In this document: piece by piece, positions 1-64,000 of the stretch | Layout of the letters: every line of letters begins with the position of its first letter | Position numbering within the stretch: the first letter of the stretch is position 1 | DNA from: Phycisphaerae bacterium | Lineage (GTDB): Bacteria > Planctomycetota > Phycisphaerae > Sedimentisphaerales > Anaerobacaceae | DNA: 64,000 nucleotides | Assembly: GCA_030604525.1 (NCBI GenBank) | Contig: JAUVVQ010000003.1 | Coordinates: forward strand, 1-64,000 | Direction of reading: 5' to 3' | Made by a program: the position numbers and the translations under genes | The notes under the pieces: generated by a model | Database searches by the model: none | Told to the model about the DNA's origin: nothing | Seen by the model: only the letters and a program-made list of their open reading frames with translations

Positions 1-48
1 CAGACTCCGTTCTTCCTCTGAAAGCTGAACAATGTATTTTTTGACCAT
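1..48 (-). CDS. IS630-family transposase, 5' end only (runs off window)
   Basis: Sixteen codons are visible, from an ATG at 48 reading leftwards off the window, preceded by a GGAG ribosome binding site about 7 bases away. The peptide MVKKYIVQLSEEERSL matches the conserved opening of IS630-type helix-turn-helix transposases (usually KKYIVELTEEER...). Nothing further can be judged: neither terminal inverted repeat nor target duplication is visible with confidence. Its presence next to the duplicated region at 4798-6312 is worth noting. The family call is inference from a short peptide. Confidence 0.6.
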   Translation of the reverse strand, partial: MVKKYIVQLSEEERSL

Positions 49-81
49 GATAAATCTCCATGATAATTTAACCATAGAGAA

Positions 82-3000
82 TTATCGGCAATACCCACCC
101 AAATCTTTAACCGTGACAAAGCAGTAGTCTTTTTTCAGTTTTTTAGTTTCTTCCAACGGGGGTGAATCTGCGAAGTGAAAATCGGAGGTATGTGTTTGGG
201 AGGCGGAGGTTTTTGTTATGTTTTCAGGTTTATCATAGTTGTAAACGAAGAGAGTTCCGAAGAGTTTTGCCGGCTGGACGAGGGGGATGTTAACGACGGT
301 TTTTTCGCCACCCTTTACGGAAAGTTTTATAGGAGTTTCCATATCTGGGATTCTATCAGCGTTTACGCTTTGTGATTCGATGTTAAGATAATAGCTGCCT
401 GGGGTGACGGAAGGGAAGATGAAGTTTCCATGCCGGTCTGAGACGGCGGTGATTCCGTTTAATGTGAGGAGACATTTTCGGAAAGGATTTTGAGATTGTT
501 TGTCGAAGATAAATCCCTGGATGGAGCCGACGGATTTTTTTTTGCCGACGGGGATGCCGACGGGGACGGAGTATTGGAGCATCATAGAGGTTTCGTCTTC
601 TATTATGGAGTTTTGGTATTCGGTGTATCTTGCAAGTATTGATAGTTTGTTATCGTTTTTGAAAGTATGGGTGAGTTTTACCTGGAAGTTGTTCCTGTCG
701 CCGTAGAGAGAGCTTTGGTAGTCGTTTGTCTGGAAGGAGAAGTTGAGCGAGGTTTTTTTTGCGATTTCCAATCCTGCGTTTGCTCCTATTGTGATGCTTC
801 TTTTGCTTTCTCCGGTGAAGCTGCTGTCATCGTCGTAATAGAGGTATCCGCTGTAAGTTTGTTGTCGGTTCGGGGAATAATATGCAGAGAGGGTGTATCT
901 TTCGGTATCTAAATTTTGATTGGTGAGGTAGTTTTTGGTTTCCCCTGATTCGGCAGCGGCATTGAGAGTAAGCCGGCCGAGGTTTTGTGCGAGGGCGAAT
1001 CTGATGTGTTTTTCGTCATAGTCGAAATCAGGAGTTTCGAGGCGGTCTTTTCTGTCTCTGCCTTTCCAATCGATTGAGACGGTAGTGTCTTTAAAGATTT
1101 TGTAATCCAGGCCGAGCTGGTAGTATTTTTCCAGTGGAGCGGAATACAGGGCTGGGTCGAGGTCGAGGTTGTTCTTTTCCCTTCTGAAAGCAGCGTTTAT
1201 TCTAAGTCGTCTGCTCAGGGGGATAGTGAGGCCGGTGGAGATGTAATCGAGGTCCTTGTAATATCCCGGATAGTCCGGCCCTGCGTGGTTAAGTTTTACA
1301 TAGTATGAGAAGAATTTGTTTTTTCCATAGAGCCGGGCCAGGTAAGCATTGTCTTTGTAATCGGTTCCCGGCCCGAGAGCGTATTCAAGCTCAAGGTTGG
1401 TGTCTTTTGCAGGTCTGAGATAAGAATATAGACTGAAGATGTAGTCGGTGTCTTCATTTCTTGTTTTTCTGAGCAGGTTTAATCCGATTTTTTGCTGGTC
1501 GTCCATAAGGTAGTTGATATATGCGGCTGTTTCGTAAGTTTTTGTATTCAGCCATCGTGTCTGCGTATAGTATGCGCCGAGGTCAAACTTTTGGTCGATG
1601 TGGAGGATTCCTTCGGCGCCTCTTCCGTAGAGGTAATTTTCAGTAAGCGGCGAGAGTGAGAAGCTTCTGTCACCGAGGTGCAACTCGTAGTCTTCGGTCC
1701 AGTATGAGAGGAAGTATTCATCCCGACTGCCAAAGATGGAATCGTCCTGGACGTCCGGGCCTCTGAAGCGGAATTTGATGCGTTTTTTTCCTTCTTCGTC
1801 GAGTGTGCCCTGTCCCTGCAGCTCGACTTGTAAACCGGAAGTGGCATCAGCGTTGTTTTCGGAGACGTAAGTGAATTTCAACTCTGATGGGATTCTGTGA
1901 TATTTGTCTTTAGAGCCGGAGATTCTCGGCAGGATTTCGATTCGGGTTGAGGACTGTGCTTTTATTTTTGTTTCGCCTTTTTGCTGCGCTTGTGCTGTGA
2001 GGCGAACGAAGTGTTTTAATTTTCTGTTTATATCTTTTTTCGTATTCACAGTAACATTGACGGTTTTTGACTGTCCGGGAGAGAGGGTGAACTCTTTCGG
2101 CTGGAAGGAGAAAGGGAGCTCTTTTGCGCTGTAAATTTCGGCAATGACGTTGTAATCTACGTTTCCATTATTGGTGACAAGGAAGGAGGTCTTGTATTGA
2201 TCTCCGGCGATGACATATTTTGGTGCTTCGAGGAGTTTAACCTGCAGGTTGTTTACAGGCAGGACGGTGACATAAGTTGAGCAGGAATCCCTGAGCGAGG
2301 GGTAATTTTTATCTTTTGCTATAAAAGTTACTTTGTATTGGCCTGCTGCGGCTGTCTGCGGGACGAAGAAGCTTACCAATTTTGATAGGGTTTGGTCCGG
2401 CTGCAAGAGGAACGGGAAATCCTTTGTTATAAGGTACCAGTCTTCAGGAAGTTTCATATCTAATATGAGCTGTCGAGTTTGTTTTGTGTAGTTTTTTATT
2501 GCAATGACGGCGGTTACGATTTGTCTTGGTTTTGTCTGAATTGCTTCTTTTGCGTTTTTGAGGCGGATAGTTATTTTATCACCGGCTGAGGGAGGGGAAG
2601 GAGGAGGCAAGTAGTTTGGAGTATTGGTGACTTTTTTTTCAAGCAGCGAAATTTCTTTTTGGGAATCTATAGAGAGGGGAATAATTTGGGTAGAGCAAAA
2701 GACGGAGGCGGCAGATTTGGTTTTCCCGTTCAGCAACGTTTTGGCGGTAAATTTCAATCGCTGGTTTTTGATATATTTATATTCTGTTTTGTCAATAGCT
2801 CTTATGGTAACGGTTACGAACTGAGAGCGGCCCGGTTTAAGTTTGAAGTTTTGGGGTTCGATGTTAAAAGCGGAGGATTGTTTATCTTCCATTTCGATGA
2901 ATATTTTTCTTTCTCTACTGCTTTTATTTGTAACGGAGAAGGATGCCTGGTAATCATCTCCTTCGGTGACATATTCAGGAATTTCGAGGAGCTGGACAGT

Positions 3001-3402
3001 TAGTTTTTCGCTGGAGAGGATATTTACGTTTATGGAGTAGTAGTCACGGATGGAAGGGTATTTTCTTGCTCTTGCGAGGTATTGGATTGTGTAGTTACCG
3101 GGAGAGGCAGTTTCGGGGATGAAGACGCTGAGTTTTCTTGTTTTTGTTTGGTTTGAAGCGAGGTAGAAGGGGAATTCTTCAGTTATAAGTTTCCAGTTAT
3201 CCGGTATTTTGACATCGACAATTAACTCGTATTGCCTGTTTGTGGTGTTTGTGATACGGAAGGCAGTGTCGAGGATTTGTCCCGGCTGGAGGTTAAATAT
3301 TTCCTGTGCTTGCGGTCTTATGCGCAGTCCTTTTTCGTTTGCAGCATAAGCGGCCGTTGCGGCAAATAATAAAATTAAGATTATTTTTAAGCATTTAGTC
3401 AT
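82..3402 (-). CDS. Usher-like outer-membrane barrel protein with duplicated Ig/NEW3-type modules
   Basis: Secreted protein of 1106 residues with a signal peptide (about 1-20). Residues ~24-250 and ~277-490 are two copies of the same module; each has a motif of the type DNWKLITEEFPF / EDWYLITKDFPF, then PG.Y...A....YPS.RD, then LLE.P.YV..GD.Y..SF.VTN. These resemble NEW3/CARDB-like Ig folds. Residues ~500-965 are rich in alternating aromatic/polar strands typical of an outer-membrane beta-barrel. Residues ~975-1060 look like a carboxypeptidase-regulatory-like domain (SDRHGNFIFPSVTPGSYYLNI). Its start codon overlaps the stop of the upstream chaperone-like gene by 4 bases, so the two are translationally coupled. 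The arrangement recalls a fimbrial usher (barrel plus small C-terminal Ig domain), but I cannot show usher homology. The alternative is a generic adhesin or exporter. Confidence 0.7.
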   Translation of the reverse strand: MTKCLKIILILLFAATAAYAANEKGLRIRPQAQEIFNLQPGQILDTAFRITNTTNRQYELIVDVKIPDNWKLITEEFPFYLASNQTKTRKLSVFIPETASPGNYTIQYLARARKYPSIRDYYSINVNILSSEKLTVQLLEIPEYVTEGDDYQASFSVTNKSSRERKIFIEMEDKQSSAFNIEPQNFKLKPGRSQFVTVTIRAIDKTEYKYIKNQRLKFTAKTLLNGKTKSAASVFCSTQIIPLSIDSQKEISLLEKKVTNTPNYLPPPSPPSAGDKITIRLKNAKEAIQTKPRQIVTAVIAIKNYTKQTRQLILDMKLPEDWYLITKDFPFLLQPDQTLSKLVSFFVPQTAAAGQYKVTFIAKDKNYPSLRDSCSTYVTVLPVNNLQVKLLEAPKYVIAGDQYKTSFLVTNNGNVDYNVIAEIYSAKELPFSFQPKEFTLSPGQSKTVNVTVNTKKDINRKLKHFVRLTAQAQQKGETKIKAQSSTRIEILPRISGSKDKYHRIPSELKFTYVSENNADATSGLQVELQGQGTLDEEGKKRIKFRFRGPDVQDDSIFGSRDEYFLSYWTEDYELHLGDRSFSLSPLTENYLYGRGAEGILHIDQKFDLGAYYTQTRWLNTKTYETAAYINYLMDDQQKIGLNLLRKTRNEDTDYIFSLYSYLRPAKDTNLELEYALGPGTDYKDNAYLARLYGKNKFFSYYVKLNHAGPDYPGYYKDLDYISTGLTIPLSRRLRINAAFRREKNNLDLDPALYSAPLEKYYQLGLDYKIFKDTTVSIDWKGRDRKDRLETPDFDYDEKHIRFALAQNLGRLTLNAAAESGETKNYLTNQNLDTERYTLSAYYSPNRQQTYSGYLYYDDDSSFTGESKRSITIGANAGLEIAKKTSLNFSFQTNDYQSSLYGDRNNFQVKLTHTFKNDNKLSILARYTEYQNSIIEDETSMMLQYSVPVGIPVGKKKSVGSIQGFIFDKQSQNPFRKCLLTLNGITAVSDRHGNFIFPSVTPGSYYLNIESQSVNADRIPDMETPIKLSVKGGEKTVVNIPLVQPAKLFGTLFVYNYDKPENITKTSASQTHTSDFHFADSPPLEETKKLKKDYCFVTVKDLGGYCR

Positions 3403-4208
3403 TTTATGAATTTGAAGTTATAATTTGCCCCAAAGATATAGTCACCACCGGCGTCTGCGACGACCAAAGCTTTGTAATTTCCTTCCGGCAGGTTTGTGAG
3501 GTCAACTTCGTATCTTACGGAAGTATCTGGGAAGAGGCGTCTTTTCCCGGCTTCGAATCTTCCGAGATAACTACCCGATTCGTCGTATAATTCGGTCCAG
3601 AGGGTTGGCCTGAGCCATCTTTGCCCGGAGTTTTCGACGTCAACCCGTAGAATTCTTTCGCTGCTGTCTTTGAGGAGCTTAGTATTGAGGAAGTTTATTT
3701 TTCTTGTTCCAGTGTCATTGATGTGCGTGACCATTTGTAGTCCGTACCGGACGACCTGGACGATACCTAATTTAGTTTTATCTTTTGCTGGTAGCGTGCT
3801 TTCCGGCGAGCCCTGTGGTATAGTTTCGGCCATTATCATACTCCAGTAAGTTCCCTTCAGGTTCGGGTCATCCGGAACATTTACGGTATAGTTTATTTTT
3901 GCAATTTCTCCCTGTGGTATTGTGAGCTTGTGAGGAGTAAATGTTATCCATTGAGCGTTTGAGCGTTTTAGTTTACCGGGCTGTCCGTAATAATTAACTC
4001 CTTTATAATTGAAGGCATAATCGGTCTGGTAGAATTTAATTTCCTCTGTTTTTTTGTGCTCGTTTTTTATGAGTATTGAGCCGGTGTATTTTTCTCCCGG
4101 TCCTGCTTTTTTCTGGTGCGTGAGTCCCCCTATGATGGAAGCGTCAGCAGCGGTAGCGAGCAAGATAGTTAAAGTTATAACCAGATAAGATAATTTTTTT
4201 AACGACAT
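3399..4208 (-). CDS. Periplasmic Ig-fold chaperone-like (PapD/DUF916-like) protein
   Basis: Protein of 269 residues with a signal peptide (about 1-23, ending ADA). Two Ig-like halves are suggested. The first contains GPGEKYTGSILIKN, a WITFTPHKLTIPQGE segment and GTYWSMIMAE, the pattern shared by pilus chaperones and by the DUF916 domain of WxL-system proteins. The second (about 165-269) has the ENSGQRWLRPTLWTEL strand and a final PEGNYKALVVAD. The RBS is GAGGT, 5 bases before the ATG. It lies 16 bases after a small secreted pilin-like gene and overlaps the usher-like gene, so the three form one operon. Likely role (inference): folding or delivering the small secreted subunits to the outer-membrane protein. 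Confidence 0.6.
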   Translation of the reverse strand: MSLKKLSYLVITLTILLATAADASIIGGLTHQKKAGPGEKYTGSILIKNEHKKTEEIKFYQTDYAFNYKGVNYYGQPGKLKRSNAQWITFTPHKLTIPQGEIAKINYTVNVPDDPNLKGTYWSMIMAETIPQGSPESTLPAKDKTKLGIVQVVRYGLQMVTHINDTGTRKINFLNTKLLKDSSERILRVDVENSGQRWLRPTLWTELYDESGSYLGRFEAGKRRLFPDTSVRYEVDLTNLPEGNYKALVVADAGGDYIFGANYNFKFIK

Positions 4209-4224
4209 TTTTCACCTCGTATTT

Positions 4225-4701
4225 TTATTGGTCAGCAACTGTATAAGTTACGGTAGTGGAGTAGTTATCGGGTGGGACGGTAATTGAGACCCCGGTCAAC
4301 TGCAATTGGATGTTTATAGTGTTTCTGTCGAGCGAACCAGAGAATAAGCTCTGGTTAGTTCCGGTTATTTCCTGGTAAGCGGAGCCGCCTGAAATAGTGC
4401 CGGCGCCGGTCCCGTCAGAGGTTCTTTTGACATTCAGGTGCAAGTTAGAGTGCCAGTTAGAATCGGATTTGTTTACATCGACGCCCCAATTTCCTGCGGC
4501 GATGATATCGAGGATAACCTGATCAACTGCGCTTGAATATGAAGGGTTGAGGTCGGAGCCGGGTCCTGCCTGGAGGTCGGAGGAGTCAATGGTAAGGTCC
4601 CACTGTCCCGTGGCGTTGATAGAGATAGCCCAGGTGACTGTTGCGGCGGCAAGGAGGATAAACAAGCAAGCTACGATTATGTAATCCAGTGCCTTTTTCA
4701 C
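4225..4701 (-). CDS. Small secreted pilin-like protein
   Basis: About 158 residues from a GTG at 4701, chosen because GGAAGG lies 7 bases upstream; a TTG at 4716 would overlap that site. The first ~25 residues form a signal peptide or single membrane anchor (MKKALDYIIVACLFILLAAA). The rest is Thr/Ser/Asn-rich beta-type sequence without cysteine and ends in NYSTTVTYTVADQ, the same kind of terminal strand as in the two genes upstream. It directly precedes the chaperone-like gene. No family is recognised with certainty; a surface-fibre subunit is the best guess from context. Confidence 0.55.
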   Translation of the reverse strand: MKKALDYIIVACLFILLAAATVTWAISINATGQWDLTIDSSDLQAGPGSDLNPSYSSAVDQVILDIIAAGNWGVDVNKSDSNWHSNLHLNVKRTSDGTGAGTISGGSAYQEITGTNQSLFSGSLDRNTINIQLQLTGVSITVPPDNYSTTVTYTVADQ

Positions 4702-4725
4702 TTCGGTTCCTTCCAATTATAAACG

Positions 4726-4757
4726 CCAAAAAGCACAGGTGTTTCCGGACCTGTACT
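4726..4757 (-). terminator. Rho-independent terminator after first pilin-like gene
   Basis: On the minus strand GTACAGGT and ACCTGTGC form an 8-bp stem (one G-U pair) with a loop of about 8 bases, followed by a run of five T. It lies about 40 bases past the stop of the gene at 4798-5319 and just before the start of the next gene, so expression of the strongly duplicated subunit may be partly uncoupled from that of the assembly genes. Confidence 0.65.
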
Positions 4758-4797
4758 TTACAATAGAATGCTCCCCTGTCAGCCGGGTTATTTTCTT

Positions 4798-5319
4798 TTA
4801 AGAATCTTCGGTCAGAGTCCAGGTAACAATCTGAGTAGTATCGGTGTATGGAGCGACCATAGCGGTTACCTCAGCGGTGTAGGTTATTGTTTCAGCGGAG
4901 ACATTTTCATTTGTAATGCCGGTAATGAAATCATAGTCAGTCGCGGCTGCAACGAATTCTGTTTTACCAGCGGAGGTACCGTTACTTCCGGCAGCGGTAA
5001 CGTTTGCATAGAGCTTGATACCGCTGAAGAGAGCATCAATACTACCGGTTATTTTTCTTGTCGCCGCCGCTCCAACATTACAGGTCCAAGACATAGTAGT
5101 GGTGTTTTCGGTTACATCAGCGGGCAAATCCCCTGGCGTAGCCGGTGCGGCGATAGTCAAGGTGCCCGGGTCACCACTTACGGCCAACTCAGCGATTTCG
5201 CTGAATGTAACAGTGACGTTCTGATTAGTGTTGTCCGTAGCAGCAACCGCTACTGATGCCAGGGAAGCTATCCCAAGGATTAGTACAACTAGTACAACAT
5301 TTTTGAGTTGAGGTTTCAT
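4798..5319 (-). CDS. Secreted pilin-like protein, copy 1 of tandem pair
   Basis: Protein of 173 residues: a signal peptide of about 26 residues (cleavage after SVAVA) followed by beta-rich sequence with one cysteine. It shares long blocks with the gene at 5800-6312: VSGDPGTL, PGDLPAD, MSWT.NVGA, ITG.IDALF.G, GSNGTSAG and DYDF.TGITNE. The C-terminus YTDTTQIVTWTLTEDS resembles a closing beta strand and also fits the proximal TWxL pattern of WxL domains. The RBS AAGGAGAG lies 4-5 bases before ATG. Probable major subunit of a surface fibre assembled by the downstream chaperone-like and usher-like proteins (inference). Confidence 0.65.
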   Translation of the reverse strand: MKPQLKNVVLVVLILGIASLASVAVAATDNTNQNVTVTFSEIAELAVSGDPGTLTIAAPATPGDLPADVTENTTTMSWTCNVGAAATRKITGSIDALFSGIKLYANVTAAGSNGTSAGKTEFVAAATDYDFITGITNENVSAETITYTAEVTAMVAPYTDTTQIVTWTLTEDS

Positions 5320-5580
5320 ATCCTCTCCTTCTTAGCTTTAGTTTATAATTATTGTTTTAGCTTTCAGCCACAAATACAATCTTTTCCCCCGATACAAACA
5401 GGTATTTTTCCCGATATAAACAGGTGTTTTTCCCAATCGGCTTTATTAACAGAAGTCTTAATATCAGTTTGTTTTTTGGGGTGTGTGAGGGGCGAAAATA
5501 TGTTTTCGGAGGGCTATTATTGGACGAAAACAGGGGACAGGTCCGAAAAAAAAGCACAGGCGGGAATAAATAGGCAACCA
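5320..5580. other. Leader region of pilin copy 1
   Basis: Non-coding DNA between pilin copy 1 and the ETF-QO remnant. It should carry the promoter of the minus-strand gene at 4798-5319, but I see no convincing -35/-10 pair. The only structure is a 22-bp direct repeat at 5388-5431. Confidence 0.5.
5388..5434. repeat. 22-bp direct tandem repeat, two copies
   Basis: Two adjacent copies of cccgata(c/t)aaacaggt(a/g)ttttt, at 5388-5409 and 5410-5431, differing at two positions and followed by a third ccc. The spacing equals two helical turns, so both copies face the same side of DNA. It lies 70-130 bases upstream of the pilin copy 1 start, where a regulator could bind. Function unknown. Confidence 0.6.
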
Positions 5581-5598
5581 GGAAGCAGCAGGTTGGTT

Positions 5599-5730
5599 AC
5601 ACTCTTTTATATCGTGGTCCGCCGGTATCTTCGTGAGCAGTGGTGATGTTATCGAGCGGGCATTTTCTCCGGCAGGTTTTGCGATAGAGGCATTTGTCGG
5701 GGTTGGCTGGTTTTACCCGGTTTAGGAGAT
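5599..5730 (-). pseudogene. Remnant of ETF-quinone oxidoreductase 3' end
   Basis: The minus strand encodes RVKPANPDKCLYRKTC, RRKCPLDN and GGPRYKRV with stop, matching the last ~45 residues of the intact ETF-QO at 6851-8521 (KPANPSNCLHCKTC, QIKCPLDN, GGPRYKRM). Nucleotide similarity is also plain, for example cttttatatc.tggtccgccgg. One cluster cysteine has become arginine, and upstream of this stretch the similarity stops. It is a dead 3' fragment, not a gene. Its place between two paralogous pilin-like genes fits a tandem duplication of a block 'pilin + spacer + ETF-QO 3' end'. Confidence 0.85.
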
Positions 5731-5731
5731 G

Positions 5732-5765
5732 AAAAAAACACAGGAGGTTTTGAGACCTGCGTTTT
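5732..5765 (-). terminator. Rho-independent terminator after second pilin-like gene
   Basis: On the minus strand ACGCAGG pairs with CCTGTGT (one G-U pair), with a loop carrying AGGT/ACCT, then seven T residues. It lies about 35 bases past the stop of the gene at 5800-6312 and resembles the terminator at 4726-4757 in its CAGGT...ACCTGTG core, as expected if both were copied together with the genes. Confidence 0.65.
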
Positions 5766-5799
5766 ATGATTCGGCAATTTTCAGGTGTGGAGAGTTTTT

Positions 5800-6312
5800 T
5801 TAAGAATCTTCTGTGAGTGTCCATGTAACAGTATGGGTAACATCGCCATAGGGGACGACCATAGAACTTACCTGTGCTCTGTAGGTGATGGTTTCGCCTA
5901 AGACATCTTCATTTGTGATACCGGTAACGAAGTCATAATCAGTAGCAGCGGCGAGGAATTGTGTTTCGCCTGCGGATGTGCCGTTACTTCCGGTATCGTC
6001 AACGGTTACATAGAGATTGACCCCATTGAAGAGAGCATCGATATTTCCGGTTATTTTTCTTGTCATACCTGCGCCCACATTAGAGGTCCAGGACATAGCA
6101 GTCGAGTTATCGGTCTGGTCCGCAGGTAAGTCCCCCGGTGAAGCCGGTGCGGTAAAAATCAAGGTACCCGGGTCTCCGCTCACACTCACTGCAGCAACTT
6201 CGTCAAATGTAATAGTGATATCCTGCGTTGCGGTGTCAGTAGCAGCGATAGCTATGGATGTCATAGTTAATATCAGAAAGATGAGTAAAATTTTTCCAAT
6301 CAGAAGTTTCAT
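5800..6312 (-). CDS. Secreted pilin-like protein, copy 2 of tandem pair
   Basis: Protein of 170 residues with a signal peptide (about 1-23, ending SIAIA). It is the paralogue of the gene at 4798-5319, with the same block order and the same C-terminal VTWTLTEDS. It lacks the single cysteine of copy 1 (MSWTSNVG instead of MSWTCNVG). The RBS GGAGGGG lies about 5 bases before ATG. It has its own terminator downstream. The Ig-like, cysteine-poor, threonine-rich composition fits a pilus or surface-layer subunit; no named family is assigned. Confidence 0.65.
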   Translation of the reverse strand: MKLLIGKILLIFLILTMTSIAIAATDTATQDITITFDEVAAVSVSGDPGTLIFTAPASPGDLPADQTDNSTAMSWTSNVGAGMTRKITGNIDALFNGVNLYVTVDDTGSNGTSAGETQFLAAATDYDFVTGITNEDVLGETITYRAQVSSMVVPYGDVTHTVTWTLTEDS

Positions 6313-6850
6313 AATTCCCCTCCACGAAGAACAAGTCCTATTAAGCCGGTTTTGTTTACTTAAACTATACCAACAAATATTCCTTATCCAAATACGATTA
6401 GGGGAATTTTATGCCCTTCTGGGTAGTAAATTCCCGCGATGAAAACTGCAAGTTCTTATTTTATAGTCAGTTACCCGCGAGTAAACGGGGAAAGTAAATC
6501 GTAAAGAGTATAATATATCTTTTTTAAAACGGCTCCTATTCAGCTATATTCGAGAGGGTAATATCGGAAGTTAAGCCAGGAGCATCACAGGCTTAGAAAG
6601 GCGTTAAGTGTTAGAAAGATTAAGGTAAATTTGTAAAAGTTATAAATTCTCAGGAATGATTGACAGAAAGGGAGTGAGTATTTAGTTCCCGTTGCGGAAA
6701 GCGAAAATCGATGAAGCTGACCCAGCGGAAGCATTGGTAACAAGCAAACAAATGGATTCCTGCCCCTGCTTGCGCAGGGGTGACAATCTTGCGCAGGGGT
6801 GACAATCTTGCGCAGGAATGACGAGATAGTGCTTCCGTAACGGATACTAT
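6313..6850. other. Intergenic region upstream of pilin copy 2
   Basis: About 540 bases without a credible gene between the pilin-like gene and ETF-QO, both on the minus strand. It should hold the promoter of pilin copy 2, but no clear -35/-10 pair stands out. Near the ETF-QO end is a short tandem repeat (6769-6822). The matching spacer of the duplicated copy (5320-5598) is shorter, so this one has gained, or the other lost, about 260 bases. Confidence 0.5.
6769..6822. repeat. 19-bp tandem repeat, about 2.8 copies
   Basis: Unit cttgcgcaggggtgacaat at 6769-6787 and 6788-6806, with a third degenerate copy (cttgcgcaggaatgac) at 6807-6822. Just before it, cctgcccctgcttgcgcagggg gives an inverted pairing. 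This is the kind of small dispersed intergenic repeat found in many bacterial genomes; no coding function. Confidence 0.7.
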
Positions 6851-8521
6851 TTACATTCTTTTATATCTTGGTCCGCCGGCGCCTTCGGGGGCGGTCCATC
6901 TGATGTTATCGAGCGGACATTTTATCTGACAGGTTTTGCAGTGGAGGCAGTTGGATGGATTGGCCGGTTTTACTTCGTTTCGAATTATCTCATAAACCTC
7001 AGCGGGACAAAAAGTGATGCAGGGGCTATCGTAGATTGGCGTGCATTTTTGTTTGCAGATTTCGGTGTCCAGGATTTTCAGATGTGAAGGTTGTTCTTCT
7101 CGGTGCTGTGTATCAGCCATTGCGGCGAATGTATCTTTGTCAAACTGCTGGTTTGGTTTTAGTTTATATTCAGCAGCGGTCATTGATTTTGTGTCCTGTT
7201 CGACCTTGAAGCGTGGTAGTAAATCAGCAATTGCAGATAACGGCAAGCCGATGAGCGGGCCGAATTTTGCTACGGTCTGCCTGAAATTGGCTGCGGAAAG
7301 CATTTCTTCGTAGAGTTTTGATTTTTTGATAAGTTCGGTGTATCTGAGAGCTGTAAATTGCGGAGAGTTAATGTTTTCAGCGATGGCGTCAGCGGCGTAG
7401 ATTCCGGAGTAGATTGCGTTGTGGAGGCCTTTGATTTTGAGCATATTCACGAACCCGGCGGAGTCACCCGTTATGATGCAATTGGCTTTGCCAATTGTGC
7501 CGGTTTTGGGGTCATTAGGGACAGCATACAGGCCGGCTTCAGGTATCATTTTTGCTCCAGCTTCGACGACGGAGCCGTTTCTGATAAATTTTCCGACGAA
7601 GCTGTGATTTTTAAACAGCGTCAGCGCATCCTGAGGGTTGAAGTCTTTATATATCCAGTCGGCTCCAACGATGATACCGACTGCGATATGGTTTTTCCGT
7701 GCGGGGTAGATAATTCCTCCGCCAAACATAGCGGGTCCAATTAAGGGTCTCCACAAAGGATATCCCATAGCGTGGACGACCCTCGAGGAGGTGAATTTTT
7801 CGTACTGACTTTGACTTACCTTAATAAGCTCCTTTACTCCGACGGAATAAAGCTGCGGCGATTTTCGCTGCAGCTTCGCTTTTTCGATGAATGATTCTGT
7901 CACCAGTCCGTCACATCCTTCAGCAAGGACTATAAAATCAGCGTGGATTTTCTCGCCGGGGATATAGTTCGGCTGTTTTTCGCCTTTTTTGTCGAGTCCC
8001 TGGTCAACGAGTTTTACAGAAACGACGCTGCCATTTTGATTATCAAGGAAGACATCTTCGGCAGCGAATCCCGTGAGCAGTTCGATATCGAGATTTCGAG
8101 CGATACTTCCGAGCCACTTGGTAAGTTCGCTAACCGATACGATGTAATCGTCTTTGTGCAGCATTTGCCCGAAACCCAGGTGAAGGATTTTTGCCAGCTT
8201 TATCACAAAGGAGATATTGAAGGAGATTTTTTTGCCTAAGCAGAACATTATGTTGTCTTTTTGAACTTTTTGAGCGAGGATTTCTTTTGCCTGGTCGGTA
8301 TTTTTCCATTGCGGGCAGGCCTCGTCAAGTAGGGTATGCAATGGTTCCGGTTCCAGGACAGCTCCGGAGAGGTTGTGGTTTCCGAGGTCGGCGGCTTTTT
8401 CGATGAGGCAGATATCGAGGCGAGGGTTTTTCTTTTTCAGGTGTATAGCACAGGCGAGTCCAGCGGGGCCGGCTCCTACTATCAAGACATCAGCTTTGTT
8501 ATATTTGTTTTTTTCATTCAT
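6851..8521 (-). CDS. Electron transfer flavoprotein-quinone oxidoreductase (ETF-QO)
   Basis: Protein of 556 residues that passes electrons from ETF to the membrane quinone pool. The FAD dinucleotide motif VGAGPAG is at about 15-21, followed by the ETF-QO signature GNHNLSGAVLEP. A second conserved block, GDSAGFVNMLKIKGLHNAI, lies near 350-370. The C-terminus carries the ferredoxin-like cluster ligands (CITFCP, then CLHCKTC and KCPLDN) and the family ending GGPRYKRM. Length and order match FixC+FixX fused forms. It overlaps the upstream EtfBA gene by 8 bases, so the two are translationally coupled. No acyl-CoA dehydrogenase is nearby, so the electron donor is unknown. A decayed copy of its 3' end lies at 5599-5730. 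Confidence 0.93.
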   Translation of the reverse strand: MNEKNKYNKADVLIVGAGPAGLACAIHLKKKNPRLDICLIEKAADLGNHNLSGAVLEPEPLHTLLDEACPQWKNTDQAKEILAQKVQKDNIMFCLGKKISFNISFVIKLAKILHLGFGQMLHKDDYIVSVSELTKWLGSIARNLDIELLTGFAAEDVFLDNQNGSVVSVKLVDQGLDKKGEKQPNYIPGEKIHADFIVLAEGCDGLVTESFIEKAKLQRKSPQLYSVGVKELIKVSQSQYEKFTSSRVVHAMGYPLWRPLIGPAMFGGGIIYPARKNHIAVGIIVGADWIYKDFNPQDALTLFKNHSFVGKFIRNGSVVEAGAKMIPEAGLYAVPNDPKTGTIGKANCIITGDSAGFVNMLKIKGLHNAIYSGIYAADAIAENINSPQFTALRYTELIKKSKLYEEMLSAANFRQTVAKFGPLIGLPLSAIADLLPRFKVEQDTKSMTAAEYKLKPNQQFDKDTFAAMADTQHREEQPSHLKILDTEICKQKCTPIYDSPCITFCPAEVYEIIRNEVKPANPSNCLHCKTCQIKCPLDNIRWTAPEGAGGPRYKRM

Positions 8522-10619
8522 TTTGATTCTGGAGATTCAAATATTTTACCAATTCCGGGATTTTCTGTTCGACAGTTCCGACGATATAATAGTCACTTTG
8601 TTTGAAGATAGGTGCGTTTGGGTCTGAGTTTACAGCAATTATAGTCTCAGCGTTTGCGATACCAATCATATGCTGTATTGCTCCGGAGATTCCGAGAGCG
8701 ATGTAAATTTTCGGTTTTACGGCAGTGCCCGTTTGCCCGACCTGCCTTACTCTATCAGCGAGTCCGTGCTCGACGGCGGCTCTTGAGGCGCCTTTCTCAA
8801 TGGTGACATCGAGGTTTTGTTTTATGGCTTCGCAAAGTGAGCCGACGAGTTTTTCGTAGTTGTCCCTGTTCTGCATACCTTTTCCTCCGCTTACGATAAT
8901 TTCGGTATTGAGGTTAACCTCACCGGGTGCGACGGAGGTTTTTATAATATCGATGCTACGGTCGCTATGCTCGAGTTTGATTTTGTGTTTTATGATTTTT
9001 CCTTTACCGTTAAGAGGTTTATCAGGCATTTTGAAAACTCCCGGTCTTGCGGTAGCCATTTGGATTTTTGAATTTTTGGTGCAGATTGAAGCCATCACAT
9101 TTCCACCGAGTGCCGGCCTTGTCTGTAAAAGGATGCCGATGTTCCGGGTTCTGGACCTGTCGGTAATATCGAGTGAGGTGCAGTCGGCGGTGAGTCCGCA
9201 CCCAAGCCGGTATGAGACCATCGGGGCAAGCATTCTTCCTCTTGGTGTGGCAGCGAAGAGGACGATTTGGGGTAAGTGGCTGCCGATGCAATCAGCGACG
9301 GCTTTTCTGTAAGCAGCGGGGTCAAATTGTTCGAGGAGCTGATGTTCGATAAGGTAAATTTTATCTGGTCCTGCGTGGATAATTTTTTCGGTCATTTTTT
9401 TTAGGTTCGCTCCAGCAAGGCAAACTCCGGTATTGACTCCCAGGGAATTTGCTAAAGCTGCGGCTTTTCCAATAAGCTCGAAAGTGGCGGGATGTATTTC
9501 CCGTCCGTCGTGCTCTGCCACAACCCATACATCCCCCTTGAAAGTAGAGTTGGTGAGTTCGAGGCCGTTGAGCATATCATCGAGGGCTTTTTTATGGAAA
9601 TGTTTTCCGGCGACATCGAGGATTTGTTCCTTTGTGCTCCGGTTTATCCTGTTTATGTCAGTGATGTTTAGTTTTTTGAGTGTATCAGAAAGTATTTTAA
9701 AATCTTCGTTCTCTTTTTTCGTTGCTTCGAAGGACCTGTTAAATTTAGCAACTCTGTTTTTCGGCAGGCGATAGAGTTTTTGAGCATTGTTTTTGCGAGC
9801 GGATTCAGGTGTCCGGCTTTTGGATTTTTGCTGTATTATTTTTGCCAAGGATTGGGTATTTTCGAGTTTTTGTTTTTTTCTGATGCTTTTTCCAGGTGGG
9901 AAGACCCTTATGACGGAAGTTTTTGAGCCGTTAACACCGATAAGCTCTGCATTGATATCAGGACTGTTCCATTGGGTAATATCCATTTTTTCGGCTTTTC
10001 TGGCGTCAGCAAAGGTCGCAAAGAGCGGGTATTTGTGTTCAGCAACAGTAATTACCGCAGGAGGTTTTTTTACGGCGACGGTCTGGCTTCCTCCTGCGAT
10101 TATTCCGGTAAATTCAAAGCGGTTGTCTTTGTAAGCGACATCGGTAACATAAGCGATGCAGGGCAGATTCAACTCTTCTGCGATTTGTGGCGGGACCTGT
10201 GCGGTGTCACCGTCAACGGACTGCATACCGCAGATGACATAGTAGTCATCATTGTTGTTAAAGAATTCTCTTACGATTTTTTTTACAGCAAAAGCGAGGG
10301 GGTTTGCGGTGGCGACGGTGTCGGCTCCTCCGAGCGTTTTGTCTGTCAAGAGGACGGCGTCATCGACACGACGGCCGAGAGCGTATTTGAGGACTTCCTG
10401 CGCCATAGGCGGTCCCATAGTCAGGCAGATTATTTTAGAGTGCTCGTCGCCGTTTTGGTGTTTCATCTGGTCTGCCATTGCGAGCGCCTGCGTATCCAGC
10501 TCGTTAATGACGCTTTTCAGGCGGGTTCTGATGAGGGTGCCGGTTTCGAGGTCAAAAGCATTGTCAGTAATCTGGCTGACATCGGGAACCTGTTTTACTA
10601 AAACTATGTAATTACTCAT
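8514..10619 (-). CDS. Fused electron transfer flavoprotein, beta-alpha (EtfB-EtfA)
   Basis: A single 701-residue chain carries both ETF subunits. Residues 1-~250 are EtfB (MSNYIVLVKQVPDVS opening, DGDTAQVPPQIAEEL motif). Residues ~250-370 are a basic linker rich in Lys/Arg. Residues ~370-700 are EtfA, with GDVWVVAEHDGREIHPAT, LRLGCGLTADCTSLDI-type and the C-terminal FAD-binding block (YIALGISGAIQHMIG, AVNSDPNAPIF). ETF subunits are usually separate, so this fusion is unusual. It receives electrons from flavin dehydrogenases and hands them to the ETF-QO encoded immediately downstream. No clear Shine-Dalgarno is visible before the ATG, and the stop of a DUF1080 pseudogene lies only about 20 bases upstream. 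Confidence 0.92.
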   Translation of the reverse strand: MSNYIVLVKQVPDVSQITDNAFDLETGTLIRTRLKSVINELDTQALAMADQMKHQNGDEHSKIICLTMGPPMAQEVLKYALGRRVDDAVLLTDKTLGGADTVATANPLAFAVKKIVREFFNNNDDYYVICGMQSVDGDTAQVPPQIAEELNLPCIAYVTDVAYKDNRFEFTGIIAGGSQTVAVKKPPAVITVAEHKYPLFATFADARKAEKMDITQWNSPDINAELIGVNGSKTSVIRVFPPGKSIRKKQKLENTQSLAKIIQQKSKSRTPESARKNNAQKLYRLPKNRVAKFNRSFEATKKENEDFKILSDTLKKLNITDINRINRSTKEQILDVAGKHFHKKALDDMLNGLELTNSTFKGDVWVVAEHDGREIHPATFELIGKAAALANSLGVNTGVCLAGANLKKMTEKIIHAGPDKIYLIEHQLLEQFDPAAYRKAVADCIGSHLPQIVLFAATPRGRMLAPMVSYRLGCGLTADCTSLDITDRSRTRNIGILLQTRPALGGNVMASICTKNSKIQMATARPGVFKMPDKPLNGKGKIIKHKIKLEHSDRSIDIIKTSVAPGEVNLNTEIIVSGGKGMQNRDNYEKLVGSLCEAIKQNLDVTIEKGASRAAVEHGLADRVRQVGQTGTAVKPKIYIALGISGAIQHMIGIANAETIIAVNSDPNAPIFKQSDYYIVGTVEQKIPELVKYLNLQNQNE

Positions 10620-10639
10620 AGACGGTGCTATAAAAAGTT

Positions 10640-11105
10640 TTATACTTCAATAATCGTTATATTCCTGTATCAGGCTTCGCTCGGCAGCCCCCCGTGAATC
10701 TGCAGGCCGATTGTTCCCGTCTTTTTTATCGAATCATCACTTTCAGTGTAATGTATTGTTTTGTATCAGTTTAGCCACATTCAAATGCGTTTTCCTTCAC
10801 ATCGTATAACATATTCGTTCCAATCGTCTGCTCGCAGCAGTTTCTCCTGATTCGCTAATGCGAGCATTGTCCCTCGTCGCGACTCATCATATAGATTTCC
10901 CCAAACCACAGGGTACTGGCCGTTTTCACCGCCCATATCCGCCTGTTCAGATTCTCCACCATATTTATATCCTTTCTGCTTTTACCCCGTTAGAGTCTTA
11001 CATTCAAATACCTTTCCAATTTGCCGCCTTTTATGACAATGCCATCTTCAAGAAACTCTGCAACTTAGTTTGAGCCCCTAACAGGACAAACCCATCGGAT
11101 TCACC
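10640..11105 (-). pseudogene. Decayed DUF1080 (3-keto-disaccharide hydrolase family) gene
   Basis: Reading the minus strand through stops gives the family's core in order: DGFVLL, EDGIVIKGGKL, GYKYGGESEQADMGGENGQ, PVVWGNLYDESRRGT, DDWNEYVIRCEGKRI, YTESDDS, TGTIGLQIHGGLPSEA and YRNITI. In-frame TGA codons interrupt it after KRI, after MWLN and at the usual Trp of SEAWYRNI. A TAA and at least one frame change affect the first third. The match to the family is clear, as is the loss of function. Living relatives in this window are at 35671-37095 and 39673-40446. The promoter of the downstream etf genes must lie within or beyond this relic. Confidence 0.85.
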
Positions 11106-11316
11106 AAATCAAAAACAGTCACTATAACAAGTAAAGGGCGTTTTTTCTAATATTAAAGTAAATGTTTTTTCAATTATAGATATCATTAGTATGGATGTGA
11201 AAGTGGAAAAATTGAAAAAATGGTTGTAATCGAGGTTAAAATTGCTTTAAATATTACTCTTTTGCTGGGTGAAGCATAATTAAACCGGTTTATTGATTTT
11301 CCTGAGGTAGGTTACA

Positions 11317-11943
11317 ATGGCAGATTTGAAAGCATTAGCAGATGCGATAATCGAAGGTAATCAAAGCAAAGCTGAGGAACTGACGAAGTCTGCTTTAGAG
11401 GAAGGTATGCCGGCTAAAGAAGTTCTCGACAATGGTTTAATCGCGGGGATGGATGTAGTTGGAGAGCGATTCAAGAAAAACGAGGTATATATACCAGAGG
11501 TTTTGATATCTGCCCGTGCGATGAAAGGTGCGATGAGCATACTCGAGCCGGAACTTACTAAGGCAGGGGTAGAACCGATTGGTAAATTCATAATAGGCAC
11601 AGCTCAGGGAGATTTGCACGATATCGGCAAGAACCTTGTGTCAATGATGCTCAAAGGAGCAGGCTTCGAAGTAGTTGACCTCGGAGTAGACGTCTCCGCC
11701 GAGCAGTTTGTAGAGCAGGCGAAGGAAAAAGGTGCACAATTAGTAGGTATGAGCGCCCTTTTGACCACGACAATGCCGGGAATCGAGAAGACACTGAAGG
11801 CGTTGAAAGAAGCAGCTTTGCCAGTGAAGATAATGGTAGGCGGTGCACCGATAACGCAGGCATACGCAGATAAAATCGGAGCTGATGGTTATGCATCAGA
11901 TGCGGCAACAGCGGTAGATGTGGCTAAAGAGCTTATCAGCTAA
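11317..11943 (+). CDS. Methyltransferase cognate corrinoid protein
   Basis: Protein of 208 residues with the two-part fold of MtaC/MtbC/MetH-type corrinoid carriers. A helical cap is at ~1-85 and a Rossmann-like cobalamin domain at ~88-208. The cobalt ligand lies in GDLHDIGKN (His about 101); the SALLTTTMPGI and VGGAPIT motifs that line the nucleotide tail follow. It would shuttle methyl groups between a substrate-specific methyltransferase and a second methyltransferase. Neither partner is adjacent, so the substrate is unknown. RBS GAGGT about 8 bases before ATG. It is closed by a strong terminator. Confidence 0.9.
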   Translation: MADLKALADAIIEGNQSKAEELTKSALEEGMPAKEVLDNGLIAGMDVVGERFKKNEVYIPEVLISARAMKGAMSILEPELTKAGVEPIGKFIIGTAQGDLHDIGKNLVSMMLKGAGFEVVDLGVDVSAEQFVEQAKEKGAQLVGMSALLTTTMPGIEKTLKALKEAALPVKIMVGGAPITQAYADKIGADGYASDAATAVDVAKELIS

Positions 11944-11978
11944 TCAGATACCTTCGTTAAGTCATCAAAAACGGAAAA

Positions 11979-12013
11979 ACAGCCCCGGATTCAATTCGGG
12001 GCTGTTTTTTTTT
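11979..12013 (+). terminator. Rho-independent terminator after corrinoid gene
   Basis: Perfect 9-bp stem ACAGCCCCG / CGGGGCTGT with a 9-base loop and a run of nine T, 35 bases after the corrinoid gene stop. Confidence 0.95.
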
Positions 12014-12082
12014 ATGCGATATGTTAGAATGGACACTTGGTGTTGTGGGAAAATTTCTGGAATACCTCCAGGTTTATTTTGA

Positions 12083-13804
12083 GTGCTTTTAGAGTATATT
12101 TGCGAGCCGATGCGGAATTTAAAGGATGGACATTTAAGAGAGCTTCTCGTTCAGCTTCGCTTTACGCCTGAGGGGCAACGTCAAAAGCAGGTTGAATCGG
12201 TTGAAGAGCTAATCGGGATAATCGAGAAAGATAAAGAGTATCCTTTCGAGTTTGTCTGCTTTAAAATTACGGGTTATCATCCGAAGGGCAAGAGCGGCAG
12301 TGAGCTAATAAAGGGTCAGGCATTAATCGACGACCTTCGATTTTTCATATCCGAGCTTAGCGGTCAGCTCTGCAATTACGCAGAAGAACAAGACGAGAAA
12401 GTTTACGTTATCAGCGAGCTGGCTAAGGAGCTTGGAGTATCAAGCAAAACGATTCACCGCTGGCGTAAGCGTGGGCTGGTGGCGCGCAAATTTATTTTCG
12501 GCAACGGCAAGAAACGGTTAGGTTTTTTGCAGTCATCTGTTGATAAATTTTTGGGGACTCATCCTGATTTGGTAAAGAAAGGCGGAGATTTTGCGAAGCT
12601 GAGCAAGAAAGAGCGTGGATACATAATCAAGCGTGCCGGTGAGCTTGGCAGCAAGGCAGGGATGTCCCGGTATCAGGCGATAAAGCGGATATCGGAAGAG
12701 AGCGGCAGAGCCCATGAGACGGTGCGTTATACGATATTAAATGCAGAGAATCGTCGTGCAGGTAAGGGACTTTTCAAGAAGCCGGCGGGTGTGATACAGC
12801 CGGGGCAGGGGCGTGAGATTTACAAGCTTTTCAATCAGGGAATGAGTTTGCCGGAATTGATGAAGCAGTTTGACCGTAGCAAAAGCTCGATATACCGGAT
12901 AATAAAACGTCGCCGGGCCAGAGCACTTATAAGCAAAAGGATAGAATTTATTGCCAGTGACGAATTTTTGGAGGACGTGGCAAAGGATAAGATTTTAAGC
13001 AAGGGGCTTTGTCTGGAGGAATTCGATGAGCGAGAAGTTCCAGATGTGTCAAATTTTAAGGGCGGTTCGCTTTCGAAATATATGGAGACGCTAAAACAGG
13101 TGCCTTTGCTCAGGAGGGAGCAGGAGCATGAGCTTTTTCGGCGGTATAATTATCTAAAATTTCTGGCGGATAAGGGGATAAGGCAGCTAAAGCCGCACCT
13201 TGCCACGAGTGTAGAGATAAAAGAGATAGAAGATTATCTTGCGGAGGCGGAGCGGATAAAAAATATTATCATCGAGGCGAATCTTCGTCTGGTGGTGAAC
13301 ATTGCGAACAAGCATACCATCAGCGGCGTGAACCTTCTTGATTTAATCAGCGAGGGAAATTTTGCGATGATGCATGCGGTAGAGAAGTTTGATTATGCGC
13401 GTGGTTTTAGATTTTCGACTTATGCATCGTGGGTGATAGCGAAGGATTTTGCACGTAAGATACCTGCGGAGAAGTCCCGTCCGGATAAGGCGGGGTCGGC
13501 TTCGGTAAGCGAGTTTCAAGACGATTTGCGGAAGAAGGCTGCCAGCGGGGCTGCGGAGATTGAGCGGGCGAGGACGAACCTGATACAGGCGATAAAAGAT
13601 AATCTGGACGAGCGGGAGCAGTATATTATTATAAATCATTTCGGTCTTACGGGAACGTTAGTGAAAAAGAATAAAAAAACTTTAAAGCAGATTGGTGAGG
13701 ATTTGGAATTAACCAAAGAGCGAGTCCGGCAGGTCGAGCTGGTGGCACTTCAGAAGTTAAGGCAGTATTTAAGTATCGAGGAGTTCGAGCTGCTGACGGG
13801 ATAG
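12083..13804 (+). CDS. Sigma-70 family factor with N-terminal MerR-like HTH
   Basis: Up to 573 residues from a GTG at 12083; an ATG at 12110 is an alternative start and neither has a strong RBS. Residues ~107-150 form a MerR/excisionase-type helix-turn-helix (VISELAKELGVSSKTIHRWRKRG). A second HTH-like stretch is near 240-265 (SLPELMKQFDRSKSSIYRIIKRR). Sigma region 1.2-like sequence (SLSKYMETLKQVPLLRREQE) is near 325. Region 2 spans ~395-460 (LRLVVNIANKH, LDLISEGNFAMMHAVEKFD, GFRFSTYASWVI). Region 4 is at ~500-570 (TLKQIGEDLELTKERVRQVE). Region 3 is very short. The primary rpoD lies elsewhere (30929-32650), so this is an alternative sigma whose added DNA-binding domains may bias promoter choice. 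Its regulon is unknown. Confidence 0.88.
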   Translation: MLLEYICEPMRNLKDGHLRELLVQLRFTPEGQRQKQVESVEELIGIIEKDKEYPFEFVCFKITGYHPKGKSGSELIKGQALIDDLRFFISELSGQLCNYAEEQDEKVYVISELAKELGVSSKTIHRWRKRGLVARKFIFGNGKKRLGFLQSSVDKFLGTHPDLVKKGGDFAKLSKKERGYIIKRAGELGSKAGMSRYQAIKRISEESGRAHETVRYTILNAENRRAGKGLFKKPAGVIQPGQGREIYKLFNQGMSLPELMKQFDRSKSSIYRIIKRRRARALISKRIEFIASDEFLEDVAKDKILSKGLCLEEFDEREVPDVSNFKGGSLSKYMETLKQVPLLRREQEHELFRRYNYLKFLADKGIRQLKPHLATSVEIKEIEDYLAEAERIKNIIIEANLRLVVNIANKHTISGVNLLDLISEGNFAMMHAVEKFDYARGFRFSTYASWVIAKDFARKIPAEKSRPDKAGSASVSEFQDDLRKKAASGAAEIERARTNLIQAIKDNLDEREQYIIINHFGLTGTLVKKNKKTLKQIGEDLELTKERVRQVELVALQKLRQYLSIEEFELLTG

Positions 13805-13842
13805 CTGTGTATTGAGCTAACACACTCATATCTTTGGCGTTT

Positions 13843-14346
13843 TCAGGTGGTTTTTCCGAGTTGGTGGTTTGGGCCGATGGTGTAGAGGCGTTTTTTTGGT
13901 TCGGTGTTTTTGTGTGCGGCGATGATTTTACCGAGGAAGATAATATGGTCGCCGGCATCGGTCTCGGAGACGAGGGTGCATTCGAAATTAGCAACAGCAT
14001 CGGAAAGGAGGAGCGAGTCGATTTGTTTTGCAGGTTCAGTTTTGCATTCTGATTCGGCAAATTTGCCGGTGTCCGAGCCGGATTTTGAGCCGAAAAGAAG
14101 TGCTTGAGCGGCCATATCGGCGGAGGGGAAACTAATAGTAAAACACTCCGAGAATCGGATGGTCTGGATGGAATAGTGAGTTTTAGCAACAGAGATAGCC
14201 ATCATAGGTGGAGTACCCGAGGCGAGCATAGTCCAGCCGAGAGTGATGGGATTCGCCCTGCCGGTTTTGTCCTTTGCGACGGCGATGACGATTTGTTCGG
14301 GATACTTGGTTTTGACGGCATCTGCGTAATCGGTTTGTTTTTGCAT
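13843..14346 (-). CDS. Flavin reductase family protein (FMN-binding split barrel)
   Basis: Protein of 167 residues. The order of conserved segments matches the flavin reductase-like family: ANPITLGWTMLASGTPPMM, the ISVAKTHYS strand, ECFTISFPS and the GDHIIFLGKIIAAH strand near the C-terminus. It binds FMN and reduces it, or acts as a flavoprotein in its own right; the substrate cannot be told. RBS AAGGAG lies 6 bases before ATG. It converges with the sigma factor gene and is divergent from proC. Confidence 0.82.
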   Translation of the reverse strand: MQKQTDYADAVKTKYPEQIVIAVAKDKTGRANPITLGWTMLASGTPPMMAISVAKTHYSIQTIRFSECFTISFPSADMAAQALLFGSKSGSDTGKFAESECKTEPAKQIDSLLLSDAVANFECTLVSETDAGDHIIFLGKIIAAHKNTEPKKRLYTIGPNHQLGKTT

Positions 14347-14432
14347 TGTATTCTCCTTGATTTTGCTATATATTTCGATTATCGTTCCAAGGTTACAATA
14401 TCAAAAAGTTTTATTTTTTACAAGGGGCAGAT

Positions 14433-15242
14433 ATGAGCAGAATAGGATTTATAGGCGGGGGTAATATGGCGGAGGCGTTGATAAAGGCAACTTTGTTCGC
14501 TGAGCTTTATAAAGCAGAAGAGATAATAGTAAGTGACATCGTTAAAGAGCGGCTTTCATATCTTGAAGATGTATATGCGGTTCAAGCGAGGGCGAGTAAC
14601 TCTTCGGTTGCCGGCGGTGTTGATATACTGGTATTGAGTATCAAGCCGCAACAGATGGAAGAGGCGCTTGAGAGTATCAAGGATTCGGTAAAAGAGGATA
14701 CGCTGGTGATTTCCATTGCGGCGGGCGTGAAGACGGGAAAGATAGCTTCGGTTTTAGGCGATAAAGCGATAATCCGCGTTATGCCTAATACGCCGGCCTT
14801 GATAAGTGAGGGAGCGGCGGCTTTGTATGCGACGGAGAAAGCGAAGTCGAGGTTGGAGGAGGCGAAGAAGATTTTTGATTCGGCGGGTAAGGCGGTTGTC
14901 GTCGAGGATGAGGGTTTGATGGATACGGTAACAGCGGTATCCGGCAGCGGGCCGGCTTACTTTTTTCTTTTGATAGAGGAGATGATAAAGTCCGGGGTGG
15001 AGCTGGGTTTGAGCGAGGAGATGTGCAGGGAGCTGGTTCTTCAGACGGCAAAGGGTGCGGCGATGCTGGCATGTGAAGGGGAAAAAAGAGGCGAGGGGCC
15101 GGGCGAGCTTCGCCGGAAGGTAACGTCACCGGGGGGGACGACGGAGGCGGCATTGAAGGTATTTTCGGATGGCAGCTTCGGTGCGCTCGTATTATCAGCG
15201 GTTAAGCGGGCTTATGAGCGCAGCCGGGAGCTTTCGGGTTAA
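14433..15242 (+). CDS. proC: Pyrroline-5-carboxylate reductase
   Basis: Protein of 269 residues catalysing the last step of proline synthesis, NAD(P)H-dependent reduction of pyrroline-5-carboxylate. The N-terminal Rossmann motif IGFIGGGNMAEALI is at 4-17. VLSIKPQQMEEAL, IRVMPNTPALISEGAAAL and the dimer-domain signature (VTAVSGSGPAYFFL, then the VTSPGGTTEAALKVF segment) are all present. Length is normal. RBS AAGGGG lies 6 bases before ATG. It ends 4 bases from the convergent ferredoxin gene. Confidence 0.96.
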   Translation: MSRIGFIGGGNMAEALIKATLFAELYKAEEIIVSDIVKERLSYLEDVYAVQARASNSSVAGGVDILVLSIKPQQMEEALESIKDSVKEDTLVISIAAGVKTGKIASVLGDKAIIRVMPNTPALISEGAAALYATEKAKSRLEEAKKIFDSAGKAVVVEDEGLMDTVTAVSGSGPAYFFLLIEEMIKSGVELGLSEEMCRELVLQTAKGAAMLACEGEKRGEGPGELRRKVTSPGGTTEAALKVFSDGSFGALVLSAVKRAYERSRELSG

Positions 15243-15245
15243 GTT

Positions 15246-15428
15246 TTATTCTACGACAATAGCTTCTACGGGGCACTCATCAGCGGCCTGCTGGACATCG
15301 TCTTCTAATTCTTCGGAGACTTCATCGACGATTACCTCAGCCACATCCGAGCCCATCTGAAAAACATCGGGGCAGGTATTGACGCATAAGCCGCAGGCGG
15401 TGCAGGTATCTTCAATTCTGACTCTCAT
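15246..15428 (-). CDS. Small ferredoxin, single [4Fe-4S]-type
   Basis: Sixty residues from the ATG at 15428, chosen because AAGGAGG lies 6 bases upstream; a longer reading frame to 15524 has no such site and adds unrelated sequence. Ligands are CTACGLCVNTCP near the start and a lone CPVEAI near the end. The acidic middle (VSEELEDDVQQAADE) is typical of Thermotoga/Desulfovibrio-type one-cluster ferredoxins. Soluble electron carrier; its partner is not evident from neighbours. Confidence 0.93.
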   Translation of the reverse strand: MRVRIEDTCTACGLCVNTCPDVFQMGSDVAEVIVDEVSEELEDDVQQAADECPVEAIVVE

Positions 15429-15592
15429 AATAACCTCCTTTTCATTTAAACGGAACTTATGTATCCGGTTGAAATAACAAGGATAATTTAACCATTCCTT
15501 TGGCGTATTGTCAAATGTTTCCAAGGAAGGATTTTATTGTTTGAAAATCTTTGTAATTTGTTTATGATATTGTGTTATGGTTTTGTTTTTAC

Positions 15593-15690
15593 GGCCGGGT
15601 CCCATGCAGGCAGGGACCGTGAATCTGGTCAGACGGGGAACCGAGCAGCCATAAGCGTACTCTTTGTCGTGCGTGGATAAACCCGGCCAC
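15593..15690 (+). ncRNA. ffs: Signal recognition particle RNA (small bacterial 4.5S type)
   Basis: The sequence starts ggccgggtccc and closes with aacccggcc, giving a terminal stem. Its apical part has the conserved Ffh-binding core: ggtcag, then acgggg, then accgagcagcc, as in the canonical GGUCAGG...GGAAGCAGCC. The position directly before dnaX-recR is the classical location of ffs. Ends are approximate by a few bases. The RNA scaffolds Ffh and FtsY for co-translational membrane targeting. Confidence 0.9.
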
Positions 15691-15863
15691 TTTGGAATTT
15701 ATTATTTTCGATTTATTATTTTTAATTTATGGTCGGCCTGGGAACATTTCTTAACAATTAAACTTCCCGATAGAGGACAGGTTTGCCTTAATCTAAGAAA
15801 TTGAAAGTTTGCGAGATATTAGTTACTTGAAAAATCATTTGTTTTAGATAATAATCAAGCACT

Positions 15864-17546
15864 ATGGCTTATACGGTATTAGCAAGGAAATACAGGTCGC
15901 AGCGATTCGATGAAGTAGTGGGTCAGGATGCGATATCGCAGACATTAAAGAATGCGATTAAGACGGACAAGGTTGCGCATGCCTATCTTTTTGCGGGGAC
16001 ACGCGGGGTCGGCAAAACAACAATGGCGAGAATATTAGCGAAATCGCTTAACTGTCATTCGTCAGATTTGCCTACGGCAACGCCGTGCTGTAAGTGCGAG
16101 AGTTGTGTTGCGATAAACGCCGGTGACGATATAGACGTTATAGAAATAGACGGAGCGTCTAACAACGGTGTCGAGGAGGTTCGGAAGCTACGTGAGAATG
16201 CGATATACCGTCCGGCGCGGTCGCGTTTCAAGATATACATCATTGACGAGGTTCATATGTTGAGCACATCTGCGTTTAATGCGTTGTTGAAGATACTTGA
16301 GGAGCCGCCGAGCCACGTTAAATTTATCTTTGCGACGACTGAGCCGAATAAGGTGATAGCAACGATACAGTCGCGGTGTCAGCGGTTTGATTTTAATAAT
16401 ATCACTCCTTCGAAGATTGCCGAGCAGCTAAAATATATTTTAAAGGAGGAGAAGATAAAGTATGAGGAGGACTTGATGCTGCCGCTGGCGAAGATGGCGA
16501 ACGGTTCGATGCGTGACGGGTTGAGCTTGCTTGACCGCTTGATAAGTACGGGAGCAGAGCCGCTTAATGCGGGACTGTTAGAGGAATATCTGGGTCTTGC
16601 CGACAGCGAGAAGATATATAACCTGATTGGCAAGATTGGCGACAGTGATGCGGCGGGTGCACTTTCGGCGGCAGACGATTTGATTTCCAGCGGGATTGGG
16701 GAAGTGCTGATTGTGGATTCCCTGATAGATTATATGCGGGATTTGATGGTGGTAAAAACGGCGGGGGTTGACAGCGAGCTTTTGATTTTAACTGGAGAGC
16801 AAAAGAAGAGGACGGCTGAATTAGCGGAGAAGTTCGATACAGCGGGGATAGTTTACAGTATAACGGCGTTGGAGAAGATGCGCTGGTTGATTAAGAATTC
16901 CGATTCTCCGAGGGCGCTTCTGGAGGCGCTGCTGCTGCGTTTTAGTCTGAGTGAGCATTTTCTTAATATCGATGAGCTTATCCGTCAAAGGCAAGGCGGC
17001 GATGATTCTTCGGTTAAAAAAAAACCCGCAGATAAGGTGACAGTCGCCGAGAAGGTCAAGAGACAATCAACACAAAGACAAACATCCCCTCAAGAAAGTA
17101 AAAGTAAAAACACCAATAGTGGGGATTCGGCAACATCGTCCGGCAGCCTGGAGGCAATACAGGATAACTGGTTAAGTCTATTAAGCGATATTGGAAACAA
17201 GCTGGGCAACGGGACGGCGGGGTTGTTGAAGTCGGCCCGGCCAAGCCGGCTGGGAAACAGCGTGTTGACGCTTACTTTTCCGCCCTCGGCGGGGATGCAT
17301 ATTAAGATTTGTCAGAGCAACGGGCGGGCGGAGAAAATAGAATCCTGGCTTGGCGAGCAAACGGGGTCTAAGGTTAAGGTGAAGTTTGAAATCGGCGAGC
17401 AGAAAGAAGCCGGCCAACAGGGAGGAGCAGGTAAAGGGAAAAGCAGCCACAAAAAGAATGAGCTTGTAAACGACCCGGCGGTCAAGACGGTACTTTTAGG
17501 GCTTGATGCGAAAGTTACCGGGATTGAGGAAAATTCAAACAAGTAA
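15864..17546 (+). CDS. dnaX: DNA polymerase III subunit gamma/tau
   Basis: Clamp-loader ATPase of 560 residues. Walker A GTRGVGKT is at 45-52; the zinc-binding cysteines (SLNC..., CCKCESC) at ~60-82; Walker B IIDEVHML at ~128-135; the ILEEPPSHVKFIFATTEP sensor segment follows. Domain III runs to about 365, then a polar linker rich in Lys/Ser/Gln and a C-terminal tau-like domain. It loads the beta clamp at the replication fork. Preceded by the SRP RNA and followed 38 bases later by recR; the usual small ybaB gene between them is missing here. Confidence 0.96.
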   Translation: MAYTVLARKYRSQRFDEVVGQDAISQTLKNAIKTDKVAHAYLFAGTRGVGKTTMARILAKSLNCHSSDLPTATPCCKCESCVAINAGDDIDVIEIDGASNNGVEEVRKLRENAIYRPARSRFKIYIIDEVHMLSTSAFNALLKILEEPPSHVKFIFATTEPNKVIATIQSRCQRFDFNNITPSKIAEQLKYILKEEKIKYEEDLMLPLAKMANGSMRDGLSLLDRLISTGAEPLNAGLLEEYLGLADSEKIYNLIGKIGDSDAAGALSAADDLISSGIGEVLIVDSLIDYMRDLMVVKTAGVDSELLILTGEQKKRTAELAEKFDTAGIVYSITALEKMRWLIKNSDSPRALLEALLLRFSLSEHFLNIDELIRQRQGGDDSSVKKKPADKVTVAEKVKRQSTQRQTSPQESKSKNTNSGDSATSSGSLEAIQDNWLSLLSDIGNKLGNGTAGLLKSARPSRLGNSVLTLTFPPSAGMHIKICQSNGRAEKIESWLGEQTGSKVKVKFEIGEQKEAGQQGGAGKGKSSHKKNELVNDPAVKTVLLGLDAKVTGIEENSNK

Positions 17547-17584
17547 ATCAATTTTTTGTTTAAACGGATTTAAAAGAATCAGTT

Positions 17585-18190
17585 ATGAGTTCGGCGTATA
17601 CAAAGAGTTTGCAAAGGTTGATAGAGGAGTTTGGTAAGCTACCTGGGGTTGGGCCTAAGACGGCTGGTCGTTTGGCGTTTTATGTATTGAAGACTGAGCC
17701 GACTGAGGCGATGAAACTGGCGGAGGCGATAAAGGATGTTAAGACGAAAATCAAGCGGTGCAGGAAATGTTTTAACCTGTCGGAGGGTGAGCTTTGCCAG
17801 ATATGCTCCGACAATCGTCGAGATAAAAGCACAATCTGCGTGGTGGAGCAACCGAAAGATGTAATAGCGATTGAGAAGACGGGCGAGTGTAATTGGGTGT
17901 ATCACGTTTTAGAAGGTCATATAGCTCCGCTTGAGGGGGTTGAGCCGGAGGATTTGACGATAGAGGAACTCGTCGAGCGGATTCGCAAAGGCGGAGTTAA
18001 GGAAGTGGTGATGGCAACCAATCCTAATATGAACGGCGACGGGACGGCACTTTATATCAGCTCTTTACTGAAAGGCAGCGGTGTTAAAATCACACGTCTT
18101 GCCAGAGGTCTGCCAACAGGTTCTTCGATAGAGTATTCCAATACAAAGATTTTAACCGATGCGATAATCGGCCGACAGAAATTCGAATAG
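17585..18190 (+). CDS. recR: Recombination mediator protein RecR
   Basis: Protein of 201 residues. The helix-hairpin-helix opening LIEEFGKLPGVGPKTAGRLAF is followed by the zinc finger (CRKCFNLSEGELCQIC) and the Toprim domain (ICVVEQPKDVIAIEKTG, ATNPNMNGDGTALYI). The C-terminal ITRLARGLPTGSSIEY is diagnostic. It works with RecF/RecO to load RecA at gaps. Co-directional with dnaX, probably one transcript. Confidence 0.97.
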   Translation: MSSAYTKSLQRLIEEFGKLPGVGPKTAGRLAFYVLKTEPTEAMKLAEAIKDVKTKIKRCRKCFNLSEGELCQICSDNRRDKSTICVVEQPKDVIAIEKTGECNWVYHVLEGHIAPLEGVEPEDLTIEELVERIRKGGVKEVVMATNPNMNGDGTALYISSLLKGSGVKITRLARGLPTGSSIEYSNTKILTDAIIGRQKFE

Positions 18191-18556
18191 GATAATTCAC
18201 AAACACTATTAAGACAATTGTAAGGGATAGCGTATGTGTGAGAGAAAAGGATAAGAATATCTCAGGGGGCGGCAGTTGGAAAGTCAGCAAGTGTATTTCC
18301 CGTCAAGGGTTTTTGAAGAGGGCTGGAGCGACGAGGGTGGTGCTCCGATATGATGGTATCGGAATATAAAGATAAAAGAACTTTGAGTAAAAAGTTTGTA
18401 AACACGAAAGGGCAAATAGGTCAAAGAGTTCGGCGGGAATATTTTTGCAGGTGTTTTTTAATTGGTTTGATAATTTTTGCCGAAATGTCAGCTTATTTAT
18501 GTTATAATACTCTTACAGTAATTGCCGAACAAGGGTATTAATTTTCGGAGTGAATT
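18191..18556 (+). promoter_or_regulatory. rpoN upstream region with extended -10 promoter
   Basis: About 365 bases without a convincing gene. An extended -10 element TGTTATAAT ends at 18508, with no good -35 at normal spacing, and lies about 50 bases before the rpoN start. Further upstream are two adjoining potential hairpins: ggagc/gctcc around 18325-18346 and a perfect 7-bp stem tccgata/tatcgga at 18344-18363. They overlap by three bases and would be mutually exclusive. Whether they act is unknown. Confidence 0.45.
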
Positions 18557-20020
18557 TTGAAACTGGAGATGCAAAGACAGATGCGGCTTGAGCAGAGGAT
18601 GGTGCTTGCGCCGCGTATGATACAGTCGATGGAGATACTTCAGCTTCCTATACTTGCTCTTCAGGAACGGTTAGAACAGGAGTTGAATGACAATCCCGTT
18701 CTGGAGATGGAAGAGCCGTCGATGAGTGAAGCTGAGTCGCCGGGTTCTTCAGATGAAGAGGGAAGTGACGAGGAACTGAATGAAAAAGAGATGGACAACA
18801 ACAAGTCAGAGGACTTTCAGCGTCTGGCGAGTTTGGGAGAAAGTTATAAAGAGTTTATGAATGAGTCTGGTTCTTTTCGCCGTCGAGTGCGCAGCGACGA
18901 GCCGGACCCTAAGCTGCAGGCGATAAAGAATACTGCCGCTTTGCCCCAGTCACTTCATGAATATTTAATGGAACAATGGCACCTGGTTGATGCGGAGGAG
19001 CCGGTTAAAAAGGCGGGGAAAGCCATAATAGATTATATCGACGACAGAGGTTATCTTAGTGTCCGTCTGGAACAGCTTCATAACAAAGAGGATAAAGGAT
19101 ATTGTTTTGAAGATTTGCAGAAGTCGCTTGGTCTGGTTCAGAAGTTAGAGCCGGCTGGAGTGGGTGCCCGTAATTTGAAGGAGTGTCTTCTTATCCAGAT
19201 GTCGCAGATCGAAGAGGATATGAGTTTCGAGCAGAATCTTGTATCGGAGTATATGAATGAGCTTCTTGCGAATTGTCTTCCTGATATTGCCAAGAAGCTT
19301 CAATGCGATATAGGTCAAATCAACCGAGCGATAGAACGGATGAGTAAGCTGGACACATCGCCCGGTCTTCAAATAGGCAGGAACCAAAACCATCCTATTT
19401 CAGCGGACGTGGTGGTGGAGGAATCAGATGGCGAGTATGTGGTTCGGCTTGCCGACAATAGTCTTCCGTCTCTGACGGTGAGTAAATATTATGAAAAGGT
19501 ATCCAAGAGCAAGGAGACAAATCCCAAGACGAAGAAGTTTCTGAAGGAAAAACTCCAGTCAGCTAAATGGATAATAGAAGCGATAGAGCAGCGTAAGAGG
19601 ACACTGCTGAATGTTTCCCGTGCAATAGTGAAATTTCAGAAAGGGTTTTTCGACAACGGCAAGCTTCATTTGAAGCCGCTTCCGATGTCGAAAGTGGCCG
19701 ATGAGGTTGGGGTTCATCTTGCGACGGTGTCCCGTGCGGTTGCGGGGAAATACGTTCAATGTCATCGCGGCATACTTCCCCTGCGTAAGTTTTTCAGCGG
19801 CGGTACCGAAGATGCCAACGGTCAGGCCCGCAGCTGGGAGGCGATACGAGCTAAATTGCAGCAAATCATTGATAATGAAGATAAAAGGAAGCCTTTAAGC
19901 GACGACCAAATCCGGCAGGAATTGTCCAAGTCGGGTATTAACCATATAGCCAGACGAACGGTGGCAAAGTACCGCAATCTTCTGAACATACCCGCCGGCA
20001 GATACAGGAAGAAGTACTGA
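18557..20020 (+). CDS. rpoN: RNA polymerase sigma-54 factor
   Basis: Protein of 487 residues from a TTG at 18557 with GGAG 6 bases upstream. Region I is glutamine/leucine-rich and activator-responsive (QRMVLAPRMIQSMEILQLP at ~14-32). An acidic region II (~55-85) follows. The core-binding domain includes LEPAGVGARNLKECLLIQ. The -12-binding HTH (MSKVADEVGVHLATVSRAV) and the RpoN box ARRTVAKYRNLLNIPAGRY close the protein. It directs transcription from -24/-12 promoters together with enhancer-binding ATPases; none is in this window. Confidence 0.97.
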   Translation: MKLEMQRQMRLEQRMVLAPRMIQSMEILQLPILALQERLEQELNDNPVLEMEEPSMSEAESPGSSDEEGSDEELNEKEMDNNKSEDFQRLASLGESYKEFMNESGSFRRRVRSDEPDPKLQAIKNTAALPQSLHEYLMEQWHLVDAEEPVKKAGKAIIDYIDDRGYLSVRLEQLHNKEDKGYCFEDLQKSLGLVQKLEPAGVGARNLKECLLIQMSQIEEDMSFEQNLVSEYMNELLANCLPDIAKKLQCDIGQINRAIERMSKLDTSPGLQIGRNQNHPISADVVVEESDGEYVVRLADNSLPSLTVSKYYEKVSKSKETNPKTKKFLKEKLQSAKWIIEAIEQRKRTLLNVSRAIVKFQKGFFDNGKLHLKPLPMSKVADEVGVHLATVSRAVAGKYVQCHRGILPLRKFFSGGTEDANGQARSWEAIRAKLQQIIDNEDKRKPLSDDQIRQELSKSGINHIARRTVAKYRNLLNIPAGRYRKKY

Positions 20021-20135
20021 TTCAGCCGGCAGTGTTTCATTTTTGTTCGTAATAAGATGTGTCGAAGCCCGCTTTAGTGCGGGGAGAACCCAATTCAAGA
20101 TAAAGATTTAGTCTGCGGTTGAAAGTTATTGAGTG

Positions 20136-20165
20136 TTGACATTTTCGGCGGCGGTGCTGTATATT
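20136..20165 (+). promoter_or_regulatory. Sigma-70 promoter for phosphomannomutase gene
   Basis: TTGACA at 20136-20141 and TATATT at 20160-20165 with an 18-base spacer. Transcription would start near 20172, giving a leader of about 54 bases. This is one of the two best promoter matches in the window. Confidence 0.75.
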
Positions 20166-20225
20166 AGCTGAGTATATTATTGTTTCTACTAAAGCAGAAC
20201 GAACCCGGCACAAGGAGAAAGCAAG

Positions 20226-21596
20226 ATGGACCCTGCAATTTTCAAGGCGTACGATATAAGAGGGATTTATGAGGGACAATTCAACAAAGAAGACGCCTGG
20301 AAGATAGGTTATGCATCGGCACAGTTTTTGCGTTCGATGCTAAGCGGTTATGAGCGAGGTCAGTCCGCCAAGCGGTCATTATGTGTTGGCCGAGATATGA
20401 GAACTCACAGTAAAGAGATAGCCGGCTCTTTAATAGAGGGCATTCGTGCAGTGGGGGCGAACGTTATAGATGTCGGGATGATTGACACCCCTCAGATGTA
20501 TTTTGCAATTAATCATCTTGGGACGTGCGGGGGGATACAGGTAACGGCATCGCACAATCCGGCGCAATATAACGGTTTTAAGATATCAGGTCTGGAGGCC
20601 AAGCCAATCGGAGGCGAGACAGGTCTTGATAACATCAAACACATTGCGAGCGCCCTTTTGCATACCAAAGGCAAAGCAACCGGTTCACTGCGGGAGCTGG
20701 ATTTGTGGGAGGATTATAAAGGGCACGTTTTGCAATTCTTAAAGGTCAAGCCGAAAGATTTAAAGGTTGCGATTGACGCTTCCAACGGAATGGCCGGCAA
20801 GGCGGTTCCGGTGATTCTGGGAGATTTACCTATTGAGATAGTTCCTCTTAATTTTGAGCATAAAGGCAAATTCAAACATTCGCCGAATCCCCTTATTGAA
20901 GAGAATCTAAGTGAGGTAAAAAAAGCGGTTAAGAGCAAAGGTTGCGATTTTGGTGTTTGTTTCGACGGTGACGCCGACAGACTGATGATGGTGGATGAGA
21001 AGGCAGAGACCATCAGCTGCGATTTGATAACTGCTTTGATGGTTCCGTATTTTCTTGAGAAGGAGCCGAATTCGACGGTTGTTTATGATTTGCGCAGCAG
21101 CTGGGTACTGGTAGAGGAGATTATCAAGAACGGCGGGATTCCTCGACGAGAGCGAGTAGGTCACGCTTTTATGAAGAAGGCGCTTCGTGATTCCCACGCC
21201 ATATTCGGCGGTGAACTTTCCGGTCACTTTTATTATCGTGATAACTACTGGGCGGATTCGGGTATGATTACTATGATTCACATTTTGAATATTGTAAGCG
21301 CTGCTAATGAGCCGCTCAGCAAGCTGTTGAAGCCGCTTCGCAGATATTATAACAGCGGAGAGGTAAACTTCGACGTTAAGGACAAAGAGGGTAAGATAAA
21401 GGAGCTTACCAAGAAGTATAAAGACGCAGATATAGACAACCTTGACGGAGTTACGGTTCGTTATAAAGACTGGTGGTTTAATTGTCGTCCGAGTAATACT
21501 GAGCCGCTTCTGCGGTTAAATGTAGAAGCCAAGGGTAAAGAGCTTCTGGATGAGAAATTTAATCAACTAAAAGAAGAGCTCAGCAAGCCGGTTTAA
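20226..21596 (+). CDS. Phosphomannomutase/phosphoglucomutase
   Basis: Alpha-D-phosphohexomutase of 456 residues. The order is complete: FKAYDIRGIY near the start, the phosphoserine loop TASHNPAQYNGFK (Ser ~104), the metal-binding DGDADRLMMVD, the sugar-specificity loop GGELSGHFYYRDNYWADSG and the C-terminal phosphate-binding RPSNTEPLLRLN. It interconverts hexose 1- and 6-phosphates for glycan precursors. RBS AAGGAG lies about 7 bases before ATG, and a good sigma-70 promoter is upstream. The following DUF1805 gene lies 42 bases downstream and may be co-transcribed. Confidence 0.94.
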   Translation: MDPAIFKAYDIRGIYEGQFNKEDAWKIGYASAQFLRSMLSGYERGQSAKRSLCVGRDMRTHSKEIAGSLIEGIRAVGANVIDVGMIDTPQMYFAINHLGTCGGIQVTASHNPAQYNGFKISGLEAKPIGGETGLDNIKHIASALLHTKGKATGSLRELDLWEDYKGHVLQFLKVKPKDLKVAIDASNGMAGKAVPVILGDLPIEIVPLNFEHKGKFKHSPNPLIEENLSEVKKAVKSKGCDFGVCFDGDADRLMMVDEKAETISCDLITALMVPYFLEKEPNSTVVYDLRSSWVLVEEIIKNGGIPRRERVGHAFMKKALRDSHAIFGGELSGHFYYRDNYWADSGMITMIHILNIVSAANEPLSKLLKPLRRYYNSGEVNFDVKDKEGKIKELTKKYKDADIDNLDGVTVRYKDWWFNCRPSNTEPLLRLNVEAKGKELLDEKFNQLKEELSKPV

Positions 21597-21638
21597 CAGT
21601 TACCTCATCCTAAAATTGCAAAGGGACAGAGGAGAACA

Positions 21639-21947
21639 ATGCAGATAGAAACGAAGGTATTCCAGACCTCCAGGGGACAGGTAGAAGGAGTTCAGAGTAA
21701 ATGGGAAGGATTCAATATATTGGTGGTGACCGGTTCGAAGGGTTTTCTGGCCTGTCCGGCGATTGATGTTGATGCCTGCGATGGTTATGGCGTCGCTACC
21801 GCAATTGTAGAAAGCACGGCTGATAATCCTATCGGGACACTTGAGAGATTCCCTGCCAGAAAAGTTACAAAGGTCAACTCAAAAGCAAAAGAATTAGGCG
21901 TCACCGCAGGGATGGATGCTGCCGATGCTTTTGAGCTAATCGCTTAA
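21639..21947 (+). CDS. DUF1805 (YunC-like) family protein
   Basis: Protein of 102 residues. The centre (LVVTGSKGFLACPAIDVDAC, then ATAIVESTADNPIGTLE) and the C-terminal GVTAGMDAADAFELIA fit the small DUF1805/YunC fold, in which a strand-turn GxxxCGxxD element is conserved. Function of the family is unknown. RBS AGAGGAG lies 6 bases before ATG. It lies between the phosphohexomutase and a secreted protein. Confidence 0.75.
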   Translation: MQIETKVFQTSRGQVEGVQSKWEGFNILVVTGSKGFLACPAIDVDACDGYGVATAIVESTADNPIGTLERFPARKVTKVNSKAKELGVTAGMDAADAFELIA

Positions 21948-21990
21948 TTTTTTAAAATTAGTTTTACAATCTAAACGGGAGGAGCTTATT

Positions 21991-22782
21991 ATGTCAAAGT
22001 TCAAACTTGTTTTTGTTTTGGCAACTCTTATAACTTTTTCATGTGTTCCTGTCCAGGCCGAGAAGCAATTACCAGACATTCCAAAACCGATGCTAATCGG
22101 TGAGGCCTACCCTGCTCTTTCAGGTATGGATTCCATCCAGGTTGTTATTGAAACAAAAGGTGATTTGGCCGGAGACAGGTTTGATAAAGAGTCTTTGCTT
22201 GAGAGGATAGAAAGCAAACTCAAAGACCATAACATTGAAATCTTTAAGCCGAAAAAGGGGGTTAGGTACAAATTAGCTCCTATTCCAATCCTGCGGAGCC
22301 AGATTGAGTGTTTGAATCTCAAAGGAGTTTCAAAAACCGTCTGCCGGATTCAATCAAGTCTCCAAAGACAAGTCTGTATGCCCAGACAGATGAGATTGAA
22401 ATTCAAAGCCGAGGTGTGGGAAACCGAGCCGGTGATGCAGGTTTTATCACAGGATAAGTTTTCTAATCAGGTGAACCGTATTGTTCTTGAGCAGATGGAG
22501 GAATTTATCCAGGCACATACAGCGAGTCAGTCTTTAAAGAAAGGCAGACCAACAAGTAAGTCAGGAGATGTTTCAACTCCGGTTTTAGAAAAACAAAGCC
22601 GTCCGACGGAGAAAGTAGCGAGGAGCGAATACAAATACGTAGCTTCGAAGAACAGTAAGGTATTTCATAAGCCGAGCTGCAGTTCAGCTAAAAGGATAAA
22701 AGAGGAAAATCTTGTAGGTTACAGGAGCAGGCAAGCGGCGATAGATGCCGGCAAAAGGCCCTGCAAAATATGTAAGCCGTGA
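21991..22782 (+). CDS. Secreted protein with C-terminal Ada-type zinc-binding domain
   Basis: Protein of 263 residues with a signal peptide (about 1-23, ending VQA). The middle part (~25-180) is a beta/alpha sequence I do not recognise, with two cysteines at SQIEC and KTVCRIQ. The last ~50 residues (YKYVASKNSKVFHKPSC, ending RPCKICKP) match the small domain related to the Ada methyl-phosphotriester zinc site (Cys...Cys...CxxC), also found on secreted nucleases. RBS GGGAGGAG is strong. Role unknown; extracytoplasmic nucleic-acid or metal binding is possible. Confidence 0.65.
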   Translation: MSKFKLVFVLATLITFSCVPVQAEKQLPDIPKPMLIGEAYPALSGMDSIQVVIETKGDLAGDRFDKESLLERIESKLKDHNIEIFKPKKGVRYKLAPIPILRSQIECLNLKGVSKTVCRIQSSLQRQVCMPRQMRLKFKAEVWETEPVMQVLSQDKFSNQVNRIVLEQMEEFIQAHTASQSLKKGRPTSKSGDVSTPVLEKQSRPTEKVARSEYKYVASKNSKVFHKPSCSSAKRIKEENLVGYRSRQAAIDAGKRPCKICKP

Positions 22783-22996
22783 TTTAATTAGAAATATTTT
22801 ATTGTAATAAATTTTCCTTCATAACTATTCGGTTTCGATTCGGGGACTTTGGTAATTTGGTGTTTTCTATTAGTTTGCAGAAAAGCGTATTTGAAAAAAG
22901 TGGTTCTTGCAGCTAAATCAAAGAAGCATATAATGTTTAAACCTTTCGAAGGTTTGAAAAGCCGGAATAAGCAGGAATTTTATACGAGAGTAACTT

Positions 22997-24073
22997 ATGG
23001 CATCGAAGGTATATTTTATCAAAGCAGACATCCGGGAGGGCGAGAAGGTGATTTCAGAAAAGTCTGTAAAGCTTTTCAAGGCGGGTGACTTTGGCAGATG
23101 TTTTAAGAAGAATGATTTTACCGCAGTCAAGGTGCATGTAGGTGAGGGGACAAATACGACGTATATCAAATCGCCCTGCTTTAAGGGTCTGGTGGAGGAG
23201 CTTCTTGAGCTTGGGACTAAACCATTTTTGACAGATACGAGCACATTATATACCGGTCGCAGGCATAACGGGATAGACCATAGTGTATTAGCGTCTGAGC
23301 ACGGTTTCGATATAAATGGTCTTGGTATTCCCTTTATTATCCCGGACGGCATATTCGGGACATCGGAGGTGGCGGTCGAGATTAACGGTGAATTAAACAA
23401 GGCAGTTTCTATTGCCTACGATATAGAGCGTTGCCAGTCGATTTTATCTCTTGCGCACTTTACCGGTCACATTGCCACCGGCGTTGGTGCAACTTTGAAG
23501 ACGCTCGGTATGGGTTGTTCGAGCAGAAAGGGTAAGATGCGTCAGCATTCAGCATTGAAACCAAGCGTGTCTGATAAATGCACTCTCTGCGGTGAATGTT
23601 ATAAACACTGCCCTGCCGATGCAATCACGCTTGATGATGTCCAGGCCCATATTGACGAAGAGAAGTGCATCGGTTGTGCGGAATGCGTGGCGGTCTGCCG
23701 ATTCGGAGCCGTCCAATATGACTGGAAGGCGCAAAACCAAGAGCTTCAAAAAAATATTGCAGAGCACACAGCAGGTGTTCTTAAAGGCAAGAAAAACAGA
23801 GCAGTATTTTTCAACTTTTTACTGTCTCTAACAAAAGATTGCGATTGTTTTAATACTCCTGATATGCCGCTCATCACAGAAGATATCGGAATAATCGCTT
23901 CAACAGACCCTGTGTCAGTAGATAAGGCAGGTGTTGATTTAGTGGAAGAGAAGACGGGCAAAAAACTTCCGGAAATACTTGGAAATGAACGACTTGACCC
24001 GAAATATCAACTTGAGCATGCTGATAAAATAGGGTTAGGAAGCCAAAAATACGAGCTTTTGAAGGTAGATTAA
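22997..24073 (+). CDS. DUF362 domain protein with two [4Fe-4S] clusters
   Basis: Protein of 358 residues. The N-terminal half is DUF362 (FTAVKVHVGEGTNTTYI, PFLTDTSTLYTGRR, LSLAHFTGHIATGVGATLKTLGMG). A ferredoxin insert at ~190-245 has two CxxCxxCxxxC groups (CTLCGECYKHCP and CIGCAECVAVC). The C-terminal half resumes with IGIIASTDPVSVDKAGVDLV. Such proteins are cytoplasmic iron-sulfur proteins of uncertain role, common in anaerobes. Transcribed alone from a 214-base upstream gap in which no promoter is obvious. Confidence 0.9.
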   Translation: MASKVYFIKADIREGEKVISEKSVKLFKAGDFGRCFKKNDFTAVKVHVGEGTNTTYIKSPCFKGLVEELLELGTKPFLTDTSTLYTGRRHNGIDHSVLASEHGFDINGLGIPFIIPDGIFGTSEVAVEINGELNKAVSIAYDIERCQSILSLAHFTGHIATGVGATLKTLGMGCSSRKGKMRQHSALKPSVSDKCTLCGECYKHCPADAITLDDVQAHIDEEKCIGCAECVAVCRFGAVQYDWKAQNQELQKNIAEHTAGVLKGKKNRAVFFNFLLSLTKDCDCFNTPDMPLITEDIGIIASTDPVSVDKAGVDLVEEKTGKKLPEILGNERLDPKYQLEHADKIGLGSQKYELLKVD

Positions 24074-24135
24074 GGCCGTGAGCTATTTGTTGAATATTTA
24101 CCTAACTTTTTCTTGTCTGTGAGGAAATTCCTGTT

Positions 24136-24921
24136 ATGATTACCGATATGTCCTTAGGTCAGATAATAAAAAAGAAACGCGAGCACCTTAATTTTACGCT
24201 TGATGAAGTCAGCAGGCGTGTTGGTTTTTCGAAGCCGTATTTATCTACAATAGAAAACGATAAAATAAAGAATCCACCGAGTGACAAACTTCTCAGAAAG
24301 CTGGAGGAGTACCTGGGTTTTGAACATGGTTTATTAGTTCACATCGCACATATGGAGAGACTTCCTTGTGACATTCGGCAGGAATACGAATCAGCAGAGG
24401 CGGAGAACCAGAAGTGGCGTCAATTCATTCGCAATATTATCCAAGGTAAAAAACCCACCGACAACCTCGATGCCCTTCTCGTAGAGAATCAACTTGATAT
24501 TGAAGAGAACAGTCCTCGTAAGTCAGGTCAATTAGTGCCTATCATCAATAAGGTATCTGCGGGTTATCCCTGTGATTTTACCGACCTTGATTACCCTGCC
24601 GGCATTGCTGATGATTATGTCCGCTGTCCCGACGTTCACGACTCTTATGCTTTTGCTGTTCGTGTGGTTGGCGATTCGATGGAGCCGAAGTTTCGGGAAG
24701 GTGACATTGTAATTTTTTCACCGCAGGCAGAAGTGCACAACGGTAACGATTGTTTTATACGTCTTTCGATGCCTCACGAGACTGCATTCAAACGAGTTTT
24801 TTTTGAGCCGGAGAATAAACTTCGGCTGCAGCCGAGAAATGCAAATTACTCGCCGGTGATTATCGACGGCAAGAGAATCACCGGAATGTATCGAGCGGTA
24901 ATAAAATACGAGATGCTTTAG
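24136..24921 (+). CDS. XRE-HTH transcriptional regulator with S24 (LexA-like) peptidase domain
   Basis: Protein of 261 residues. The HTH is at ~5-62 (LGQIIKKKREHLNFTLDEVS, FSKPYLSTIENDKI). An Ala-Gly self-cleavage site lies in KVSAGYP at ~150. The catalytic Ser is in VGDSMEPKFREGD (~182) and the Lys in ETAFKRV (~217). Both catalytic residues are intact, so it could be cleaved in response to stress, like LexA or CI. The target genes are not evident: the next gene (comF-like) is convergent. RBS GAGGAAA is about 9 bases from the chosen ATG; a second ATG (MSLGQ) is five codons in. Confidence 0.88.
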   Translation: MITDMSLGQIIKKKREHLNFTLDEVSRRVGFSKPYLSTIENDKIKNPPSDKLLRKLEEYLGFEHGLLVHIAHMERLPCDIRQEYESAEAENQKWRQFIRNIIQGKKPTDNLDALLVENQLDIEENSPRKSGQLVPIINKVSAGYPCDFTDLDYPAGIADDYVRCPDVHDSYAFAVRVVGDSMEPKFREGDIVIFSPQAEVHNGNDCFIRLSMPHETAFKRVFFEPENKLRLQPRNANYSPVIIDGKRITGMYRAVIKYEML

Positions 24922-24937
24922 TTTTTTTGGGGTGAAG

Positions 24938-25693
24938 CTATTCCGTCTTTTGTCCTGCGACGGTCAGGACAAGTGCATAGACTTCTGAAGCACCAGCCTG
25001 TTTTAAGGTTTTTGCACACTCGTTCAGCGTCGCACCGGTGGTTTTTACATCGTCGATGAGACAGATACTTTTGCCTTCAAAAGAATGTCCCTTTCTAACG
25101 GCAAAAGCGTCAGCGACATTTCGCGCACGGGCAGCAGGGCCGGTCATTCCCGCCTGTGATTTGGTATAGCGAATTCGAACAAGGTCGGTGTTGATTTGAG
25201 CAGTTGGGTGGTTCAGCTTTTTTGCGATAATCGCTGCCTGATTATAGCCGCGCCAAAAACGTCGGAGCCAGTGGAGAGGAACGGGGACGATATAATCAAC
25301 CGTTTCGTAAAAAGGGAAACTCTGGAAAGAAGAATTGGCTAAGAAAGCGAGGAAATTTTTTAGTTCTGTTTTGCCATTTTTGAAAGCTAAAATCATTCTT
25401 CGCAAAGAATCCTTATAGAGACCACATCTTGCAATGCTGTCGAAGTAAAAAACTTCTCCCTGGCAATCGGGGCAGCCGGTTTTTATTAAAGCGTAGGTTC
25501 CTGCATCCCTGCCGCAGCGTGGACAAAACCTGCCTGCGGTACACGAGAGGAGCTGGTCCCAGCAATTTTGGCACAGGCCGTTATCATCTTTTGATATGGC
25601 CTTTGAGCAGTTGCTGCAAACAGCCGGCCAGAGAAGATGGTTCAGAGACTCGAAAAAGAAACAGATAGATTGTTTTAATTGTGCGGTTTTCAC
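24938..25693 (-). CDS. ComF family phosphoribosyltransferase-like protein
   Basis: Protein of 251 residues from a GTG. The N-terminal zinc ribbon has CxxC pairs (CSNC, CQNC, CPRCG, CPDC). The C-terminal PRTase fold carries the VPLHWLRRFWRGYNQAAIIAK motif and the PRPP loop ICLIDDVKTTGATLNECA. ComF is needed for DNA uptake in competent bacteria, where it works on incoming single-stranded DNA with ComFA/DprA. None of these partners is nearby, so a general role in DNA uptake or repair is only inferred. Confidence 0.9.
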   Translation of the reverse strand: MKTAQLKQSICFFFESLNHLLWPAVCSNCSKAISKDDNGLCQNCWDQLLSCTAGRFCPRCGRDAGTYALIKTGCPDCQGEVFYFDSIARCGLYKDSLRRMILAFKNGKTELKNFLAFLANSSFQSFPFYETVDYIVPVPLHWLRRFWRGYNQAAIIAKKLNHPTAQINTDLVRIRYTKSQAGMTGPAARARNVADAFAVRKGHSFEGKSICLIDDVKTTGATLNECAKTLKQAGASEVYALVLTVAGQKTE

Positions 25694-25736
25694 AAGGATA
25701 ATTATACAGAGATTATGTAAGTTTGAAAGCAGGAAG

Positions 25737-26516
25737 TCATTTTAAATCATAGGCGGAGTTGTCTGGTGAGAGGAAACCGAGTTTAACATCGTTTATTTTG
25801 TTGTGGTCTTCGATTCTTTTTTTATGCAATTCTGATGTGCAAATTTTTCTGACGGTTCTTGCGCTTCCGTCTGCGTATGCGACGTTTGTGGCGTTTCCTT
25901 CGTGACGGTAGCCCTGCGTTCCGGCATATCGGTAGGCATCAGGGAAGTTTTCATCGAGTTTTCCGGCCTGAGGTGAGCGCATAAACTTATTTGCACCGCT
26001 TTCGAACTGTCCGTCACCGAAGACGGCACAGCTTGAGGGTTTTCTTACGTTAATAGCTTTTGCGGAATCGGAACCGATTATATCGTTACCTATCTTGACT
26101 TTAGAGCCACCGATATAGCTGGCATTATAGTTGTAGCCGGTATAAGGGTCTCCGGGTGAATTTGCGGTTCCCTTGTAAGACGGACACTGATGTATTCCGG
26201 AGATATTTTTTCCGTACCAAAGAAATCCCGGTTTACATTCTTTAATCCTGCCATTCTCAAAGGTTTTGAAATAGTCCCATTCATAAGTATGTGAGGTGTC
26301 CAGAAAATCCATAAAGAATGCTAAGGGATAGCAACCGTTGTTCTCGGAGATATAGATATTTGCAGCGATTGTCATCTGCCTGAGATTGCTAAGGCATACG
26401 ATAGCCCTTCCCTGCCGGCGGACATTTCCGAGTGCGGGAAGTAATATTCCCATAAGCAGTGAGATTATTGAAATCACCACCAGCAGCTCTATTAACGTAA
26501 AAGCGTCTCTTTTCAT
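25737..26516 (-). CDS. Type II secretion-type pseudopilin (H-X9-DG class)
   Basis: Protein of 259 residues. The prepilin signal KRDAFTLIELLVVISIISLLMG is at 2-24, with cleavage before Phe6 and the conserved Glu at mature position 5. The planctomycete H-X9-DG ending is present: GYRHEGNATNVAYADGSAR near 205-225. Such proteins are very numerous in Planctomycetota. This is the third gene after the cobalamin riboswitch, 12 bases behind the dockerin gene, which suggests co-transcription. RBS AAGGAG lies 4-5 bases before ATG. A surface or periplasmic fibre role is likely. Confidence 0.9.
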   Translation of the reverse strand: MKRDAFTLIELLVVISIISLLMGILLPALGNVRRQGRAIVCLSNLRQMTIAANIYISENNGCYPLAFFMDFLDTSHTYEWDYFKTFENGRIKECKPGFLWYGKNISGIHQCPSYKGTANSPGDPYTGYNYNASYIGGSKVKIGNDIIGSDSAKAINVRKPSSCAVFGDGQFESGANKFMRSPQAGKLDENFPDAYRYAGTQGYRHEGNATNVAYADGSARTVRKICTSELHKKRIEDHNKINDVKLGFLSPDNSAYDLK

Positions 26517-26528
26517 TTTGCTCCTTTT

Positions 26529-27614
26529 TTAGTTGCACTTCCAGGAACAGTAATCCCAGTATTCGGTAAGTATTGCGAAATCTCTAAAATCTATAAAGCC
26601 GTCCTGATAGAGGTCGGCTTCCGCCTGCGGCTCGTTCTGGTCGGTAACCGTGTTCAGCCAATAGTCTGAGAGAGCTTTTAAATCACCGAAAGAGACGATG
26701 CAGTTTTTATTGATGTCACCTGTGGGATATGGGTGCTTATAATCACCACAGGCGGCCACATCTGAGACGGCGTCAATCTCTGGGAGGTTGGAATCCTCCG
26801 TGCTGATTGAAGTGCATTCGATTTTGATGTATTGAATCCATTTTCTGTTTGAGTTGGGGTCGGTCTGGAGGTCATTGAAGTCATTAGGGTCGAGGTCTCT
26901 TAAATCGAATCCGGTCCCGCCAGCGGATTCACCATATTCTTGTGACATTTCTGCAACGGTTGCTCCTTCAAAATTATTGGGGTCGATATTCGGGTCAAAG
27001 GGGATGGTAGGGTTGGTGACTTTTGCCCACCACAAGTTATCCCAACCAGCATAGCCGGTATTCGGGTCGTTGGTATCGTATATTCTGCCGAGCGTCGGTG
27101 CGAAGGAATCGGCGAAAGGCCCGTCATCGAAAGGATACCAGTTGAAGCCATCCTGGCTTACAGAAACTCTGCCGAATTCGGTATTTACGTGTCCGGTTTT
27201 TATTAGGACATTGCAGGGATCCTGGTAATCCCAGTCTTGTCCCGCAAGCGGGTCAACCGCCTGCATAGCATTTCCGAAGATGATAAAGTCGATTCCATAG
27301 GGGTTATTTTCGTCGTCTGCGACTTTGTGATTGAATTTGAGGATTAGGTAACCGTTCCTGCCGATGGTGACAATTTCGGTCGGCAGCCATTGAGGGTAAA
27401 CCGGAACGACCGGTCTGAGCGAGCCGAAATAGTCGGTATCGATTGAAGGTCTTCCGAGAGCTTCATCAGGATAAATGTAGTATCCGGCACCAGTTCCGGC
27501 ATAGTACTCGTAAGAGGTAGCAAAATCATTCGGGTCATAGTTATAAGCGCAGACTGTCACGGGGAGAATTGAAATCAACAATAAAGTTTTTATTTTAAGT
27601 TTTTTCAATATCAT
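26529..27614 (-). CDS. Surface protein with C-terminal dockerin domain, cobalamin-regulated
   Basis: Protein of 361 residues with a signal peptide (about 1-23). The body (~25-290) has GRNGYLILKFNHKVADD, YGIDFIIFGNAMQ and FGRVSVSQDGFNWYPF. This pattern (GYIVLKFDHP, D.IVFGNAF, VEVSQDG.TWYE) also occurs in cell-surface proteins beside BtuB-type cobalamin transporters in Bacteroidota and other phyla. Residues ~295-361 form a type I dockerin with two Ca-binding repeats (GDINKNCIVSFGDLKALSDYW and DLYQDGFIDFRDFAILTEYW). Second gene after the cobalamin riboswitch. I infer a surface cobalamin-capture component docked through its dockerin; direct binding is unproven. Confidence 0.72.
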   Translation of the reverse strand: MILKKLKIKTLLLISILPVTVCAYNYDPNDFATSYEYYAGTGAGYYIYPDEALGRPSIDTDYFGSLRPVVPVYPQWLPTEIVTIGRNGYLILKFNHKVADDENNPYGIDFIIFGNAMQAVDPLAGQDWDYQDPCNVLIKTGHVNTEFGRVSVSQDGFNWYPFDDGPFADSFAPTLGRIYDTNDPNTGYAGWDNLWWAKVTNPTIPFDPNIDPNNFEGATVAEMSQEYGESAGGTGFDLRDLDPNDFNDLQTDPNSNRKWIQYIKIECTSISTEDSNLPEIDAVSDVAACGDYKHPYPTGDINKNCIVSFGDLKALSDYWLNTVTDQNEPQAEADLYQDGFIDFRDFAILTEYWDYCSWKCN

Positions 27615-27661
27615 TTTTTACGGGCGGGGCAAACAGCAGCCCGCCCATATATCGAGACAAG

Positions 27662-28333
27662 TTACTTTATAGACAAAAGTTTTCTTCTCGAAGCTCCAAC
27701 AGCGAAGGAACCAAGGCCAAGCAGTAAGATAGTTGCAGGTTCGGGAACAGGCATCTGTCCCGGCGAACGGATTGGGTTCCAAGCAGCATCGTAGTTAGTC
27801 CAGAGCCAGCAATCCCAGTCGCCGTCGGATAAGGTGCGGTTATCAACACCGGTATTCTGAGACCAGTTTTCGTTATCGGTGCTTCCGTAATAGTGCCATC
27901 CGGTGACGTTGTCCTGGGAATATTGGAATTCGGTGCCTCCGGGATAATCGAAATCGTTTACGAAATGGCTTTCCCATTCACTGTACCAGGTAGCGTCAAC
28001 GACAAGGTTACTCTGAGTGTCAATCGCATCGAGAGCGTCCCAGCCGATTGCTGAACCGTCCCAGTTGTATTCAAAGCTAAAGTGATTATCCAGGTCGAAA
28101 TCGATAACGATTGTGGCGTGATTTTCACCGGAACCTGCTGAATATTCAATGTCGCCGGTGTAAGTTGCGGCATCTGCGACTGCTGCAATTGAAAAAAATA
28201 AGGACAAAATCACACACATCCCAGAAGCCGGTTTTGATTTACTATCAAAGATACGATTTCTAAAACTTTTCGGATTGAGATGCGAATTTTCTACCGGTTT
28301 TTTCCGGTTTGGACAAAAAAGAAACATTTTCAA
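27662..28333 (-). CDS. PEP-CTERM protein with transcobalamin-like (DUF4430-like) body
   Basis: Protein of 223 residues from a TTG at 28333, ideally placed 6 bases after AGGAGG; an ATG two codons in is the alternative. There is a signal peptide (ends AAVADA, about 55) with a long basic leader. The C-terminus is a textbook PEP-CTERM tail: VPEPATILLLGLGSFAVGASRRK. The body has GWDALDAID, SHFVNDFDYPGG, TGWHYY and LSDGDWDCWLW, in the order of the DUF4430/transcobalamin C-terminal-like fold (VLDAL, FV..I, W.YYVNG, L.DGD...W). First gene after the cobalamin riboswitch. Exosortase would cleave and anchor it. Likely a surface B12-binding protein (inference). Confidence 0.75.
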   Translation of the reverse strand: MKMFLFCPNRKKPVENSHLNPKSFRNRIFDSKSKPASGMCVILSLFFSIAAVADAATYTGDIEYSAGSGENHATIVIDFDLDNHFSFEYNWDGSAIGWDALDAIDTQSNLVVDATWYSEWESHFVNDFDYPGGTEFQYSQDNVTGWHYYGSTDNENWSQNTGVDNRTLSDGDWDCWLWTNYDAAWNPIRSPGQMPVPEPATILLLGLGSFAVGASRRKLLSIK

Positions 28334-28380
28334 AATTTACCTCCTTGAGTTTGGCCCGAATCGCGAGACCGATTGGGATA

Positions 28381-28418
28381 ATAAAAAAGCCGCCGTCCCG
28401 CGTAAGGAACGGCGGCTT
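28381..28418 (-). terminator. Riboswitch-controlled intrinsic terminator
   Basis: On the minus strand a 10-bp perfect stem AAGCCGCCGT / ACGGCGGCTT encloses a loop of about 12 bases and is followed by TTTTTTAT. It lies between the cobalamin aptamer and the PEP-CTERM gene start (28333), the position expected for transcriptional attenuation when B12 is plentiful. Confidence 0.9.
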
Positions 28419-28527
28419 GAATACCGCACATCCGAATTCTCAGGAAAGACAGAACTTCACTGGAATTAAATCATCTTCCCTGAGTTTCACCATTACCCTC
28501 GCGCGAGGACACATTTATAGTGAACTA

Positions 28528-28722
28528 AGTACAGGTAGGTTTTCTGACTTGTGTCCTACCGAAAGAAGCCTTCCCATCCTGCATTGTGGATAGTGGCATT
28601 GTTTCTTTCAGATTCCCGAAGATTTCGAGTCGGACACCTACAGCGGCGCGTCCGTTTCGGCTTTTAACCGAATTCCCGTTTTGCTATCCCGAAGCGGAGA
28701 GCTTCGAGGCCTGCAATCAGGT
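28528..28722 (-). promoter_or_regulatory. Cobalamin riboswitch (aptamer)
   Basis: Reading the minus strand, the conserved blocks appear in order: ACGGGAA, GGTTAAAAGCC, the GCGCCGCTGTA box, GGGAA, ATGCCACTATCC (the GCCACTG element), GATGGGAAGGC, then AAGTCAGAAAACCTACCTGTA, the hallmark AGTCAGGAGACCTGCC end. P1 can close between gcagg at ~28716 and cctgt at ~28531. It precedes a strong terminator and three minus-strand genes for PEP-CTERM, dockerin and pseudopilin proteins. No known transporter or biosynthesis gene intervenes. Confidence 0.93.
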
Positions 28723-28948
28723 TATAATATATAAAAGAGCAACCAAAGTTTTTCGATGCAGGTTTAACTTATAGGAAGCAACATCGGTTTTTTCAAGTTA
28801 AAAGTTTTAAAAAAGTACAACTTGCCTTTTAAAGGCCTTAAAAAAGCTGTCAGAGCATTTTTTAGATGCAAAGACGGAGGGTTTTTGTTAACATCCGTTG
28901 TGTTAATTTATCTTGTGCGTATCGGATTTTTTTTGAGAGGTTTGGTTT

Positions 28949-29899
28949 ATGAAGCTTATGACTTACGAGCGGAATGGGTCGATTTCGTGCGGGTTTCTTT
29001 CAGATGAAGGACTGATAGATATACCGAGCTTCTGGCCCGGCCCGAATCCGCCGAGAAGCGTCAAGGAAGTTCTCGTGCGTGGAGAGGAATCTTTAGAAGA
29101 AATCGATAAGATATCAAAGTCCAAAAATACAGTTGCGACGCCGAGGGACAAGGTAAAGGTTCTTGCTCCGATACCCCGTCCCGGGAAGCTGCTGGCGCTT
29201 GCGGGAAATTATACAGAGCATATCGAGGAGGCAAGTTTAAAGAAGGGATTTAAATTAGGTCTGACCGCTTCGAGCAAACAGGAGACGGTGCCGAGGCCAT
29301 TTTTGAAACCGGCGACGACGGTGACAGGTCCGGGTGATACGATACCCTGGCCTGCTTACAGCGAACAGGTTGATTACGAGATTGAGCTTGCGGTGGTGAT
29401 TGGTAAAGCTACCAGATGTGTGAAGCCGGAGGAGGCGATGGAATACGTTGGTGGCTTTACGATATTAAATGATGTTTCAGCACGGAGTGTTACTTTTTCG
29501 CAGGGTCGCAAGGCCCGGCCGTGGGATGAATTTTACGATTGGCTTAATGGAAAATGGGCGGACGGGTTTTGTCCGATGGGTCCCTGGCTTTTAACAACAG
29601 ACGAGGTAAAGGAGGTGCAGAATCTTGAGATGGAGCTGAGCGTAAACGGTCGGGTCCGACAAAAGGCGAACACGTCACAGATGATATTCCCGGTAGCAGA
29701 TGTGGTTTCTTTTTTAAGCTACATTATGACGCTTGAGGCAGGAGACGTTATCGCAACGGGAACTCCAGGGGGCGTGGCTGCTGTTTCCGGGGACTTTCTC
29801 AAAGAAGGTGACTTAATCGAATGCAGGATTGAGAAACTGGGGACTTTGCGCAACCCTCTTGGAGCGCAACCGCAACAGTTTTATAAACCACTGGGATGA
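28949..29899 (+). CDS. Fumarylacetoacetate hydrolase family protein
   Basis: Protein of 316 residues. The N-terminal cap (KLMTYERNGSISCGFL) is followed by the FAH catalytic core: LALAGNYTEHIEEA, PRPFLKPATTVTGPGD, the metal ligands in VDYEIELAVVIG, GGFTILNDVSARS, GPWLLTTDEV and GDVIATGTPGGV near the C-terminus. The family cleaves or decarboxylates 2-oxo acids such as acylpyruvates and hydratase/lyase products of sugar-acid or aromatic breakdown; the substrate is not clear. RBS GAGAGG lies about 8 bases before ATG. It is divergent from the riboswitch operon. Confidence 0.92.
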   Translation: MKLMTYERNGSISCGFLSDEGLIDIPSFWPGPNPPRSVKEVLVRGEESLEEIDKISKSKNTVATPRDKVKVLAPIPRPGKLLALAGNYTEHIEEASLKKGFKLGLTASSKQETVPRPFLKPATTVTGPGDTIPWPAYSEQVDYEIELAVVIGKATRCVKPEEAMEYVGGFTILNDVSARSVTFSQGRKARPWDEFYDWLNGKWADGFCPMGPWLLTTDEVKEVQNLEMELSVNGRVRQKANTSQMIFPVADVVSFLSYIMTLEAGDVIATGTPGGVAAVSGDFLKEGDLIECRIEKLGTLRNPLGAQPQQFYKPLG

Positions 29900-29997
29900 G
29901 GAACGTGTAAAGCTGAAAATTTACAAAAGGTTTTTATGTCGAAATCATAAAAGGCCCCGCCTGGCTAAAGCCCTTCAAACGGGTTATTCTGGTGCTT

Positions 29998-30201
29998 TTA
30001 AGCGGAGGTTACATTCGTGGCACATGGTCCTTTTTTGCCTTCCTTTACTTCGTACTGAACTTTCTCTCCCTCATTGAGTTTTGCAAACCCATCCATCTGA
30101 ATTTCGGAATAGTGAACAAACAAATCTTCGCTTCCATCATCAGGGACGATGAAACCGTAACCTTTTTTGTCACTAAACCATTTTACTGTACCTGTACTCA
30201 C
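29998..30201 (-). CDS. Cold-shock domain protein
   Basis: Sixty-seven residues from the GTG at 30201, chosen because AAGGAG lies 7 bases upstream and the family begins here ([17 protein letters not shown]). RNP1 KGYGFI and RNP2 DLFVHYSEI are intact. Binds single-stranded RNA/DNA as an RNA chaperone. A leader of well over 50 bases with several A/T-rich stretches lies upstream, as is common for cold-shock genes, but no element there was identified. Confidence 0.95.
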
Positions 30202-30506
30202 AATTTGCTCCTTCGGCTTTAAACAAGCCGCGATAAAACCGCTTTCTCTCAATCGCTAAAGAGAATATTCCTGAGAGACGAAAGAATATACTCCACAACT
30301 CATCTTATACTTTACCAAACACTCGCTGGCTTGTCCAGTTAAAATATATTAAAAATCGGCCAGAAAAAGCGGGGGCAATTCCGTCTTGTATAGGGTAGAA
30401 TATTCTTAGCAAAATCGAAGCTTGCAGGAAAAGATGTTTTGTTTATAATATCAGCAAGTGTAAGTTTAATTTAGAAGGAGCGGTTACAATATAAGGAGAT
30501 GTCAAG

Positions 30507-30761
30507 ATGGCAGAGCAAGAAATCGGGACGGTATCGGATTTTTTTGCCCATCCGGTAGTGGCGGCAATCGAGCTTACAGGGACGTTAAAAACAGGGGATA
30601 CGATTCACATCAAGGGGCATACAACCGACCTTGAGATGGCAGTGGAGTCAATGCAGATTGATAACGCGCCAGTCGAGGAGGCCACGGCAGGCGACTCAAT
30701 CGGCATCAAAGTCCCCGAGCGTGTCAGAAACGGAGATACCATTTATAAGGTTACCGAGTAA
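30507..30761 (+). CDS. EF-Tu domain 2-like small protein
   Basis: Protein of 84 residues, essentially one beta-barrel of the translation-factor domain 2 type: GTVSDFFAHPVVAAIEL, GTLKTGDTIHIKGHTTDLE, VESMQIDNAPVEEATAGD and IGIKVPERVRNGD. Such stand-alone proteins occur in anaerobes and archaea and are annotated as translation elongation factor-like; their role is unknown. RBS AAGGAG lies about 8 bases before ATG. Transcribed alone, ending before the convergent rpoD. Confidence 0.88.
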   Translation: MAEQEIGTVSDFFAHPVVAAIELTGTLKTGDTIHIKGHTTDLEMAVESMQIDNAPVEEATAGDSIGIKVPERVRNGDTIYKVTE

Positions 30762-30928
30762 GCCCTCCGAAGTTGCGATGACAAAAGCGGTTTTTTAATC
30801 CTGCAAATTTTTATTGCTGCCGGGAACAGGGGCAAAAAGGTTTTAGCTATTTTCAAGCCGAGTGTCTTTGCTCATAAACGGCTTAGAAGATTATCAGAAG
30901 CCGAACACACCTTTAAAGAACGGGGTCA

Positions 30929-32650
30929 TCAGGCAGATTTGTTGTCGATGAATCCTTCGAGTTTTCTTGAGCGGATAGGGTGCTGTAGTTTGTTGATGGC
31001 TTTCGCTTCGACCTGTCGGACACGTTCGCGTGTAACTTTGAAGATTCTTCCGACTTCTTCGAGCGTATAGGTGTATCCATCTCCGATGCCGAAACGGAGC
31101 TTGATAATTTCGCGTTCTCGGTAGGAAAGTGTCTTCAAAACTATATTGATTCGTTCCTTTAACATTGCCTGCGTAGCAGTGGACACGGGCGATTCGACCT
31201 CGTTGTCTTCGATGAAGTCACCAAAATAGCTGTCTTCGCCCTCACCGATTGGCCTGTCGAGACTTATCGGATGCTTTGAGATTTTCAAGACCCTTCTTGT
31301 TTCCTGTATAGACATAGCGGCTTCCGTTGCGATTTCCCTTGTGGTGGGTTCTCTACCAAACTGCTGGAGGAGTTTTTTCGTAGCGGTTCTGATTCTGCTC
31401 ATTGTCTCAATCATATGTACAGGTATGCGAATGGTTCTTGCGTGGTCTGCGATGGCTCGTGTGATAGCCTGTCTTATCCACCAGGTAGCATAGGTGCTGA
31501 ATTTGTATCCTCTTCTGTATTCGTATTTGTCAACTGCTCTCATTAGTCCAGTGTTGCCCTCCTGAATAATATCAAGGAAGCTAAGCCCCCTGTTTCGATA
31601 CTTTTTAGCGATGGAAACGACCAGCCGAAGGTTTGCGTTGGAGAGCAACCGCTTGGTTTCTTCGTATTTTCCGAAGACCTGCTCGATTGCCCGGAGTCTC
31701 TTTTCAAGCTGGTCCGGCGTATCAAGGGACAATTCGAGCAGACCGGTTAATTCCTGTTTCATTGCTTCGATGTCATCTTCGGTGTAGAACTCATTCGGTT
31801 TCTGGTCGATGACTTTTTCCAGGTGACGCATTTTCTTTAATATGCCGTGGAGTCTTTCCTTCATCGGCTGGATTTTGCTTGTTCTAAGACTCAACTCTTC
31901 AAGCAGGGTTGCGATTTTTCGTCTGTTTCTGCAGATACGTCTGAGCAAAGCTCTCTTTTGGGTTTTCTTTTTTGTCTGCCGGATTTTCCCGAACATTTTT
32001 CTGTTCATCTCAAGCAGTCGGTTCACGGTTGTTATATTGCTCGGCATCCGTTTTTTTATAATGCTTCTTACCAGATTTTCTGCATTGCTTATTTTCATAG
32101 TTCTGTCAAAGGAAATCGTTCCTTCGTGCACTCTCTGCATAATATCGACGGCGTTGGAAGCACAATAATCTGACTGGAGCATTTTCCTTCTGAAGCTCAT
32201 TCTGGCAAGCTCGATTTTTCTTGCCAGCGTGATTTCCTCCTCTCTGCTGAGCAGCGGGATCTCTCCCATTTGGGTAAGATACATCCTTATAGGGTCATCG
32301 ATTCTGCCTGAGACACTCTCTCCCTTGAGCTTTTTTTCCAGCAATTTATCTTCATCGAGCTGTTCCTGGTCTTCGTCAGCTTCGAAATCTTCTTCATCTT
32401 CTACTTCAGCTTCGTCGAGAAGCTTAATCCCCATTTCATCAAATTTTGCCAGAAGCTTGTCCAGGCGAACGGGGGAAACGAGGCCTTCCGGGAGTTCCTC
32501 GTTCATTTCCTCATAGGTGATGTATTTTCTTCGCTTACCCTTTTGGATGAGAGCTTTTATCTGCTCTTCCGCCTGCTTAATGTCTTCATCCGTATTAGCG
32601 GTATTATTTGTTTTATTTATTTTTTTAGTTTTTACTTTTCCTTTTGTCAT
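30929..32650 (-). CDS. rpoD: Primary RNA polymerase sigma factor
   Basis: Protein of 573 residues. Region 1.1 (~25-85) is followed by an acidic stretch, then region 1.2 ([21 protein letters not shown]), a long non-conserved region, region 2 ([38 protein letters not shown]), region 3 ([10 protein letters not shown]) and region 4 ([20 protein letters not shown]). All features of a housekeeping sigma are present, in contrast to the MerR-sigma at 12083-13804. It follows dnaG by about 90 bases, the normal dnaG-rpoD order, but no rpsU precedes them. Confidence 0.97.
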
Positions 32651-32742
32651 AAAGTTCTTTTACCAAAGAAAAACATCATACTCATCGATTCATTATATCG
32701 TTTCCGCTACTATAATTACACCAGAGAAGGCAAGTTTGTTCG

Positions 32743-34530
32743 CTAAGACATACCAATAATGTGTCGGTTACCTTTGCCGGCGTTTTCAGCAATTTTCCTA
32801 AATTTTTTATCCTTATCTTTTATGCCTTCTATTTTTCTTTTTTCCTTTTGCCGCAGGAGCAATTCAACGGCCTTATTCAGCCGGAGTTCGAAATTCCCTT
32901 TCTCGGCCCCTTCCTGAGCCAGTTCTGTAATGTAACCGGCCAATTCGACGGATTCGGTGCGTGATAAAAGCTGGTTGAGCAGCGTCCGAGGTTCAGATTT
33001 TAGTGCCTCAAGGAGGAGTTCGGCGATTTGTTTTAACACCGGCTCATCAAAAAGCTCAATGGTGATTTCCTCTTTTGCGTTTTTGTACAATTCCGGTTCA
33101 TTTATCAATACTTCCAGTATTTCCCGTTGAGCTTCATTCAGGAGTCCCTGGGTGATATCGAGTTTTGCGACCTTTCGGTTTTCCATATATATTGCGGCGG
33201 TTCTTCGAACAGTATTCATTCTCTTATTGATTTCGTTTCTTATTTCTTTTCTGCTGAGTCCGAGCAGAGTTGCGAGTCGATTTACAAGCAGCCCCTGTTC
33301 CATTACCTTCCGTCGTGAAGAATTTATACCGGCAGCAAGACTCTGAAGGAATTCGTCAAGCGCCTTTTTTCTGCCCGCAAAGGTCTGGTCGGCATCGAAT
33401 TTCTTTTCTAATCTATTCCACTTATATTCAAAGACATCAACGGCATCTGTGAGCAGTTTTTCAAATTTTTCTTTACCGGCGGTTAAAAGATATTCGCAGG
33501 GGTCTTTTCCTTCAGGAACAAAAGCGACTTTGATATCCAGATGCTGTGACAGACAAACTTCGATCGCTCTGTTTGCAGCTTCGATACCGGCGGTGTCACC
33601 GTCGAAAAGCAGGATGACTTTTTTTGCGTATCGTCGAATGATAAATCCGTGACCGGCGGTAAAACTTGTCCCCAGCGTTGCAACAACGTTTTCGAAACCG
33701 TAAGCGTGTGCCATTATGCAGTCAGTGTAACCTTCGACAACAACGGCAGTTTCGTCTGATACGATTGCGGGCCTTGCCTGCTGCAGTCCGTATACGGATT
33801 TACTCTTATCAAACAAAGCAGTGGCCGGAGAATTGATATATTTTGCCCCTTTTTCATCCAGTGTTCTACCGCCGAAAGCAATGACTCTGTCGGTAACATC
33901 GGCTATGGTAAACATAAGCCGATTTATGAATTTGTCACGGAATTGCCCATTTGAGCTTACAAGAAGTCCTGCCTGCTGAAGGAGCTTTAGAGGTATATTT
34001 TTTTCTTTTGCGTTTTTGATTAAATCATCGCCGGTATCCAGAGCCAGGCCGAGCTTCCATTTTTTTATACTCTCAGCCGGTATCTTTCTTTCCTCAAGGT
34101 ATTTTAAAGTTTCTTTGCCTTTTTTGGTATTATAAAGATTATGCAGGAAAATCCCTGCCGCCCAGTCATTCACTTTCGCTAATCGGTTCGGGTCGAGCTG
34201 TTCCGTGCCGTCGGTGCGTGTTTTGTTGCCGGCTGATTCTATTTTTATACCAGCCCGCTCTGCCAGCCGCTGGACTGCCTGGGGAAACGTAAGATCCTCC
34301 CGCATTTGAACAAATTTGAATACATCTCCGCCGGCGCCACAGGCAAAACATTTGAAAATCTGCTTGGCGGGATTAACGTTCAAGCTCGGCTTGTGGTCCT
34401 CGTGGAAGGGACAAAGTCCGACCATTTCTTTGCCCTTTCTGTTGAGATTAACGTGCTCGCTAACCAGGTCAACAATGTCGTTGGCCTGTTGGACCCTCTC
34501 TATTACTATGTTATCAAACCTTATGGCCAT
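32743..34530 (-). CDS. dnaG: DNA primase
   Basis: Protein of 595 residues. The CHC2 zinc finger is at ~40-65 (CPFHEDHKPSLNVN, KCFACGAGGD). The catalytic core has the DKFINRLMFTI and GGRTL motifs, then Toprim (AVVVEGYTDCIMAHAYG, KVILLFDGDTAG). A C-terminal helical region would contact DnaB. It makes RNA primers at the fork. A good sigma-70 promoter lies about 115 bases upstream, and rpoD follows. Confidence 0.97.
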   Translation of the reverse strand: MAIRFDNIVIERVQQANDIVDLVSEHVNLNRKGKEMVGLCPFHEDHKPSLNVNPAKQIFKCFACGAGGDVFKFVQMREDLTFPQAVQRLAERAGIKIESAGNKTRTDGTEQLDPNRLAKVNDWAAGIFLHNLYNTKKGKETLKYLEERKIPAESIKKWKLGLALDTGDDLIKNAKEKNIPLKLLQQAGLLVSSNGQFRDKFINRLMFTIADVTDRVIAFGGRTLDEKGAKYINSPATALFDKSKSVYGLQQARPAIVSDETAVVVEGYTDCIMAHAYGFENVVATLGTSFTAGHGFIIRRYAKKVILLFDGDTAGIEAANRAIEVCLSQHLDIKVAFVPEGKDPCEYLLTAGKEKFEKLLTDAVDVFEYKWNRLEKKFDADQTFAGRKKALDEFLQSLAAGINSSRRKVMEQGLLVNRLATLLGLSRKEIRNEINKRMNTVRRTAAIYMENRKVAKLDITQGLLNEAQREILEVLINEPELYKNAKEEITIELFDEPVLKQIAELLLEALKSEPRTLLNQLLSRTESVELAGYITELAQEGAEKGNFELRLNKAVELLLRQKEKRKIEGIKDKDKKFRKIAENAGKGNRHIIGMS

Positions 34531-34644
34531 ATAAGTTTAATAGATTCCTGACAATACAGGGTTTAGTGATTAGCTTCAATTCAGTTCTTAGAATTTCCCC
34601 GCTTTGCTTTTTTTACCGTAGAAGGGGCAATATCTGACTACAAT

Positions 34645-34672
34645 AGTATAGACAATTTCCACAAAAAGTCAA
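34645..34672 (-). promoter_or_regulatory. Sigma-70 promoter for dnaG-rpoD
   Basis: On the minus strand TTGACT (34672-34667) and TATACT (34650-34645) are separated by 16 bases, giving a leader of roughly 110 bases before the dnaG ATG. Confidence 0.7.
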
Positions 34673-35670
34673 ATGGCAGGTAAAAACAGGGCTAAATGGC
34701 TCTAAAAGCCGTTTATCAGGTCTTTGGACACTTGGTCAGATAGGACTTAACGTTGGAGTGTTTTATTATCTGGTAAGAAAGATTTGTTTTTATCGGTTGT
34801 AGTTTGAAAATCTAAATGCGAATTTGTGCAAGTAAATGCGAAAATTGTTCCTCTTTTGTATTTTATCTATTTTAACATTTTGGAAAATTTTGTAAAAAAT
34901 CCCCAAAAAATGAATTTTTTCTAAAAAAAACAGGATTTTTAAAGGGCTTATAAACGCCTGTTATATTGGTATTAAATTCCTTTTTTATTTACTGTTACTT
35001 GTCTGCCTTAACCCCAAAGGGTTTTCTTTATCGGGGAAATTGGGGTCGGTTGGGTTCGTTTTGGGTTTGTTTTTGAAGCGGTTATATACATAAATTCTCG
35101 TAAGCCCTTCTTTAATAAAAGGTTATATTCATTTCTGAGTTTGGCTTTGTTTTCGGCTGTCCAAAATCGCTGTTTTTTTTCGTAAGCCGTTGTTATAGAA
35201 AAGGTTAAGCTCATTTTGGGGTTTTGTAAATTGGGTTCGATTGGCTTTGTTTTGCATAAAAAGAGTTGATTTGTAGAGGACTCTCGACAAGTGTAGAGCA
35301 AGCTCGTCGCTCGTATCTCGTTGAACGAATTTAATATAATCGCGGATTACACTGATTTCTCCTTTGGTTCTCCTACGGCGAATCTTATTATCTTGTGCTT
35401 CGCTCCGACGTGGGCTAAACGAGAAGAAGGGTTTGTTATAGCGGATATTCGATTTTGGGTGTTTAGTCCCCCTTCGGCTCGCCTGCGGTGAATCTTACTA
35501 CTTTGCGCTTTGCTCGGGCGCAATGACATTCCGTAGGAAAGCAAAAACCCCCGAACGGTCCTCCTTCAGCGGATATTCGACCTTCGAGTTCGGGGGCTAA
35601 TTGAAGCGGAATAAAAAACACAGCCAAAAACAAAGCCAATTTGAAAGCCAGCATCTATGGTCGCTAAGAG
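34673..35670. other. About 1 kb non-coding, repeat-bearing region
   Basis: No credible gene is seen. The stretch 34780-34970 is very A/T-rich. The minus-strand translation around 35008-35301 contains LFLCKTKPIEPNLQNP and KTNPKRTQPTPISP, a low-complexity 'KTNP' type of peptide that I recognise only as recurring junk translation in related genomes, so I treat it as non-coding. Two copies of a ~55-base repeat follow at 35361-35415 and 35471-35527. It separates the housekeeping part from the sugar-oxidation part of the window. Confidence 0.6.
35361..35527. repeat. Pair of ~55-bp imperfect direct repeats
   Basis: Copy A at 35361-35415 (cctttggttctcctacggcg, then aatcttattatcttgtgctt, then cgctccg) and copy B at 35471-35527 (ccttcggctcgcctgcggtg, then aatcttactactttgcgctt, then tgctcgg), 110 bases apart. 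Similarity covers the whole unit with scattered changes. Probably a dispersed intergenic element; no coding role seen. Confidence 0.6.
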
Positions 35671-37095
35671 TTAGTCCAAGGTTTTTATTTTTATATTTCG
35701 AAACCAAACAGGGTCGCCGTGATACTGGAGACCAATATGTCCGGAGCGAGGCATATCCTTATAGGCCGTGTTGAATTTATTCTTCGAGCCATCAGGATTT
35801 TTGTGTGGTTCGGTCCATAGGTTCAGGTCCATATCAATAACCTGCCGGCCATTGAAAACCACGTAGATTTTATTGGCTTTGCAGGTGATAGTGTAACGGT
35901 TCCATTGCTGTGATTTCATCATATTCTCCTCTGGCGCCAGGCAGTCATAAATTGCACCACACATACCACGCGGGGTGCCGTCGGTGGAATCGTGGATTTG
36001 TACTTCAATGCCTGTATGTAGCCAGTTTTCTATGCTGCCGGTTCGGACGAATATCCCGCTGTTTCCTCCTTTTATGGTTTTGAACTCCAGGTCGAGGACA
36101 AAGTCACCGTATTGCTGTTTTGTCCAGACATCGCTGCCAATGACTTCGAGAACATCATCTTTGACTTTCCAGCTTCCAGGTTCGAAGATGGCATTGGAGA
36201 GGTCTTTTTCGAGAAGGTTTTTCCAGCCGGAAGGTTTTAACTTTCCAGCAACGTCATTAAAGTATTCAATGCATTGGCGTATTTCCGGGATAGAGCTATC
36301 CCAGTTGTATTCGTATTCAATGGAAAAGACGCCTTCGAAGCCCTGTCGGTGCAGCTCTTCAAGCATTGCTTTGACATTGCAGGTGCCGGTTCCCCAGGGG
36401 ACATCGTGGCCTTCATCCATATCCTTAAAATGCAAACTGATGATACGACCCTGCAGTTTTTTCAGTGCCTCAAGTGGATTGACACCTGAGCGTACCCAGT
36501 GTCCTGTATCAGCACAGGCACCGATTCTTTTGCTTCGACCTTTGCAGACCTTCAGGATGGTATCCGGATTCCAATAATGCGATGGTTTGGGGTGATTGTG
36601 AATTGCCAGATTGATTTTGTATTCGCTGCACAACTTATCAATCATTTCGAAAGCTTCTTCCGGCGGCTCCGAGATGATAGTCTCAATTCCCATATCTTTG
36701 GCGAATTCGAAAACTTTACGACACTGTGCTTCGTTGTTTGAAAGACCTACAACACCATAATTAACCAGCTTTATTCCTGCGTCTTCGAGTTTTTGCTTTA
36801 CCTGGTTTCGATACTCAATCGGCATATTGTGGTCGAAGTTTATGTTGGAATTTTCTTTGCTCAACTTTTGTCCCGGGTAAGCCTCTATCCAGTCCAGGCC
36901 GAGGGAGGCGGTTTTATCAATCGCCTCGTACAGAGTGTAATGACTAAAAGTCCAGGCCTGGATAGCCAGCCGCCAACCATCATAGACATCTGTGGCAGGG
37001 TGGCTTTCTACAGGTAATCCCTGTGCTGCGAAAGCGGAACAGGGAATCACCATCATTAAGAGACTCGTTAGTATTGTTATTTTTACCTGGTTCAT
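35671..37095 (-). CDS. Secreted sugar isomerase/epimerase fused to DUF1080 domain
   Basis: Protein of 474 residues with a signal peptide (about 1-23). Residues ~40-290 are an AP-endonuclease-2-type TIM barrel (xylose isomerase-like) with metal ligands in LAIHNHP, CADTGHW, SLHFKDMDEGHDVPWG and FSIEYEY. Residues ~300-474 are a DUF1080/3-keto-disaccharide hydrolase domain: EPGSWKVKDDVLEV, YGDFVLDLEF, GGNSGIFVRTG, WNRYTITCKANKIYVVFNG and HIGLQYHGDPVWFRNIKI. The fusion links two activities on the same keto-sugar path. It follows the Gfo/Idh gene by 35 bases, and AAGGAG lies 6 bases before ATG. Confidence 0.88.
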   Translation of the reverse strand: MNQVKITILTSLLMMVIPCSAFAAQGLPVESHPATDVYDGWRLAIQAWTFSHYTLYEAIDKTASLGLDWIEAYPGQKLSKENSNINFDHNMPIEYRNQVKQKLEDAGIKLVNYGVVGLSNNEAQCRKVFEFAKDMGIETIISEPPEEAFEMIDKLCSEYKINLAIHNHPKPSHYWNPDTILKVCKGRSKRIGACADTGHWVRSGVNPLEALKKLQGRIISLHFKDMDEGHDVPWGTGTCNVKAMLEELHRQGFEGVFSIEYEYNWDSSIPEIRQCIEYFNDVAGKLKPSGWKNLLEKDLSNAIFEPGSWKVKDDVLEVIGSDVWTKQQYGDFVLDLEFKTIKGGNSGIFVRTGSIENWLHTGIEVQIHDSTDGTPRGMCGAIYDCLAPEENMMKSQQWNRYTITCKANKIYVVFNGRQVIDMDLNLWTEPHKNPDGSKNKFNTAYKDMPRSGHIGLQYHGDPVWFRNIKIKTLD

Positions 37096-37130
37096 TTTTT
37101 GACTCCTTTATAGTGATAGCGTAAACGATT

Positions 37131-38198
37131 TTATAAATTGACGATACTTTCTGTTCGTACTGATTCATCGGCGGCAAGAACTATGCGTAAGCTGTTGACG
37201 GCATCATCGAGATGTTCAGTTAAGTCTAAATTCTCCCGTATCGCTTTGAGGAGGAATTTTTGTTCGCGGCTGCACAATTGCTGGTGGCCTGGTTCGTCAC
37301 TCGTGTTGATAATGGTATCTTTATTTTTAAATTTACCATCCGAATCCATTTGAGCATCGTGCATTAGAATGGCATTTGTTTTTGTGTGTATGTCTATGTT
37401 TGCCGAGTCAGATTTTGCTTCGACGATGCTGACCGAGCCTTTTGGTCCTATACAATCCTTAACGAAAAAAGCGGTTTCACTCATCATTGGCCCCCAGCCT
37501 GCCTCATACCACCCTATGGAGCCATCGTCAAATATCACCTGAAGTTGGCCGTAGTTATACATATCATCACTGATTTCGTCACTCAAACGTGCACCTATGG
37601 CCTGGACGCGAACCGGCCTGGACCGTGTCATCTGGCACATTACATCGACGTAGTGGACGCCGCAATCGACGATTGGGGATGTTGAGAGCATGAGATTTTT
37701 ATGAACCTGCCAATTTTCGGCGCAACTTTGCTGATTGAGATTCATTCTCATTACCAGCGGTTTACCGAGGGTTTGAGCAATTTCAATAAATTTCATCCAG
37801 GCCGGATGATGTCTGAGGATATAACCAACAACGACCTTTTTATTTTTTTCCTTAGCAAGCTTTACAATTTGCTGGGCCTGTTCAACGGTTTGAGCGATTG
37901 GTTTTTCAACAAAGACATGGAGGCCGGCATTGAGAGATTTGATTGCGTATTGAGCATGGGTGTCGCTGTACGAATTGATTGATACGGCCTGGGGCTTGGC
38001 AGCTTTCAGAGCGGTATCGAAGTTGTCAAATTCCGGAATGCCGCCGAGTTCTTCCGCGAGGCGGCTTCTTCTTGTTGGTGTCGGGGCCACAAGAGCAACA
38101 AGTTCGAATCCATCTATTGTTCGATATGCCCTGGCGTGTGAGGAGCCCATATGGCCACAACCAACGACAACAACCTTGATTTTATCGTCTTGACTCAT
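37131..38198 (-). CDS. Gfo/Idh/MocA family dehydrogenase (cytoplasmic)
   Basis: About 355 residues from an ATG at 38198; a TTG at 38219 would overlap the upstream gene by 13 bases. The Rossmann motif VVVGCGHMGSSHARAYR is followed by the catalytic EKP (HVFVEKPIAQT) and the C-terminal substrate domain with GVHYVDVMCQMT. Unlike its neighbours it has no Tat or Sec signal, so it is probably the cytoplasmic partner that reduces imported keto-sugars. Substrate unknown. Confidence 0.88.
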   Translation of the reverse strand: MSQDDKIKVVVVGCGHMGSSHARAYRTIDGFELVALVAPTPTRRSRLAEELGGIPEFDNFDTALKAAKPQAVSINSYSDTHAQYAIKSLNAGLHVFVEKPIAQTVEQAQQIVKLAKEKNKKVVVGYILRHHPAWMKFIEIAQTLGKPLVMRMNLNQQSCAENWQVHKNLMLSTSPIVDCGVHYVDVMCQMTRSRPVRVQAIGARLSDEISDDMYNYGQLQVIFDDGSIGWYEAGWGPMMSETAFFVKDCIGPKGSVSIVEAKSDSANIDIHTKTNAILMHDAQMDSDGKFKNKDTIINTSDEPGHQQLCSREQKFLLKAIRENLDLTEHLDDAVNSLRIVLAADESVRTESIVNL

Positions 38199-38206
38199 TT
38201 GTTTTT

Positions 38207-39646
38207 TTATAATGACCAACCCTGCCGCTTCGGTGGATTAACAAACTGGTTTGCTTCAGGGAAGTTGGTAACTTCCATCTTCTCACCATTCCATTCGAGC
38301 TTTCGCAGCGGGTAGCGAATTGCAAGATTACCCATTACGACCGATTCAGTCATAGGTCCGGAGAAGTCGAAATTAGAACCGGCAGGTTTTCCGCCCTTGC
38401 AGGCATTAATCCAGTTCTGTTCGTGGCTGTCAGCACCACCGGGGACTCTTTCAAGAGTTCTTGGCGGCCGTTTATATTCCTGCATTTTGGACTCGGGGAT
38501 AATGCGTGGGCTTTCACCGTAGGTTCCGGAAAGCAATAATCCTTTTTCGCCTACAAACAGAGCACCATTATCCGGCAATTTCCTTCCGGGTTCAAGTTCT
38601 TCGGGGCGCTCCGGCATTAATCCTCCATCGTACCAATGAAGTTTTACCGACGGCATACCTTCCCGGGCAGGGAAGGTATAATGAACAATGGAAGCCCTGG
38701 GTAAAGTTTCAGTATTCTTCTCTTTTTCCCACATCTTACCAAGTGCAACATAAGTTGAACAGCCCGCTTCGACACTTATGGGGTATTTCAATTTCAGGGC
38801 GGCGAAGACAGGGTCGAGTATATGGCAGGCCATATCTCCCAAAGCCCCGGTTCCAAAATCCCACCAGGCGCGCCAACTGAACGGATGATAGGTTGGATGG
38901 TAAGGTCTCATTGGGGCTGGTCCAATCCAAAGGTCCCAATCGAGCGATGAAGGAACAGGAGGAGTTTCTTTTGGGCGTGGGATACCCTGCGGCCAGACCG
39001 GTCTATCGGTCCAGGCGTGTACTTCGCGAACGGGGCCGATGGCACCATCCCATATCCATTCACAAGTCAGGCGAACGCCTTCACCGGAGTTTCCCTGGTT
39101 GCCCATTTGTGTAGCAACTTTGTATTTTTTCGCAGCTTCCGTCAGCATTCGAGCTTCGTAAACCGAATGAGTTAATGGTTTTTGGCAATAGACATGTTTT
39201 CCCATCTCCATTGCCGCCATTGCAATTACGGCGTGACTATGGTCAGGTGTTGCAATGACAACGGCGTCGATATCCTTTTGCTTTTCGAGCATTTTTCTAA
39301 AATCGGTGTATTTTTTTGCTTTTGGGAAGTGGTTGAAAATGCGAGCGGCAAATTTTTGATCAACATCGCACAAAGCGACGATATTTTCGCCCTCTCTCTT
39401 TTTAATTAAATTTCCGTTTTCGTCCATTTCTATTCCTGCTATGTTGGCTATGTTACCCGCTCCCATACCACCGACACCGACGCCGGCGACATTCAGTTTT
39501 TCGCCGGGAGGCGTATAACCGGCACCGCCCAGCACATATCGAGGCACAATTGTAAAAGCTGCAACAGAGGCGGCCGCTGAACCAAGAAACCGACGCCGGG
39601 ATATGTTATTTGTTTGTTTTTTGGTTATCTCTTTTTTTCTTTTCAT
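38207..39646 (-). CDS. Tat-exported Gfo/Idh/MocA dehydrogenase
   Basis: About 479 residues from the ATG at 39646 (AAGGG 8 bases upstream); a GTG three codons earlier is less likely. Tat signal [20 protein letters not shown]. The Rossmann domain is [10 protein letters not shown], with the catalytic segment [11 protein letters not shown], where the usual EKP is QKP. The C-terminal domain contains WDLWIGPAP and [10 protein letters not shown], the family's bacterial periplasmic subgroup. Periplasmic oxidation of glycosides at C3 is the likely role, with a tightly bound nicotinamide cofactor as in glucose-fructose oxidoreductase (inference). Confidence 0.9.
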
Positions 39647-39672
39647 ACTATGCACCCTTAAATAATTCAGAA

Positions 39673-40446
39673 TTAATCAGACAATTCAATAAGCCATATA
39701 TTTCGGTAACGAACGGGACAGCCGTGGTCCTGGAGCAGCAGAGGTAATTTGTCAGGGTGCAGCTTGTAATCTGAGACTTTATGTTCGTTAATCCAACTTG
39801 TTCCTCCCGGAGATTTGAAATGGTCCTGAGCGAGAACACCATTGTGCAAAATTGTAAAAGTTGCATCTTTAACAACTTTGCCGTCTTTGAAAACAGGACG
39901 ATGGAAAATAATGTCATAGCTTTGCCACTGTCCCGGCGGTTTGCAGGCATTTACAAGAGGCGGTTTTCGTCCATATATTGCGGCAGCCTGGCCGTCAGGA
40001 TAAGTATCATTTTTATATGAATCGAGCACCTGCACTTCGTATCTGCTCATAAAATAAACGCCGCTGTTGCCGCGGTCCTGGCTGTTGCCTTCGACGATTT
40101 CGGGCGAGGCCCACTCTATATGCAACTGGCAATTTCCGAAAGACTTTCTGGTCCGGACATCGCCTGTTCTATTTGCCTGCATATACCCGTTTTTTACAAT
40201 CCATTTGGCAGGTTCACCTTTTCCAGAAACCCATTTGGAAAGGTCGGTCCCGTCGAAAAGGACGACAGCATTAGAAGGCGGGTCGGATGGAGTTTTGCCC
40301 GGGGTAATAACCATCGGTCGCGGACGGTTCATATCGTGAGCCAGCCATCTGTCATTGTCACGGGCGGTAACTTGCCGGCTTCGGCAACCTGAAAAAAAGG
40401 ATACTGTTATTATACTAACGACGAAAATTAAAGCTTTGAATTTCAT
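39673..40446 (-). CDS. DUF1080 lipoprotein (3-keto-disaccharide hydrolase family)
   Basis: About 257 residues from the ATG at 40446 (AAGGA 7 bases upstream; a further ATG at 40461 lacks an RBS). Lipobox VSFFSGC. The DUF1080 core follows: [71 protein letters not shown] and the closing [11 protein letters not shown]. Members hydrolyse 3-keto-glycosides after oxidation by Gfo/Idh enzymes such as those flanking this gene. Located 18 bases before the next gene start; clearly within the operon. Confidence 0.9.
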
Positions 40447-40479
40447 AGCTAAATCCTTCATAAATTACAATATTCTTAT

Positions 40480-43305
40480 CTATTTTTCCACTTCATCAAG
40501 CATCTCCCTGGCTCTTTCCGTCAGGTATTCGCTTTTCGATACTTTAATTACTTTTCGAAGCAATCTTCGAGTTTCCCCGGGATATTTTTCAAACGTCTCA
40601 GGCGCTACCCGAACAATAACAGCGGCAGCGGCAGCGGCTAACTGTTCGTTGTCAAAATAATCCTCTGCAAACCGAAGGGACTGAATGGTTTTTACATTTG
40701 CCAAGCCGGACAGAACCCTTTTCTGTTCACCGAGCTCGGAAGCGACTGACATTGCCTTCTTATATAACTGCATAGTTTCCTTATCATCTCGTTCATTCGA
40801 GAGACCGATTAACCGCACGAAACCTCTTAAGGCCAGCGTTTTGCAGGCCTTGTTCTCTGCACCGGCTGCGATATTAAACAATTCCTCCGCAGGAGAATCA
40901 TCAGGCCAGCCAGACAAAGCCCTGATAGCCGCTTTCTTTATATCTTCGTTTTTATCCTTCAGAGCTGCATTTAACGTATCCAAAGCCGTCTCGTCTCCGA
41001 TTCCGCCCAGCACTCTAAGCAATGAACATTTAACTTTCACATCTTTGACAGACTTTAAAACAGAAAGGACTTTTCCGGCTGCCTCCTTGGGTGCAGTTTT
41101 CGATACCGAGACCAGGATTTCCCCAGCCAGCTTCATCTCAGATTGACTCCTGGAATTCATAATTAAATCGAGGACTTCAGGCATTTGCCGACTGTCAGCG
41201 ATTATTTTTAACGTCTTGAGCGACTCAATTCTCACCGCTGGCTCAGGAGCTTTTGCAGTTTTCAATATCGCATCGACTGCACCGGTGATATTCCGTTGAG
41301 CTACAGCTCTTATCAATTCTATTTTTACAGGCGGTTTTGCCTTCGGGATATTGGCCAAAATAATCCGCTTAACATTCGGAGCTGACAATCGATAGAGACT
41401 TTCTCTGGCAGCGTCTCGAAGTTTATAATCTTCAGCGGCATTGCGAGCAAGGAGCATCACAACCGATTCATCCTGCAAACTGCCCAATGTTTTAAGAGCG
41501 GCAACCTGGACGGTGATTTCATCGCTTTTTGCCGCTTCCACGACATCGTCGAGGACGGCAGCGTCGCCCCTTTGCTCCAAAGCCGCCAATAACTGTATTT
41601 GCTGCCGGGTCGCGAGGTCGGGTAACTTTGCCGAGATTTCCGGCAGGTTGCCAACAGTAGAACTTTGCCCTACTAGTTGAATGGCGGCGGCCTGCATTCG
41701 AGGCTTTTCGGTTTCAAGAACCTTTATAACAAACCCGGCGGAACTCTCCGGACTGGAGCTAACAATTCCTCGAAGTGCCCCGATGCGAATCGTAATCGGC
41801 ATATCAGAAACGAATAAATCCTTATAAATTCCTCTCGCTTTGCCAGTTTCACCTTCTTCGGCAATTTTGCCGGCGCAATCCAGAGAAGCATCTAAAACCA
41901 GTTTTCTCAAAGAGCCGGTTGTTTTTTCCGCTGCCTTCTGCAAAGCTTTTACAGCTTCGTCATCGGCAATTTGTCTTAGTGCATTGACGGCGGCACTCGC
42001 TGTTGCTGCATCCGAGTCATAAATCAATCCCGTTAATGTCCGGACGGATTTTACATCCCGTCGCCGGCCAAGGGTATTGATGACGCCGACCTTGATTTTA
42101 CCCTCTGATTCCGAAAGGACTTTGCGCAGAGCTTTGTCAGCTTCTTCAGCCGGGATTTTCTCAAGAGCGTAACGTGCCATATCGGATGTATCTTCATCGG
42201 TCAGCATCCCGCTTAAAACCGGAACGCTTGCTTCGGTTCCAATTAAACGAAGCTTCCGACAAATATGTTGTTTGCCGGGCAGAGTAGCTTCTGATTTTAG
42301 AACATCTATGAAGCGAGACTCGTAGAGCTTTTGCTCATCCTCGAAACCGATGATGTTACGGACGTAATCATTCAATTTATAAAGGGCTTTTCTGCTGTCG
42401 CCGTATTGATAGGTGGAAACTTTATCCAGAACCTTGTCAAGACTCGGCTGGGTGTCAACTTCAAGGTCACCGAGAGCAAACTGGATACCTGCAAGGTAAT
42501 GCCGGAGCACTTTCCTGTTCCACGTTATATGGGGATTGTGACCGAGCGAGCAATAAAACAGCCGTCCACGACCTACGCTTTTGACCCAGCTTATGGCGAT
42601 GTCTTTATCAGTGGTTTGGATTCCCCTCGCAGAGCCGGTCTTCTCATCGCTTAAATTCAGACTCATCAAGACACGTTGTCTGCTGCGGGAAGCCAAAGGT
42701 GGTCTGGTTCGATAAATTTCATCGTTGATCTTGAAGTTTTCACCTTCGAAGACAGCCATAAGTGGATGCTCCGGGTCATCGATTTTAACCGCCCAGGTGC
42801 CGTCAGCGATCCAGGGGTGACCGCAGAATTGGCCTCCCATCATCTTTGCGGCTTCGGGCCAATCGTAAAAGCTATCGGTTGCGGCGTGGATACCCACAAT
42901 TCCTTTGCCGGATTTGATGAAATCCATAAAACTTTTTCGAAGCTCCTGGGGGAATTTAATTTCAGTGTTGTTGTTGAAGCAAATAGCATCGAAGTTCTGG
43001 AGGTTTTGAGGCTCAAAGACAGACATATCGTTACTTATTACTGCTTCAAACGCACCGGTCTTTTCACCCATTGTCTCGATGGCTTTATTCCAATATGGAA
43101 TGGAGCTGTGCACGTAACCTTTGCAGAGGTCAAATACCAGCAAAGTCCTCTGTTTTGCCGGCTCGGCTATCGGTTCCGTCGGCATAGCTTGAGCTATCCT
43201 GGCTGCCTGCTCCTCGGGTATATCCGCCTGCAGAGCTTCCGGTAACTGCAACATAACTGCAAGTGCGAAAATGACAATTATTATAAATCTGATTTTTTGA
43301 GACAT
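40480..43305 (-). CDS. ThuA-like domain plus HEAT-repeat periplasmic protein
   Basis: Protein of 941 residues with a signal peptide (about 1-28, ending LQA). A ThuA-like glutamine-amidotransferase fold is at ~50-280 (LLVFDLCKGYVHSSIPYW, FDAICFNNNTEIKFP, GIVGIHAATDSFYDWPE, GGQFCGHPW, GRGRLFYCSLGHNP). Residues ~290-941 are helical HEAT-type repeats with many PA-V--L---L-D segments, likely a scaffold. ThuA domains occur beside Gfo/Idh and DUF1080 genes in Planctomycetota and Bacteroidota and are linked to disaccharide use in rhizobia; the reaction is unsettled. RBS AAGGAAGG upstream of ATG. Confidence 0.88.
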   Translation of the reverse strand: MSQKIRFIIIVIFALAVMLQLPEALQADIPEEQAARIAQAMPTEPIAEPAKQRTLLVFDLCKGYVHSSIPYWNKAIETMGEKTGAFEAVISNDMSVFEPQNLQNFDAICFNNNTEIKFPQELRKSFMDFIKSGKGIVGIHAATDSFYDWPEAAKMMGGQFCGHPWIADGTWAVKIDDPEHPLMAVFEGENFKINDEIYRTRPPLASRSRQRVLMSLNLSDEKTGSARGIQTTDKDIAISWVKSVGRGRLFYCSLGHNPHITWNRKVLRHYLAGIQFALGDLEVDTQPSLDKVLDKVSTYQYGDSRKALYKLNDYVRNIIGFEDEQKLYESRFIDVLKSEATLPGKQHICRKLRLIGTEASVPVLSGMLTDEDTSDMARYALEKIPAEEADKALRKVLSESEGKIKVGVINTLGRRRDVKSVRTLTGLIYDSDAATASAAVNALRQIADDEAVKALQKAAEKTTGSLRKLVLDASLDCAGKIAEEGETGKARGIYKDLFVSDMPITIRIGALRGIVSSSPESSAGFVIKVLETEKPRMQAAAIQLVGQSSTVGNLPEISAKLPDLATRQQIQLLAALEQRGDAAVLDDVVEAAKSDEITVQVAALKTLGSLQDESVVMLLARNAAEDYKLRDAARESLYRLSAPNVKRIILANIPKAKPPVKIELIRAVAQRNITGAVDAILKTAKAPEPAVRIESLKTLKIIADSRQMPEVLDLIMNSRSQSEMKLAGEILVSVSKTAPKEAAGKVLSVLKSVKDVKVKCSLLRVLGGIGDETALDTLNAALKDKNEDIKKAAIRALSGWPDDSPAEELFNIAAGAENKACKTLALRGFVRLIGLSNERDDKETMQLYKKAMSVASELGEQKRVLSGLANVKTIQSLRFAEDYFDNEQLAAAAAAVIVRVAPETFEKYPGETRRLLRKVIKVSKSEYLTERAREMLDEVEK

Positions 43306-43374
43306 TCTTTGCCTTCCTTTTTATCTATATGTTAAAGTTCTAATAAACAGTCAGTTTAAATCACCACCTTGATT

Positions 43375-44676
43375 TTATAAATGCCAGGGTGCTCTCATTG
43401 GTCGTGAAAGCAGTCGGCTGGCTTCGGCATCGCCGATGATTTCTTCCTTATCCGGGTTCCACTTGATTTTTCGGCCGGTCAGCATAGCAATCTCGCCAAG
43501 CAAGGCAACGCTAATCGAACGATGTGCAATTTCCACCGGCGTAATGGTTTGCTTTCTTGTTCTCACACAGTCGAGGAAGTTCTGGTAATGGTCTCTGCTT
43601 TTATATAATCTAATTTCATCCGGTCCGATGACTTCCTTGAGGACACTTTTCGGCTCAGCCCACAGCCCGCCGCGGCTGACATGAATCCAGCCATCCTCGC
43701 CATACCAGGCCGTCCCCATTCCATGCGGAAGCTGCCGGTCGTTTGCAATCGTCATCTCCAGGCCGTTTGCATATTTGCAGTTTATTTTGTATTCGCTTGG
43801 CACATTGTAAATGCCTTCATCGGGATAAACACCCTTTCCTTCAATCTCCACCGGGCCGGTATAATCGAGTCCCAGTCCCCAATGTGCAATATCGATATGA
43901 TGACCGGCCCAGTCGGTAAGCTGACCGCCGGAATAATCCATAATCCACCGCCAGTCCCAGTGACATACACCTCGGTAAGGCACTCTCGGAGCCGGGCCAA
44001 GCCAGAAATCCCAGTCTAATCCTTCCGGTACCTGCTGGATTTGATGAACTCCCGTGCCACTTCCCGTCGGCAGCCCCACTTCGACTCTGTGAACCTTACC
44101 AATTCGCCCGTTTCTGACTAATTCACTGGCACGATGAAAATCCCTAACCGACCTCTGCCAGCTCCCAGTTTGCCATATAATATTGTTCCTTTTCACCGCA
44201 TCACAAATAGCTCTTCCTTCCATTATGTTCCGCGAAAGTGGCTTTTGACCAAAAATATCGAGCCCCGCCTTCGCTACTGCGATACTGATAATGCCGTGCC
44301 AGTGGTCGGGCAATGCAATATTGACAGCGTCGATTTTTTCATCTGCAAGAAGCTGGCGAAAATCCAGATATTCTCTACAGTCCTTGTTTCCATATTTTTC
44401 GTCAACAATTCTTTTGGCATTTCTTCGATGACCTGTATCGACATCACAGACAGCCACCAACTGCACACCGTCATTATTGACAAACGCATTCATATCCCCC
44501 GTCCCCATACTGCCTGCGCCTATGGTAGCCATAGTAATTCGGTTGCTCGGTGCTACGGTGCCGGCCTTTCCCAAAGCTGAAGAAGGGACAATATAAGGAA
44601 AGGCAATAGTTCCCGCAACCAAACCAGCCGTGTTTTTCAGGAATCGACGCCTGTTAAATGTTTTCTTACGTTTCAT
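43375..44676 (-). CDS. Tat-exported Gfo/Idh/MocA dehydrogenase
   Basis: Protein of 433 residues. Tat signal NRRRFLKNTAGLVAGTIAFP. Nucleotide-binding IGAGSMGTGDM, catalytic DIFGQKPLSRN (Gln in place of Glu), and WDFWLGPAPRVPYRG plus DWAGHHIDIAHWGLG in the C-terminal domain. Same subgroup as the gene at 38207-39646 but clearly distinct in sequence, so it probably takes a different sugar. RBS GGAGG about 6 bases before ATG. Starts the downstream operon with the ThuA-HEAT gene 69 bases behind it. Confidence 0.9.
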   Translation of the reverse strand: MKRKKTFNRRRFLKNTAGLVAGTIAFPYIVPSSALGKAGTVAPSNRITMATIGAGSMGTGDMNAFVNNDGVQLVAVCDVDTGHRRNAKRIVDEKYGNKDCREYLDFRQLLADEKIDAVNIALPDHWHGIISIAVAKAGLDIFGQKPLSRNIMEGRAICDAVKRNNIIWQTGSWQRSVRDFHRASELVRNGRIGKVHRVEVGLPTGSGTGVHQIQQVPEGLDWDFWLGPAPRVPYRGVCHWDWRWIMDYSGGQLTDWAGHHIDIAHWGLGLDYTGPVEIEGKGVYPDEGIYNVPSEYKINCKYANGLEMTIANDRQLPHGMGTAWYGEDGWIHVSRGGLWAEPKSVLKEVIGPDEIRLYKSRDHYQNFLDCVRTRKQTITPVEIAHRSISVALLGEIAMLTGRKIKWNPDKEEIIGDAEASRLLSRPMRAPWHL

Positions 44677-44731
44677 TATTTACCTCCGAAAAATGAGTAT
44701 CTGATATTTCCCGTTTACACGGTTAAAAAGC

Positions 44732-45571
44732 TTAGTTTTCTCCGTCGGAGCTGTCCGCTGATACATTACTCTTCATCTTTACAGTGACATCCTTTTTGAT
44801 TGCAATCATCTTAGCTTTAGCGTCCTCCTCGGACATGTTGCCTGCTTCAACCTCTGCCTGGAGTTTCGCCCAGACTTGTTTGAGATAGGCGCCGGTCTTC
44901 GCCTTCTTACCTTGGTAGTCGGCCTTGGTCTTGCCCATGGACTTGCCGCTTACTTTCTTTCCCTTGATTGCCGATTCGTCGGTGCCCTTAACTCCCGGAT
45001 AATCGCGCCAGAGCCAGCGCAGCATATCGGGCAGAATTGAACCGCCATACTCAAGATCATGCCCGCCGCTTCCCGTTTCAAATCGATAGTCATACCTTGC
45101 GAACTTCAATGCAGATTCCATTTGCAAGTTCCCCAGCGTAAAATCGCCCAGAGACGTATTTAAGTCGTTTTCCGTGTCCTCCAGAAAGACGCGGATGGGT
45201 TTGGGATTTTCCCGGGTTTTTCGAATCATTGTTGGGTAATCTCCACCCCCCGGAACACCAACATAGCCTCCTATGAGACTGATAACTTTGCTGAATGCAT
45301 CGGGGCGCTCCCAGGCAACGGTAAAGGAACAAATTCCGCCCGCACTGCTTCCGCAAATGCCCCGGCCGGCTGCATCGCTAATGAGGTTATAGTTTTTGCT
45401 AACTTCCGGAAGGATCTCTTCGAGCAGGAAACGAGCATAGGTGTCACTAAGTGTTGTGTACTCCAACCTGCGTCGGTTATCGTGCTGTACACCTGGCTTT
45501 TCTCCGCTGGATGTGGCCACGAATGCCAAGAGCAACACCATAGTCGCCACGATTGTTGAAAGAAGCTTCAT
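44732..45571 (-). CDS. Truncated secreted esterase (enterochelin esterase/CE1-like)
   Basis: About 279 residues from the ATG at 45571 (MKLLSTIVATMVLLLAF, signal peptide). The signal peptide runs almost directly into RRLEYTTLSDTYARFLLEEILPEV, which is normally preceded by more than a hundred residues of the alpha/beta-hydrolase fold. The nucleophile motif GICGSSAGGICSF (Ser), EDTENDL and GGHDLEYGGSILP (His) are present. The oxyanion part is lost, so activity is doubtful. A helical tail of about 70 residues (AKTGAYLKQVWAKLQ) follows. It looks like an internal deletion of a secreted esterase gene; whether it is still functional is uncertain. Confidence 0.65.
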   Translation of the reverse strand: MKLLSTIVATMVLLLAFVATSSGEKPGVQHDNRRRLEYTTLSDTYARFLLEEILPEVSKNYNLISDAAGRGICGSSAGGICSFTVAWERPDAFSKVISLIGGYVGVPGGGDYPTMIRKTRENPKPIRVFLEDTENDLNTSLGDFTLGNLQMESALKFARYDYRFETGSGGHDLEYGGSILPDMLRWLWRDYPGVKGTDESAIKGKKVSGKSMGKTKADYQGKKAKTGAYLKQVWAKLQAEVEAGNMSEEDAKAKMIAIKKDVTVKMKSNVSADSSDGEN

Positions 45572-45773
45572 GTCTTGTCCTTTAGCAGAGAGGCCCGCTA
45601 CGCCCCTCGCTCTTATCCGGGATTTCCCATATAACATTGTATATCATAGCTCAGCTATGCCGCTGGGCCTCTTTTCTAATAGAATATCAAATCTGTCCTG
45701 AATGGCATCCATAGTCCATATAATACAATAATCTTACTTTTTGCACAGATTTAGTTGGGAAATACGGGAGTAT

Positions 45774-46766
45774 TTATTTATCAAATGCGGAATCGAAAGC
45801 GAGTTTTGAAGGTTTGAAATCCACATTTTTTACGAACTCACAGGCTTCTTCTGCCCCGTGCTCTCGGTCCATACCGCTGTCTTCCCACTCGACGGAAAGC
45901 GGCCCGTCGTATCCGATTTGGTTTAAGGTTCTTATGATTTCCTCGAAATCAACTCCGCCGTGACCAAGAGAGCGGAAATCCCAGCCGCGGTCCGGCTCTC
46001 CGAAATCCAGATGGCTGCTGAGAATCCCCGTTCGACCATCAAGCTGCAAACCAGCATCCTTCATATGCACATGGTATATACGCTCAGGGAATTCCTTCAG
46101 AAAACAAACAGGGTCAACCATCTGCCAGTACAAATGGCTGGGGTCAAAGTTAAAGCCGAAAGCCTTGCGATTATCAACCGCTTGAAGCGCACGTTTTGCG
46201 GTTATAAGGTCGAAGGCAATCTCGGTGGGATGAACTTCGAGAGCAAACTTTACGCCGCACTCATCAAAAACATCGAGAATAGGATTCCACATCTTTGCAA
46301 AATACTTGAAACCATCGTCAATCATTTTCCCCGGTATCGGGGGAAAGGAGTACAACATATGCCAGATGGACGAGCCGGTGAAACCGGAAACAACTTCGAT
46401 TCCGAGATTCTTCGCCGTTCGGGCGCTGTCCTTCATCGCCTTGACAGCCCATTGGCGTTTCTTCTCCGCCTCGCCCTTACAATCATCCGGAGCAAAGGCA
46501 TCGGAACGCTCATCCGTATTCGGGTCGCAGACAAGCTGGCCAGCCAGATGGTTGCTAATGGTAAAAACCTTTAAATGATTCTTTTCCAGGATTTCCAACT
46601 GCTTTTGGCAGTAATCCTTATCCTCGGCTCCTTTTTGAACGTCCATATGGTCACCCCAGCAGGCCAATTCCAGACCGTCATATCCCCAGCTCGATGCTTT
46701 TTTTGCCAATTTTTCCAGCGGCAAATCAGCCCATTGTCCCGTAAATAAAGTTACTTCTCTTGCCAT
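45774..46766 (-). CDS. Sugar phosphate isomerase/epimerase family protein
   Basis: Protein of 330 residues, cytoplasmic (no signal). TIM barrel of the xylose-isomerase-like/AP-endonuclease-2 family: [28 protein letters not shown] (Glu and His ligands), [24 protein letters not shown] and [11 protein letters not shown]. Such enzymes isomerise keto-sugars or act on 3-keto intermediates and are regular partners of Gfo/Idh dehydrogenases. RBS AAGGGG lies 5 bases before ATG. Confidence 0.9.
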
Positions 46767-46867
46767 TTTTAGCCCCTTCTTAATGAACTTCGAATGATTT
46801 AGTTGCTCAACAGATAACCTTCATAAAGCTTTTACCTTTTTCAATTTTAAATTTATAATCGGATACA

Positions 46868-48982
46868 TCATCTTAACTCAGAAAGGATTTGCCGGTGCGC
46901 TCCCTGCTTATAGATTGATTTCATTTTCCAGGCCTTCACCTCCTTGACTTTAAGATCGCGGTCTTTAGTGAACAAGCTGATGTTCGGATGCTCACGGATG
47001 TGTTCATGGGTAACGGCCGCTGCCTGGCGTTCGTTGGCAAATACTTCGAGGATGTTTTTATCTATAAATACTCGTAATCTCAGATTCTCGCCTTCCTTAA
47101 GTTCGAATGGAGGTTTAATCGAGCCGAGGTTGAAAGTATTCATACCTGACCCAAACATAATGCGTATTGCGTTATTGTTGTTCTCATCGCCCAACAGGTT
47201 TATACCAAATGCTTTGGGTAACGGAGCGCTGAAGGTTACTTTCAATTCAACCGCATCACCAGTGATTTTATTAAGCTTATAGTCGCTGTCGCTTTTGACA
47301 GTGATATTCTTTTCTATCATCTCATCATATCGAAGCGTCTCTAATTCCCGAAGTGGTCTGATCCGAAGAACACCGTCATCCGGCAATTCCAGTTCACGGG
47401 GTAGTGCCTGAATACCCGTTGGCATAAGTTTTGTAATAAGCCATGTCCACATGACGCGGCGGCCATCCTTTGTAAGCATAGATTCGGGGGCAAAATAGAC
47501 CAAACCTCCATCACCACCCTCCCATTCAGTAGTTCGGAAGTTCATCATTGTATGAGATTCAGGCAAATATTTTTCGTCTTTGAAGTCGCCGAGATAATAA
47601 CGGCATCCCAATCGGTGACTGATACAAAGAAGCATCCACTTGTTCCCGATTTTGAACATGTTGGCACAGGAGATATCTTCATCCCGGGGTATGCCGGGTT
47701 CTCCTGAATAATCTTCATGCAGGAGGTCGCCCATAAATATCCAGTTTTTAAGGTCATTTGATTTCATCAATTGGGGATTCCTACCGCCGGAAAGGGCATA
47801 GTATGTCTCACCATTTAACCAGCAGTCAGGGTCCCAGTGACGCATCTTGGGCTCATTCCCGGCATCGTCTTTGGGGATTATCGCCTCTGGCTTCGTCCAG
47901 TTATCCATATTGTCGTCAAGGGCATATGCCACCCAGTTTCTGTCCGATCCCTGGCCGTGGTAGATCATTGCCGCTTTGCCCTCTTTCGTGAAGAATCCCG
48001 TCCCGCTGAACATGCCGTGGCCTGTAATTGGAGGGGCAAGCACAGTCGGATGCCATCTCCAGTGCACCATGTCTTTGCTGGAGACATGGGCATAGTTGTA
48101 ACCATAAACATTGGCATAGATATAATGCAAATGATAACGACCTTTATAATAGAATGCCGGATTAGGATCTCCTGGCACAGCCCTCCCGGGACCGGGGTGT
48201 GCGAGGTGGTACGTCAGCCAGTTTTCCGGTGGATTTTGAGGCCATTGAGGTGTTTCGGGGACATACTTTCTTGTAGATATCAGGCGGCTATAGAGGCCCA
48301 GGATCAACTTACCATCCTCCAGCTCGATATTCTCTTCCTCTCCGCGGTTGTTAAAAACATATCTTCCGGCATGATCTACTATTTCCTCTCCTTCAAAGTC
48401 CCACCATGCATAGGGTTTTATTTTTGACGGTTTATTGGGCTGCATATCCCTGAGCTCATCAACGGAAAGGGCGCTGTCGTAGATACGTGCATCCTCAATT
48501 TCAACAGAGACAAAACCTTCACCACCATAATAGCTCAGACCAAAGACAACAAAATTACTGTTACTGTTCAGGATATCAATATTGTGTGCTGGGTATTTGC
48601 TGTAAAGTTCACCGTTGCGGTATATGCGAATTTCAGAACCTTCATAGACGACGGCCATTTGAACCATCTTCCCGGAGCGAGCTGTTTCCGGCTTGATATT
48701 ACTCAGGTCTTTCTGTGTTCGCTTTAATTCGTCACTGCCGGCTATCCATTTACCGCCACCTTTCCTGGATAAAATGATACCGTCGAATTGGCTGCCATCC
48801 TGAATGGTAAGTATGGACCCGCTATTAGAACTCCTGTTATTAAGATTGACCCATGAAACGAGTGTTTTATCGGTGCCTGCAGCATGAACGGCACTGGCCA
48901 TCATTAAAAGCAGACATAAAACAAGTATTTTATTCATACATTTCAAGATATTATTAAATGGACTACTATGCTTTGAATTCAT
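46868..48982 (-). CDS. Secreted GH32-like protein with LamG-type N-terminal domain
   Basis: Protein of 704 residues; ATG 48982 has GGAGG 6 bases upstream, giving a signal peptide with a long n-region (ends AVHA, ~35). Residues ~40-215 are a concanavalin/LamG-like module. Residues ~240-560 form the five-bladed GH32/GH43 propeller: nucleophile region VPGDPNPAFYYKGRYHLHY, YAHVSSKDMVHWRWHP, MFSGTGFF and the transition-state motif RHWDPDCWL. The C-terminal beta-sandwich ends LEVFANERQAAAVT. The usual acid/base motif ECPD is here ISCANMF, so the catalytic Glu is lacking at the expected site. Possibly a fructan hydrolase with altered chemistry, or a binding protein. Confidence 0.82.
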   Translation of the reverse strand: MNSKHSSPFNNILKCMNKILVLCLLLMMASAVHAAGTDKTLVSWVNLNNRSSNSGSILTIQDGSQFDGIILSRKGGGKWIAGSDELKRTQKDLSNIKPETARSGKMVQMAVVYEGSEIRIYRNGELYSKYPAHNIDILNSNSNFVVFGLSYYGGEGFVSVEIEDARIYDSALSVDELRDMQPNKPSKIKPYAWWDFEGEEIVDHAGRYVFNNRGEEENIELEDGKLILGLYSRLISTRKYVPETPQWPQNPPENWLTYHLAHPGPGRAVPGDPNPAFYYKGRYHLHYIYANVYGYNYAHVSSKDMVHWRWHPTVLAPPITGHGMFSGTGFFTKEGKAAMIYHGQGSDRNWVAYALDDNMDNWTKPEAIIPKDDAGNEPKMRHWDPDCWLNGETYYALSGGRNPQLMKSNDLKNWIFMGDLLHEDYSGEPGIPRDEDISCANMFKIGNKWMLLCISHRLGCRYYLGDFKDEKYLPESHTMMNFRTTEWEGGDGGLVYFAPESMLTKDGRRVMWTWLITKLMPTGIQALPRELELPDDGVLRIRPLRELETLRYDEMIEKNITVKSDSDYKLNKITGDAVELKVTFSAPLPKAFGINLLGDENNNNAIRIMFGSGMNTFNLGSIKPPFELKEGENLRLRVFIDKNILEVFANERQAAAVTHEHIREHPNISLFTKDRDLKVKEVKAWKMKSIYKQGAHRQILSELR

Positions 48983-49013
48983 ATCTGGCCTCCATTAATT
49001 AGGATTATAAATA

Positions 49014-50657
49014 TTACCACGGATTAGAAGGATACATCTTCCAGGCATCAAATACCGGAATCTCAATCTTGCATCCCTTACTAAATAAAACTATGCCTTG
49101 ACTATCATCGCGACTCGGGTATATCCGATGGGTTAAGCAAAGACGTTTATTCACAAAAATCTCCATAACGGACCGGTCCAAAAAAATATGAAGATGAAGT
49201 AATTCATTCGGTTTTAGTTCAAATTCCGCTTCCTGTTTATAGCGATGCCGTCTATAAAACCAATCCATCAGACTTTTATCCAACGAGGTCCTGGATAAAT
49301 CAACACGAACGAGGTTTTTCTTCGAATCATAAATGATGGTTGTCTGTTCGGACCCATCCGGCGCACAGCAAACCTTAACACCAAATTCTTCTGCATCTTG
49401 TGGGGAAATGGCAATATCTAACTCCAGGGTGTTTCCTTTGATATCATCAATTCTTAATTCTGAATTTTTAACGGAAAGATTCTTTTTTTGGACATGCTCT
49501 GCTCTCAGGGCTCTAAGTTCTTCAACAGGTTCCATATTTAGAACGCCATTTTTACCCAAACTGAGCATTCGTGGCAGCGTCATCGTCCCGCACCAGCCGT
49601 GCTTTGTAATGAATGTATCGGCCTGGCCCCAATGGGTCCGGCTGTCGTTCAGCGCAGCCCACATAATTCTGCGCCCTTTATCATCTAATAGACTTTCCGG
49701 TGCATAACCAACACCGCTGCCCCAACTCATTGTTCCGTGTTTTTCGGGATAGAATTGCTCGTTTTTGAAATCTCCGATAAAATATTCAAGGCCGTCGCCT
49801 AAATATAGAAGAACATACTTATCTGCGAGTTTGAAAAAATCAGGGCAATCCAGATGTCCGCTCACTCCATCATGATGAAAAAAATCACCCAAGAATTCCC
49901 AGTTTTCAAGGTCTTTTGATTTCCAAAGTGTAGTTCGCTTAGATGGCCATGAACCATTGTCACCTGAAATGGAGTAATATGTATCACCATCAAGCCAGGC
50001 GTGCGGGTCCCAGACATCATATTTCCCGTACTCTGGCAGCTTGTCTAATATTGACCTGAATTCTGCTCCATCATTGTCCTGTACAAATTCAGGATAAGGA
50101 ATTACGGGATTAGACTTTGACTTTTCCCAATGATCTAAATTGTCATCGGTCGTCTTGGCAATACAATTCCCCGCACCTAATCCCTGATACATAATTGTAG
50201 GGACTCCATCTTTATCTATGAATGCATTGCCGCTGTAAATTGCAACTTCAGGATCACCATCTTCCGGTTTCAATGCAGTAGGGTGAAAACGCCAGTGAAC
50301 CAAATCGTGACTTGAAATATGCGCCCAGCAGTCTCCCCTGTGTCCTTTCCGCGGCTTATATTGCTGGAAGATATAGAACAGATGATACCTGCCCTTCCAG
50401 TAAATAGCACCGTTAGGGTCGAAAGGATGGGCAATCCCTTCCGGTATTACGAAATGATATGTCGGCCGGTACTTATCATTGAGCAATTTATCGCGATAGA
50501 GATGCATTGAATAAACGTAATCTTGAATAACTCTTGTGTTGAAATCGTCATCCCCGGCAAGCACCTTTCCCCCAGGATTAAATCCCAAAGTAGCTGCACC
50601 TGCAGAGACAAGAAATGATTTTTTAAGGAAACCGCGTCGATTCATCTCTTCGGCCAT
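49014..50657 (-). CDS. Tat-exported GH32-like glycoside hydrolase
   Basis: Protein of 547 residues. Tat signal NRRGFLKKSFLVSAGAATLG. GH32 propeller: nucleophile AHPFDPNGAIYWKGRYHLFY, AHISSHDLVHWRFHPTAL, YSGNAF, VWDPHAWLDGDTYY and the acid/base region HLDCPDFFKL, in which Asp replaces the canonical Glu of ECPD. The C-terminal sandwich has LDRSVMEIFVNKRLCLT. Paralogue of the neighbouring gene at 46868-48982 but without the LamG module and with a Tat rather than a Sec signal. Probably acts on fructan- or fructoside-like sugars; specificity unproven. Confidence 0.85.
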   Translation of the reverse strand: MAEEMNRRGFLKKSFLVSAGAATLGFNPGGKVLAGDDDFNTRVIQDYVYSMHLYRDKLLNDKYRPTYHFVIPEGIAHPFDPNGAIYWKGRYHLFYIFQQYKPRKGHRGDCWAHISSHDLVHWRFHPTALKPEDGDPEVAIYSGNAFIDKDGVPTIMYQGLGAGNCIAKTTDDNLDHWEKSKSNPVIPYPEFVQDNDGAEFRSILDKLPEYGKYDVWDPHAWLDGDTYYSISGDNGSWPSKRTTLWKSKDLENWEFLGDFFHHDGVSGHLDCPDFFKLADKYVLLYLGDGLEYFIGDFKNEQFYPEKHGTMSWGSGVGYAPESLLDDKGRRIMWAALNDSRTHWGQADTFITKHGWCGTMTLPRMLSLGKNGVLNMEPVEELRALRAEHVQKKNLSVKNSELRIDDIKGNTLELDIAISPQDAEEFGVKVCCAPDGSEQTTIIYDSKKNLVRVDLSRTSLDKSLMDWFYRRHRYKQEAEFELKPNELLHLHIFLDRSVMEIFVNKRLCLTHRIYPSRDDSQGIVLFSKGCKIEIPVFDAWKMYPSNPW

Positions 50658-50694
50658 TTTAAACTTTCGTAATCAATATGTATTAGCAGTGCGA

Positions 50695-51867
50695 TTACTT
50701 TTTCATCTTTGTCCATTTCTGCTTACTCTTTGCACTGGTCAAAAAAGTATCAATAAAAAGCATACCGCGAAGCCCGTCATCAACGGTCGGGAAATCCAGC
50801 GCCAGTTTGTCGGGCTTTTTGCGTGTCATTCTGGCACGAATGGTATCTGCAAAATTGTGGTAAACATTAGCCATTGCCTCAAAAAATGCCTCCGGATGGC
50901 CGGATGGTAATCGCGTGGCACGTCCGGCGGCAGGACTTTTCTCGGCTACATAGTCGTTTCCACGACACCAGGTCTGCACCGGTCCATCCGGCTCTTTTAC
51001 ATAAAGATAATTCGGATTTTCCTGGTGCCACTCAAGCCCTTTGCGGTCGCCGTAAATCCAAATAGCCAGACCGTTTTCTTCACCGATAGAAACCTGGCTC
51101 GAATGAAGAACTCCCTTCGCACCATTATTGTATCGAATCAAACAGTTTCCATCGTCTTCGAGTTTTCTGCCTTTAACAAATGTGGTAAGGTCCGCACAAA
51201 TATGTGTCATCTTCAAAGCTGTGATATACTCTGCCAGATTCTCGGCGTGAGTCCCGATGTCACCTATGCAGCCGGAAGCGCCGCTTTGCTTCGGGTCTGT
51301 TCGCCACGCCGCCTGCTGCTGACCGGTCTTCTCCAAAGCCGAGGAAAGCCAGCCCTGGGGATACTGAACGATGACTTTGCGTATCCTGCCGATTTCTCCA
51401 TTTCCAACTATGTCACGAGCCAGCTTGACCATTGGATAACCCGTGTAGTTATGCATCAGGGCAAAAACCTTCCGAGAGTTTTTGACAATCTTTCGCAGCT
51501 GCCTTGCCTCTTTCACAGTGAACGTCATCGGCTTTTCACACATTACATTGAAACCCGCCTTGAGAAAATCCCGTGCGATGGGAAAATGCCAGTTGTTCGG
51601 CGTGGTAACAGAAACGAAATCAATTCGTTCATCCTTGGCCAGTTTCAACTCGCGCTCAATCATCTCGTGGTAATTGCGGTATACACGTTTTGGATTGAGA
51701 AAAAGCTGCCGACCCATTTGCTTGGATTTACGCGGGTTAATGTCGAATGCACCTGCCGTCAGTTCGATTTGACCATCCATAACAGCCGCCTTGCGGTGCA
51801 CCTCGCCAATAAACGCTCCAGGCCCCCCGCCAACCATTCCCATTTTCAACTTCCGGTTTAACGCCAT
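50695..51867 (-). CDS. Gfo/Idh/MocA family dehydrogenase (cytoplasmic)
   Basis: About 390 residues from the ATG at 51867 (GGAAGG 9 bases upstream); in-frame ATG 51873 sits only 3 bases from that site. Rossmann motif MGMVGGGPGAFIG, catalytic NVMCEKPMTFT, substrate domain with GCIGDIGTHAENLAEYIT. No export signal. First gene of the minus-strand sugar series, divergent from the glycosyltransferase at 52099, with a 230-base gap that must hold the promoters of both. Confidence 0.9.
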   Translation of the reverse strand: MALNRKLKMGMVGGGPGAFIGEVHRKAAVMDGQIELTAGAFDINPRKSKQMGRQLFLNPKRVYRNYHEMIERELKLAKDERIDFVSVTTPNNWHFPIARDFLKAGFNVMCEKPMTFTVKEARQLRKIVKNSRKVFALMHNYTGYPMVKLARDIVGNGEIGRIRKVIVQYPQGWLSSALEKTGQQQAAWRTDPKQSGASGCIGDIGTHAENLAEYITALKMTHICADLTTFVKGRKLEDDGNCLIRYNNGAKGVLHSSQVSIGEENGLAIWIYGDRKGLEWHQENPNYLYVKEPDGPVQTWCRGNDYVAEKSPAAGRATRLPSGHPEAFFEAMANVYHNFADTIRARMTRKKPDKLALDFPTVDDGLRGMLFIDTFLTSAKSKQKWTKMKK

Positions 51868-52098
51868 AATCATATACCTTCCGAAAACTGAGACCAAAGT
51901 TAATTTTTAAAGTGCGATTTCCTGCCGATTGTTTAAAAAAACAGGAGAACAAATGATAATTTCGTTGTCCGGCTTTGTCAACAAAATGAAAAAAATAATT
52001 TACCGAACTGGAAAAAGTATGTTCTGTCGGATAAACTTTAGAAAATGCATTATTTAAGTTTTCGACAGCTTTGCGCCGAATGAATTCCGGAAAGGCCA

Positions 52099-52821
52099 AT
52101 GGATATATCGATAGTTATACCGGCTTTTAACGAAAGCAGTAAAATCCAGATGGATATTGAGTCGGCGGCGGCTTTCTTTAAAGATTATAATCTGAAGGGT
52201 GAAATCATCGTCGTCGATGACGGCAGTGGTGACAACACGGGGCAAAAGGCAGAGCAAGCCGGCATATCCGACAACATCAGTCTAAAAGTCATACACCTGC
52301 CCGTTCATCAGGGAAAAGGCAGAGCCGTCCGCAAAGGCATCGGGCAAACAAAGGGAGAATACGTGCTCTTCGCCGACTCCGGCTGTTGTGTACCTTATGA
52401 AAATATTCATCGTGGTCTGGAAATGATTAAAAGCGGGGTATGTGACATTGCGCACGGTTCCAGAAAACTGTCTGAAAGTAAAATTAATACGCCTCAAAAA
52501 CTGCATCGTCGAATTTATTCAAGAGTGTTTCGGAAGCTTTTGAGCTGGTATTTGAAGATGCCGGCCGATTTAACCGACACGCAGTGTGGTTTTAAAATAT
52601 ATCGGGGTGATGTTGGTCGAAGGTTATACAGCGAGAGTGTTTCGAATGGTTTCATGTTCGATGTCGAGATTATCTACAGAGCTTTGAAAGAGGGTTATAC
52701 AGTCAAGGAATTTCCGGTGGAGTGGACTTGCGATACCGACAGCAGGTTCTCACTTTTGCGGAGCTTTCGGCAATTATATTGTGAGTTGAGAACGATTAAA
52801 GGTATGCAGAAGAAGAGATGA
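52099..52821 (+). CDS. GT2 glycosyltransferase, dolichyl/polyprenyl-phosphate glucosyltransferase-like
   Basis: Protein of 240 residues. GT-A fold with DISIVIPAFNESSKI, the nucleotide-binding EIIVVDDGSGDNT, GKGRAVRKGI, FADSG (metal region, DxD-like), DTQCGFKIYRG and FMFDVEIIYRALKEG. This set is typical of dolichyl-phosphate beta-glucosyltransferase-like enzymes that load a sugar onto a polyprenyl phosphate. The next minus-strand genes include an Agl23-like membrane protein of the kind that could use such a lipid-linked sugar. Confidence 0.9.
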   Translation: MDISIVIPAFNESSKIQMDIESAAAFFKDYNLKGEIIVVDDGSGDNTGQKAEQAGISDNISLKVIHLPVHQGKGRAVRKGIGQTKGEYVLFADSGCCVPYENIHRGLEMIKSGVCDIAHGSRKLSESKINTPQKLHRRIYSRVFRKLLSWYLKMPADLTDTQCGFKIYRGDVGRRLYSESVSNGFMFDVEIIYRALKEGYTVKEFPVEWTCDTDSRFSLLRSFRQLYCELRTIKGMQKKR

Positions 52822-52830
52822 CGAAGGATT

Positions 52831-53802
52831 TTAATTTTCAACTAAACCGATTTGCTGCCATGGGCCAAAGTAAAGAATTTTGTCAGGGGCATGTTCGGTT
52901 ATAACAGCTGCTATGGTCCGGGGGTTTTCCTGACAGTATTTTTCAATTTCATTATGATTCATTACCATAAAAGCAGTAGAAAGGGCATCGGCCATTGCGG
53001 CAGTTTCAGCACATGCCCATGCTGCCATTTTTGCCTGAACGGGGTGAGCAGTTCGCGGGTCAATGATATGCTGACCTTTTTGCAGGCCTGATATGCTCAA
53101 GGAACGGTTGGCTAAAAGAAGCTTTGATGGGCTTTTTCCAGGAGCCATAGGATTCGATATGTTTACAGGCCATCCTTTCTTTCCAGCCGGGGCGGTTAGT
53201 GCCAAGAGTGTACTGAAACCTCCATGTATTAAAGCTTTCTCAATGCTCCAATCCTGGAGAAGACGGGCTATCTGGTCGAGTGCATAACCTTTACCTATGC
53301 CGCCGAGGTCAATCTGTATTTTTTCTCCCTGAAGTTTAACAGTGTATTCTTCAGGGTCGAGCTCCAGCAGTCGGATTCCGGTATTTTTGCGAGCGAATGT
53401 TAATTGGGCTTCTGATGGTTTTCGGTTTTTTCCTCTTTCATCCAGCCGGCAATCGTAAAGAAGGCCGATGGTGACATCAAAGGAGCCATTTGTCTGGGAG
53501 TAAATATTTTTTGCTATGCTTAGACATTCGAATACCGGCAGTCCTATCCGTGCAATTTCTCCACGGGAGAGATTGTTAATTTTCGATATATCACTGTTTT
53601 CAATATAGCGGCTGAGCTGCTGTTCGAGACTATCCAGTTCATCAAAAGCAGCGATGGCTGCTCTTTTGGCGTAATCCGATTCATCACTCTGAATGATGAT
53701 TTCAAAAGTGGTCGCCATTGCATCATGTGAAAATTTACACAAGCTGGGCATAGAAACCGCAGGGCTTTTAACAAACTCTTTATTATTTTCAAAATCCGTC
53801 AT
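52831..53802 (-). CDS. apbE: FAD:protein FMN transferase (ApbE)
   Basis: Protein of 323 residues that attaches FMN covalently to threonine of target proteins such as RnfG/NqrC. Key segments: HDAMATTFEIIIQ, KIQIDLGGIGKGYALDQI, ALIHGGFSTLLALTA, HIIDPRTAHPV and AAMADALSTAFMVM. No signal peptide or lipobox is seen, although most bacterial ApbE proteins are periplasmic lipoproteins, so it either works in the cytoplasm or is exported unusually. Its ATG overlaps the stop of the upstream Agl23-like gene by 4 bases, so the two are coupled. Confidence 0.92.
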   Translation of the reverse strand: MTDFENNKEFVKSPAVSMPSLCKFSHDAMATTFEIIIQSDESDYAKRAAIAAFDELDSLEQQLSRYIENSDISKINNLSRGEIARIGLPVFECLSIAKNIYSQTNGSFDVTIGLLYDCRLDERGKNRKPSEAQLTFARKNTGIRLLELDPEEYTVKLQGEKIQIDLGGIGKGYALDQIARLLQDWSIEKALIHGGFSTLLALTAPAGKKGWPVNISNPMAPGKSPSKLLLANRSLSISGLQKGQHIIDPRTAHPVQAKMAAWACAETAAMADALSTAFMVMNHNEIEKYCQENPRTIAAVITEHAPDKILYFGPWQQIGLVEN

Positions 53803-55418
53803 CTTTGTAACTCAGCATCTTTCAGACTCGACGGTGTTTGATTTTGCTGCATTCGGTCAAATAAATCTTTCGTGACAAAACCAATCAATTCAACCGTTGG
53901 TCTCAATTCCATACGCCTTTTGAAAAGAGAAACGTACAGCTTTTTTTTACCCGGCTCAGGAAGTTCATATAACTTTTCCAATATTTTTCGTTCAAATTCC
54001 TTAGAGGCAATAATAACCGGAACTGCGGGCATATCTTCTTCAACTTTACTCTGGTAAGCCACTCCTGTAAAGTCTCTCAAATACCAGGGTAAAGGCCAGT
54101 AATCATCCTCCCGACAAATTACCTGGATGTACATTTTTCCCCCCTCCGGATGTGAGGAAGCTGCCTGTTCTATTCGCCTGGTTATTTCAAAGACGTCCTC
54201 GCTGGTATGAGCATAAACATAGGGATTGCATGAATCAGCATAAAAATAAAAACTGCCCGCATAGGCCTGTGCAACCAGTGCGCACACACCACCAACTAAA
54301 ACAAAAGCAACAACTGCCCTTCTCCACATTGTATTTGCAATTGTCATAAAAACCGCTATGCCAACCCCTGCCAATATAATCATACCATGCAAAAAGCCGA
54401 GCATCGACCAGGGTGTTTTATAAGGTATTGCCGAATAAATAATAGTCATTATCAATGTGTAAAAAGCAAAGAATCGAAGTAGTCCTGGATCGAAATCTTT
54501 GATATATCTTTTGGACCAGACAAATAAAAAACCAAAACAAGCCAACATTATGATAAACGCTTCGCTCCAGGCCGGCCCCGAACCTATTCTGAAATACAAG
54601 AGCATCTTCAGATAATAATACCAGTGATGTATATGAATCTGATTATGAGCAGCTTTATCTAAATAAAATTTATAAGCCCTAAACGAATCCAGTATGCCAG
54701 CTGGATTCTTAAGAAACGATGAATAGAACAAAGCCGATACCGCAAAAGCAGTCAGCAAAATGGTGAGTATATGTAAATAGTTTATCTCTTTGGCCAAAGA
54801 GGATATTATGCTTTTTCCCCTTTTTTGTATAAACACGGCCAGTAACAATGCCAGCAACATAGAACCGAAAGCAATAACGCACGTTTCCTTGGTTGCATGC
54901 GCTAATCCCATAAAAATTCCCGTTAGAATAGCCCATTTAATATCTTTTGAGCGGATATAACGGTAACTTGAGAGGATTACTCCAAAGCTGAAAGAAACAA
55001 GAAGCATTTCCTGAATATAATAACGGCTATAAAAAACAAAGGCAGGTGACACTGCGGTTAACAGAACGGCTGCAGAGACAGCACGGCCACCCAGGCCATC
55101 TTTCAACAACAAAATCAACAATACCAACAGAATGCCACAGAAAGCAGGGACAATGCGTAAGGTAACCTCGTTTACATCAGAAATTTTATGAGCGGAACCA
55201 AGCCAGGCTGGTATCAATGTAAGATAGTTCAGTGTTGGCCCATGAAACTCTTCGGGATTATATTTATAGGAACCTTTCTCAAGAAGGTGAGCAAATTTAA
55301 TGGCGTGTACAGCTTCGTCTGTATGCATCAGGCGCTGCTTTAAAAGGGGCAACCGCAGGGCAACTGCCAAAATTACTGCAGTAAGAATTAAAATCCAGCA
55401 TCTTTTAAAATTTCTCAT
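53799..55418 (-). CDS. Agl23-like (TIGR03663-type) multi-pass glycosyltransferase
   Basis: About 539 residues from the ATG at 55418; a TTG at 55472 would add 18 residues and overlap the upstream gene. About ten membrane spans. The GT39/PMT-type first loop is HTDEAVHAIKFAHLLEKGSYKYNPEEFHGPTL (shown here as one long motif with Asp-Glu catalytic pair near 35-37), followed by SPAFVFYSRYYIQEM and THATKET-like AHATKETCVI. These fit membrane glycosyltransferases annotated as flippase-associated Agl23. It lies between a discoidin-like lipoprotein and apbE. Confidence 0.85.
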   Translation of the reverse strand: MRNFKRCWILILTAVILAVALRLPLLKQRLMHTDEAVHAIKFAHLLEKGSYKYNPEEFHGPTLNYLTLIPAWLGSAHKISDVNEVTLRIVPAFCGILLVLLILLLKDGLGGRAVSAAVLLTAVSPAFVFYSRYYIQEMLLVSFSFGVILSSYRYIRSKDIKWAILTGIFMGLAHATKETCVIAFGSMLLALLLAVFIQKRGKSIISSLAKEINYLHILTILLTAFAVSALFYSSFLKNPAGILDSFRAYKFYLDKAAHNQIHIHHWYYYLKMLLYFRIGSGPAWSEAFIIMLACFGFLFVWSKRYIKDFDPGLLRFFAFYTLIMTIIYSAIPYKTPWSMLGFLHGMIILAGVGIAVFMTIANTMWRRAVVAFVLVGGVCALVAQAYAGSFYFYADSCNPYVYAHTSEDVFEITRRIEQAASSHPEGGKMYIQVICREDDYWPLPWYLRDFTGVAYQSKVEEDMPAVPVIIASKEFERKILEKLYELPEPGKKKLYVSLFKRRMELRPTVELIGFVTKDLFDRMQQNQTPSSLKDAELQR

Positions 55419-55446
55419 CTGGCCGGTTTGATATGGTACAAATTTT

Positions 55447-56226
55447 TCATTTTGGGGACACCTGACGCCCAAAAACCTCGACTTCTATGTAGTGGTTTAA
55501 TTCATTCGTGCTGTTTCCATTGCTGTAGAGTCGGACATAGCGGGCATGTTGACCCTTTGCGTCAATAAGCCTGCCTTCCGAGGTTTCAACATAGCTTTTA
55601 TCCTCACCTACACCAAGCGCCGAAGAATTATCAGCGTCATTATTAAATAGTGTCCTGACATTGGTCAGAAAATCAGGGTCATCAGCAACCTGAACAATAA
55701 CATCAAAATAAACCCTTACTTGTTTATGGTAGTGCCAGAGCACAATCGCATATATCTCAGACTCGACGCCAAGGTCTATGGTAATATATTGTTTGAAGGG
55801 AGCCATCTCAACATAACTGCCGTCCATAGCTTCTTTGTCTCCATCAGTGATTAATTCCAAAGTTCCGATGATGGGTTGTTCATCTGTTGCGGTTACCGAT
55901 TTCCCCAAGGCAATATTTGTTGTCCCCTCAGGCACGTAAAATGTCGGGCGGGATGTTCCCCTGCGACGAGGCTCTTCGAGATTTGTAACGCCGCGAATGT
56001 TTGAGGGAGTGCCGACAAACATCGGCCTGGGCAGTTTGATTTTCAGCGGTATCATATCCGGTTTCGGGGTATCTTTTTTGGTTTCCGCAACGCTTTGCTC
56101 AACAGTTGATTGTTCTGATTGTTCCTTAGAAGCATCCTGCGGTGATTTTTTGCAGGAAGAAACGAAGACACATAGGGCCAAAAGAACGGTTAAGCGGATA
56201 TACAGGTTTACATTAGGTCTACGCAT
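55447..56226 (-). CDS. Lipoprotein with F5/8 type C (discoidin)-like domain
   Basis: Protein of 259 residues. Signal peptide with lipobox CVFVSSC (Cys ~24), then an acidic/Ser-rich linker, then (~105-255) a galactose-binding-like beta-sandwich: NIALGKSVTATDEQPIIGTLELITDGDKEA-type opening, QYITIDLG, YAIVLWHYH, ARYVRLYSNGNS and HYIEVEVFG. These features fit a carbohydrate-binding discoidin fold anchored to a membrane. It immediately precedes, and may be co-transcribed with, the Agl23-like gene. Confidence 0.82.
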   Translation of the reverse strand: MRRPNVNLYIRLTVLLALCVFVSSCKKSPQDASKEQSEQSTVEQSVAETKKDTPKPDMIPLKIKLPRPMFVGTPSNIRGVTNLEEPRRRGTSRPTFYVPEGTTNIALGKSVTATDEQPIIGTLELITDGDKEAMDGSYVEMAPFKQYITIDLGVESEIYAIVLWHYHKQVRVYFDVIVQVADDPDFLTNVRTLFNNDADNSSALGVGEDKSYVETSEGRLIDAKGQHARYVRLYSNGNSTNELNHYIEVEVFGRQVSPK

Positions 56227-56341
56227 AATTTAGTGATTACCTCACCTTTCTAATTAATTTGAAAGAAATCAAAAACTTTATCTTAAGCTAATTTATTTTA
56301 TCGATGGAGTATTGTCAAATAAGTACAACAGAATGTTTTTC

Positions 56342-57700
56342 TTATTTATTCCGGTTTAAATCGACGGTTTCAGGTTCAAGTCCAAGGTCAGCGGCGATAA
56401 GATAAACAGCAAAACCGACGATAAATGACATCAGAGTAGCCAGCCCATAGGAAAAACCAATTACCGGAAGCTTACCCAGGATGCCGACCAGGAAACCGAG
56501 AACCCAGGCGATATACCCTGCCAGGTTAATACCCTTTCGGGGTCCCGACCATTTTCCGTTTCTGAGGTAATCAGCAGTCATAGCTCCAATAATCGGTCCA
56601 AAAGATGCGCCTATAACCAGGAAGAAACCCACAAGGTTATTTGCCACACCAGTAGCTGCCAGGATAATTCCGATTACACCAGCTCCCAAAGCAAGGCCCA
56701 TTCGCGGCAGCTTGGGAAAGATAGTAGAAAAGGAATTTGCTGCCAGGAAAGCGCAGAAACCTGTAGGACAGATACAGGCAATTACGAAAACCCAGAACAT
56801 CACCTTCGAGACGACCCCGCCAACTTGACCGATAGAAGCGATGAATGGTTCAAATCCCGGCATTGTGGCGATTTGCGGATTTTTACCTATGGCTCCTGCG
56901 ATTGTTAATAATGCAAAGACACCCACCACTAATGCAGGCAAGCTGATTCCAAAAAGGCCTCCAAGAACGACATCTTTTTTACTACGATTGTTCATAGCGA
57001 AATCAGCGCCGGCCGCTCCTGCTGTTGCAAAGAAACCTGCCGCCGCCTGGAGTGCGGCAAATGCACCCAAGCCCATAAGCGGAATCACGGCTGATGTAGT
57101 GTGTGGTATTGATATCGAAGAGTTAAAATTGCTGATGCCTCCTATATTTGAGAAACCTGCTATTATAATGATTAATAAAGGAAAAACAGGCAGCCAGCTT
57201 GAAAGCCATCCGAGCCAATTGATTCCCACCGCACCGACAAAAGCAAATGCCATTCCCCATATTATGCAAACGAGCCAAAATGAAGCCGACCCGGCGGCGG
57301 CATTGGAACCAATGGCATTCATAAAAAAGGATGCGGCTGAAAAAGTGAAGACTGCATGCCAGCCAATCTGAAGAACACCCATCAGCAGTCCCGGCATTAA
57401 AATGCCTCCATGCGTGCCGAAAGTGGAAGAACCAACAACGTAAAGCGGCATACCAGTCGTGAACCCCAGGATTGCAGGGACATAATACAGGACAAAACAG
57501 AACAGTGCACCGAGAAAAAGGCCCACAACGGCGGCCCATAAACTGCCGTAGTGCAATGCTGCCGCCATTCCAGCCATAAAGGGAACCGAAAGGAAAATAC
57601 CCGCATAGGATGGAGCTGTGTTTTTGTACCAGGGCGCCCGATTTTCAGGGGGGTTCGGGCGGGCCGATTTTAAATAACCCGGTAATAGTTCATTATTCAT
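56342..57700 (-). CDS. NCS1-type (cytosine permease-like) transporter
   Basis: Protein of 452 residues with about twelve membrane spans. The opening NRAPWYKNTAPSYAGIFLS and the internal GTHGGILMPGLLMGVLQIGW, FFATAGAAGADFAMN and RKGINLAGYIAW fit the NCS1 cytosine/purine permease family. In such proteins the first ~30 residues and spans 1 and 6 bind the nucleobase; I cannot tell the substrate. RBS AGGAG lies about 7 bases before ATG. A possible role in nucleobase or allantoin-like uptake has no visible support from neighbours. Confidence 0.83.
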   Translation of the reverse strand: MNNELLPGYLKSARPNPPENRAPWYKNTAPSYAGIFLSVPFMAGMAAALHYGSLWAAVVGLFLGALFCFVLYYVPAILGFTTGMPLYVVGSSTFGTHGGILMPGLLMGVLQIGWHAVFTFSAASFFMNAIGSNAAAGSASFWLVCIIWGMAFAFVGAVGINWLGWLSSWLPVFPLLIIIIAGFSNIGGISNFNSSISIPHTTSAVIPLMGLGAFAALQAAAGFFATAGAAGADFAMNNRSKKDVVLGGLFGISLPALVVGVFALLTIAGAIGKNPQIATMPGFEPFIASIGQVGGVVSKVMFWVFVIACICPTGFCAFLAANSFSTIFPKLPRMGLALGAGVIGIILAATGVANNLVGFFLVIGASFGPIIGAMTADYLRNGKWSGPRKGINLAGYIAWVLGFLVGILGKLPVIGFSYGLATLMSFIVGFAVYLIAADLGLEPETVDLNRNK

Positions 57701-57722
57701 GATTTTAATCTCCTAAATAAAG

Positions 57723-57989
57723 CTATATCAGAGTTATTAGCTCTTTCGAGCCACAAAAAACAGCAGGGGACAGTGTATAATCGCAATCAGTGACAGCAGC
57801 AGCACACAGCAACGATGAATTTCTGCAGGAAGCTCCTGAATATCGGTACCGAAAAAAGGGAAAATTCTCAGAACTATAGACAGAATTAAAGGAAGTGCCG
57901 GCAAACAATACGATTATCAGCAAAACAGACAGGCCAATCCTGACTAATGAACAAACCTTTCCGCCAACCATAATACAGCCAACCTCCAA
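57723..57989 (-). pseudogene. Frameshifted remnant of the b-type-like membrane protein 3' end
   Basis: An 88-codon frame begins here, but its sequence resembles nothing complete. Shifting one base at about 57900 gives PALPLILSIVLRIF, FFGTDIQELPAEIHR and FFVARKS, aligning with AVPLVLSILLSMF, LFGTDIQKFLLACHR and MINNAKKV, the end of the intact protein at 58364-59029. The frame upstream of the shift (VRIGLSVLLIIVLFAG) matches the segment just before it. So this is a decayed copy of the 3' part only, with at least one frameshift. Confidence 0.75.
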
Positions 57990-58363
57990 GTTTTCTAAAA
58001 ATGAGAATCAAAACCTTCTAATTCAAATTCTAATCCTATTGCATTAAAGCCGAACTGTCAAGATTAACAAATAAACCGGACATTGCTACACCTAAGAGCA
58101 GAATAACAGCAACCTGAAAACCACTAAACACTTGCCCTACCCACTAAATAAAAACCATAATGCAGTGTTTATATATAGCTTCTTCGTGGAAATAGTATAT
58201 TGATTCTTATTATTCTTTTGAGACGTTTTGTCAAAACGTCACCTCTTCATCACCAATACTATCCCCCTACCTATTGTCATGACAAAAAACTGGGGTTTTT
58301 AAGGCGGGGGGTACAAGTTTTTGTGAATTGGCTTGCTCGATAGGTTTATATGATATTGGCGGG
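57990..58363. other. Intergenic region with a 19-bp hairpin/palindrome
   Basis: No gene is seen in these 374 bases between the remnant and the intact membrane protein gene. GACGTTTT (58222-58229), gtc loop and AAAACGTC (58233-58240) form a perfect palindrome that could be an operator. The 58290-58330 stretch is purine-rich (ggcggggggtac). No T-tract follows in either direction to make a convincing terminator. Confidence 0.5.
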
Positions 58364-59029
58364 CTAAACTTTTTTTGCGTTGTTAATCATCGCCAGGTAA
58401 GCAAAAGCCACTGCAATCACTGCAAATCCAAGGGCAATATAGCGATGGCAGGCCAAAAGAAATTTCTGAATATCTGTCCCGAACAATGTGAACATACTCA
58501 ATAAGATTGATAAAACAAGCGGCACCGCCAAAGACATAAGCAGCCAGAAAACCGCTCTCTGCAGCAGCTCCGCCCTGCCGCCGGATGGAACGTCTCCACT
58601 ATCCTCCGAGAACAGCTTCCTCAACAACGGACAGCAGCTCACATCTAAGCTGTTATCCTGCGCCCACAAAACCGCCAGCAGCGCAAGGCAGAACGCAAAG
58701 ACGCCCCCGAAAATAACGTGTATCATCATCCAGTAGCCGAAGATGGATTTGCCGAGAATTAAAACCGGGAAAAAGCCCGTTACAGCCAGCACCAGAAAAC
58801 AAATAACAGCCAGCGCCAGAATCAACCTTCTAATCTTCAGCAAAAAGGAGGCCTTTTGAATGGGCAAAAGCAAAGTGAAGCCAAACAGGAAAAACCTCAG
58901 GCAATCCAAGGGTTTCATTGGCCGTTCCGCCCCAAACAAATCGTCGAACGAAGGCCGACGCAGGATAAAATCCAAAACGCAACCTGCCAAAACTACCAAA
59001 CTTCCGATTATCGCAATTAGAGGAAACAT
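58364..59029 (-). CDS. Small b-type-cytochrome-like integral membrane protein
   Basis: About 221 residues from the ATG at 59029, placed one base after the stop of the cytochrome gene; an ATG at 59053 would overlap it by 23 bases. Four to six hydrophobic segments. Histidines sit within membrane segments at MMIHVIFGGVFAF and LACHRYIALGF, suggesting haem b ligation, but no known family was recognised. Coupled to the multihaem cytochrome c, it is a good candidate for a quinone-interacting membrane partner (inference). A decayed copy of its last third lies at 57723-57989. Confidence 0.62.
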   Translation of the reverse strand: MFPLIAIIGSLVVLAGCVLDFILRRPSFDDLFGAERPMKPLDCLRFFLFGFTLLLPIQKASFLLKIRRLILALAVICFLVLAVTGFFPVLILGKSIFGYWMMIHVIFGGVFAFCLALLAVLWAQDNSLDVSCCPLLRKLFSEDSGDVPSGGRAELLQRAVFWLLMSLAVPLVLSILLSMFTLFGTDIQKFLLACHRYIALGFAVIAVAFAYLAMINNAKKV

Positions 59030-59030
59030 A

Positions 59031-60932
59031 TCAACTTTGTCCTGCTTTATCATCTTCGGAAATTGACTTTGTAATATAACCGAGGGCTTTTAACCCGTAT
59101 AATAAAAGCACCGCAGCGATTATCATAGCAGCTATAACAGCTACAACTTTAAGCCATGGGCGAAACACAAAACTAAAGGCAAATAATTTCATATATCCCG
59201 GAGAAATATCCTGAAACTTAAACATACTCACATACTTTCCTCTTTCGGACCGGACGGGGGTATCGACCTCAACTTTCCCGAAGCAAAAGCCCGCTTCCGT
59301 CGAGTGACAATCCTCGCATCTCTTAGCTCCAAGCGACTGGGCGGCAGGCCGAACATTATGAGCAATAGGCCAATAATACGGCTCACCGGATTTATGCTGC
59401 TCGCCGGTCAGCTCACCTTTACCGTTAACCCGATAAAGCTTCCCTCCAGCTACGTAAACCGTTTCTGCGCTGATTTTATCCGAAAGCTGGGAAAGTATTT
59501 TCTTTATACCCTCCTTAGTCAAATCAGGCCAGTCTCCCGATGACGGCATTGACTCTTCGGTTATAACTTTTGAGGCAATTGGCCTGATTATTTCCAGATT
59601 CAGCGGAGTTACTTTGTCGCCCTCATATCGACCCCAGTATGCAAGCCAGAGGAGTTTTGCAACTCCAATCTTACCGTCTTCTCCTTCGACAAAAACCGGA
59701 TAGATTATATGCGGCAGGACATCCTTTGATTTATTGACGTTAAGGGTTCCAAGAGCATGTGCACGCGAAGTTTTTGTACGGGTAGTCTTTTCGGCAGGCC
59801 AGGGACCACAGTGACAGGCGGTACACGCAAGCTTCTCAAAATGAACCGGCGGTATTCCCTCGTGTTCGGCAATCGGAGCACCTAATCGCCCTGCTGCTGC
59901 GTCTGTGTTCTCCTGGCGGGTATGACAACTCCGGCAGGTAAGAGTACCCGCCAAAGGATTCGCAGAATCTGTCTGCTCGCCCTCATAGCCGCGAGTAATA
60001 TTATGCTCCAGACCGTTACGGTGACAATCAATACATTTCAAACCCGACTTCAGGTGAATATCCTCAACCTGAGACCATTTTTCACCCGCATAAGGATCGA
60101 AATTGGAATGGCAGAAATAACAACGGTCATTGGGGATGTTTCGAGTAATGTCAAAAAGAACCTGATTTTTGGAATCGAAGATGTTTTCACGATACACAAC
60201 TGTTGGAGGACGAAGCTCGGGATTATCGAAAGTTTCGGGCATTTTATAATCGAACGTTTCCGGCATGCCTGCCGCAGAGCCGGTAACAGTGGCTAATTCA
60301 CTGGCACCGGTTGGGGCCCAACGAAAATTCTGGCGTGCAATCTGAATCGCACATTCGGCCTGGTCCTGGCCCGGGTGAGCATTGTGACAGGCGAGACAAT
60401 TGACTTCCAGTTTCCCTGAGACAAAAGAACGCATTATCTCTTCGGGATTTTCGCTGTCGATTTGGCCCGGACCTCCGCCGGGAAAGTTCCTGCCGAAAAG
60501 CTGGGTGAATTGCCAGGTTGTAATACCAAGCTGCCGGGGTCGAAACGTCCCAGGCCAGGGTCTGTAAGAAAGAGGAATCTGTGTACAAGTCCGAGGGTCA
60601 ACATATATCCATGGCTGTCCGACCCGTCCGGGTGCTATGTCTGGGTCGAGCGCATTAAAATGCCATCCTTTTGAGATTACATCCACATTATGACAATCAG
60701 GACCGCCGCAAGTTTTAAGAGGAGAAAAAGGAAAAGCCACCTTATCAGAAGGTGTGATTTTATTACCCTCCTCATCTAAAAGAGGGATGAGATGAACGGG
60801 AACGGCACGACTGCCATCACTTTCGTCGCCTTTGAGTTTTTTGGTATCGGATGCCGCTACCGGTGAAATCAATAAAAGGGTGACTAAGACAGCTATGTAT
60901 AGATTGTTAGTCAAATTTTTGAATCCCTTCAT
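59031..60932 (-). CDS. Membrane-anchored multihaem cytochrome c
   Basis: Protein of 633 residues with a signal peptide (about 1-27, ending VAA). Haem motifs: one CX4CH (CGGPDCH, ~75) and six CXXCH (CLACH, CYFCH, CIDCH, CRSCH, CTACH, CEDCH), so about seven haems. A single transmembrane helix near the C-terminus (FRPWLKVVAVIAAMIIAAVLLL) leaves the haem domain in the periplasm. It follows a Tat-exported Gfo/Idh gene by 3 bases and precedes the membrane protein gene with an overlap/abutment. The likely role is passing electrons from periplasmic oxidation to or from the quinone pool. No named cytochrome family is assigned. Confidence 0.88.
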   Translation of the reverse strand: MKGFKNLTNNLYIAVLVTLLLISPVAASDTKKLKGDESDGSRAVPVHLIPLLDEEGNKITPSDKVAFPFSPLKTCGGPDCHNVDVISKGWHFNALDPDIAPGRVGQPWIYVDPRTCTQIPLSYRPWPGTFRPRQLGITTWQFTQLFGRNFPGGGPGQIDSENPEEIMRSFVSGKLEVNCLACHNAHPGQDQAECAIQIARQNFRWAPTGASELATVTGSAAGMPETFDYKMPETFDNPELRPPTVVYRENIFDSKNQVLFDITRNIPNDRCYFCHSNFDPYAGEKWSQVEDIHLKSGLKCIDCHRNGLEHNITRGYEGEQTDSANPLAGTLTCRSCHTRQENTDAAAGRLGAPIAEHEGIPPVHFEKLACTACHCGPWPAEKTTRTKTSRAHALGTLNVNKSKDVLPHIIYPVFVEGEDGKIGVAKLLWLAYWGRYEGDKVTPLNLEIIRPIASKVITEESMPSSGDWPDLTKEGIKKILSQLSDKISAETVYVAGGKLYRVNGKGELTGEQHKSGEPYYWPIAHNVRPAAQSLGAKRCEDCHSTEAGFCFGKVEVDTPVRSERGKYVSMFKFQDISPGYMKLFAFSFVFRPWLKVVAVIAAMIIAAVLLLYGLKALGYITKSISEDDKAGQS

Positions 60933-60935
60933 AAA

Positions 60936-62294
60936 TTAGACTTTAAAATCTTCCGGCGAGAAGTCAAGCTTTTTAGCAGCTTCGACGGCTTCATTGACCT
61001 TCAGCACCGTTACAGCCGTTTCAAAACCTACTTCAGGAGGACAATTTAGTGTCGCCTTACCACGTATGGCATTAAAGAAGTTTTCCAGGTGTGGCTGATG
61101 GAAAGGTTTGTCCATTGTAACCGGCAAATCGTATCTTGCCGCAGGTATAGACTCGCGTGCATCTACGGCGCCGGTTGTTTCGCTTGTTTGCTTTGGAGGT
61201 TCTTTTTGGAAAACATAGCCCCTCTTGACCCATGGCTGCCATTTTGTTTCCGGAACCCAATCTTCGCGATAGATACTTCCTCGATTTGAGGCTTCAGATA
61301 TTAATAATGTCCCCTCATCGCCCATAAAGGTTTCGAAATATCCCTGGCTGCTGTTTGTTGTTCCGGTTTGATAAAGTGCCCGGACAATTCCTTTATTTGT
61401 TTTGTATTCATAGATTGCCATCACATTGTCGTACCACTGGTGCTTAGTCCAGTAGTCTATGCCGCCGCCTGCTATTACAGACATAGGTGCTGTGCCCAGG
61501 TACCAGTTATAAATGTCAATCTGGTGAGAGCCAAGGTCAACGATGGGCCCGCCACCAAGGCCTTTGTACCATCGCCAGTTTCTGAACTGCTGCATAGAAT
61601 TAAAACCATACTTTTGAAGAGTTTCTGAATCAATATCGGTTCCCTTAGGCCAACCTTTATCTTCACAAGCAGCTTTGCTGCGGTTCCACTGTCCATTAAT
61701 TGTCGTGATACGGCCAAGTAGATGTGCTTCGGTAATTAATTTATCGTAGCAGAAGGTATATCTTGGATTGCTTCTTCGTTGATGCCCGATTTGCATCATT
61801 TTTCCGGATTTTTTTGCAGCTTGAACTATCTTTCGTGCCCCCTCAACTGTATTCGACATTTCTTTTTCACAGTAAACATGCAGGCCGGCCTTGAGGCATG
61901 AGACCGCATGCTCAGCGTGCCAGAAATCAGGAGTGGCGATGATTACTGCATCGAGGTCTTTTTCTTTATCGAGCATTTCAGCATAATCAGTATAAGTATT
62001 ATGTTCATGGCGATAAGCTTTTAGTCTGAGTGAGAGCCAATTTCGATTATAATCCCAGATATCGCAAACAGCTTTAAAACGAATACCGGGGATTTTCAGG
62101 CAGGAGGTTACCAGAACTTTTCCCTCAGCGCCGGCGCCTATTAAGGCAACGTTAATATCATCAGGTTTGGATGTCTGTTGTGCCAACAGCATCGGTGAAA
62201 GGACAAGGCCTGTCCCAATCGCTGCGCTTGAACGCAGGAAAGTTCGCCTGTCAATACCTGTTTTATTTTCACTACTTTTTTTGGTGTTTTTCAT
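60936..62294 (-). CDS. Tat-exported Gfo/Idh/MocA dehydrogenase, cytochrome-linked
   Basis: Protein of 452 residues. Tat signal DRRTFLRSSAAIGTGLVLSP. Nucleotide-binding IGAGAEGKVLV, catalytic HVYCEKEMSNT (EKE instead of EKP), WYKGLGGGPIVDLGSHQIDI in the substrate domain. Same subgroup as the genes at 38207 and 43375. Its stop is 3 bases from the start of the multihaem cytochrome c gene, so they are translated from one message. I infer that this enzyme's electrons feed the cytochrome; direct transfer would need a bound cofactor. Confidence 0.9.
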   Translation of the reverse strand: MKNTKKSSENKTGIDRRTFLRSSAAIGTGLVLSPMLLAQQTSKPDDINVALIGAGAEGKVLVTSCLKIPGIRFKAVCDIWDYNRNWLSLRLKAYRHEHNTYTDYAEMLDKEKDLDAVIIATPDFWHAEHAVSCLKAGLHVYCEKEMSNTVEGARKIVQAAKKSGKMMQIGHQRRSNPRYTFCYDKLITEAHLLGRITTINGQWNRSKAACEDKGWPKGTDIDSETLQKYGFNSMQQFRNWRWYKGLGGGPIVDLGSHQIDIYNWYLGTAPMSVIAGGGIDYWTKHQWYDNVMAIYEYKTNKGIVRALYQTGTTNSSQGYFETFMGDEGTLLISEASNRGSIYREDWVPETKWQPWVKRGYVFQKEPPKQTSETTGAVDARESIPAARYDLPVTMDKPFHQPHLENFFNAIRGKATLNCPPEVGFETAVTVLKVNEAVEAAKKLDFSPEDFKV

Positions 62295-62348
62295 TTCCTG
62301 TTAAGCCTCAATTTGAGATTATATCAGAATGTTTCCGTTTTGAATAAT

Positions 62349-63347
62349 TTATGCCCGCCACCTGCGGGGTCTGTTTTTGGTGGAATCCTTTGCTAATATA
62401 TTGTTAGCAATTTCAGCATCTTCAGCCACCTGAAAATCATACATTCCGACGTTGATAAAATCGGCGCCGTTTTTAAAGGCGTATTCAAAGCCATCCCAGG
62501 GTTCGATCGCACCGGCGGCGAGAACTTTATAGGCAATCCAGGGTTTTTTAACCTTTTTCATAAATTTAATAGTCTGCTCCGGCGTCATTGACCAATAATT
62601 ATCAACTTCATAGTTATCAATAACCGCTTTGTGCTGGTCTTTTCGTCTGGCGGAGAAATAATTATTAGTATGCAGGGTTTTCATATAGAAATCTACATCC
62701 AGTCCGGCAGCTTCACATGCGATAGGGACATCAAGTGAATGTCCGGCAATCCCCGCAATCAGGCCATTAGTTTTCATAAAATCTATAACTTTGCCGAGAA
62801 GCTCTACCTTCTCTTCACTTACCCAAAGGTCTCCTATGTTACCCAGGATAAAAGCACCTACGGCTCCATTGTCGATAGCTTTTTGGACGTTGGTTTTCAG
62901 GTCGTGTTTTTCAGGAGCGCATTGTGCAATGTATTGCATCTTGCCGTCTTTTTTGTTGAATTTATTAAGTATCCGGACGCCTCGCTCATCACCATCGAGA
63001 TTGCTCAATATAGCCGTGTTGATTCCGTGCTCCTGACAAATCCTGTAAGTCTCTGCTATCTTTTCATCTGTAAAGTAATGTTTCAGCAGGTCGGAGACAT
63101 AAATAAGGTCTCTGCTGTGGGCATAGCCATTGATGAGATTTCCGCCGCAGATTAATCGGCTGATTTTAACATGTCCGATTTGGCCCATAGGCATATTCTT
63201 TAAAGAAGAAATAACAGGAGCGGTTTTGGAGTCAGCCTTTTCCTGGGCTAAAAGAATTTTTTCTTCAAGACTTAAACCCGCGGCAACACCGGCAGAAACC
63301 AGGATTGTATTTTTCAGGAACTTTCGACGATTTAAATCTTTATTCAT
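62349..63347 (-). CDS. Tat-exported TIM-barrel (aldo/keto reductase-like) protein
   Basis: About 332 residues from the ATG at 63347 (GGAG 7 bases upstream; an ATG at 63359 overlaps that site). Tat signal NRRKFLKNTILVSAGVAAG. The remainder is a TIM barrel opening with KISRLICGGNLINGYAHSRD, the aldo/keto reductase-like first strand, with NTAILSNLDGDERG, GLIAGIAGHSLD and KKPWIAYKVLAAGAI. No catalytic tetrad is certain, so the reaction is unknown. First gene of the operon leading to the dehydrogenase and cytochrome. Confidence 0.75.
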   Translation of the reverse strand: MNKDLNRRKFLKNTILVSAGVAAGLSLEEKILLAQEKADSKTAPVISSLKNMPMGQIGHVKISRLICGGNLINGYAHSRDLIYVSDLLKHYFTDEKIAETYRICQEHGINTAILSNLDGDERGVRILNKFNKKDGKMQYIAQCAPEKHDLKTNVQKAIDNGAVGAFILGNIGDLWVSEEKVELLGKVIDFMKTNGLIAGIAGHSLDVPIACEAAGLDVDFYMKTLHTNNYFSARRKDQHKAVIDNYEVDNYWSMTPEQTIKFMKKVKKPWIAYKVLAAGAIEPWDGFEYAFKNGADFINVGMYDFQVAEDAEIANNILAKDSTKNRPRRWRA

Positions 63348-63359
63348 CTTTATCTCCAC

Positions 63360-63784
63360 ATCATATAACCATTTTCAGTTATTCAGGATTATAGCATGAT
63401 TTTATGATTATGTCCACTAACAGCTTGTCGGCTTTTTAACTAAACAAAGGATAATACAATTCAAACACATTTAAGTAAACTGCTATGGGTGAAACCCGTA
63501 GTAGTTTACTTTTCGAATGCGGTTCATAGCCCTGCCGGTCAGCTAATTCGCTAACGAAGTGCTTATCCTGAAGCTGGAGTTCAGCGGCGGGTAGTTTGTT
63601 TCTTGAAACGGCCAGAAATTCTGTCGAGCCAGGTTCAACACATACTCCAGCACCAAGCCCCTCCCCCACTCCTGCCTTCCAGGAAAAAAGATAAGCTTTG
63701 CTTAGCCACAGAGGCCACAGAGAAAGACAATAACAAATCGTAAAAAGTGTTGTATATTATTATTATGCTATACGTTGAATTATC
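63360..63784. other. Intergenic region with a long hairpin
   Basis: No credible gene. AAGTAAACTGCTATGGG (63473-63489) and CCCGTAGTAGTTTACTT (63495-63511) form a 17-bp stem with two imperfect pairs and a TGAAA loop. A minus-strand frame of 77 codons (63436-63669) spans it, but its peptide has no recognised family. A ccacagaggccacagag motif near 63705, a type common in intergenic DNA, follows. Possible mobile-element remnant; not proven. Confidence 0.4.
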
Positions 63785-64000
63785 ATGAATCACGAAGAAT
63801 ACCTGAAAAGACGTGCTGAGCTTTTAGCAACAAGAGAGGATTCATTCGAGGCATTCGATAAATCCATATTAACTATATCAACCGGTTGCCTTGCACTATC
63901 AGTAACATTCTTAGATAAGATAGGAAGACCCTTTAATAAAGTCACATTTTTTCTCATATTTGCTTCCTGGGCTGCTTTCCTTATGGTACTTGTGTTTAAT
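63785..64000 (+). CDS. Small membrane protein, 5' part (runs off window)
   Basis: Seventy-two codons from an ATG at 63785 with no stop before the window end. The start is a charged helix (EEYLKRRAELLATREDSFEAFD), followed by two hydrophobic segments (ILTISTGCLALSVTFL and FFLIFASWAAFLMVLVF) separated by KIGRPFN. No clear RBS is visible. Function unknown; two-helix membrane proteins of this type are often poorly conserved accessory genes. Confidence 0.6.
   Translation, partial: MNHEEYLKRRAELLATREDSFEAFDKSILTISTGCLALSVTFLDKIGRPFNKVTFFLIFASWAAFLMVLVFN

Follow-up and report, generated by a model that had tools for sequence, protein, structure and literature searches.

The window (the whole stretch of DNA that was analyzed, 64,000 nucleotides of the Phycisphaerae bacterium contig JAUVVQ010000003.1) carries three co-directional genes on the minus strand, designated P1, P2 and P3, which are preceded by a cobalamin riboswitch and a terminator (Table 1). 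P1 and P2 are separated by 47 nt, and P2 and P3 by 12 nt. This layout had been described in a first-pass annotation made from the letters alone, and it was borne out by matches to RF00174, PF07589, PF00404 and PF07963 as well as by the terminator. The recurrence of the trio with a riboswitch in relatives, which the annotation had proposed as a check, was also found, with the order riboswitch-P1-P2-P3 conserved. The arrangement is not due to chance, since all its elements (riboswitch, terminator, genes) are found again in relatives and 38 of 55 loci have a terminator-like hairpin 3' of the riboswitch, versus 0.09% of shuffles. No published description of a riboswitch arranged with BtuH-like and transcobalamin-like binders and a pseudopilin was found in the literature.

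Table 1. Features of the locus, in window coordinates.
Feature	Position	Strand	Basis
Cobalamin riboswitch aptamer (RF00174)	28517..28729	(-)	69.6 bits, full-length match
Intrinsic terminator, between aptamer and P1	28387..28418	(-)	13-pair stem + T-run
P1: signal peptide, transcobalamin-beta/DUF4430-like domain (27770-28165), PEP-CTERM tail	27662..28333	(-)	PF07589, AF2 fold, Foldseek
P2: signal peptide, BtuH-like domain (about 26733-27551), C-terminal type I dockerin	26529..27614	(-)	PF00404, profile matches, bridges
P3: pseudopilin, B12-operon-specific subfamily, tail GFLSPDNSAYDLK	25737..26516	(-)	PF07963

Riboswitch and terminator

The covariance-model search that had been suggested for the aptamer confirmed that it is complete: the score is well above the gathering score of 31.5 (E = 4.2e-15), and model positions 1-189 are covered. 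This is the sole RF00174 match in the genome, which is 82% complete. The 151-nt leader folds with a z-score of -4.3. The terminator, originally given a 10-bp stem, is present with a longer one, in which 9 of the 13 pairs are G-C, and is followed by TTTTATT. A promoter bypassing the terminator had been named as one of the findings that would refute the annotation's reading; no sigma-70-like site was detected in the scan of 28200-29000. The terminator is expected to act as an OFF switch once B12 is bound, which is the predicted direction of regulation.

Two putative B12 binders

P1 had been described as a PEP-CTERM protein whose body is ordered like the C-terminal fold of DUF4430 proteins and transcobalamin, and both parts of this description hold for the tail and the predicted structure. 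The tail matches PF07589 above the cut-off (E = 2.2e-07). The AF2 model (pLDDT 95.3) has the beta-grasp fold of the transcobalamin-type arrangement, and the best ten Foldseek matches to it in the PDB are all a DUF4430 protein or a transcobalamin (probability 1.00, TM 0.54-0.61). Note that the best Foldseek E-value is only 2.3e-03, at TM 0.55-0.6, which counts against the assignment, as does the lack of a significant PDB match to the P1 sequence. P1 has no match to the Pfam DUF4430 profile PF14478 either; a pairwise profile alignment with a DUF4430 protein was collinear (E = 6.8e-04, Prob 27). By hhalign, P1 matched Bacteroidota proteins encoded beside BtuH (Prob 99.5, E = 6.5e-23), and of 80 Bacteroidota B12 loci, 24 have a gene of the P1 family next to btuH. 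On the basis of the model and these alignments, P1 is a candidate B12 binder. An identity of P1 with BtuK or BtuL could not be demonstrated: the matches listed in Bacteroides loci L176, L177 and L168 include none that is P1-like.

The likeness of P1 is to the beta-domain of transcobalamin and intrinsic factor and to DUF4430, the transcobalamin-like clade of the SLBB superfamily, whose bacterial members, planctomycetes included, have been predicted to scavenge B12 (PMC1796856). P1 shares their predicted fold and the collinear alignment; it differs in lacking a Pfam DUF4430 match and an alpha/alpha toroid partner, in having a BtuH-like domain as its partner instead, and in its PEP-CTERM tail.

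Profile comparison identifies the P2 body as remotely homologous to BtuH, a Bacteroides surface protein with proven B12 binding, in agreement with the earlier remark that it resembles surface proteins encoded near BtuB. When single window proteins were used as queries of Pfam, NCBIfam and PDB sequences, no body domain was matched. A P2 profile matched the H domain of BtuG1 (PDB 8BLW, E = 1.6e-05), which for profile A2 was the lone PDB match at E<=10. Profile A3 also matched designed ankyrin repeats (2e-04), so its match to BtuG1 is weak on its own; the link to BtuH rests on profile A2, hhalign and bridging sequences. The hhalign comparison of the P2 body with BtuH gave Prob 97.8 (controls, Prob 0.1-0.7) and E = 1.1e-12. 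Three bridging proteins from the same operons (L300, L301 and L306) matched BtuH at 1e-31 to 1e-33 and P2 at 1e-17 to 1e-25, and a BtuH HMM run against 2892 ORFs of riboswitch loci matched 18, all of the P2 family. The structure comparison that had been suggested for both proteins succeeded for P1 as described above; for P2 it yielded weak discoidin/CBM32-like matches only, with BtuH2 absent among the best 50 matches listed.

The Asn of the GNA motif is invariant in 50/50 sequences and, within P2, in 33/33. With the register of BtuH2 numbering derived from motifs, it seems to correspond to Asn399 of BtuH2, a ligand of the B12 phosphate (PMC8941943). Of the BtuH2 contact residues placeable on P2 in this motif-derived register, only Asn399 is fully conserved; Gln333, Trp577 and Leu578 are not. 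P2 shares with BtuH and BtuGH (the BtuG1 H domain) of Bacteroides thetaiotaomicron a homologous body, B12-riboswitch loci, export and the GNA Asn. BtuH, in contrast, is a lipoprotein from a btuB-btuG operon, whereas P2 carries a dockerin (PEP-CTERM in some relatives), has neither a btuB nor a btuG homologue nearby, and lacks equivalents of Gln333, Trp577 and Leu578.

The dockerin itself is clear (Dockerin_1 PF00404, E = 1.2e-08). Docking to a cohesin, which the first-pass annotation had envisaged, was abandoned because cohesin PF00963 has no match in the 82%-complete genome and the P2 C-terminus across relatives is a dockerin, a PEP-CTERM or neither.

The pseudopilin and the outer-membrane step

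P3 is a pseudopilin, as had been proposed: its N-terminal methylation motif matches N_methyl PF07963 (E = 1e-06), and the prepilin Glu5 is invariant. It shares this motif and an RH...DG motif with the DUF1559/H-X9-DG planctomycete pseudopilins and differs from them in that its subfamily is tied to B12 riboswitches and its tails are binder-specific. Of 109 genomes whose riboswitch position stood among the matches listed, 94 have their best P3 match 0.15-3.7 kb 3' of the riboswitch. Among testable homologues, counted on the same basis, 34/37 of P1, 46/49 of P2 and 21/23 of DUF4465 lie directly 3' of a B12 riboswitch. Judged from sequence, P3 is the class-wide constant partner of riboswitch loci, a point absent from the first-pass annotation, with a tail type that varies with the type of binder. 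Dozens of P3 paralogues occur per genome, and P3 may be no more than a general pseudopilin that conserved synteny has kept in place.

The binders are exchanged among relatives. DUF4465, a proven B12 binder (PMC13398666), occupies the P1 slot in sister genomes, behind the riboswitch and before P2/P3, and in this position resembles the DUF4465/BtuJ binders already described (PMC12751083, PMC13398666). The present locus differs: DUF4465 PF14717 has no match in the window proteins, P1 and P2 included, or elsewhere in the genome. In four loci (L074, L075, L121 and L124) the P1 and P2 domains are fused in one polypeptide. Propeller genes of some relatives were considered as BtuG-like and ruled out, being PQQ_2/BamB-like. 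A paper considered as a precedent (PMC12530212) was also set aside, since PEP-CTERM and a cobalamin riboswitch are joined there by coincidence only.

The outer-membrane step that BtuH is known to serve is carried out by BtuB-BtuG transporters (PMC10404256). A search of 80 operon loci of the class (763 kb) gave no BtuB-type receptor, versus 66 of 80 Bacteroidota btuH loci with one; it gave no BtuG-type gene either, and the P3 pseudopilin is present instead. The search for BtuB elsewhere in the genome, also suggested earlier, returned one TonB receptor gene, located outside the P1-P2-P3 locus, with weak likeness to BtuB (E = 9.7e-07).

Two roles of P3 were weighed. It may be an export helper, a minor type II secretion-like pseudopilin with P1 and P2 as cargo, while B12 enters through the TonB receptor. 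The presence of that receptor gene, the switching of P3 subtype along with the binder, and the cargo contacts of tip-located pseudopilins in type II secretion machines argue for this role; the PEP-CTERM tail of P1, however, implies another anchoring route, and we consider the export role a serious candidate at somewhat under even chances. Alternatively, P3 might build or tip a pilus-like fiber that carries the binders and delivers the vitamin to and across the outer membrane, as a substitute for TonB-dependent BtuB. The class-wide company of P3 and riboswitch, the lack of BtuB-like genes in the operon loci, the binder-dependent tails and the binding of dextran by planctomycete pili-like fibers (PMC5394234) are consistent with a fiber, but one pseudopilin does not make a fiber and the lone TonB receptor could be the B12 gate; this role is possible and, in our estimate, doubtful.

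Two further explanations were considered. That the genes encode ordinary surface or biofilm proteins, repressed by B12 without binding it, would fit the abundance of PEP-CTERM, dockerin and DUF1559-like pseudopilin genes in such genomes and the dozens of P3 paralogues; it is improbable given the homology of P2 to BtuH, the P1 family gene beside btuH in another phylum, and the replacement by DUF4465. Control of P1 alone by the riboswitch, with P2-P3 transcribed from their own promoter, has a parallel in the internal promoter of one B. theta B12 operon (PMC12751083). The short intergenic gaps, the conserved gene order and the promoter scan, which covered 28200-29000 only, make it very unlikely here.

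A proposed B12-starvation operon

Vitamin B12 is in short supply and has to be caught by most microbes. Most of the surface proteins known to bind it come from gut Bacteroidetes, in which they pass it on to BtuB. We propose that the operon is probably a B12-starvation operon for cobamide capture at the cell surface, a role that the first-pass annotation had put forward and that the relation of P2 to BtuH, the predicted P1 fold and the riboswitch association largely support. Riboswitch, terminator, gene order, homologies and conservation are the demonstrated part of this proposal. Note that membership of such an operon is in itself no proof of binding, since BtuK2 and BtuL, which B. theta encodes in its B12 operons, showed no binding of cobalamin (PMC12751083).

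We infer as follows how the operon is regulated, that its products bind B12 at the surface, what P3 does and how the outer membrane is crossed. With plentiful cobamide, the riboswitch would favor the terminator and the operon would be off; with scarce cobamide, P1, P2 and P3 would be made. P1 and P2 would both be exported and both bind B12, and the fusion of the two domains in relatives suggests that they may form the halves of a single clamp. The PEP-CTERM tail of P1 would anchor it at the surface. P3 would be a dedicated pseudopilin serving the binders, through either type II secretion-like transfer across the outer membrane or fiber display.

Extended to the whole class, and put forward tentatively, a pseudopilin-based surface apparatus might do the work of BtuB/BtuG with swappable modules (BtuH-like, transcobalamin-beta-like, DUF4465 and PQQ-type propeller), each with its own P3 subtype, and in some members P1 and P2 might form a transcobalamin-like clamp. 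The data suggest an undescribed route of B12 collection for a whole bacterial class, in which BtuH-like and transcobalamin-like modules occur together, fused in some members, throughout a class outside the Bacteroidetes phylum and constantly accompanied by a pseudopilin. Functions are thereby suggested for several unannotated protein families, a bacterial parallel is offered to the human transcobalamin beta-domain, and the passage of B12 across the outer membrane in such bacteria becomes directly testable.

From the periplasm, the captured vitamin would pass to a transporter of the BtuF-BtuC-BtuD type whose genes lie outside this locus. A putative cluster of this type (G000:C82) has adjacent btuF, btuC and btuD genes (FecCD, E = 2.9e-91; Peripla_BP_2, E = 1.1e-34), and corrinoid-protein genes are present in the genome.

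Operon layout and recurrence

A covariance-model search recovered the complete cobalamin aptamer proposed by the first-pass annotation, and the terminator that it had placed before P1 is present, with 13 pairs where 10 bp had been given. No other cobalamin riboswitch was detected in the organism's own genome (2.35 Mb, 82%-complete). The leader folds far better than its shuffles (z=-4.3), and 38 of 55 riboswitch loci have a terminator-type hairpin of similar sequence behind the aptamer (shuffled controls, 0.09%). Intergenic gaps are 47 nt (P1-P2) and 12 nt (P2-P3). Single-sequence Pfam searches found no further domain in P1 or P2 besides the PEP-CTERM and dockerin. The ComF-like gene begins 43 nt past P3, is similarly placed in many related loci (L062, L076, L123, L128, L130, L295, L297) and possibly belongs to the B12-repressed transcript.

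Coordinates of features in the window
Feature	Positions	Strand	Remarks
Cobalamin riboswitch	28729-28517	minus	RF00174, 69.6 bits, full-length
Terminator	28418-28387		3' of riboswitch
P1	27662-28333		PEP-CTERM
P2	26529-27614		dockerin
P3	25737-26516		pseudopilin
ComF-like phosphoribosyltransferase	24938-25693	minus	
Bacterial small SRP RNA	15593-15691	plus	RF00169, 63.2 bits
Corrinoid-binding protein	11317-11943	plus	PF02310, E=9.5e-31

The recurrence in relatives raised by the first-pass annotation was found: iterative profiles over the 55 riboswitch loci, the majority from the organism's own family, detected P1 in 20, P2 in 42 and P3 in 41. When 198 genomes of the class were searched and those with a listed riboswitch position counted, matches lay on the same strand ≤3.5 kb downstream of the riboswitch for P1 (34/37), P2 (46/49) and DUF4465 (21/23). 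The last, an established B12-binding family that includes a protein of Mucisphaera calidilacus (PMC13398666), itself one of the Phycisphaerae (PMC8882080), takes the P1 slot ahead of P2 and P3 in sister genera (L143, L145, L146, L147).

Other relatives carry a PQQ_2-type propeller in the binder slot (L123, 1845-3386; L128, 2025-3665; L144, 4900-6432; L294; L297), with a dockerin in those scanned and a different P3 tail; this is possibly a further B12-binding family. At L291 and L293 the gene that follows the riboswitch, ahead of P3, encodes a PEP-CTERM protein (378-408 aa) with no match to any of the P1, P2 or BtuH profiles; these proteins are candidate new binders. Further cobalamin riboswitches in the family (L115, L117, L127, L112) look to precede B12-independent isoenzymes (NrdD, MetE) or BtuF plus an ABC ATPase, which are classical targets.

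Relationships of P1 and P2

When a profile of 33 P2 bodies was searched against the PDB (E≤10), the single match was 8BLW chain B (E=1.6e-05), B. theta BtuG1; it fell within the C-terminal part of the protein, which is the BtuH domain (PMC10404256). Profile-profile comparison with BtuH gave Prob 97.8 (E=1.1e-12, 110 columns; Prob 0.1-0.7 for reversed BtuH, P3 and P1 controls), and all 18 BtuH-profile matches among 2892 ORFs of riboswitch loci belonged to the P2 family. The link is also transitive: elsewhere in the class, proteins encoded at the corresponding place in the operon (L300, L301, L306) match both BtuH (E=1e-31 to 1e-33) and P2 (E=1e-17 to 1e-25). The Asn of the GNA motif, kept in 50/50 aligned sequences, appears to correspond to BtuH2 Asn399, which touches the B12 phosphate (PMC8941943); equivalents of BtuH2 Gln333, Trp577 and Leu578 were not conserved in the P2 alignment. 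Foldseek searching of the confident P2 AlphaFold model (pLDDT 91) returned weak discoidin/CBM32-type matches only. Judged by sequence, P2 is BtuH-like, in keeping with its earlier comparison to surface proteins near BtuB.

The P1 model is very confident (pLDDT 95.3, pTM 0.87). Transcobalamin structures and the DUF4430-type protein 3U7Z made up its ten best PDB matches, each with probability 1.00 (query TM-scores 0.54-0.61, E-values 2e-03 to 3e-02); the next match had probability 0.72. The proposed DUF4430/transcobalamin likeness is thus upheld by predicted fold but not by sequence search, in which P1 fell below the DUF4430 model and matched no PDB chain. The P1 profile could nevertheless be aligned along its whole length to a DUF4430 protein (E=6.8e-04, Prob 27; controls ≤0.1). 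As modelled, P1 is transcobalamin-beta-like. Burroughs et al. (2007) had placed planctomycete proteins in a transcobalamin-like clade and predicted B12 scavenging (PMC1796856).

As separate evidence, the P1 profile picked up relatives in Bacteroidota: of 80 btuH loci (retrieved via the BtuH domain of 8BLW), 24 contain one, mostly as the next gene 3' of btuH (gaps 3-99 nt), and the two families match at Prob 99.5 (E=6.5e-23). The BtuH-like and P1-like pair thus recurs in B12 loci of two phyla. Directly 3' of btuB-btuG-btuH-P1 at L191, L199, L202, L208 and L231, long repeat proteins carry another, second P1-like domain, an arrangement for which no earlier description was found. The only DUF4430 match in the 198 class genomes (L242, 237-1317, minus strand) is followed by a gene whose membrane-protein product resembles a component for small-molecule uptake.

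Proposed capture and transfer, and the pseudopilin

The best-supported reading of these sequences is an operon repressed by B12, in which P1 and P2 would capture cobamides at the cell surface for subsequent transfer inward. P1 and P2 domains are fused in one polypeptide at L074, L075, L121 and L124, and transcobalamin encloses B12 between two domains (PMC1796856); together these suggest that P1 and P2 may jointly clamp a single B12 molecule.

P3 is a constant partner in these operons. Pseudopilin candidates number dozens per class genome, and the best P3-profile match lay 0.15-3.7 kb downstream of a B12 riboswitch in 94 of 109 testable genomes, most of which gave no sequence to the profile. 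Its tail, matched by eye, tracks binder type: GFLSPDNSAYDL[EK] occurs with P1/P2, GWFEP.DNS.FDL with DUF4465 and a shorter P2 type, and IGSVG.N.PHYVPDY with the dockerin-bearing PQQ-type propeller; a second set of loci, including L300, L301 and L306, largely agrees. No P3 was found in the 80 Bacteroidota loci. P3 may either help to export the binders or present them on a fibre, the latter being consistent with the planctomycete pili-like fibres that bind dextran (PMC5394234). Both binders are related to types already known; what appears new is their combination and the pseudopilin. A literature search, with most subscription journals outside its scope, returned no paper linking BtuH with planctomycetes and no comparable link of pseudopilin and B12 riboswitch.

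A BtuB-like gene was found in 66/80 Bacteroidota loci and in none of 80 class loci (763 kb). The docking of P2 to a cognate cohesin, as first proposed, found no counterpart: no cohesin was detected in the 82%-complete genome. That genome holds a BtuF-BtuC-BtuD-type cluster (L234) and one TonB receptor (L235), with no riboswitch detected at its transporter genes. It also encodes several corrinoid-protein domains; the one inside the window probably draws on the B12 that is captured.

Follow-up and report, generated by a model that had tools for sequence, protein, structure and literature searches.

The stretch analysed here (the window) comprises positions 1 to 64,000 of contig JAUVVQ010000003.1 of a Phycisphaerae bacterium. 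Towards its end, four genes lie on the minus strand at the coordinates given by an earlier note on this DNA, and encode, in order, a TIM-barrel-like protein, a Gfo/Idh/MocA dehydrogenase, a seven-haem cytochrome c, and a b561-like cytochrome b. The single good promoter-like site in front of them, TGGACA-17-TATAAT (63388..63416, minus strand), lies 5' of the first gene, agrees with 11 of 12 consensus positions, carries an extended TG before the second hexamer, and is the best-scoring site of the region on consensus match alone. The tight spacing described previously was also observed, with a 3-bp gap between the dehydrogenase and cytochrome c genes, and with cytochrome c and cytochrome b genes that abut or overlap. 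Relatives carry a Gfo/Idh gene below cytochrome b, where the window has a gap of 660 bp, and a tblastn search of this gap for a decayed Gfo/Idh gave no significant match.

The first gene (62349..63347, minus strand) encodes 332 aa from an ATG, with an alternative GTG start at 63359. The leader of its product, NRRKFLK, is Tat-type, consistent with the predicted export, while the description of the protein as a TIM barrel is a reading of the sequence alone, as neither a Pfam nor a PDB match was obtained. Relatives were found in 14 of 294 Planctomycetota genomes; one adjoins the same Gfo/Idh clade (genome G145, contig C52). Relatives also lie near the cytochrome in loci L081 and L099. This rarity, together with only 3 matches in 81 loci, rules the protein out as a core cluster member. 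The four-gene unit proposed in the earlier note thus finds no support in that form, with the TIM-barrel-like gene outside the conserved core. Moreover, the module is bigger than four genes, since an F5/8-type lipoprotein, an Agl23-type glycosyltransferase, and a dedicated ApbE lie downstream and belong inside it.

The dehydrogenase (60936..62294, minus strand) has the N-terminal Rossmann and C-terminal alpha/beta domains of the Gfo/Idh/MocA family, matching PF01408 (70 bits, E 3.6e-19), PF22725 (42.7 bits), and PF02894 (42.2 bits) above the curated cut-offs of 24, 27, and 22.9 bits, respectively, and a fold search with the model recovered this family at E 6e-24. The leader, DRRTFLR, is Tat-type and its RR.F is invariant across 36 relatives; both the family and the predicted export are thus as the note had them. 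Also invariant in the 36 sequences are K144, D253, and H257, which we take to be the catalytic Lys, Asp, and His of the family. The closest folds are those of enzymes that oxidise sugars and glycosides, among them glucuronide-3-dehydrogenase (8tdi), levoglucosan dehydrogenase (6a3g), and DgpA1 (9m3d), with an NAD-dependent glycoside hydrolase (8qc2) and GFOR (1h6d) also among the nearest; the GH109 enzyme 2ixa matches weakly in sequence (5e-6). The protein is related to the BT_2158-type glycoside 3-dehydrogenases of NF058561, but falls outside that group, scoring 84.2 bits against an equivalog cut-off of 750 over a match that spans its N-terminal half. Of the 55 cytochrome-linked Gfo/Idh genes whose upstream neighbour is visible, 34 directly follow a gene for a 3-keto-disaccharide hydrolase (PF06439). 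These neighbours, together with the nearest folds, support the sugar oxidation suggested earlier and narrow it to a predicted oxidation of glycosides at C3.

The cytochrome c (59031..60932, minus strand) was characterised by motif scan, alignment, hydropathy, and structural model. Its leader reads as Sec-type, and a C-terminal membrane anchor (59088..59156) is indicated by hydrophobic residues 593-615 and by a helix spanning residues 591-632 in the model. Six haem sites are of the CXXCH type: CLACH (site 2, 60384..60398), CYFCH (site 3, 60108..60122), CIDCH (site 4, 60021..60035), CRSCH (site 5, 59922..59936), CTACH (site 6, 59811..59825), and CEDCH (site 7, 59304..59318). Site 1, CGGPDCH (60690..60710), is a CX4CH motif where most relatives have CXXCH or CX3CH; because the aligned position is a five-residue CXXCH in 44 of 51 sequences, we count it as a haem site, and the seven haems claimed previously are correct. 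A haem-motif pattern scan of the whole window returned 9 matches, the six CXXCH sites among them, against a chance expectation of 2.5, and none of 100 shuffles reached 9. The seven motifs, along with eight His residues outside them, are kept in at least 50 of the 51 cytochrome sequences, indicating that every haem can be bis-His ligated. Foldseek, which performs poorly on proteins that are packed with haems and low in secondary structure, found no PDB fold match below E 0.001, and a profile search of PDB sequences yielded nothing beyond a 50-residue match to NrfA-type enzymes. The protein is thus a multihaem cytochrome c outside the octahaem tetrathionate reductase, NrfA/ONR, DmsE, and MtrC families, the best match being TIGR04315 (31 versus 375 bits).

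The fourth gene (58364..59053, minus strand; likely start ATG at 59029) encodes the membrane protein whose histidines had already been remarked upon, and which resembles a b561/FdnI-type cytochrome b. Its score against PF01292 is 28.3 bits, just below the cut-off of 30.1, and that against TIGR01583 is 25 bits. The His residues that it shares with its relatives are H112 and H203, and since two conserved His suffice for one haem, the protein probably holds one haem b.

Further along the minus strand lies a CytX/NCS1-like transporter (56342..57700; TIGR02358 33 bits, far under cut-off), a frequent but not universal neighbour located 3' of the cytochrome in 28 of 78 loci. It is followed by a lipoprotein with an F5/8-type C (discoidin-like) domain (55447..56226; profile match, with a lipobox read from the sequence), which is strongly conserved in the cluster, an Agl23-type (TIGR03663) GT-C glycosyltransferase (called frame 53799..55472, within which the actual start probably lies; 206.5 bits against a cut-off of 126), and an ApbE-family FMN transferase (52831..53802) whose start overlaps the Agl23 stop (ATGA). 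The last matches PF02424 at 172.7 bits (cut-off 25.6), and the stretches DLGGIGKG, HIIDP, and ADALSTA can be read in its sequence. ApbE lies inside the cluster in more than 40 loci and is fused to Agl23 in four (L104, L118, L122, and L132), while Rnf is present in the window's genome with its own ApbE elsewhere. The window's ApbE lacks a signal peptide, as do nearly all unfused cluster copies, which may therefore act in the cytoplasm. The cluster has no recognisable target of the FMN_bind, NqrB/RnfD, DUF2271, or DUF3570 type, no flavin-carrying protein was identified among the cluster families, and none of these families has a conserved [S/T]GA[S/T] flavinylation motif; this motif occurred, at unrelated positions, in 3 of 78 cytochromes, and in 0 of 145 Gfo/Idh proteins and 0 of 41 F5/8 proteins. 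A TGAS in the window cytochrome was rejected as a flavinylation site, as its relatives lack it.

To determine how regularly the dehydrogenase and cytochrome occur together, we scanned 84,980 species genomes, selecting loci by the cytochrome motif only. A Gfo/Idh gene immediately precedes the cytochrome gene in 63 of the 73 loci (median gap ~30 bp), compared with an adjacency of 124/833 (15%) for other genes of the same loci, and the linked loci come from Planctomycetota and roughly eight further groups at phylum level. Each of the 59 adjacent Gfo/Idh proteins amenable to tree placement falls in a single clade, which holds just 3 other proteins, and among 294 Planctomycetota genomes the cytochrome occurred in 19, this Gfo/Idh in 16, and both in 14 (p = 4.5e-18). 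Distance matrices from 29 loci, with the species tree not factored in, correlated at r 0.86 for cytochrome and Gfo/Idh and at r 0.90 for cytochrome and ApbE. The two genes are far apart in genome G127, and the Gfo/Idh neighbour is absent beside three more distant cytochrome relatives (L044, L046, and L047). The dehydrogenase and cytochrome genes are therefore linked, contrary to the possibility that they are rarely neighbours in other genomes. We found no literature on a multihaem cytochrome with Gfo/Idh, or on Gfo/Idh in combination with Planctomycetota and periplasm.

Based on these data, we consider it about evenly balanced whether the window genes form the first half of a conserved module for electron transfer in the envelope, and place the same middling confidence in its proposed layout, in which electrons leave a periplasmic glycoside 3-dehydrogenase, probably by way of a protein-bound flavin, for a chain of bis-His haems and a cytochrome b with one haem. 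For this module we infer the electron flow, the flavin site, and the acceptor as follows. The dehydrogenase would fold in the cytoplasm with NAD bound, be exported by Tat, and oxidise a glycoside outside, most likely at C3 as judged from its family and neighbours, and the 3-keto glycoside would be cleaved by a 3-keto-disaccharide hydrolase. The dedicated ApbE would supply a protein-bound flavin, which would then re-oxidise the bound NADH and split the hydride into single electrons. Direct transfer from NADH to haem, as envisaged in the earlier note, which missed the ApbE, is unsupported; a flavin is expected, and the cluster encodes its own ApbE. From there, electrons may travel along the seven haem sites of the anchored cytochrome c, and the cytochrome b could take them into the membrane toward an acceptor. 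Docking and glycosylation are the probable roles of the F5/8 lipoprotein and Agl23 within this apparatus.

Some Gfo/Idh enzymes hold NAD and run redox-neutrally without need of an outlet. It is possible, but rather unlikely, that this dehydrogenase works in such a GH109/GFOR style, reducing and re-oxidising NAD in each catalytic cycle, and that the cytochromes with F5/8, Agl23, and ApbE are a separate device sharing only regulation or substrate context. The presence of 8qc2 and 1h6d among the nearest folds, the distant relatives that keep the cytochrome without this Gfo/Idh, and the missing flavin link are consistent with this account, but tight adjacency over about nine phylum-level groups, together with one clade for the dehydrogenases, exceeds the usual effect of shared context, and other Gfo/Idh genes of the same clusters are not placed beside the cytochrome. 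Gfo/Idh reactions are also reversible, so that cytochromes b and c might instead push reducing power outward for the reduction of periplasmic carbonyls such as 3-keto sugars. We consider this improbable: members of the order have been described as fermenters needing electron sinks (PMC11266412), yet for most carriers the step from haem electrons to NADH is uphill, and the adjoining hydrolase needs a 3-keto product, a better fit to oxidation. That the cytochrome is a terminal reductase for nitrite, tetrathionate, or similar, with neighbouring enzymes merely supplying substrate, is very improbable even though models of octahaem tetrathionate reductase and of the NrfA type match it weakly over short stretches, given a possible second His ligand for all seven haems, family-level matches nowhere near cut-off, and no PDB fold match.

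These polysaccharide-degrading bacteria are rich in exported Gfo/Idh enzymes, and where no redox-neutral cycle operates we know of no re-oxidant of the enzymes' nicotinamide outside the cytoplasm. An electron path from dehydrogenase to haems would make the module, present in about nine phylum-level groups, a concrete candidate for this role. The occurrence of an exported sugar-oxidising enzyme beside a seven-haem carrier and a membrane partner in many environmental bacteria suggests a new route for sugar electrons outside the cytoplasm, even in presumed fermenters. The window also places a conserved seven-haem carrier in what is probably the order described by a 2024 survey as strictly fermentative, with the respiratory chain missing (PMC11266412). 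Quinone, one of the acceptors proposed earlier, is doubtful because both known menaquinone pathways are missing from genomes of the same order, though these keep an ETF:quinone oxidoreductase. A tentative and unlikely extension is a quinone-independent outlet in these bacteria classed as strict fermenters, in which Gfo/Idh NADH would be re-oxidised by a flavin at a new, motif-less ApbE site and electrons would pass through the heptahaem cytochrome and one-haem cytochrome b to Rnf or an extracellular acceptor. A cluster ApbE without a recognisable target may itself point to a new flavinylation site.

Several known systems resemble parts of the module. The Bacteroides 3-keto-sugar locus BT2156-BT2160 likewise has a Gfo/Idh (NF058561) beside a PF06439 hydrolase, but the window protein reaches only 84 bits against the 750-bit equivalog cut-off of that family, and to our knowledge the Bacteroides locus has no cytochrome partner. 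TIGR04314, presumably MmcA, the heptahaem cytochrome of Methanosarcina, is linked to Rnf, which also occurs in the window's genome; the window cytochrome matches it weakly (24.5 bits), far under the 250-bit cut-off, and has another gene neighbourhood, and we know of no Gfo/Idh link for MmcA. The LacABC lactose/glucoside 3-dehydrogenase is a GMC flavoprotein, and its electrons pass through a c-type cytochrome subunit. In Caulobacter and Agrobacterium, LacABC and a DUF1080 hydrolase carry out membrane-bound periplasmic C3 oxidation of glycosides and then 3-keto-glycoside hydrolysis (PMC9007349). The same two activities are predicted for the conserved module, which differs in its NAD-type Gfo/Idh, seven haems, cytochrome b, and ApbE; with a Gfo/Idh in place of the GMC subunit, it works like LacABC at most. 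Lastly, ApbE-flavinylation electron-transfer systems include DUF4405 or b-type cytochromes (PMC8238504, PMC11334425). The window cluster differs from them in its lack of a recognised flavinylation target or conserved motif, but similarly pairs ApbE with a small membrane cytochrome b, one relative of which has a weak DUF4405 match.

On the minus strand of the window (G+C about 45%), four genes lie in a row from 63359 to 58364, as the earlier note had described. The first two encode Tat-type proteins, one TIM-barrel-like and the other a Gfo/Idh/MocA dehydrogenase (60936-62294); these are followed by a cytochrome c with seven haems and a C-terminal anchor (59031-60932) and by a membrane cytochrome resembling b561/FdnI. 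The dehydrogenase and cytochrome c genes are 3 bp apart, the two cytochrome genes abut, and a single strong promoter-like site lies immediately 5' of the first gene. However, the four genes do not make up the whole unit, as had been supposed, because the cluster continues on the same strand with a transporter (56342-57700), an F5/8-type lipoprotein (55447-56226), an Agl23-type glycosyltransferase (53799-55472), and ApbE (52831-53802). Given a gap of about 660 bp downstream of the cytochrome b gene, these further genes may be transcribed separately in the window genome. The F5/8-type lipoprotein has many invariant residues and is kept across phyla, conservation that is unusual for a mere carbohydrate-binding accessory.

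When 294 Planctomycetota genomes were searched with the cytochrome and with the dehydrogenase, the cytochrome was found in 19 and the dehydrogenase in 16, of which 14 also carry the cytochrome (Fisher p = 4.5e-18, in a test that assumes independent genomes although related ones are not independent). By their coordinates, the two genes directly adjoin in genomes G142, G157, G209, G261, G287, G029, G050, G111, and G130, have ApbE between them in G057 and G077, and show no linkage in G127 or G145. When 84,980 species genomes were scanned with a motif taken from the cytochrome only, 226 relatives were returned. The best 80 were kept and, by record titles, are mainly from Planctomycetota, with others from Calditrichota, KSB1, Acidobacteriota, Bacteroidota and Ignavibacteria, Neomarinimicrobiota, Verrucomicrobiota, and Omnitrophota. 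The gene upstream of the cytochrome is visible in 73 loci, and in 63 of them it is a same-strand Gfo/Idh gene lying directly next to the cytochrome, compared to 124/833 for other genes of these loci. The 63/73 frequency does not extend to all cytochrome relatives because the 80 loci are those closest to the query. All 59 adjacent Gfo/Idh proteins of suitable length fall in one clade (support 0.946), with three others inside it. The proposed linkage between dehydrogenase and cytochrome is strong. Among distant relatives, loci such as L044, L046, L047, and L049-L058 lack this Gfo/Idh directly beside the cytochrome, and most of L049-L058 have ApbE and another Gfo/Idh in the vicinity of the cytochrome.

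The dehydrogenase alignment shows no variation at Lys144, Asp253, and His257, where catalysis is expected in this family. Asp78, which closes the second strand, is likewise invariant and as a rule points to NAD rather than NADP. The folds nearest to the dehydrogenase model (pLDDT 87.5) are levoglucosan dehydrogenase, DgpA1, glucuronide-3-dehydrogenase, NAD-dependent glycoside hydrolases, and GFOR. Moreover, the next gene upstream of the dehydrogenase can be seen in 55 loci, and in 34 of these it encodes a 3-keto-disaccharide hydrolase (PF06439, an assignment checked on three examples). Based on these fold and gene neighbors, our best guess is that the dehydrogenase oxidizes a glycoside at C3. 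The substrate is less sure in the window, since its hydrolases are 20 kb away, inside a second sugar cluster (35671-51897) that holds four Gfo/Idh genes and a pair of 3-keto-disaccharide hydrolases, one of them fused to a TIM barrel, along with a ThuA-HEAT protein and two GH32-like proteins. Sugar oxidation coupled to an electron outlet is the best reading of the cluster's role, so that the earlier interpretation stands in part. In its working, the cluster would resemble cytochrome-linked sugar 3-dehydrogenases, but it is built from different parts. No description of this combination of dehydrogenase, seven-haem cytochrome, and partners was found in the literature searched, which left most subscription journals out of reach.

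Haem site 1 of the window cytochrome is an in-frame variant, CX4CH; among 51 aligned sequences, this site is a five-residue CXXCH in 44 and CX3CH in four. Eight non-motif histidines are conserved in at least 50 of the 51, compared to seven haems, so all haems can be bis-His, a capacity that, judging from sequence, would suit an electron wire and not an enzyme. PDB fold and profile searches found no close relative of known structure for the cytochrome.

Nicotinamide donates a hydride, whereas haems accept single electrons, and a flavin would therefore be expected between them, a step missed in the earlier proposal. This could be FMN put on by a dedicated ApbE, an FMN transferase. ApbE is inside the cluster in more than 40 loci and adjoins or lies between core genes in L041 and L044. 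The Rnf operon of the same genome (L167 3883-11786, contig C65, order C-D-G-E-A-B) is followed by its own exported ApbE with a membrane leader, leaving the second ApbE free for the cluster. However, the [S/T]GA[S/T] acceptor motif, which marked ApbE targets (PMC8238504), is conserved in none of the cluster proteins, and a signal peptide was not found on the unfused cluster ApbE in nearly all cases; we therefore treat the flavin step as a hypothesis. In L104 (14355-16970), L118, L122, L132, and L033 (2532-5072), ApbE is fused to the Agl23-type glycosyltransferase, a puzzling pairing of an FMN transferase with a membrane glycosyltransferase. In distant relatives, an exported FGE-sulfatase-domain protein lies 5' of the cytochrome (L038 32-1174, L049 8713-9900, and, as read from sequence, L045 2653-3861), and that of L038 has DGVSGAT, a motif typical of ApbE targets.

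As for the acceptor, the earlier note had electrons passing to quinone or outside acceptors. The quinone end is doubtful, as neither MqnA/D nor above-cut-off MenD was found in seven genomes belonging to the same order (six at 99% completeness), and identical searches give matches in other cluster-bearing genomes, though all seven retain an ETF:quinone oxidoreductase that carries a domain for ubiquinone binding. Candidate acceptors are Rnf, an extracellular acceptor, or a quinone that is either of an unknown kind or scavenged. Sedimentisphaerales have been called strictly fermentative, with the respiratory chain missing (PMC11266412). The window probably belongs to this order, judging from matches titled Sedimentisphaerales and from its G+C content, which is close to the 44 +/- 3% given for family UBA12454. 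The ETF:quinone oxidoreductases of the seven genomes, where neither known menaquinone pathway was found, are 56-61% identical to the window copy (6851-8521), and the window also encodes a fused ETF beta/alpha (8514-10619).
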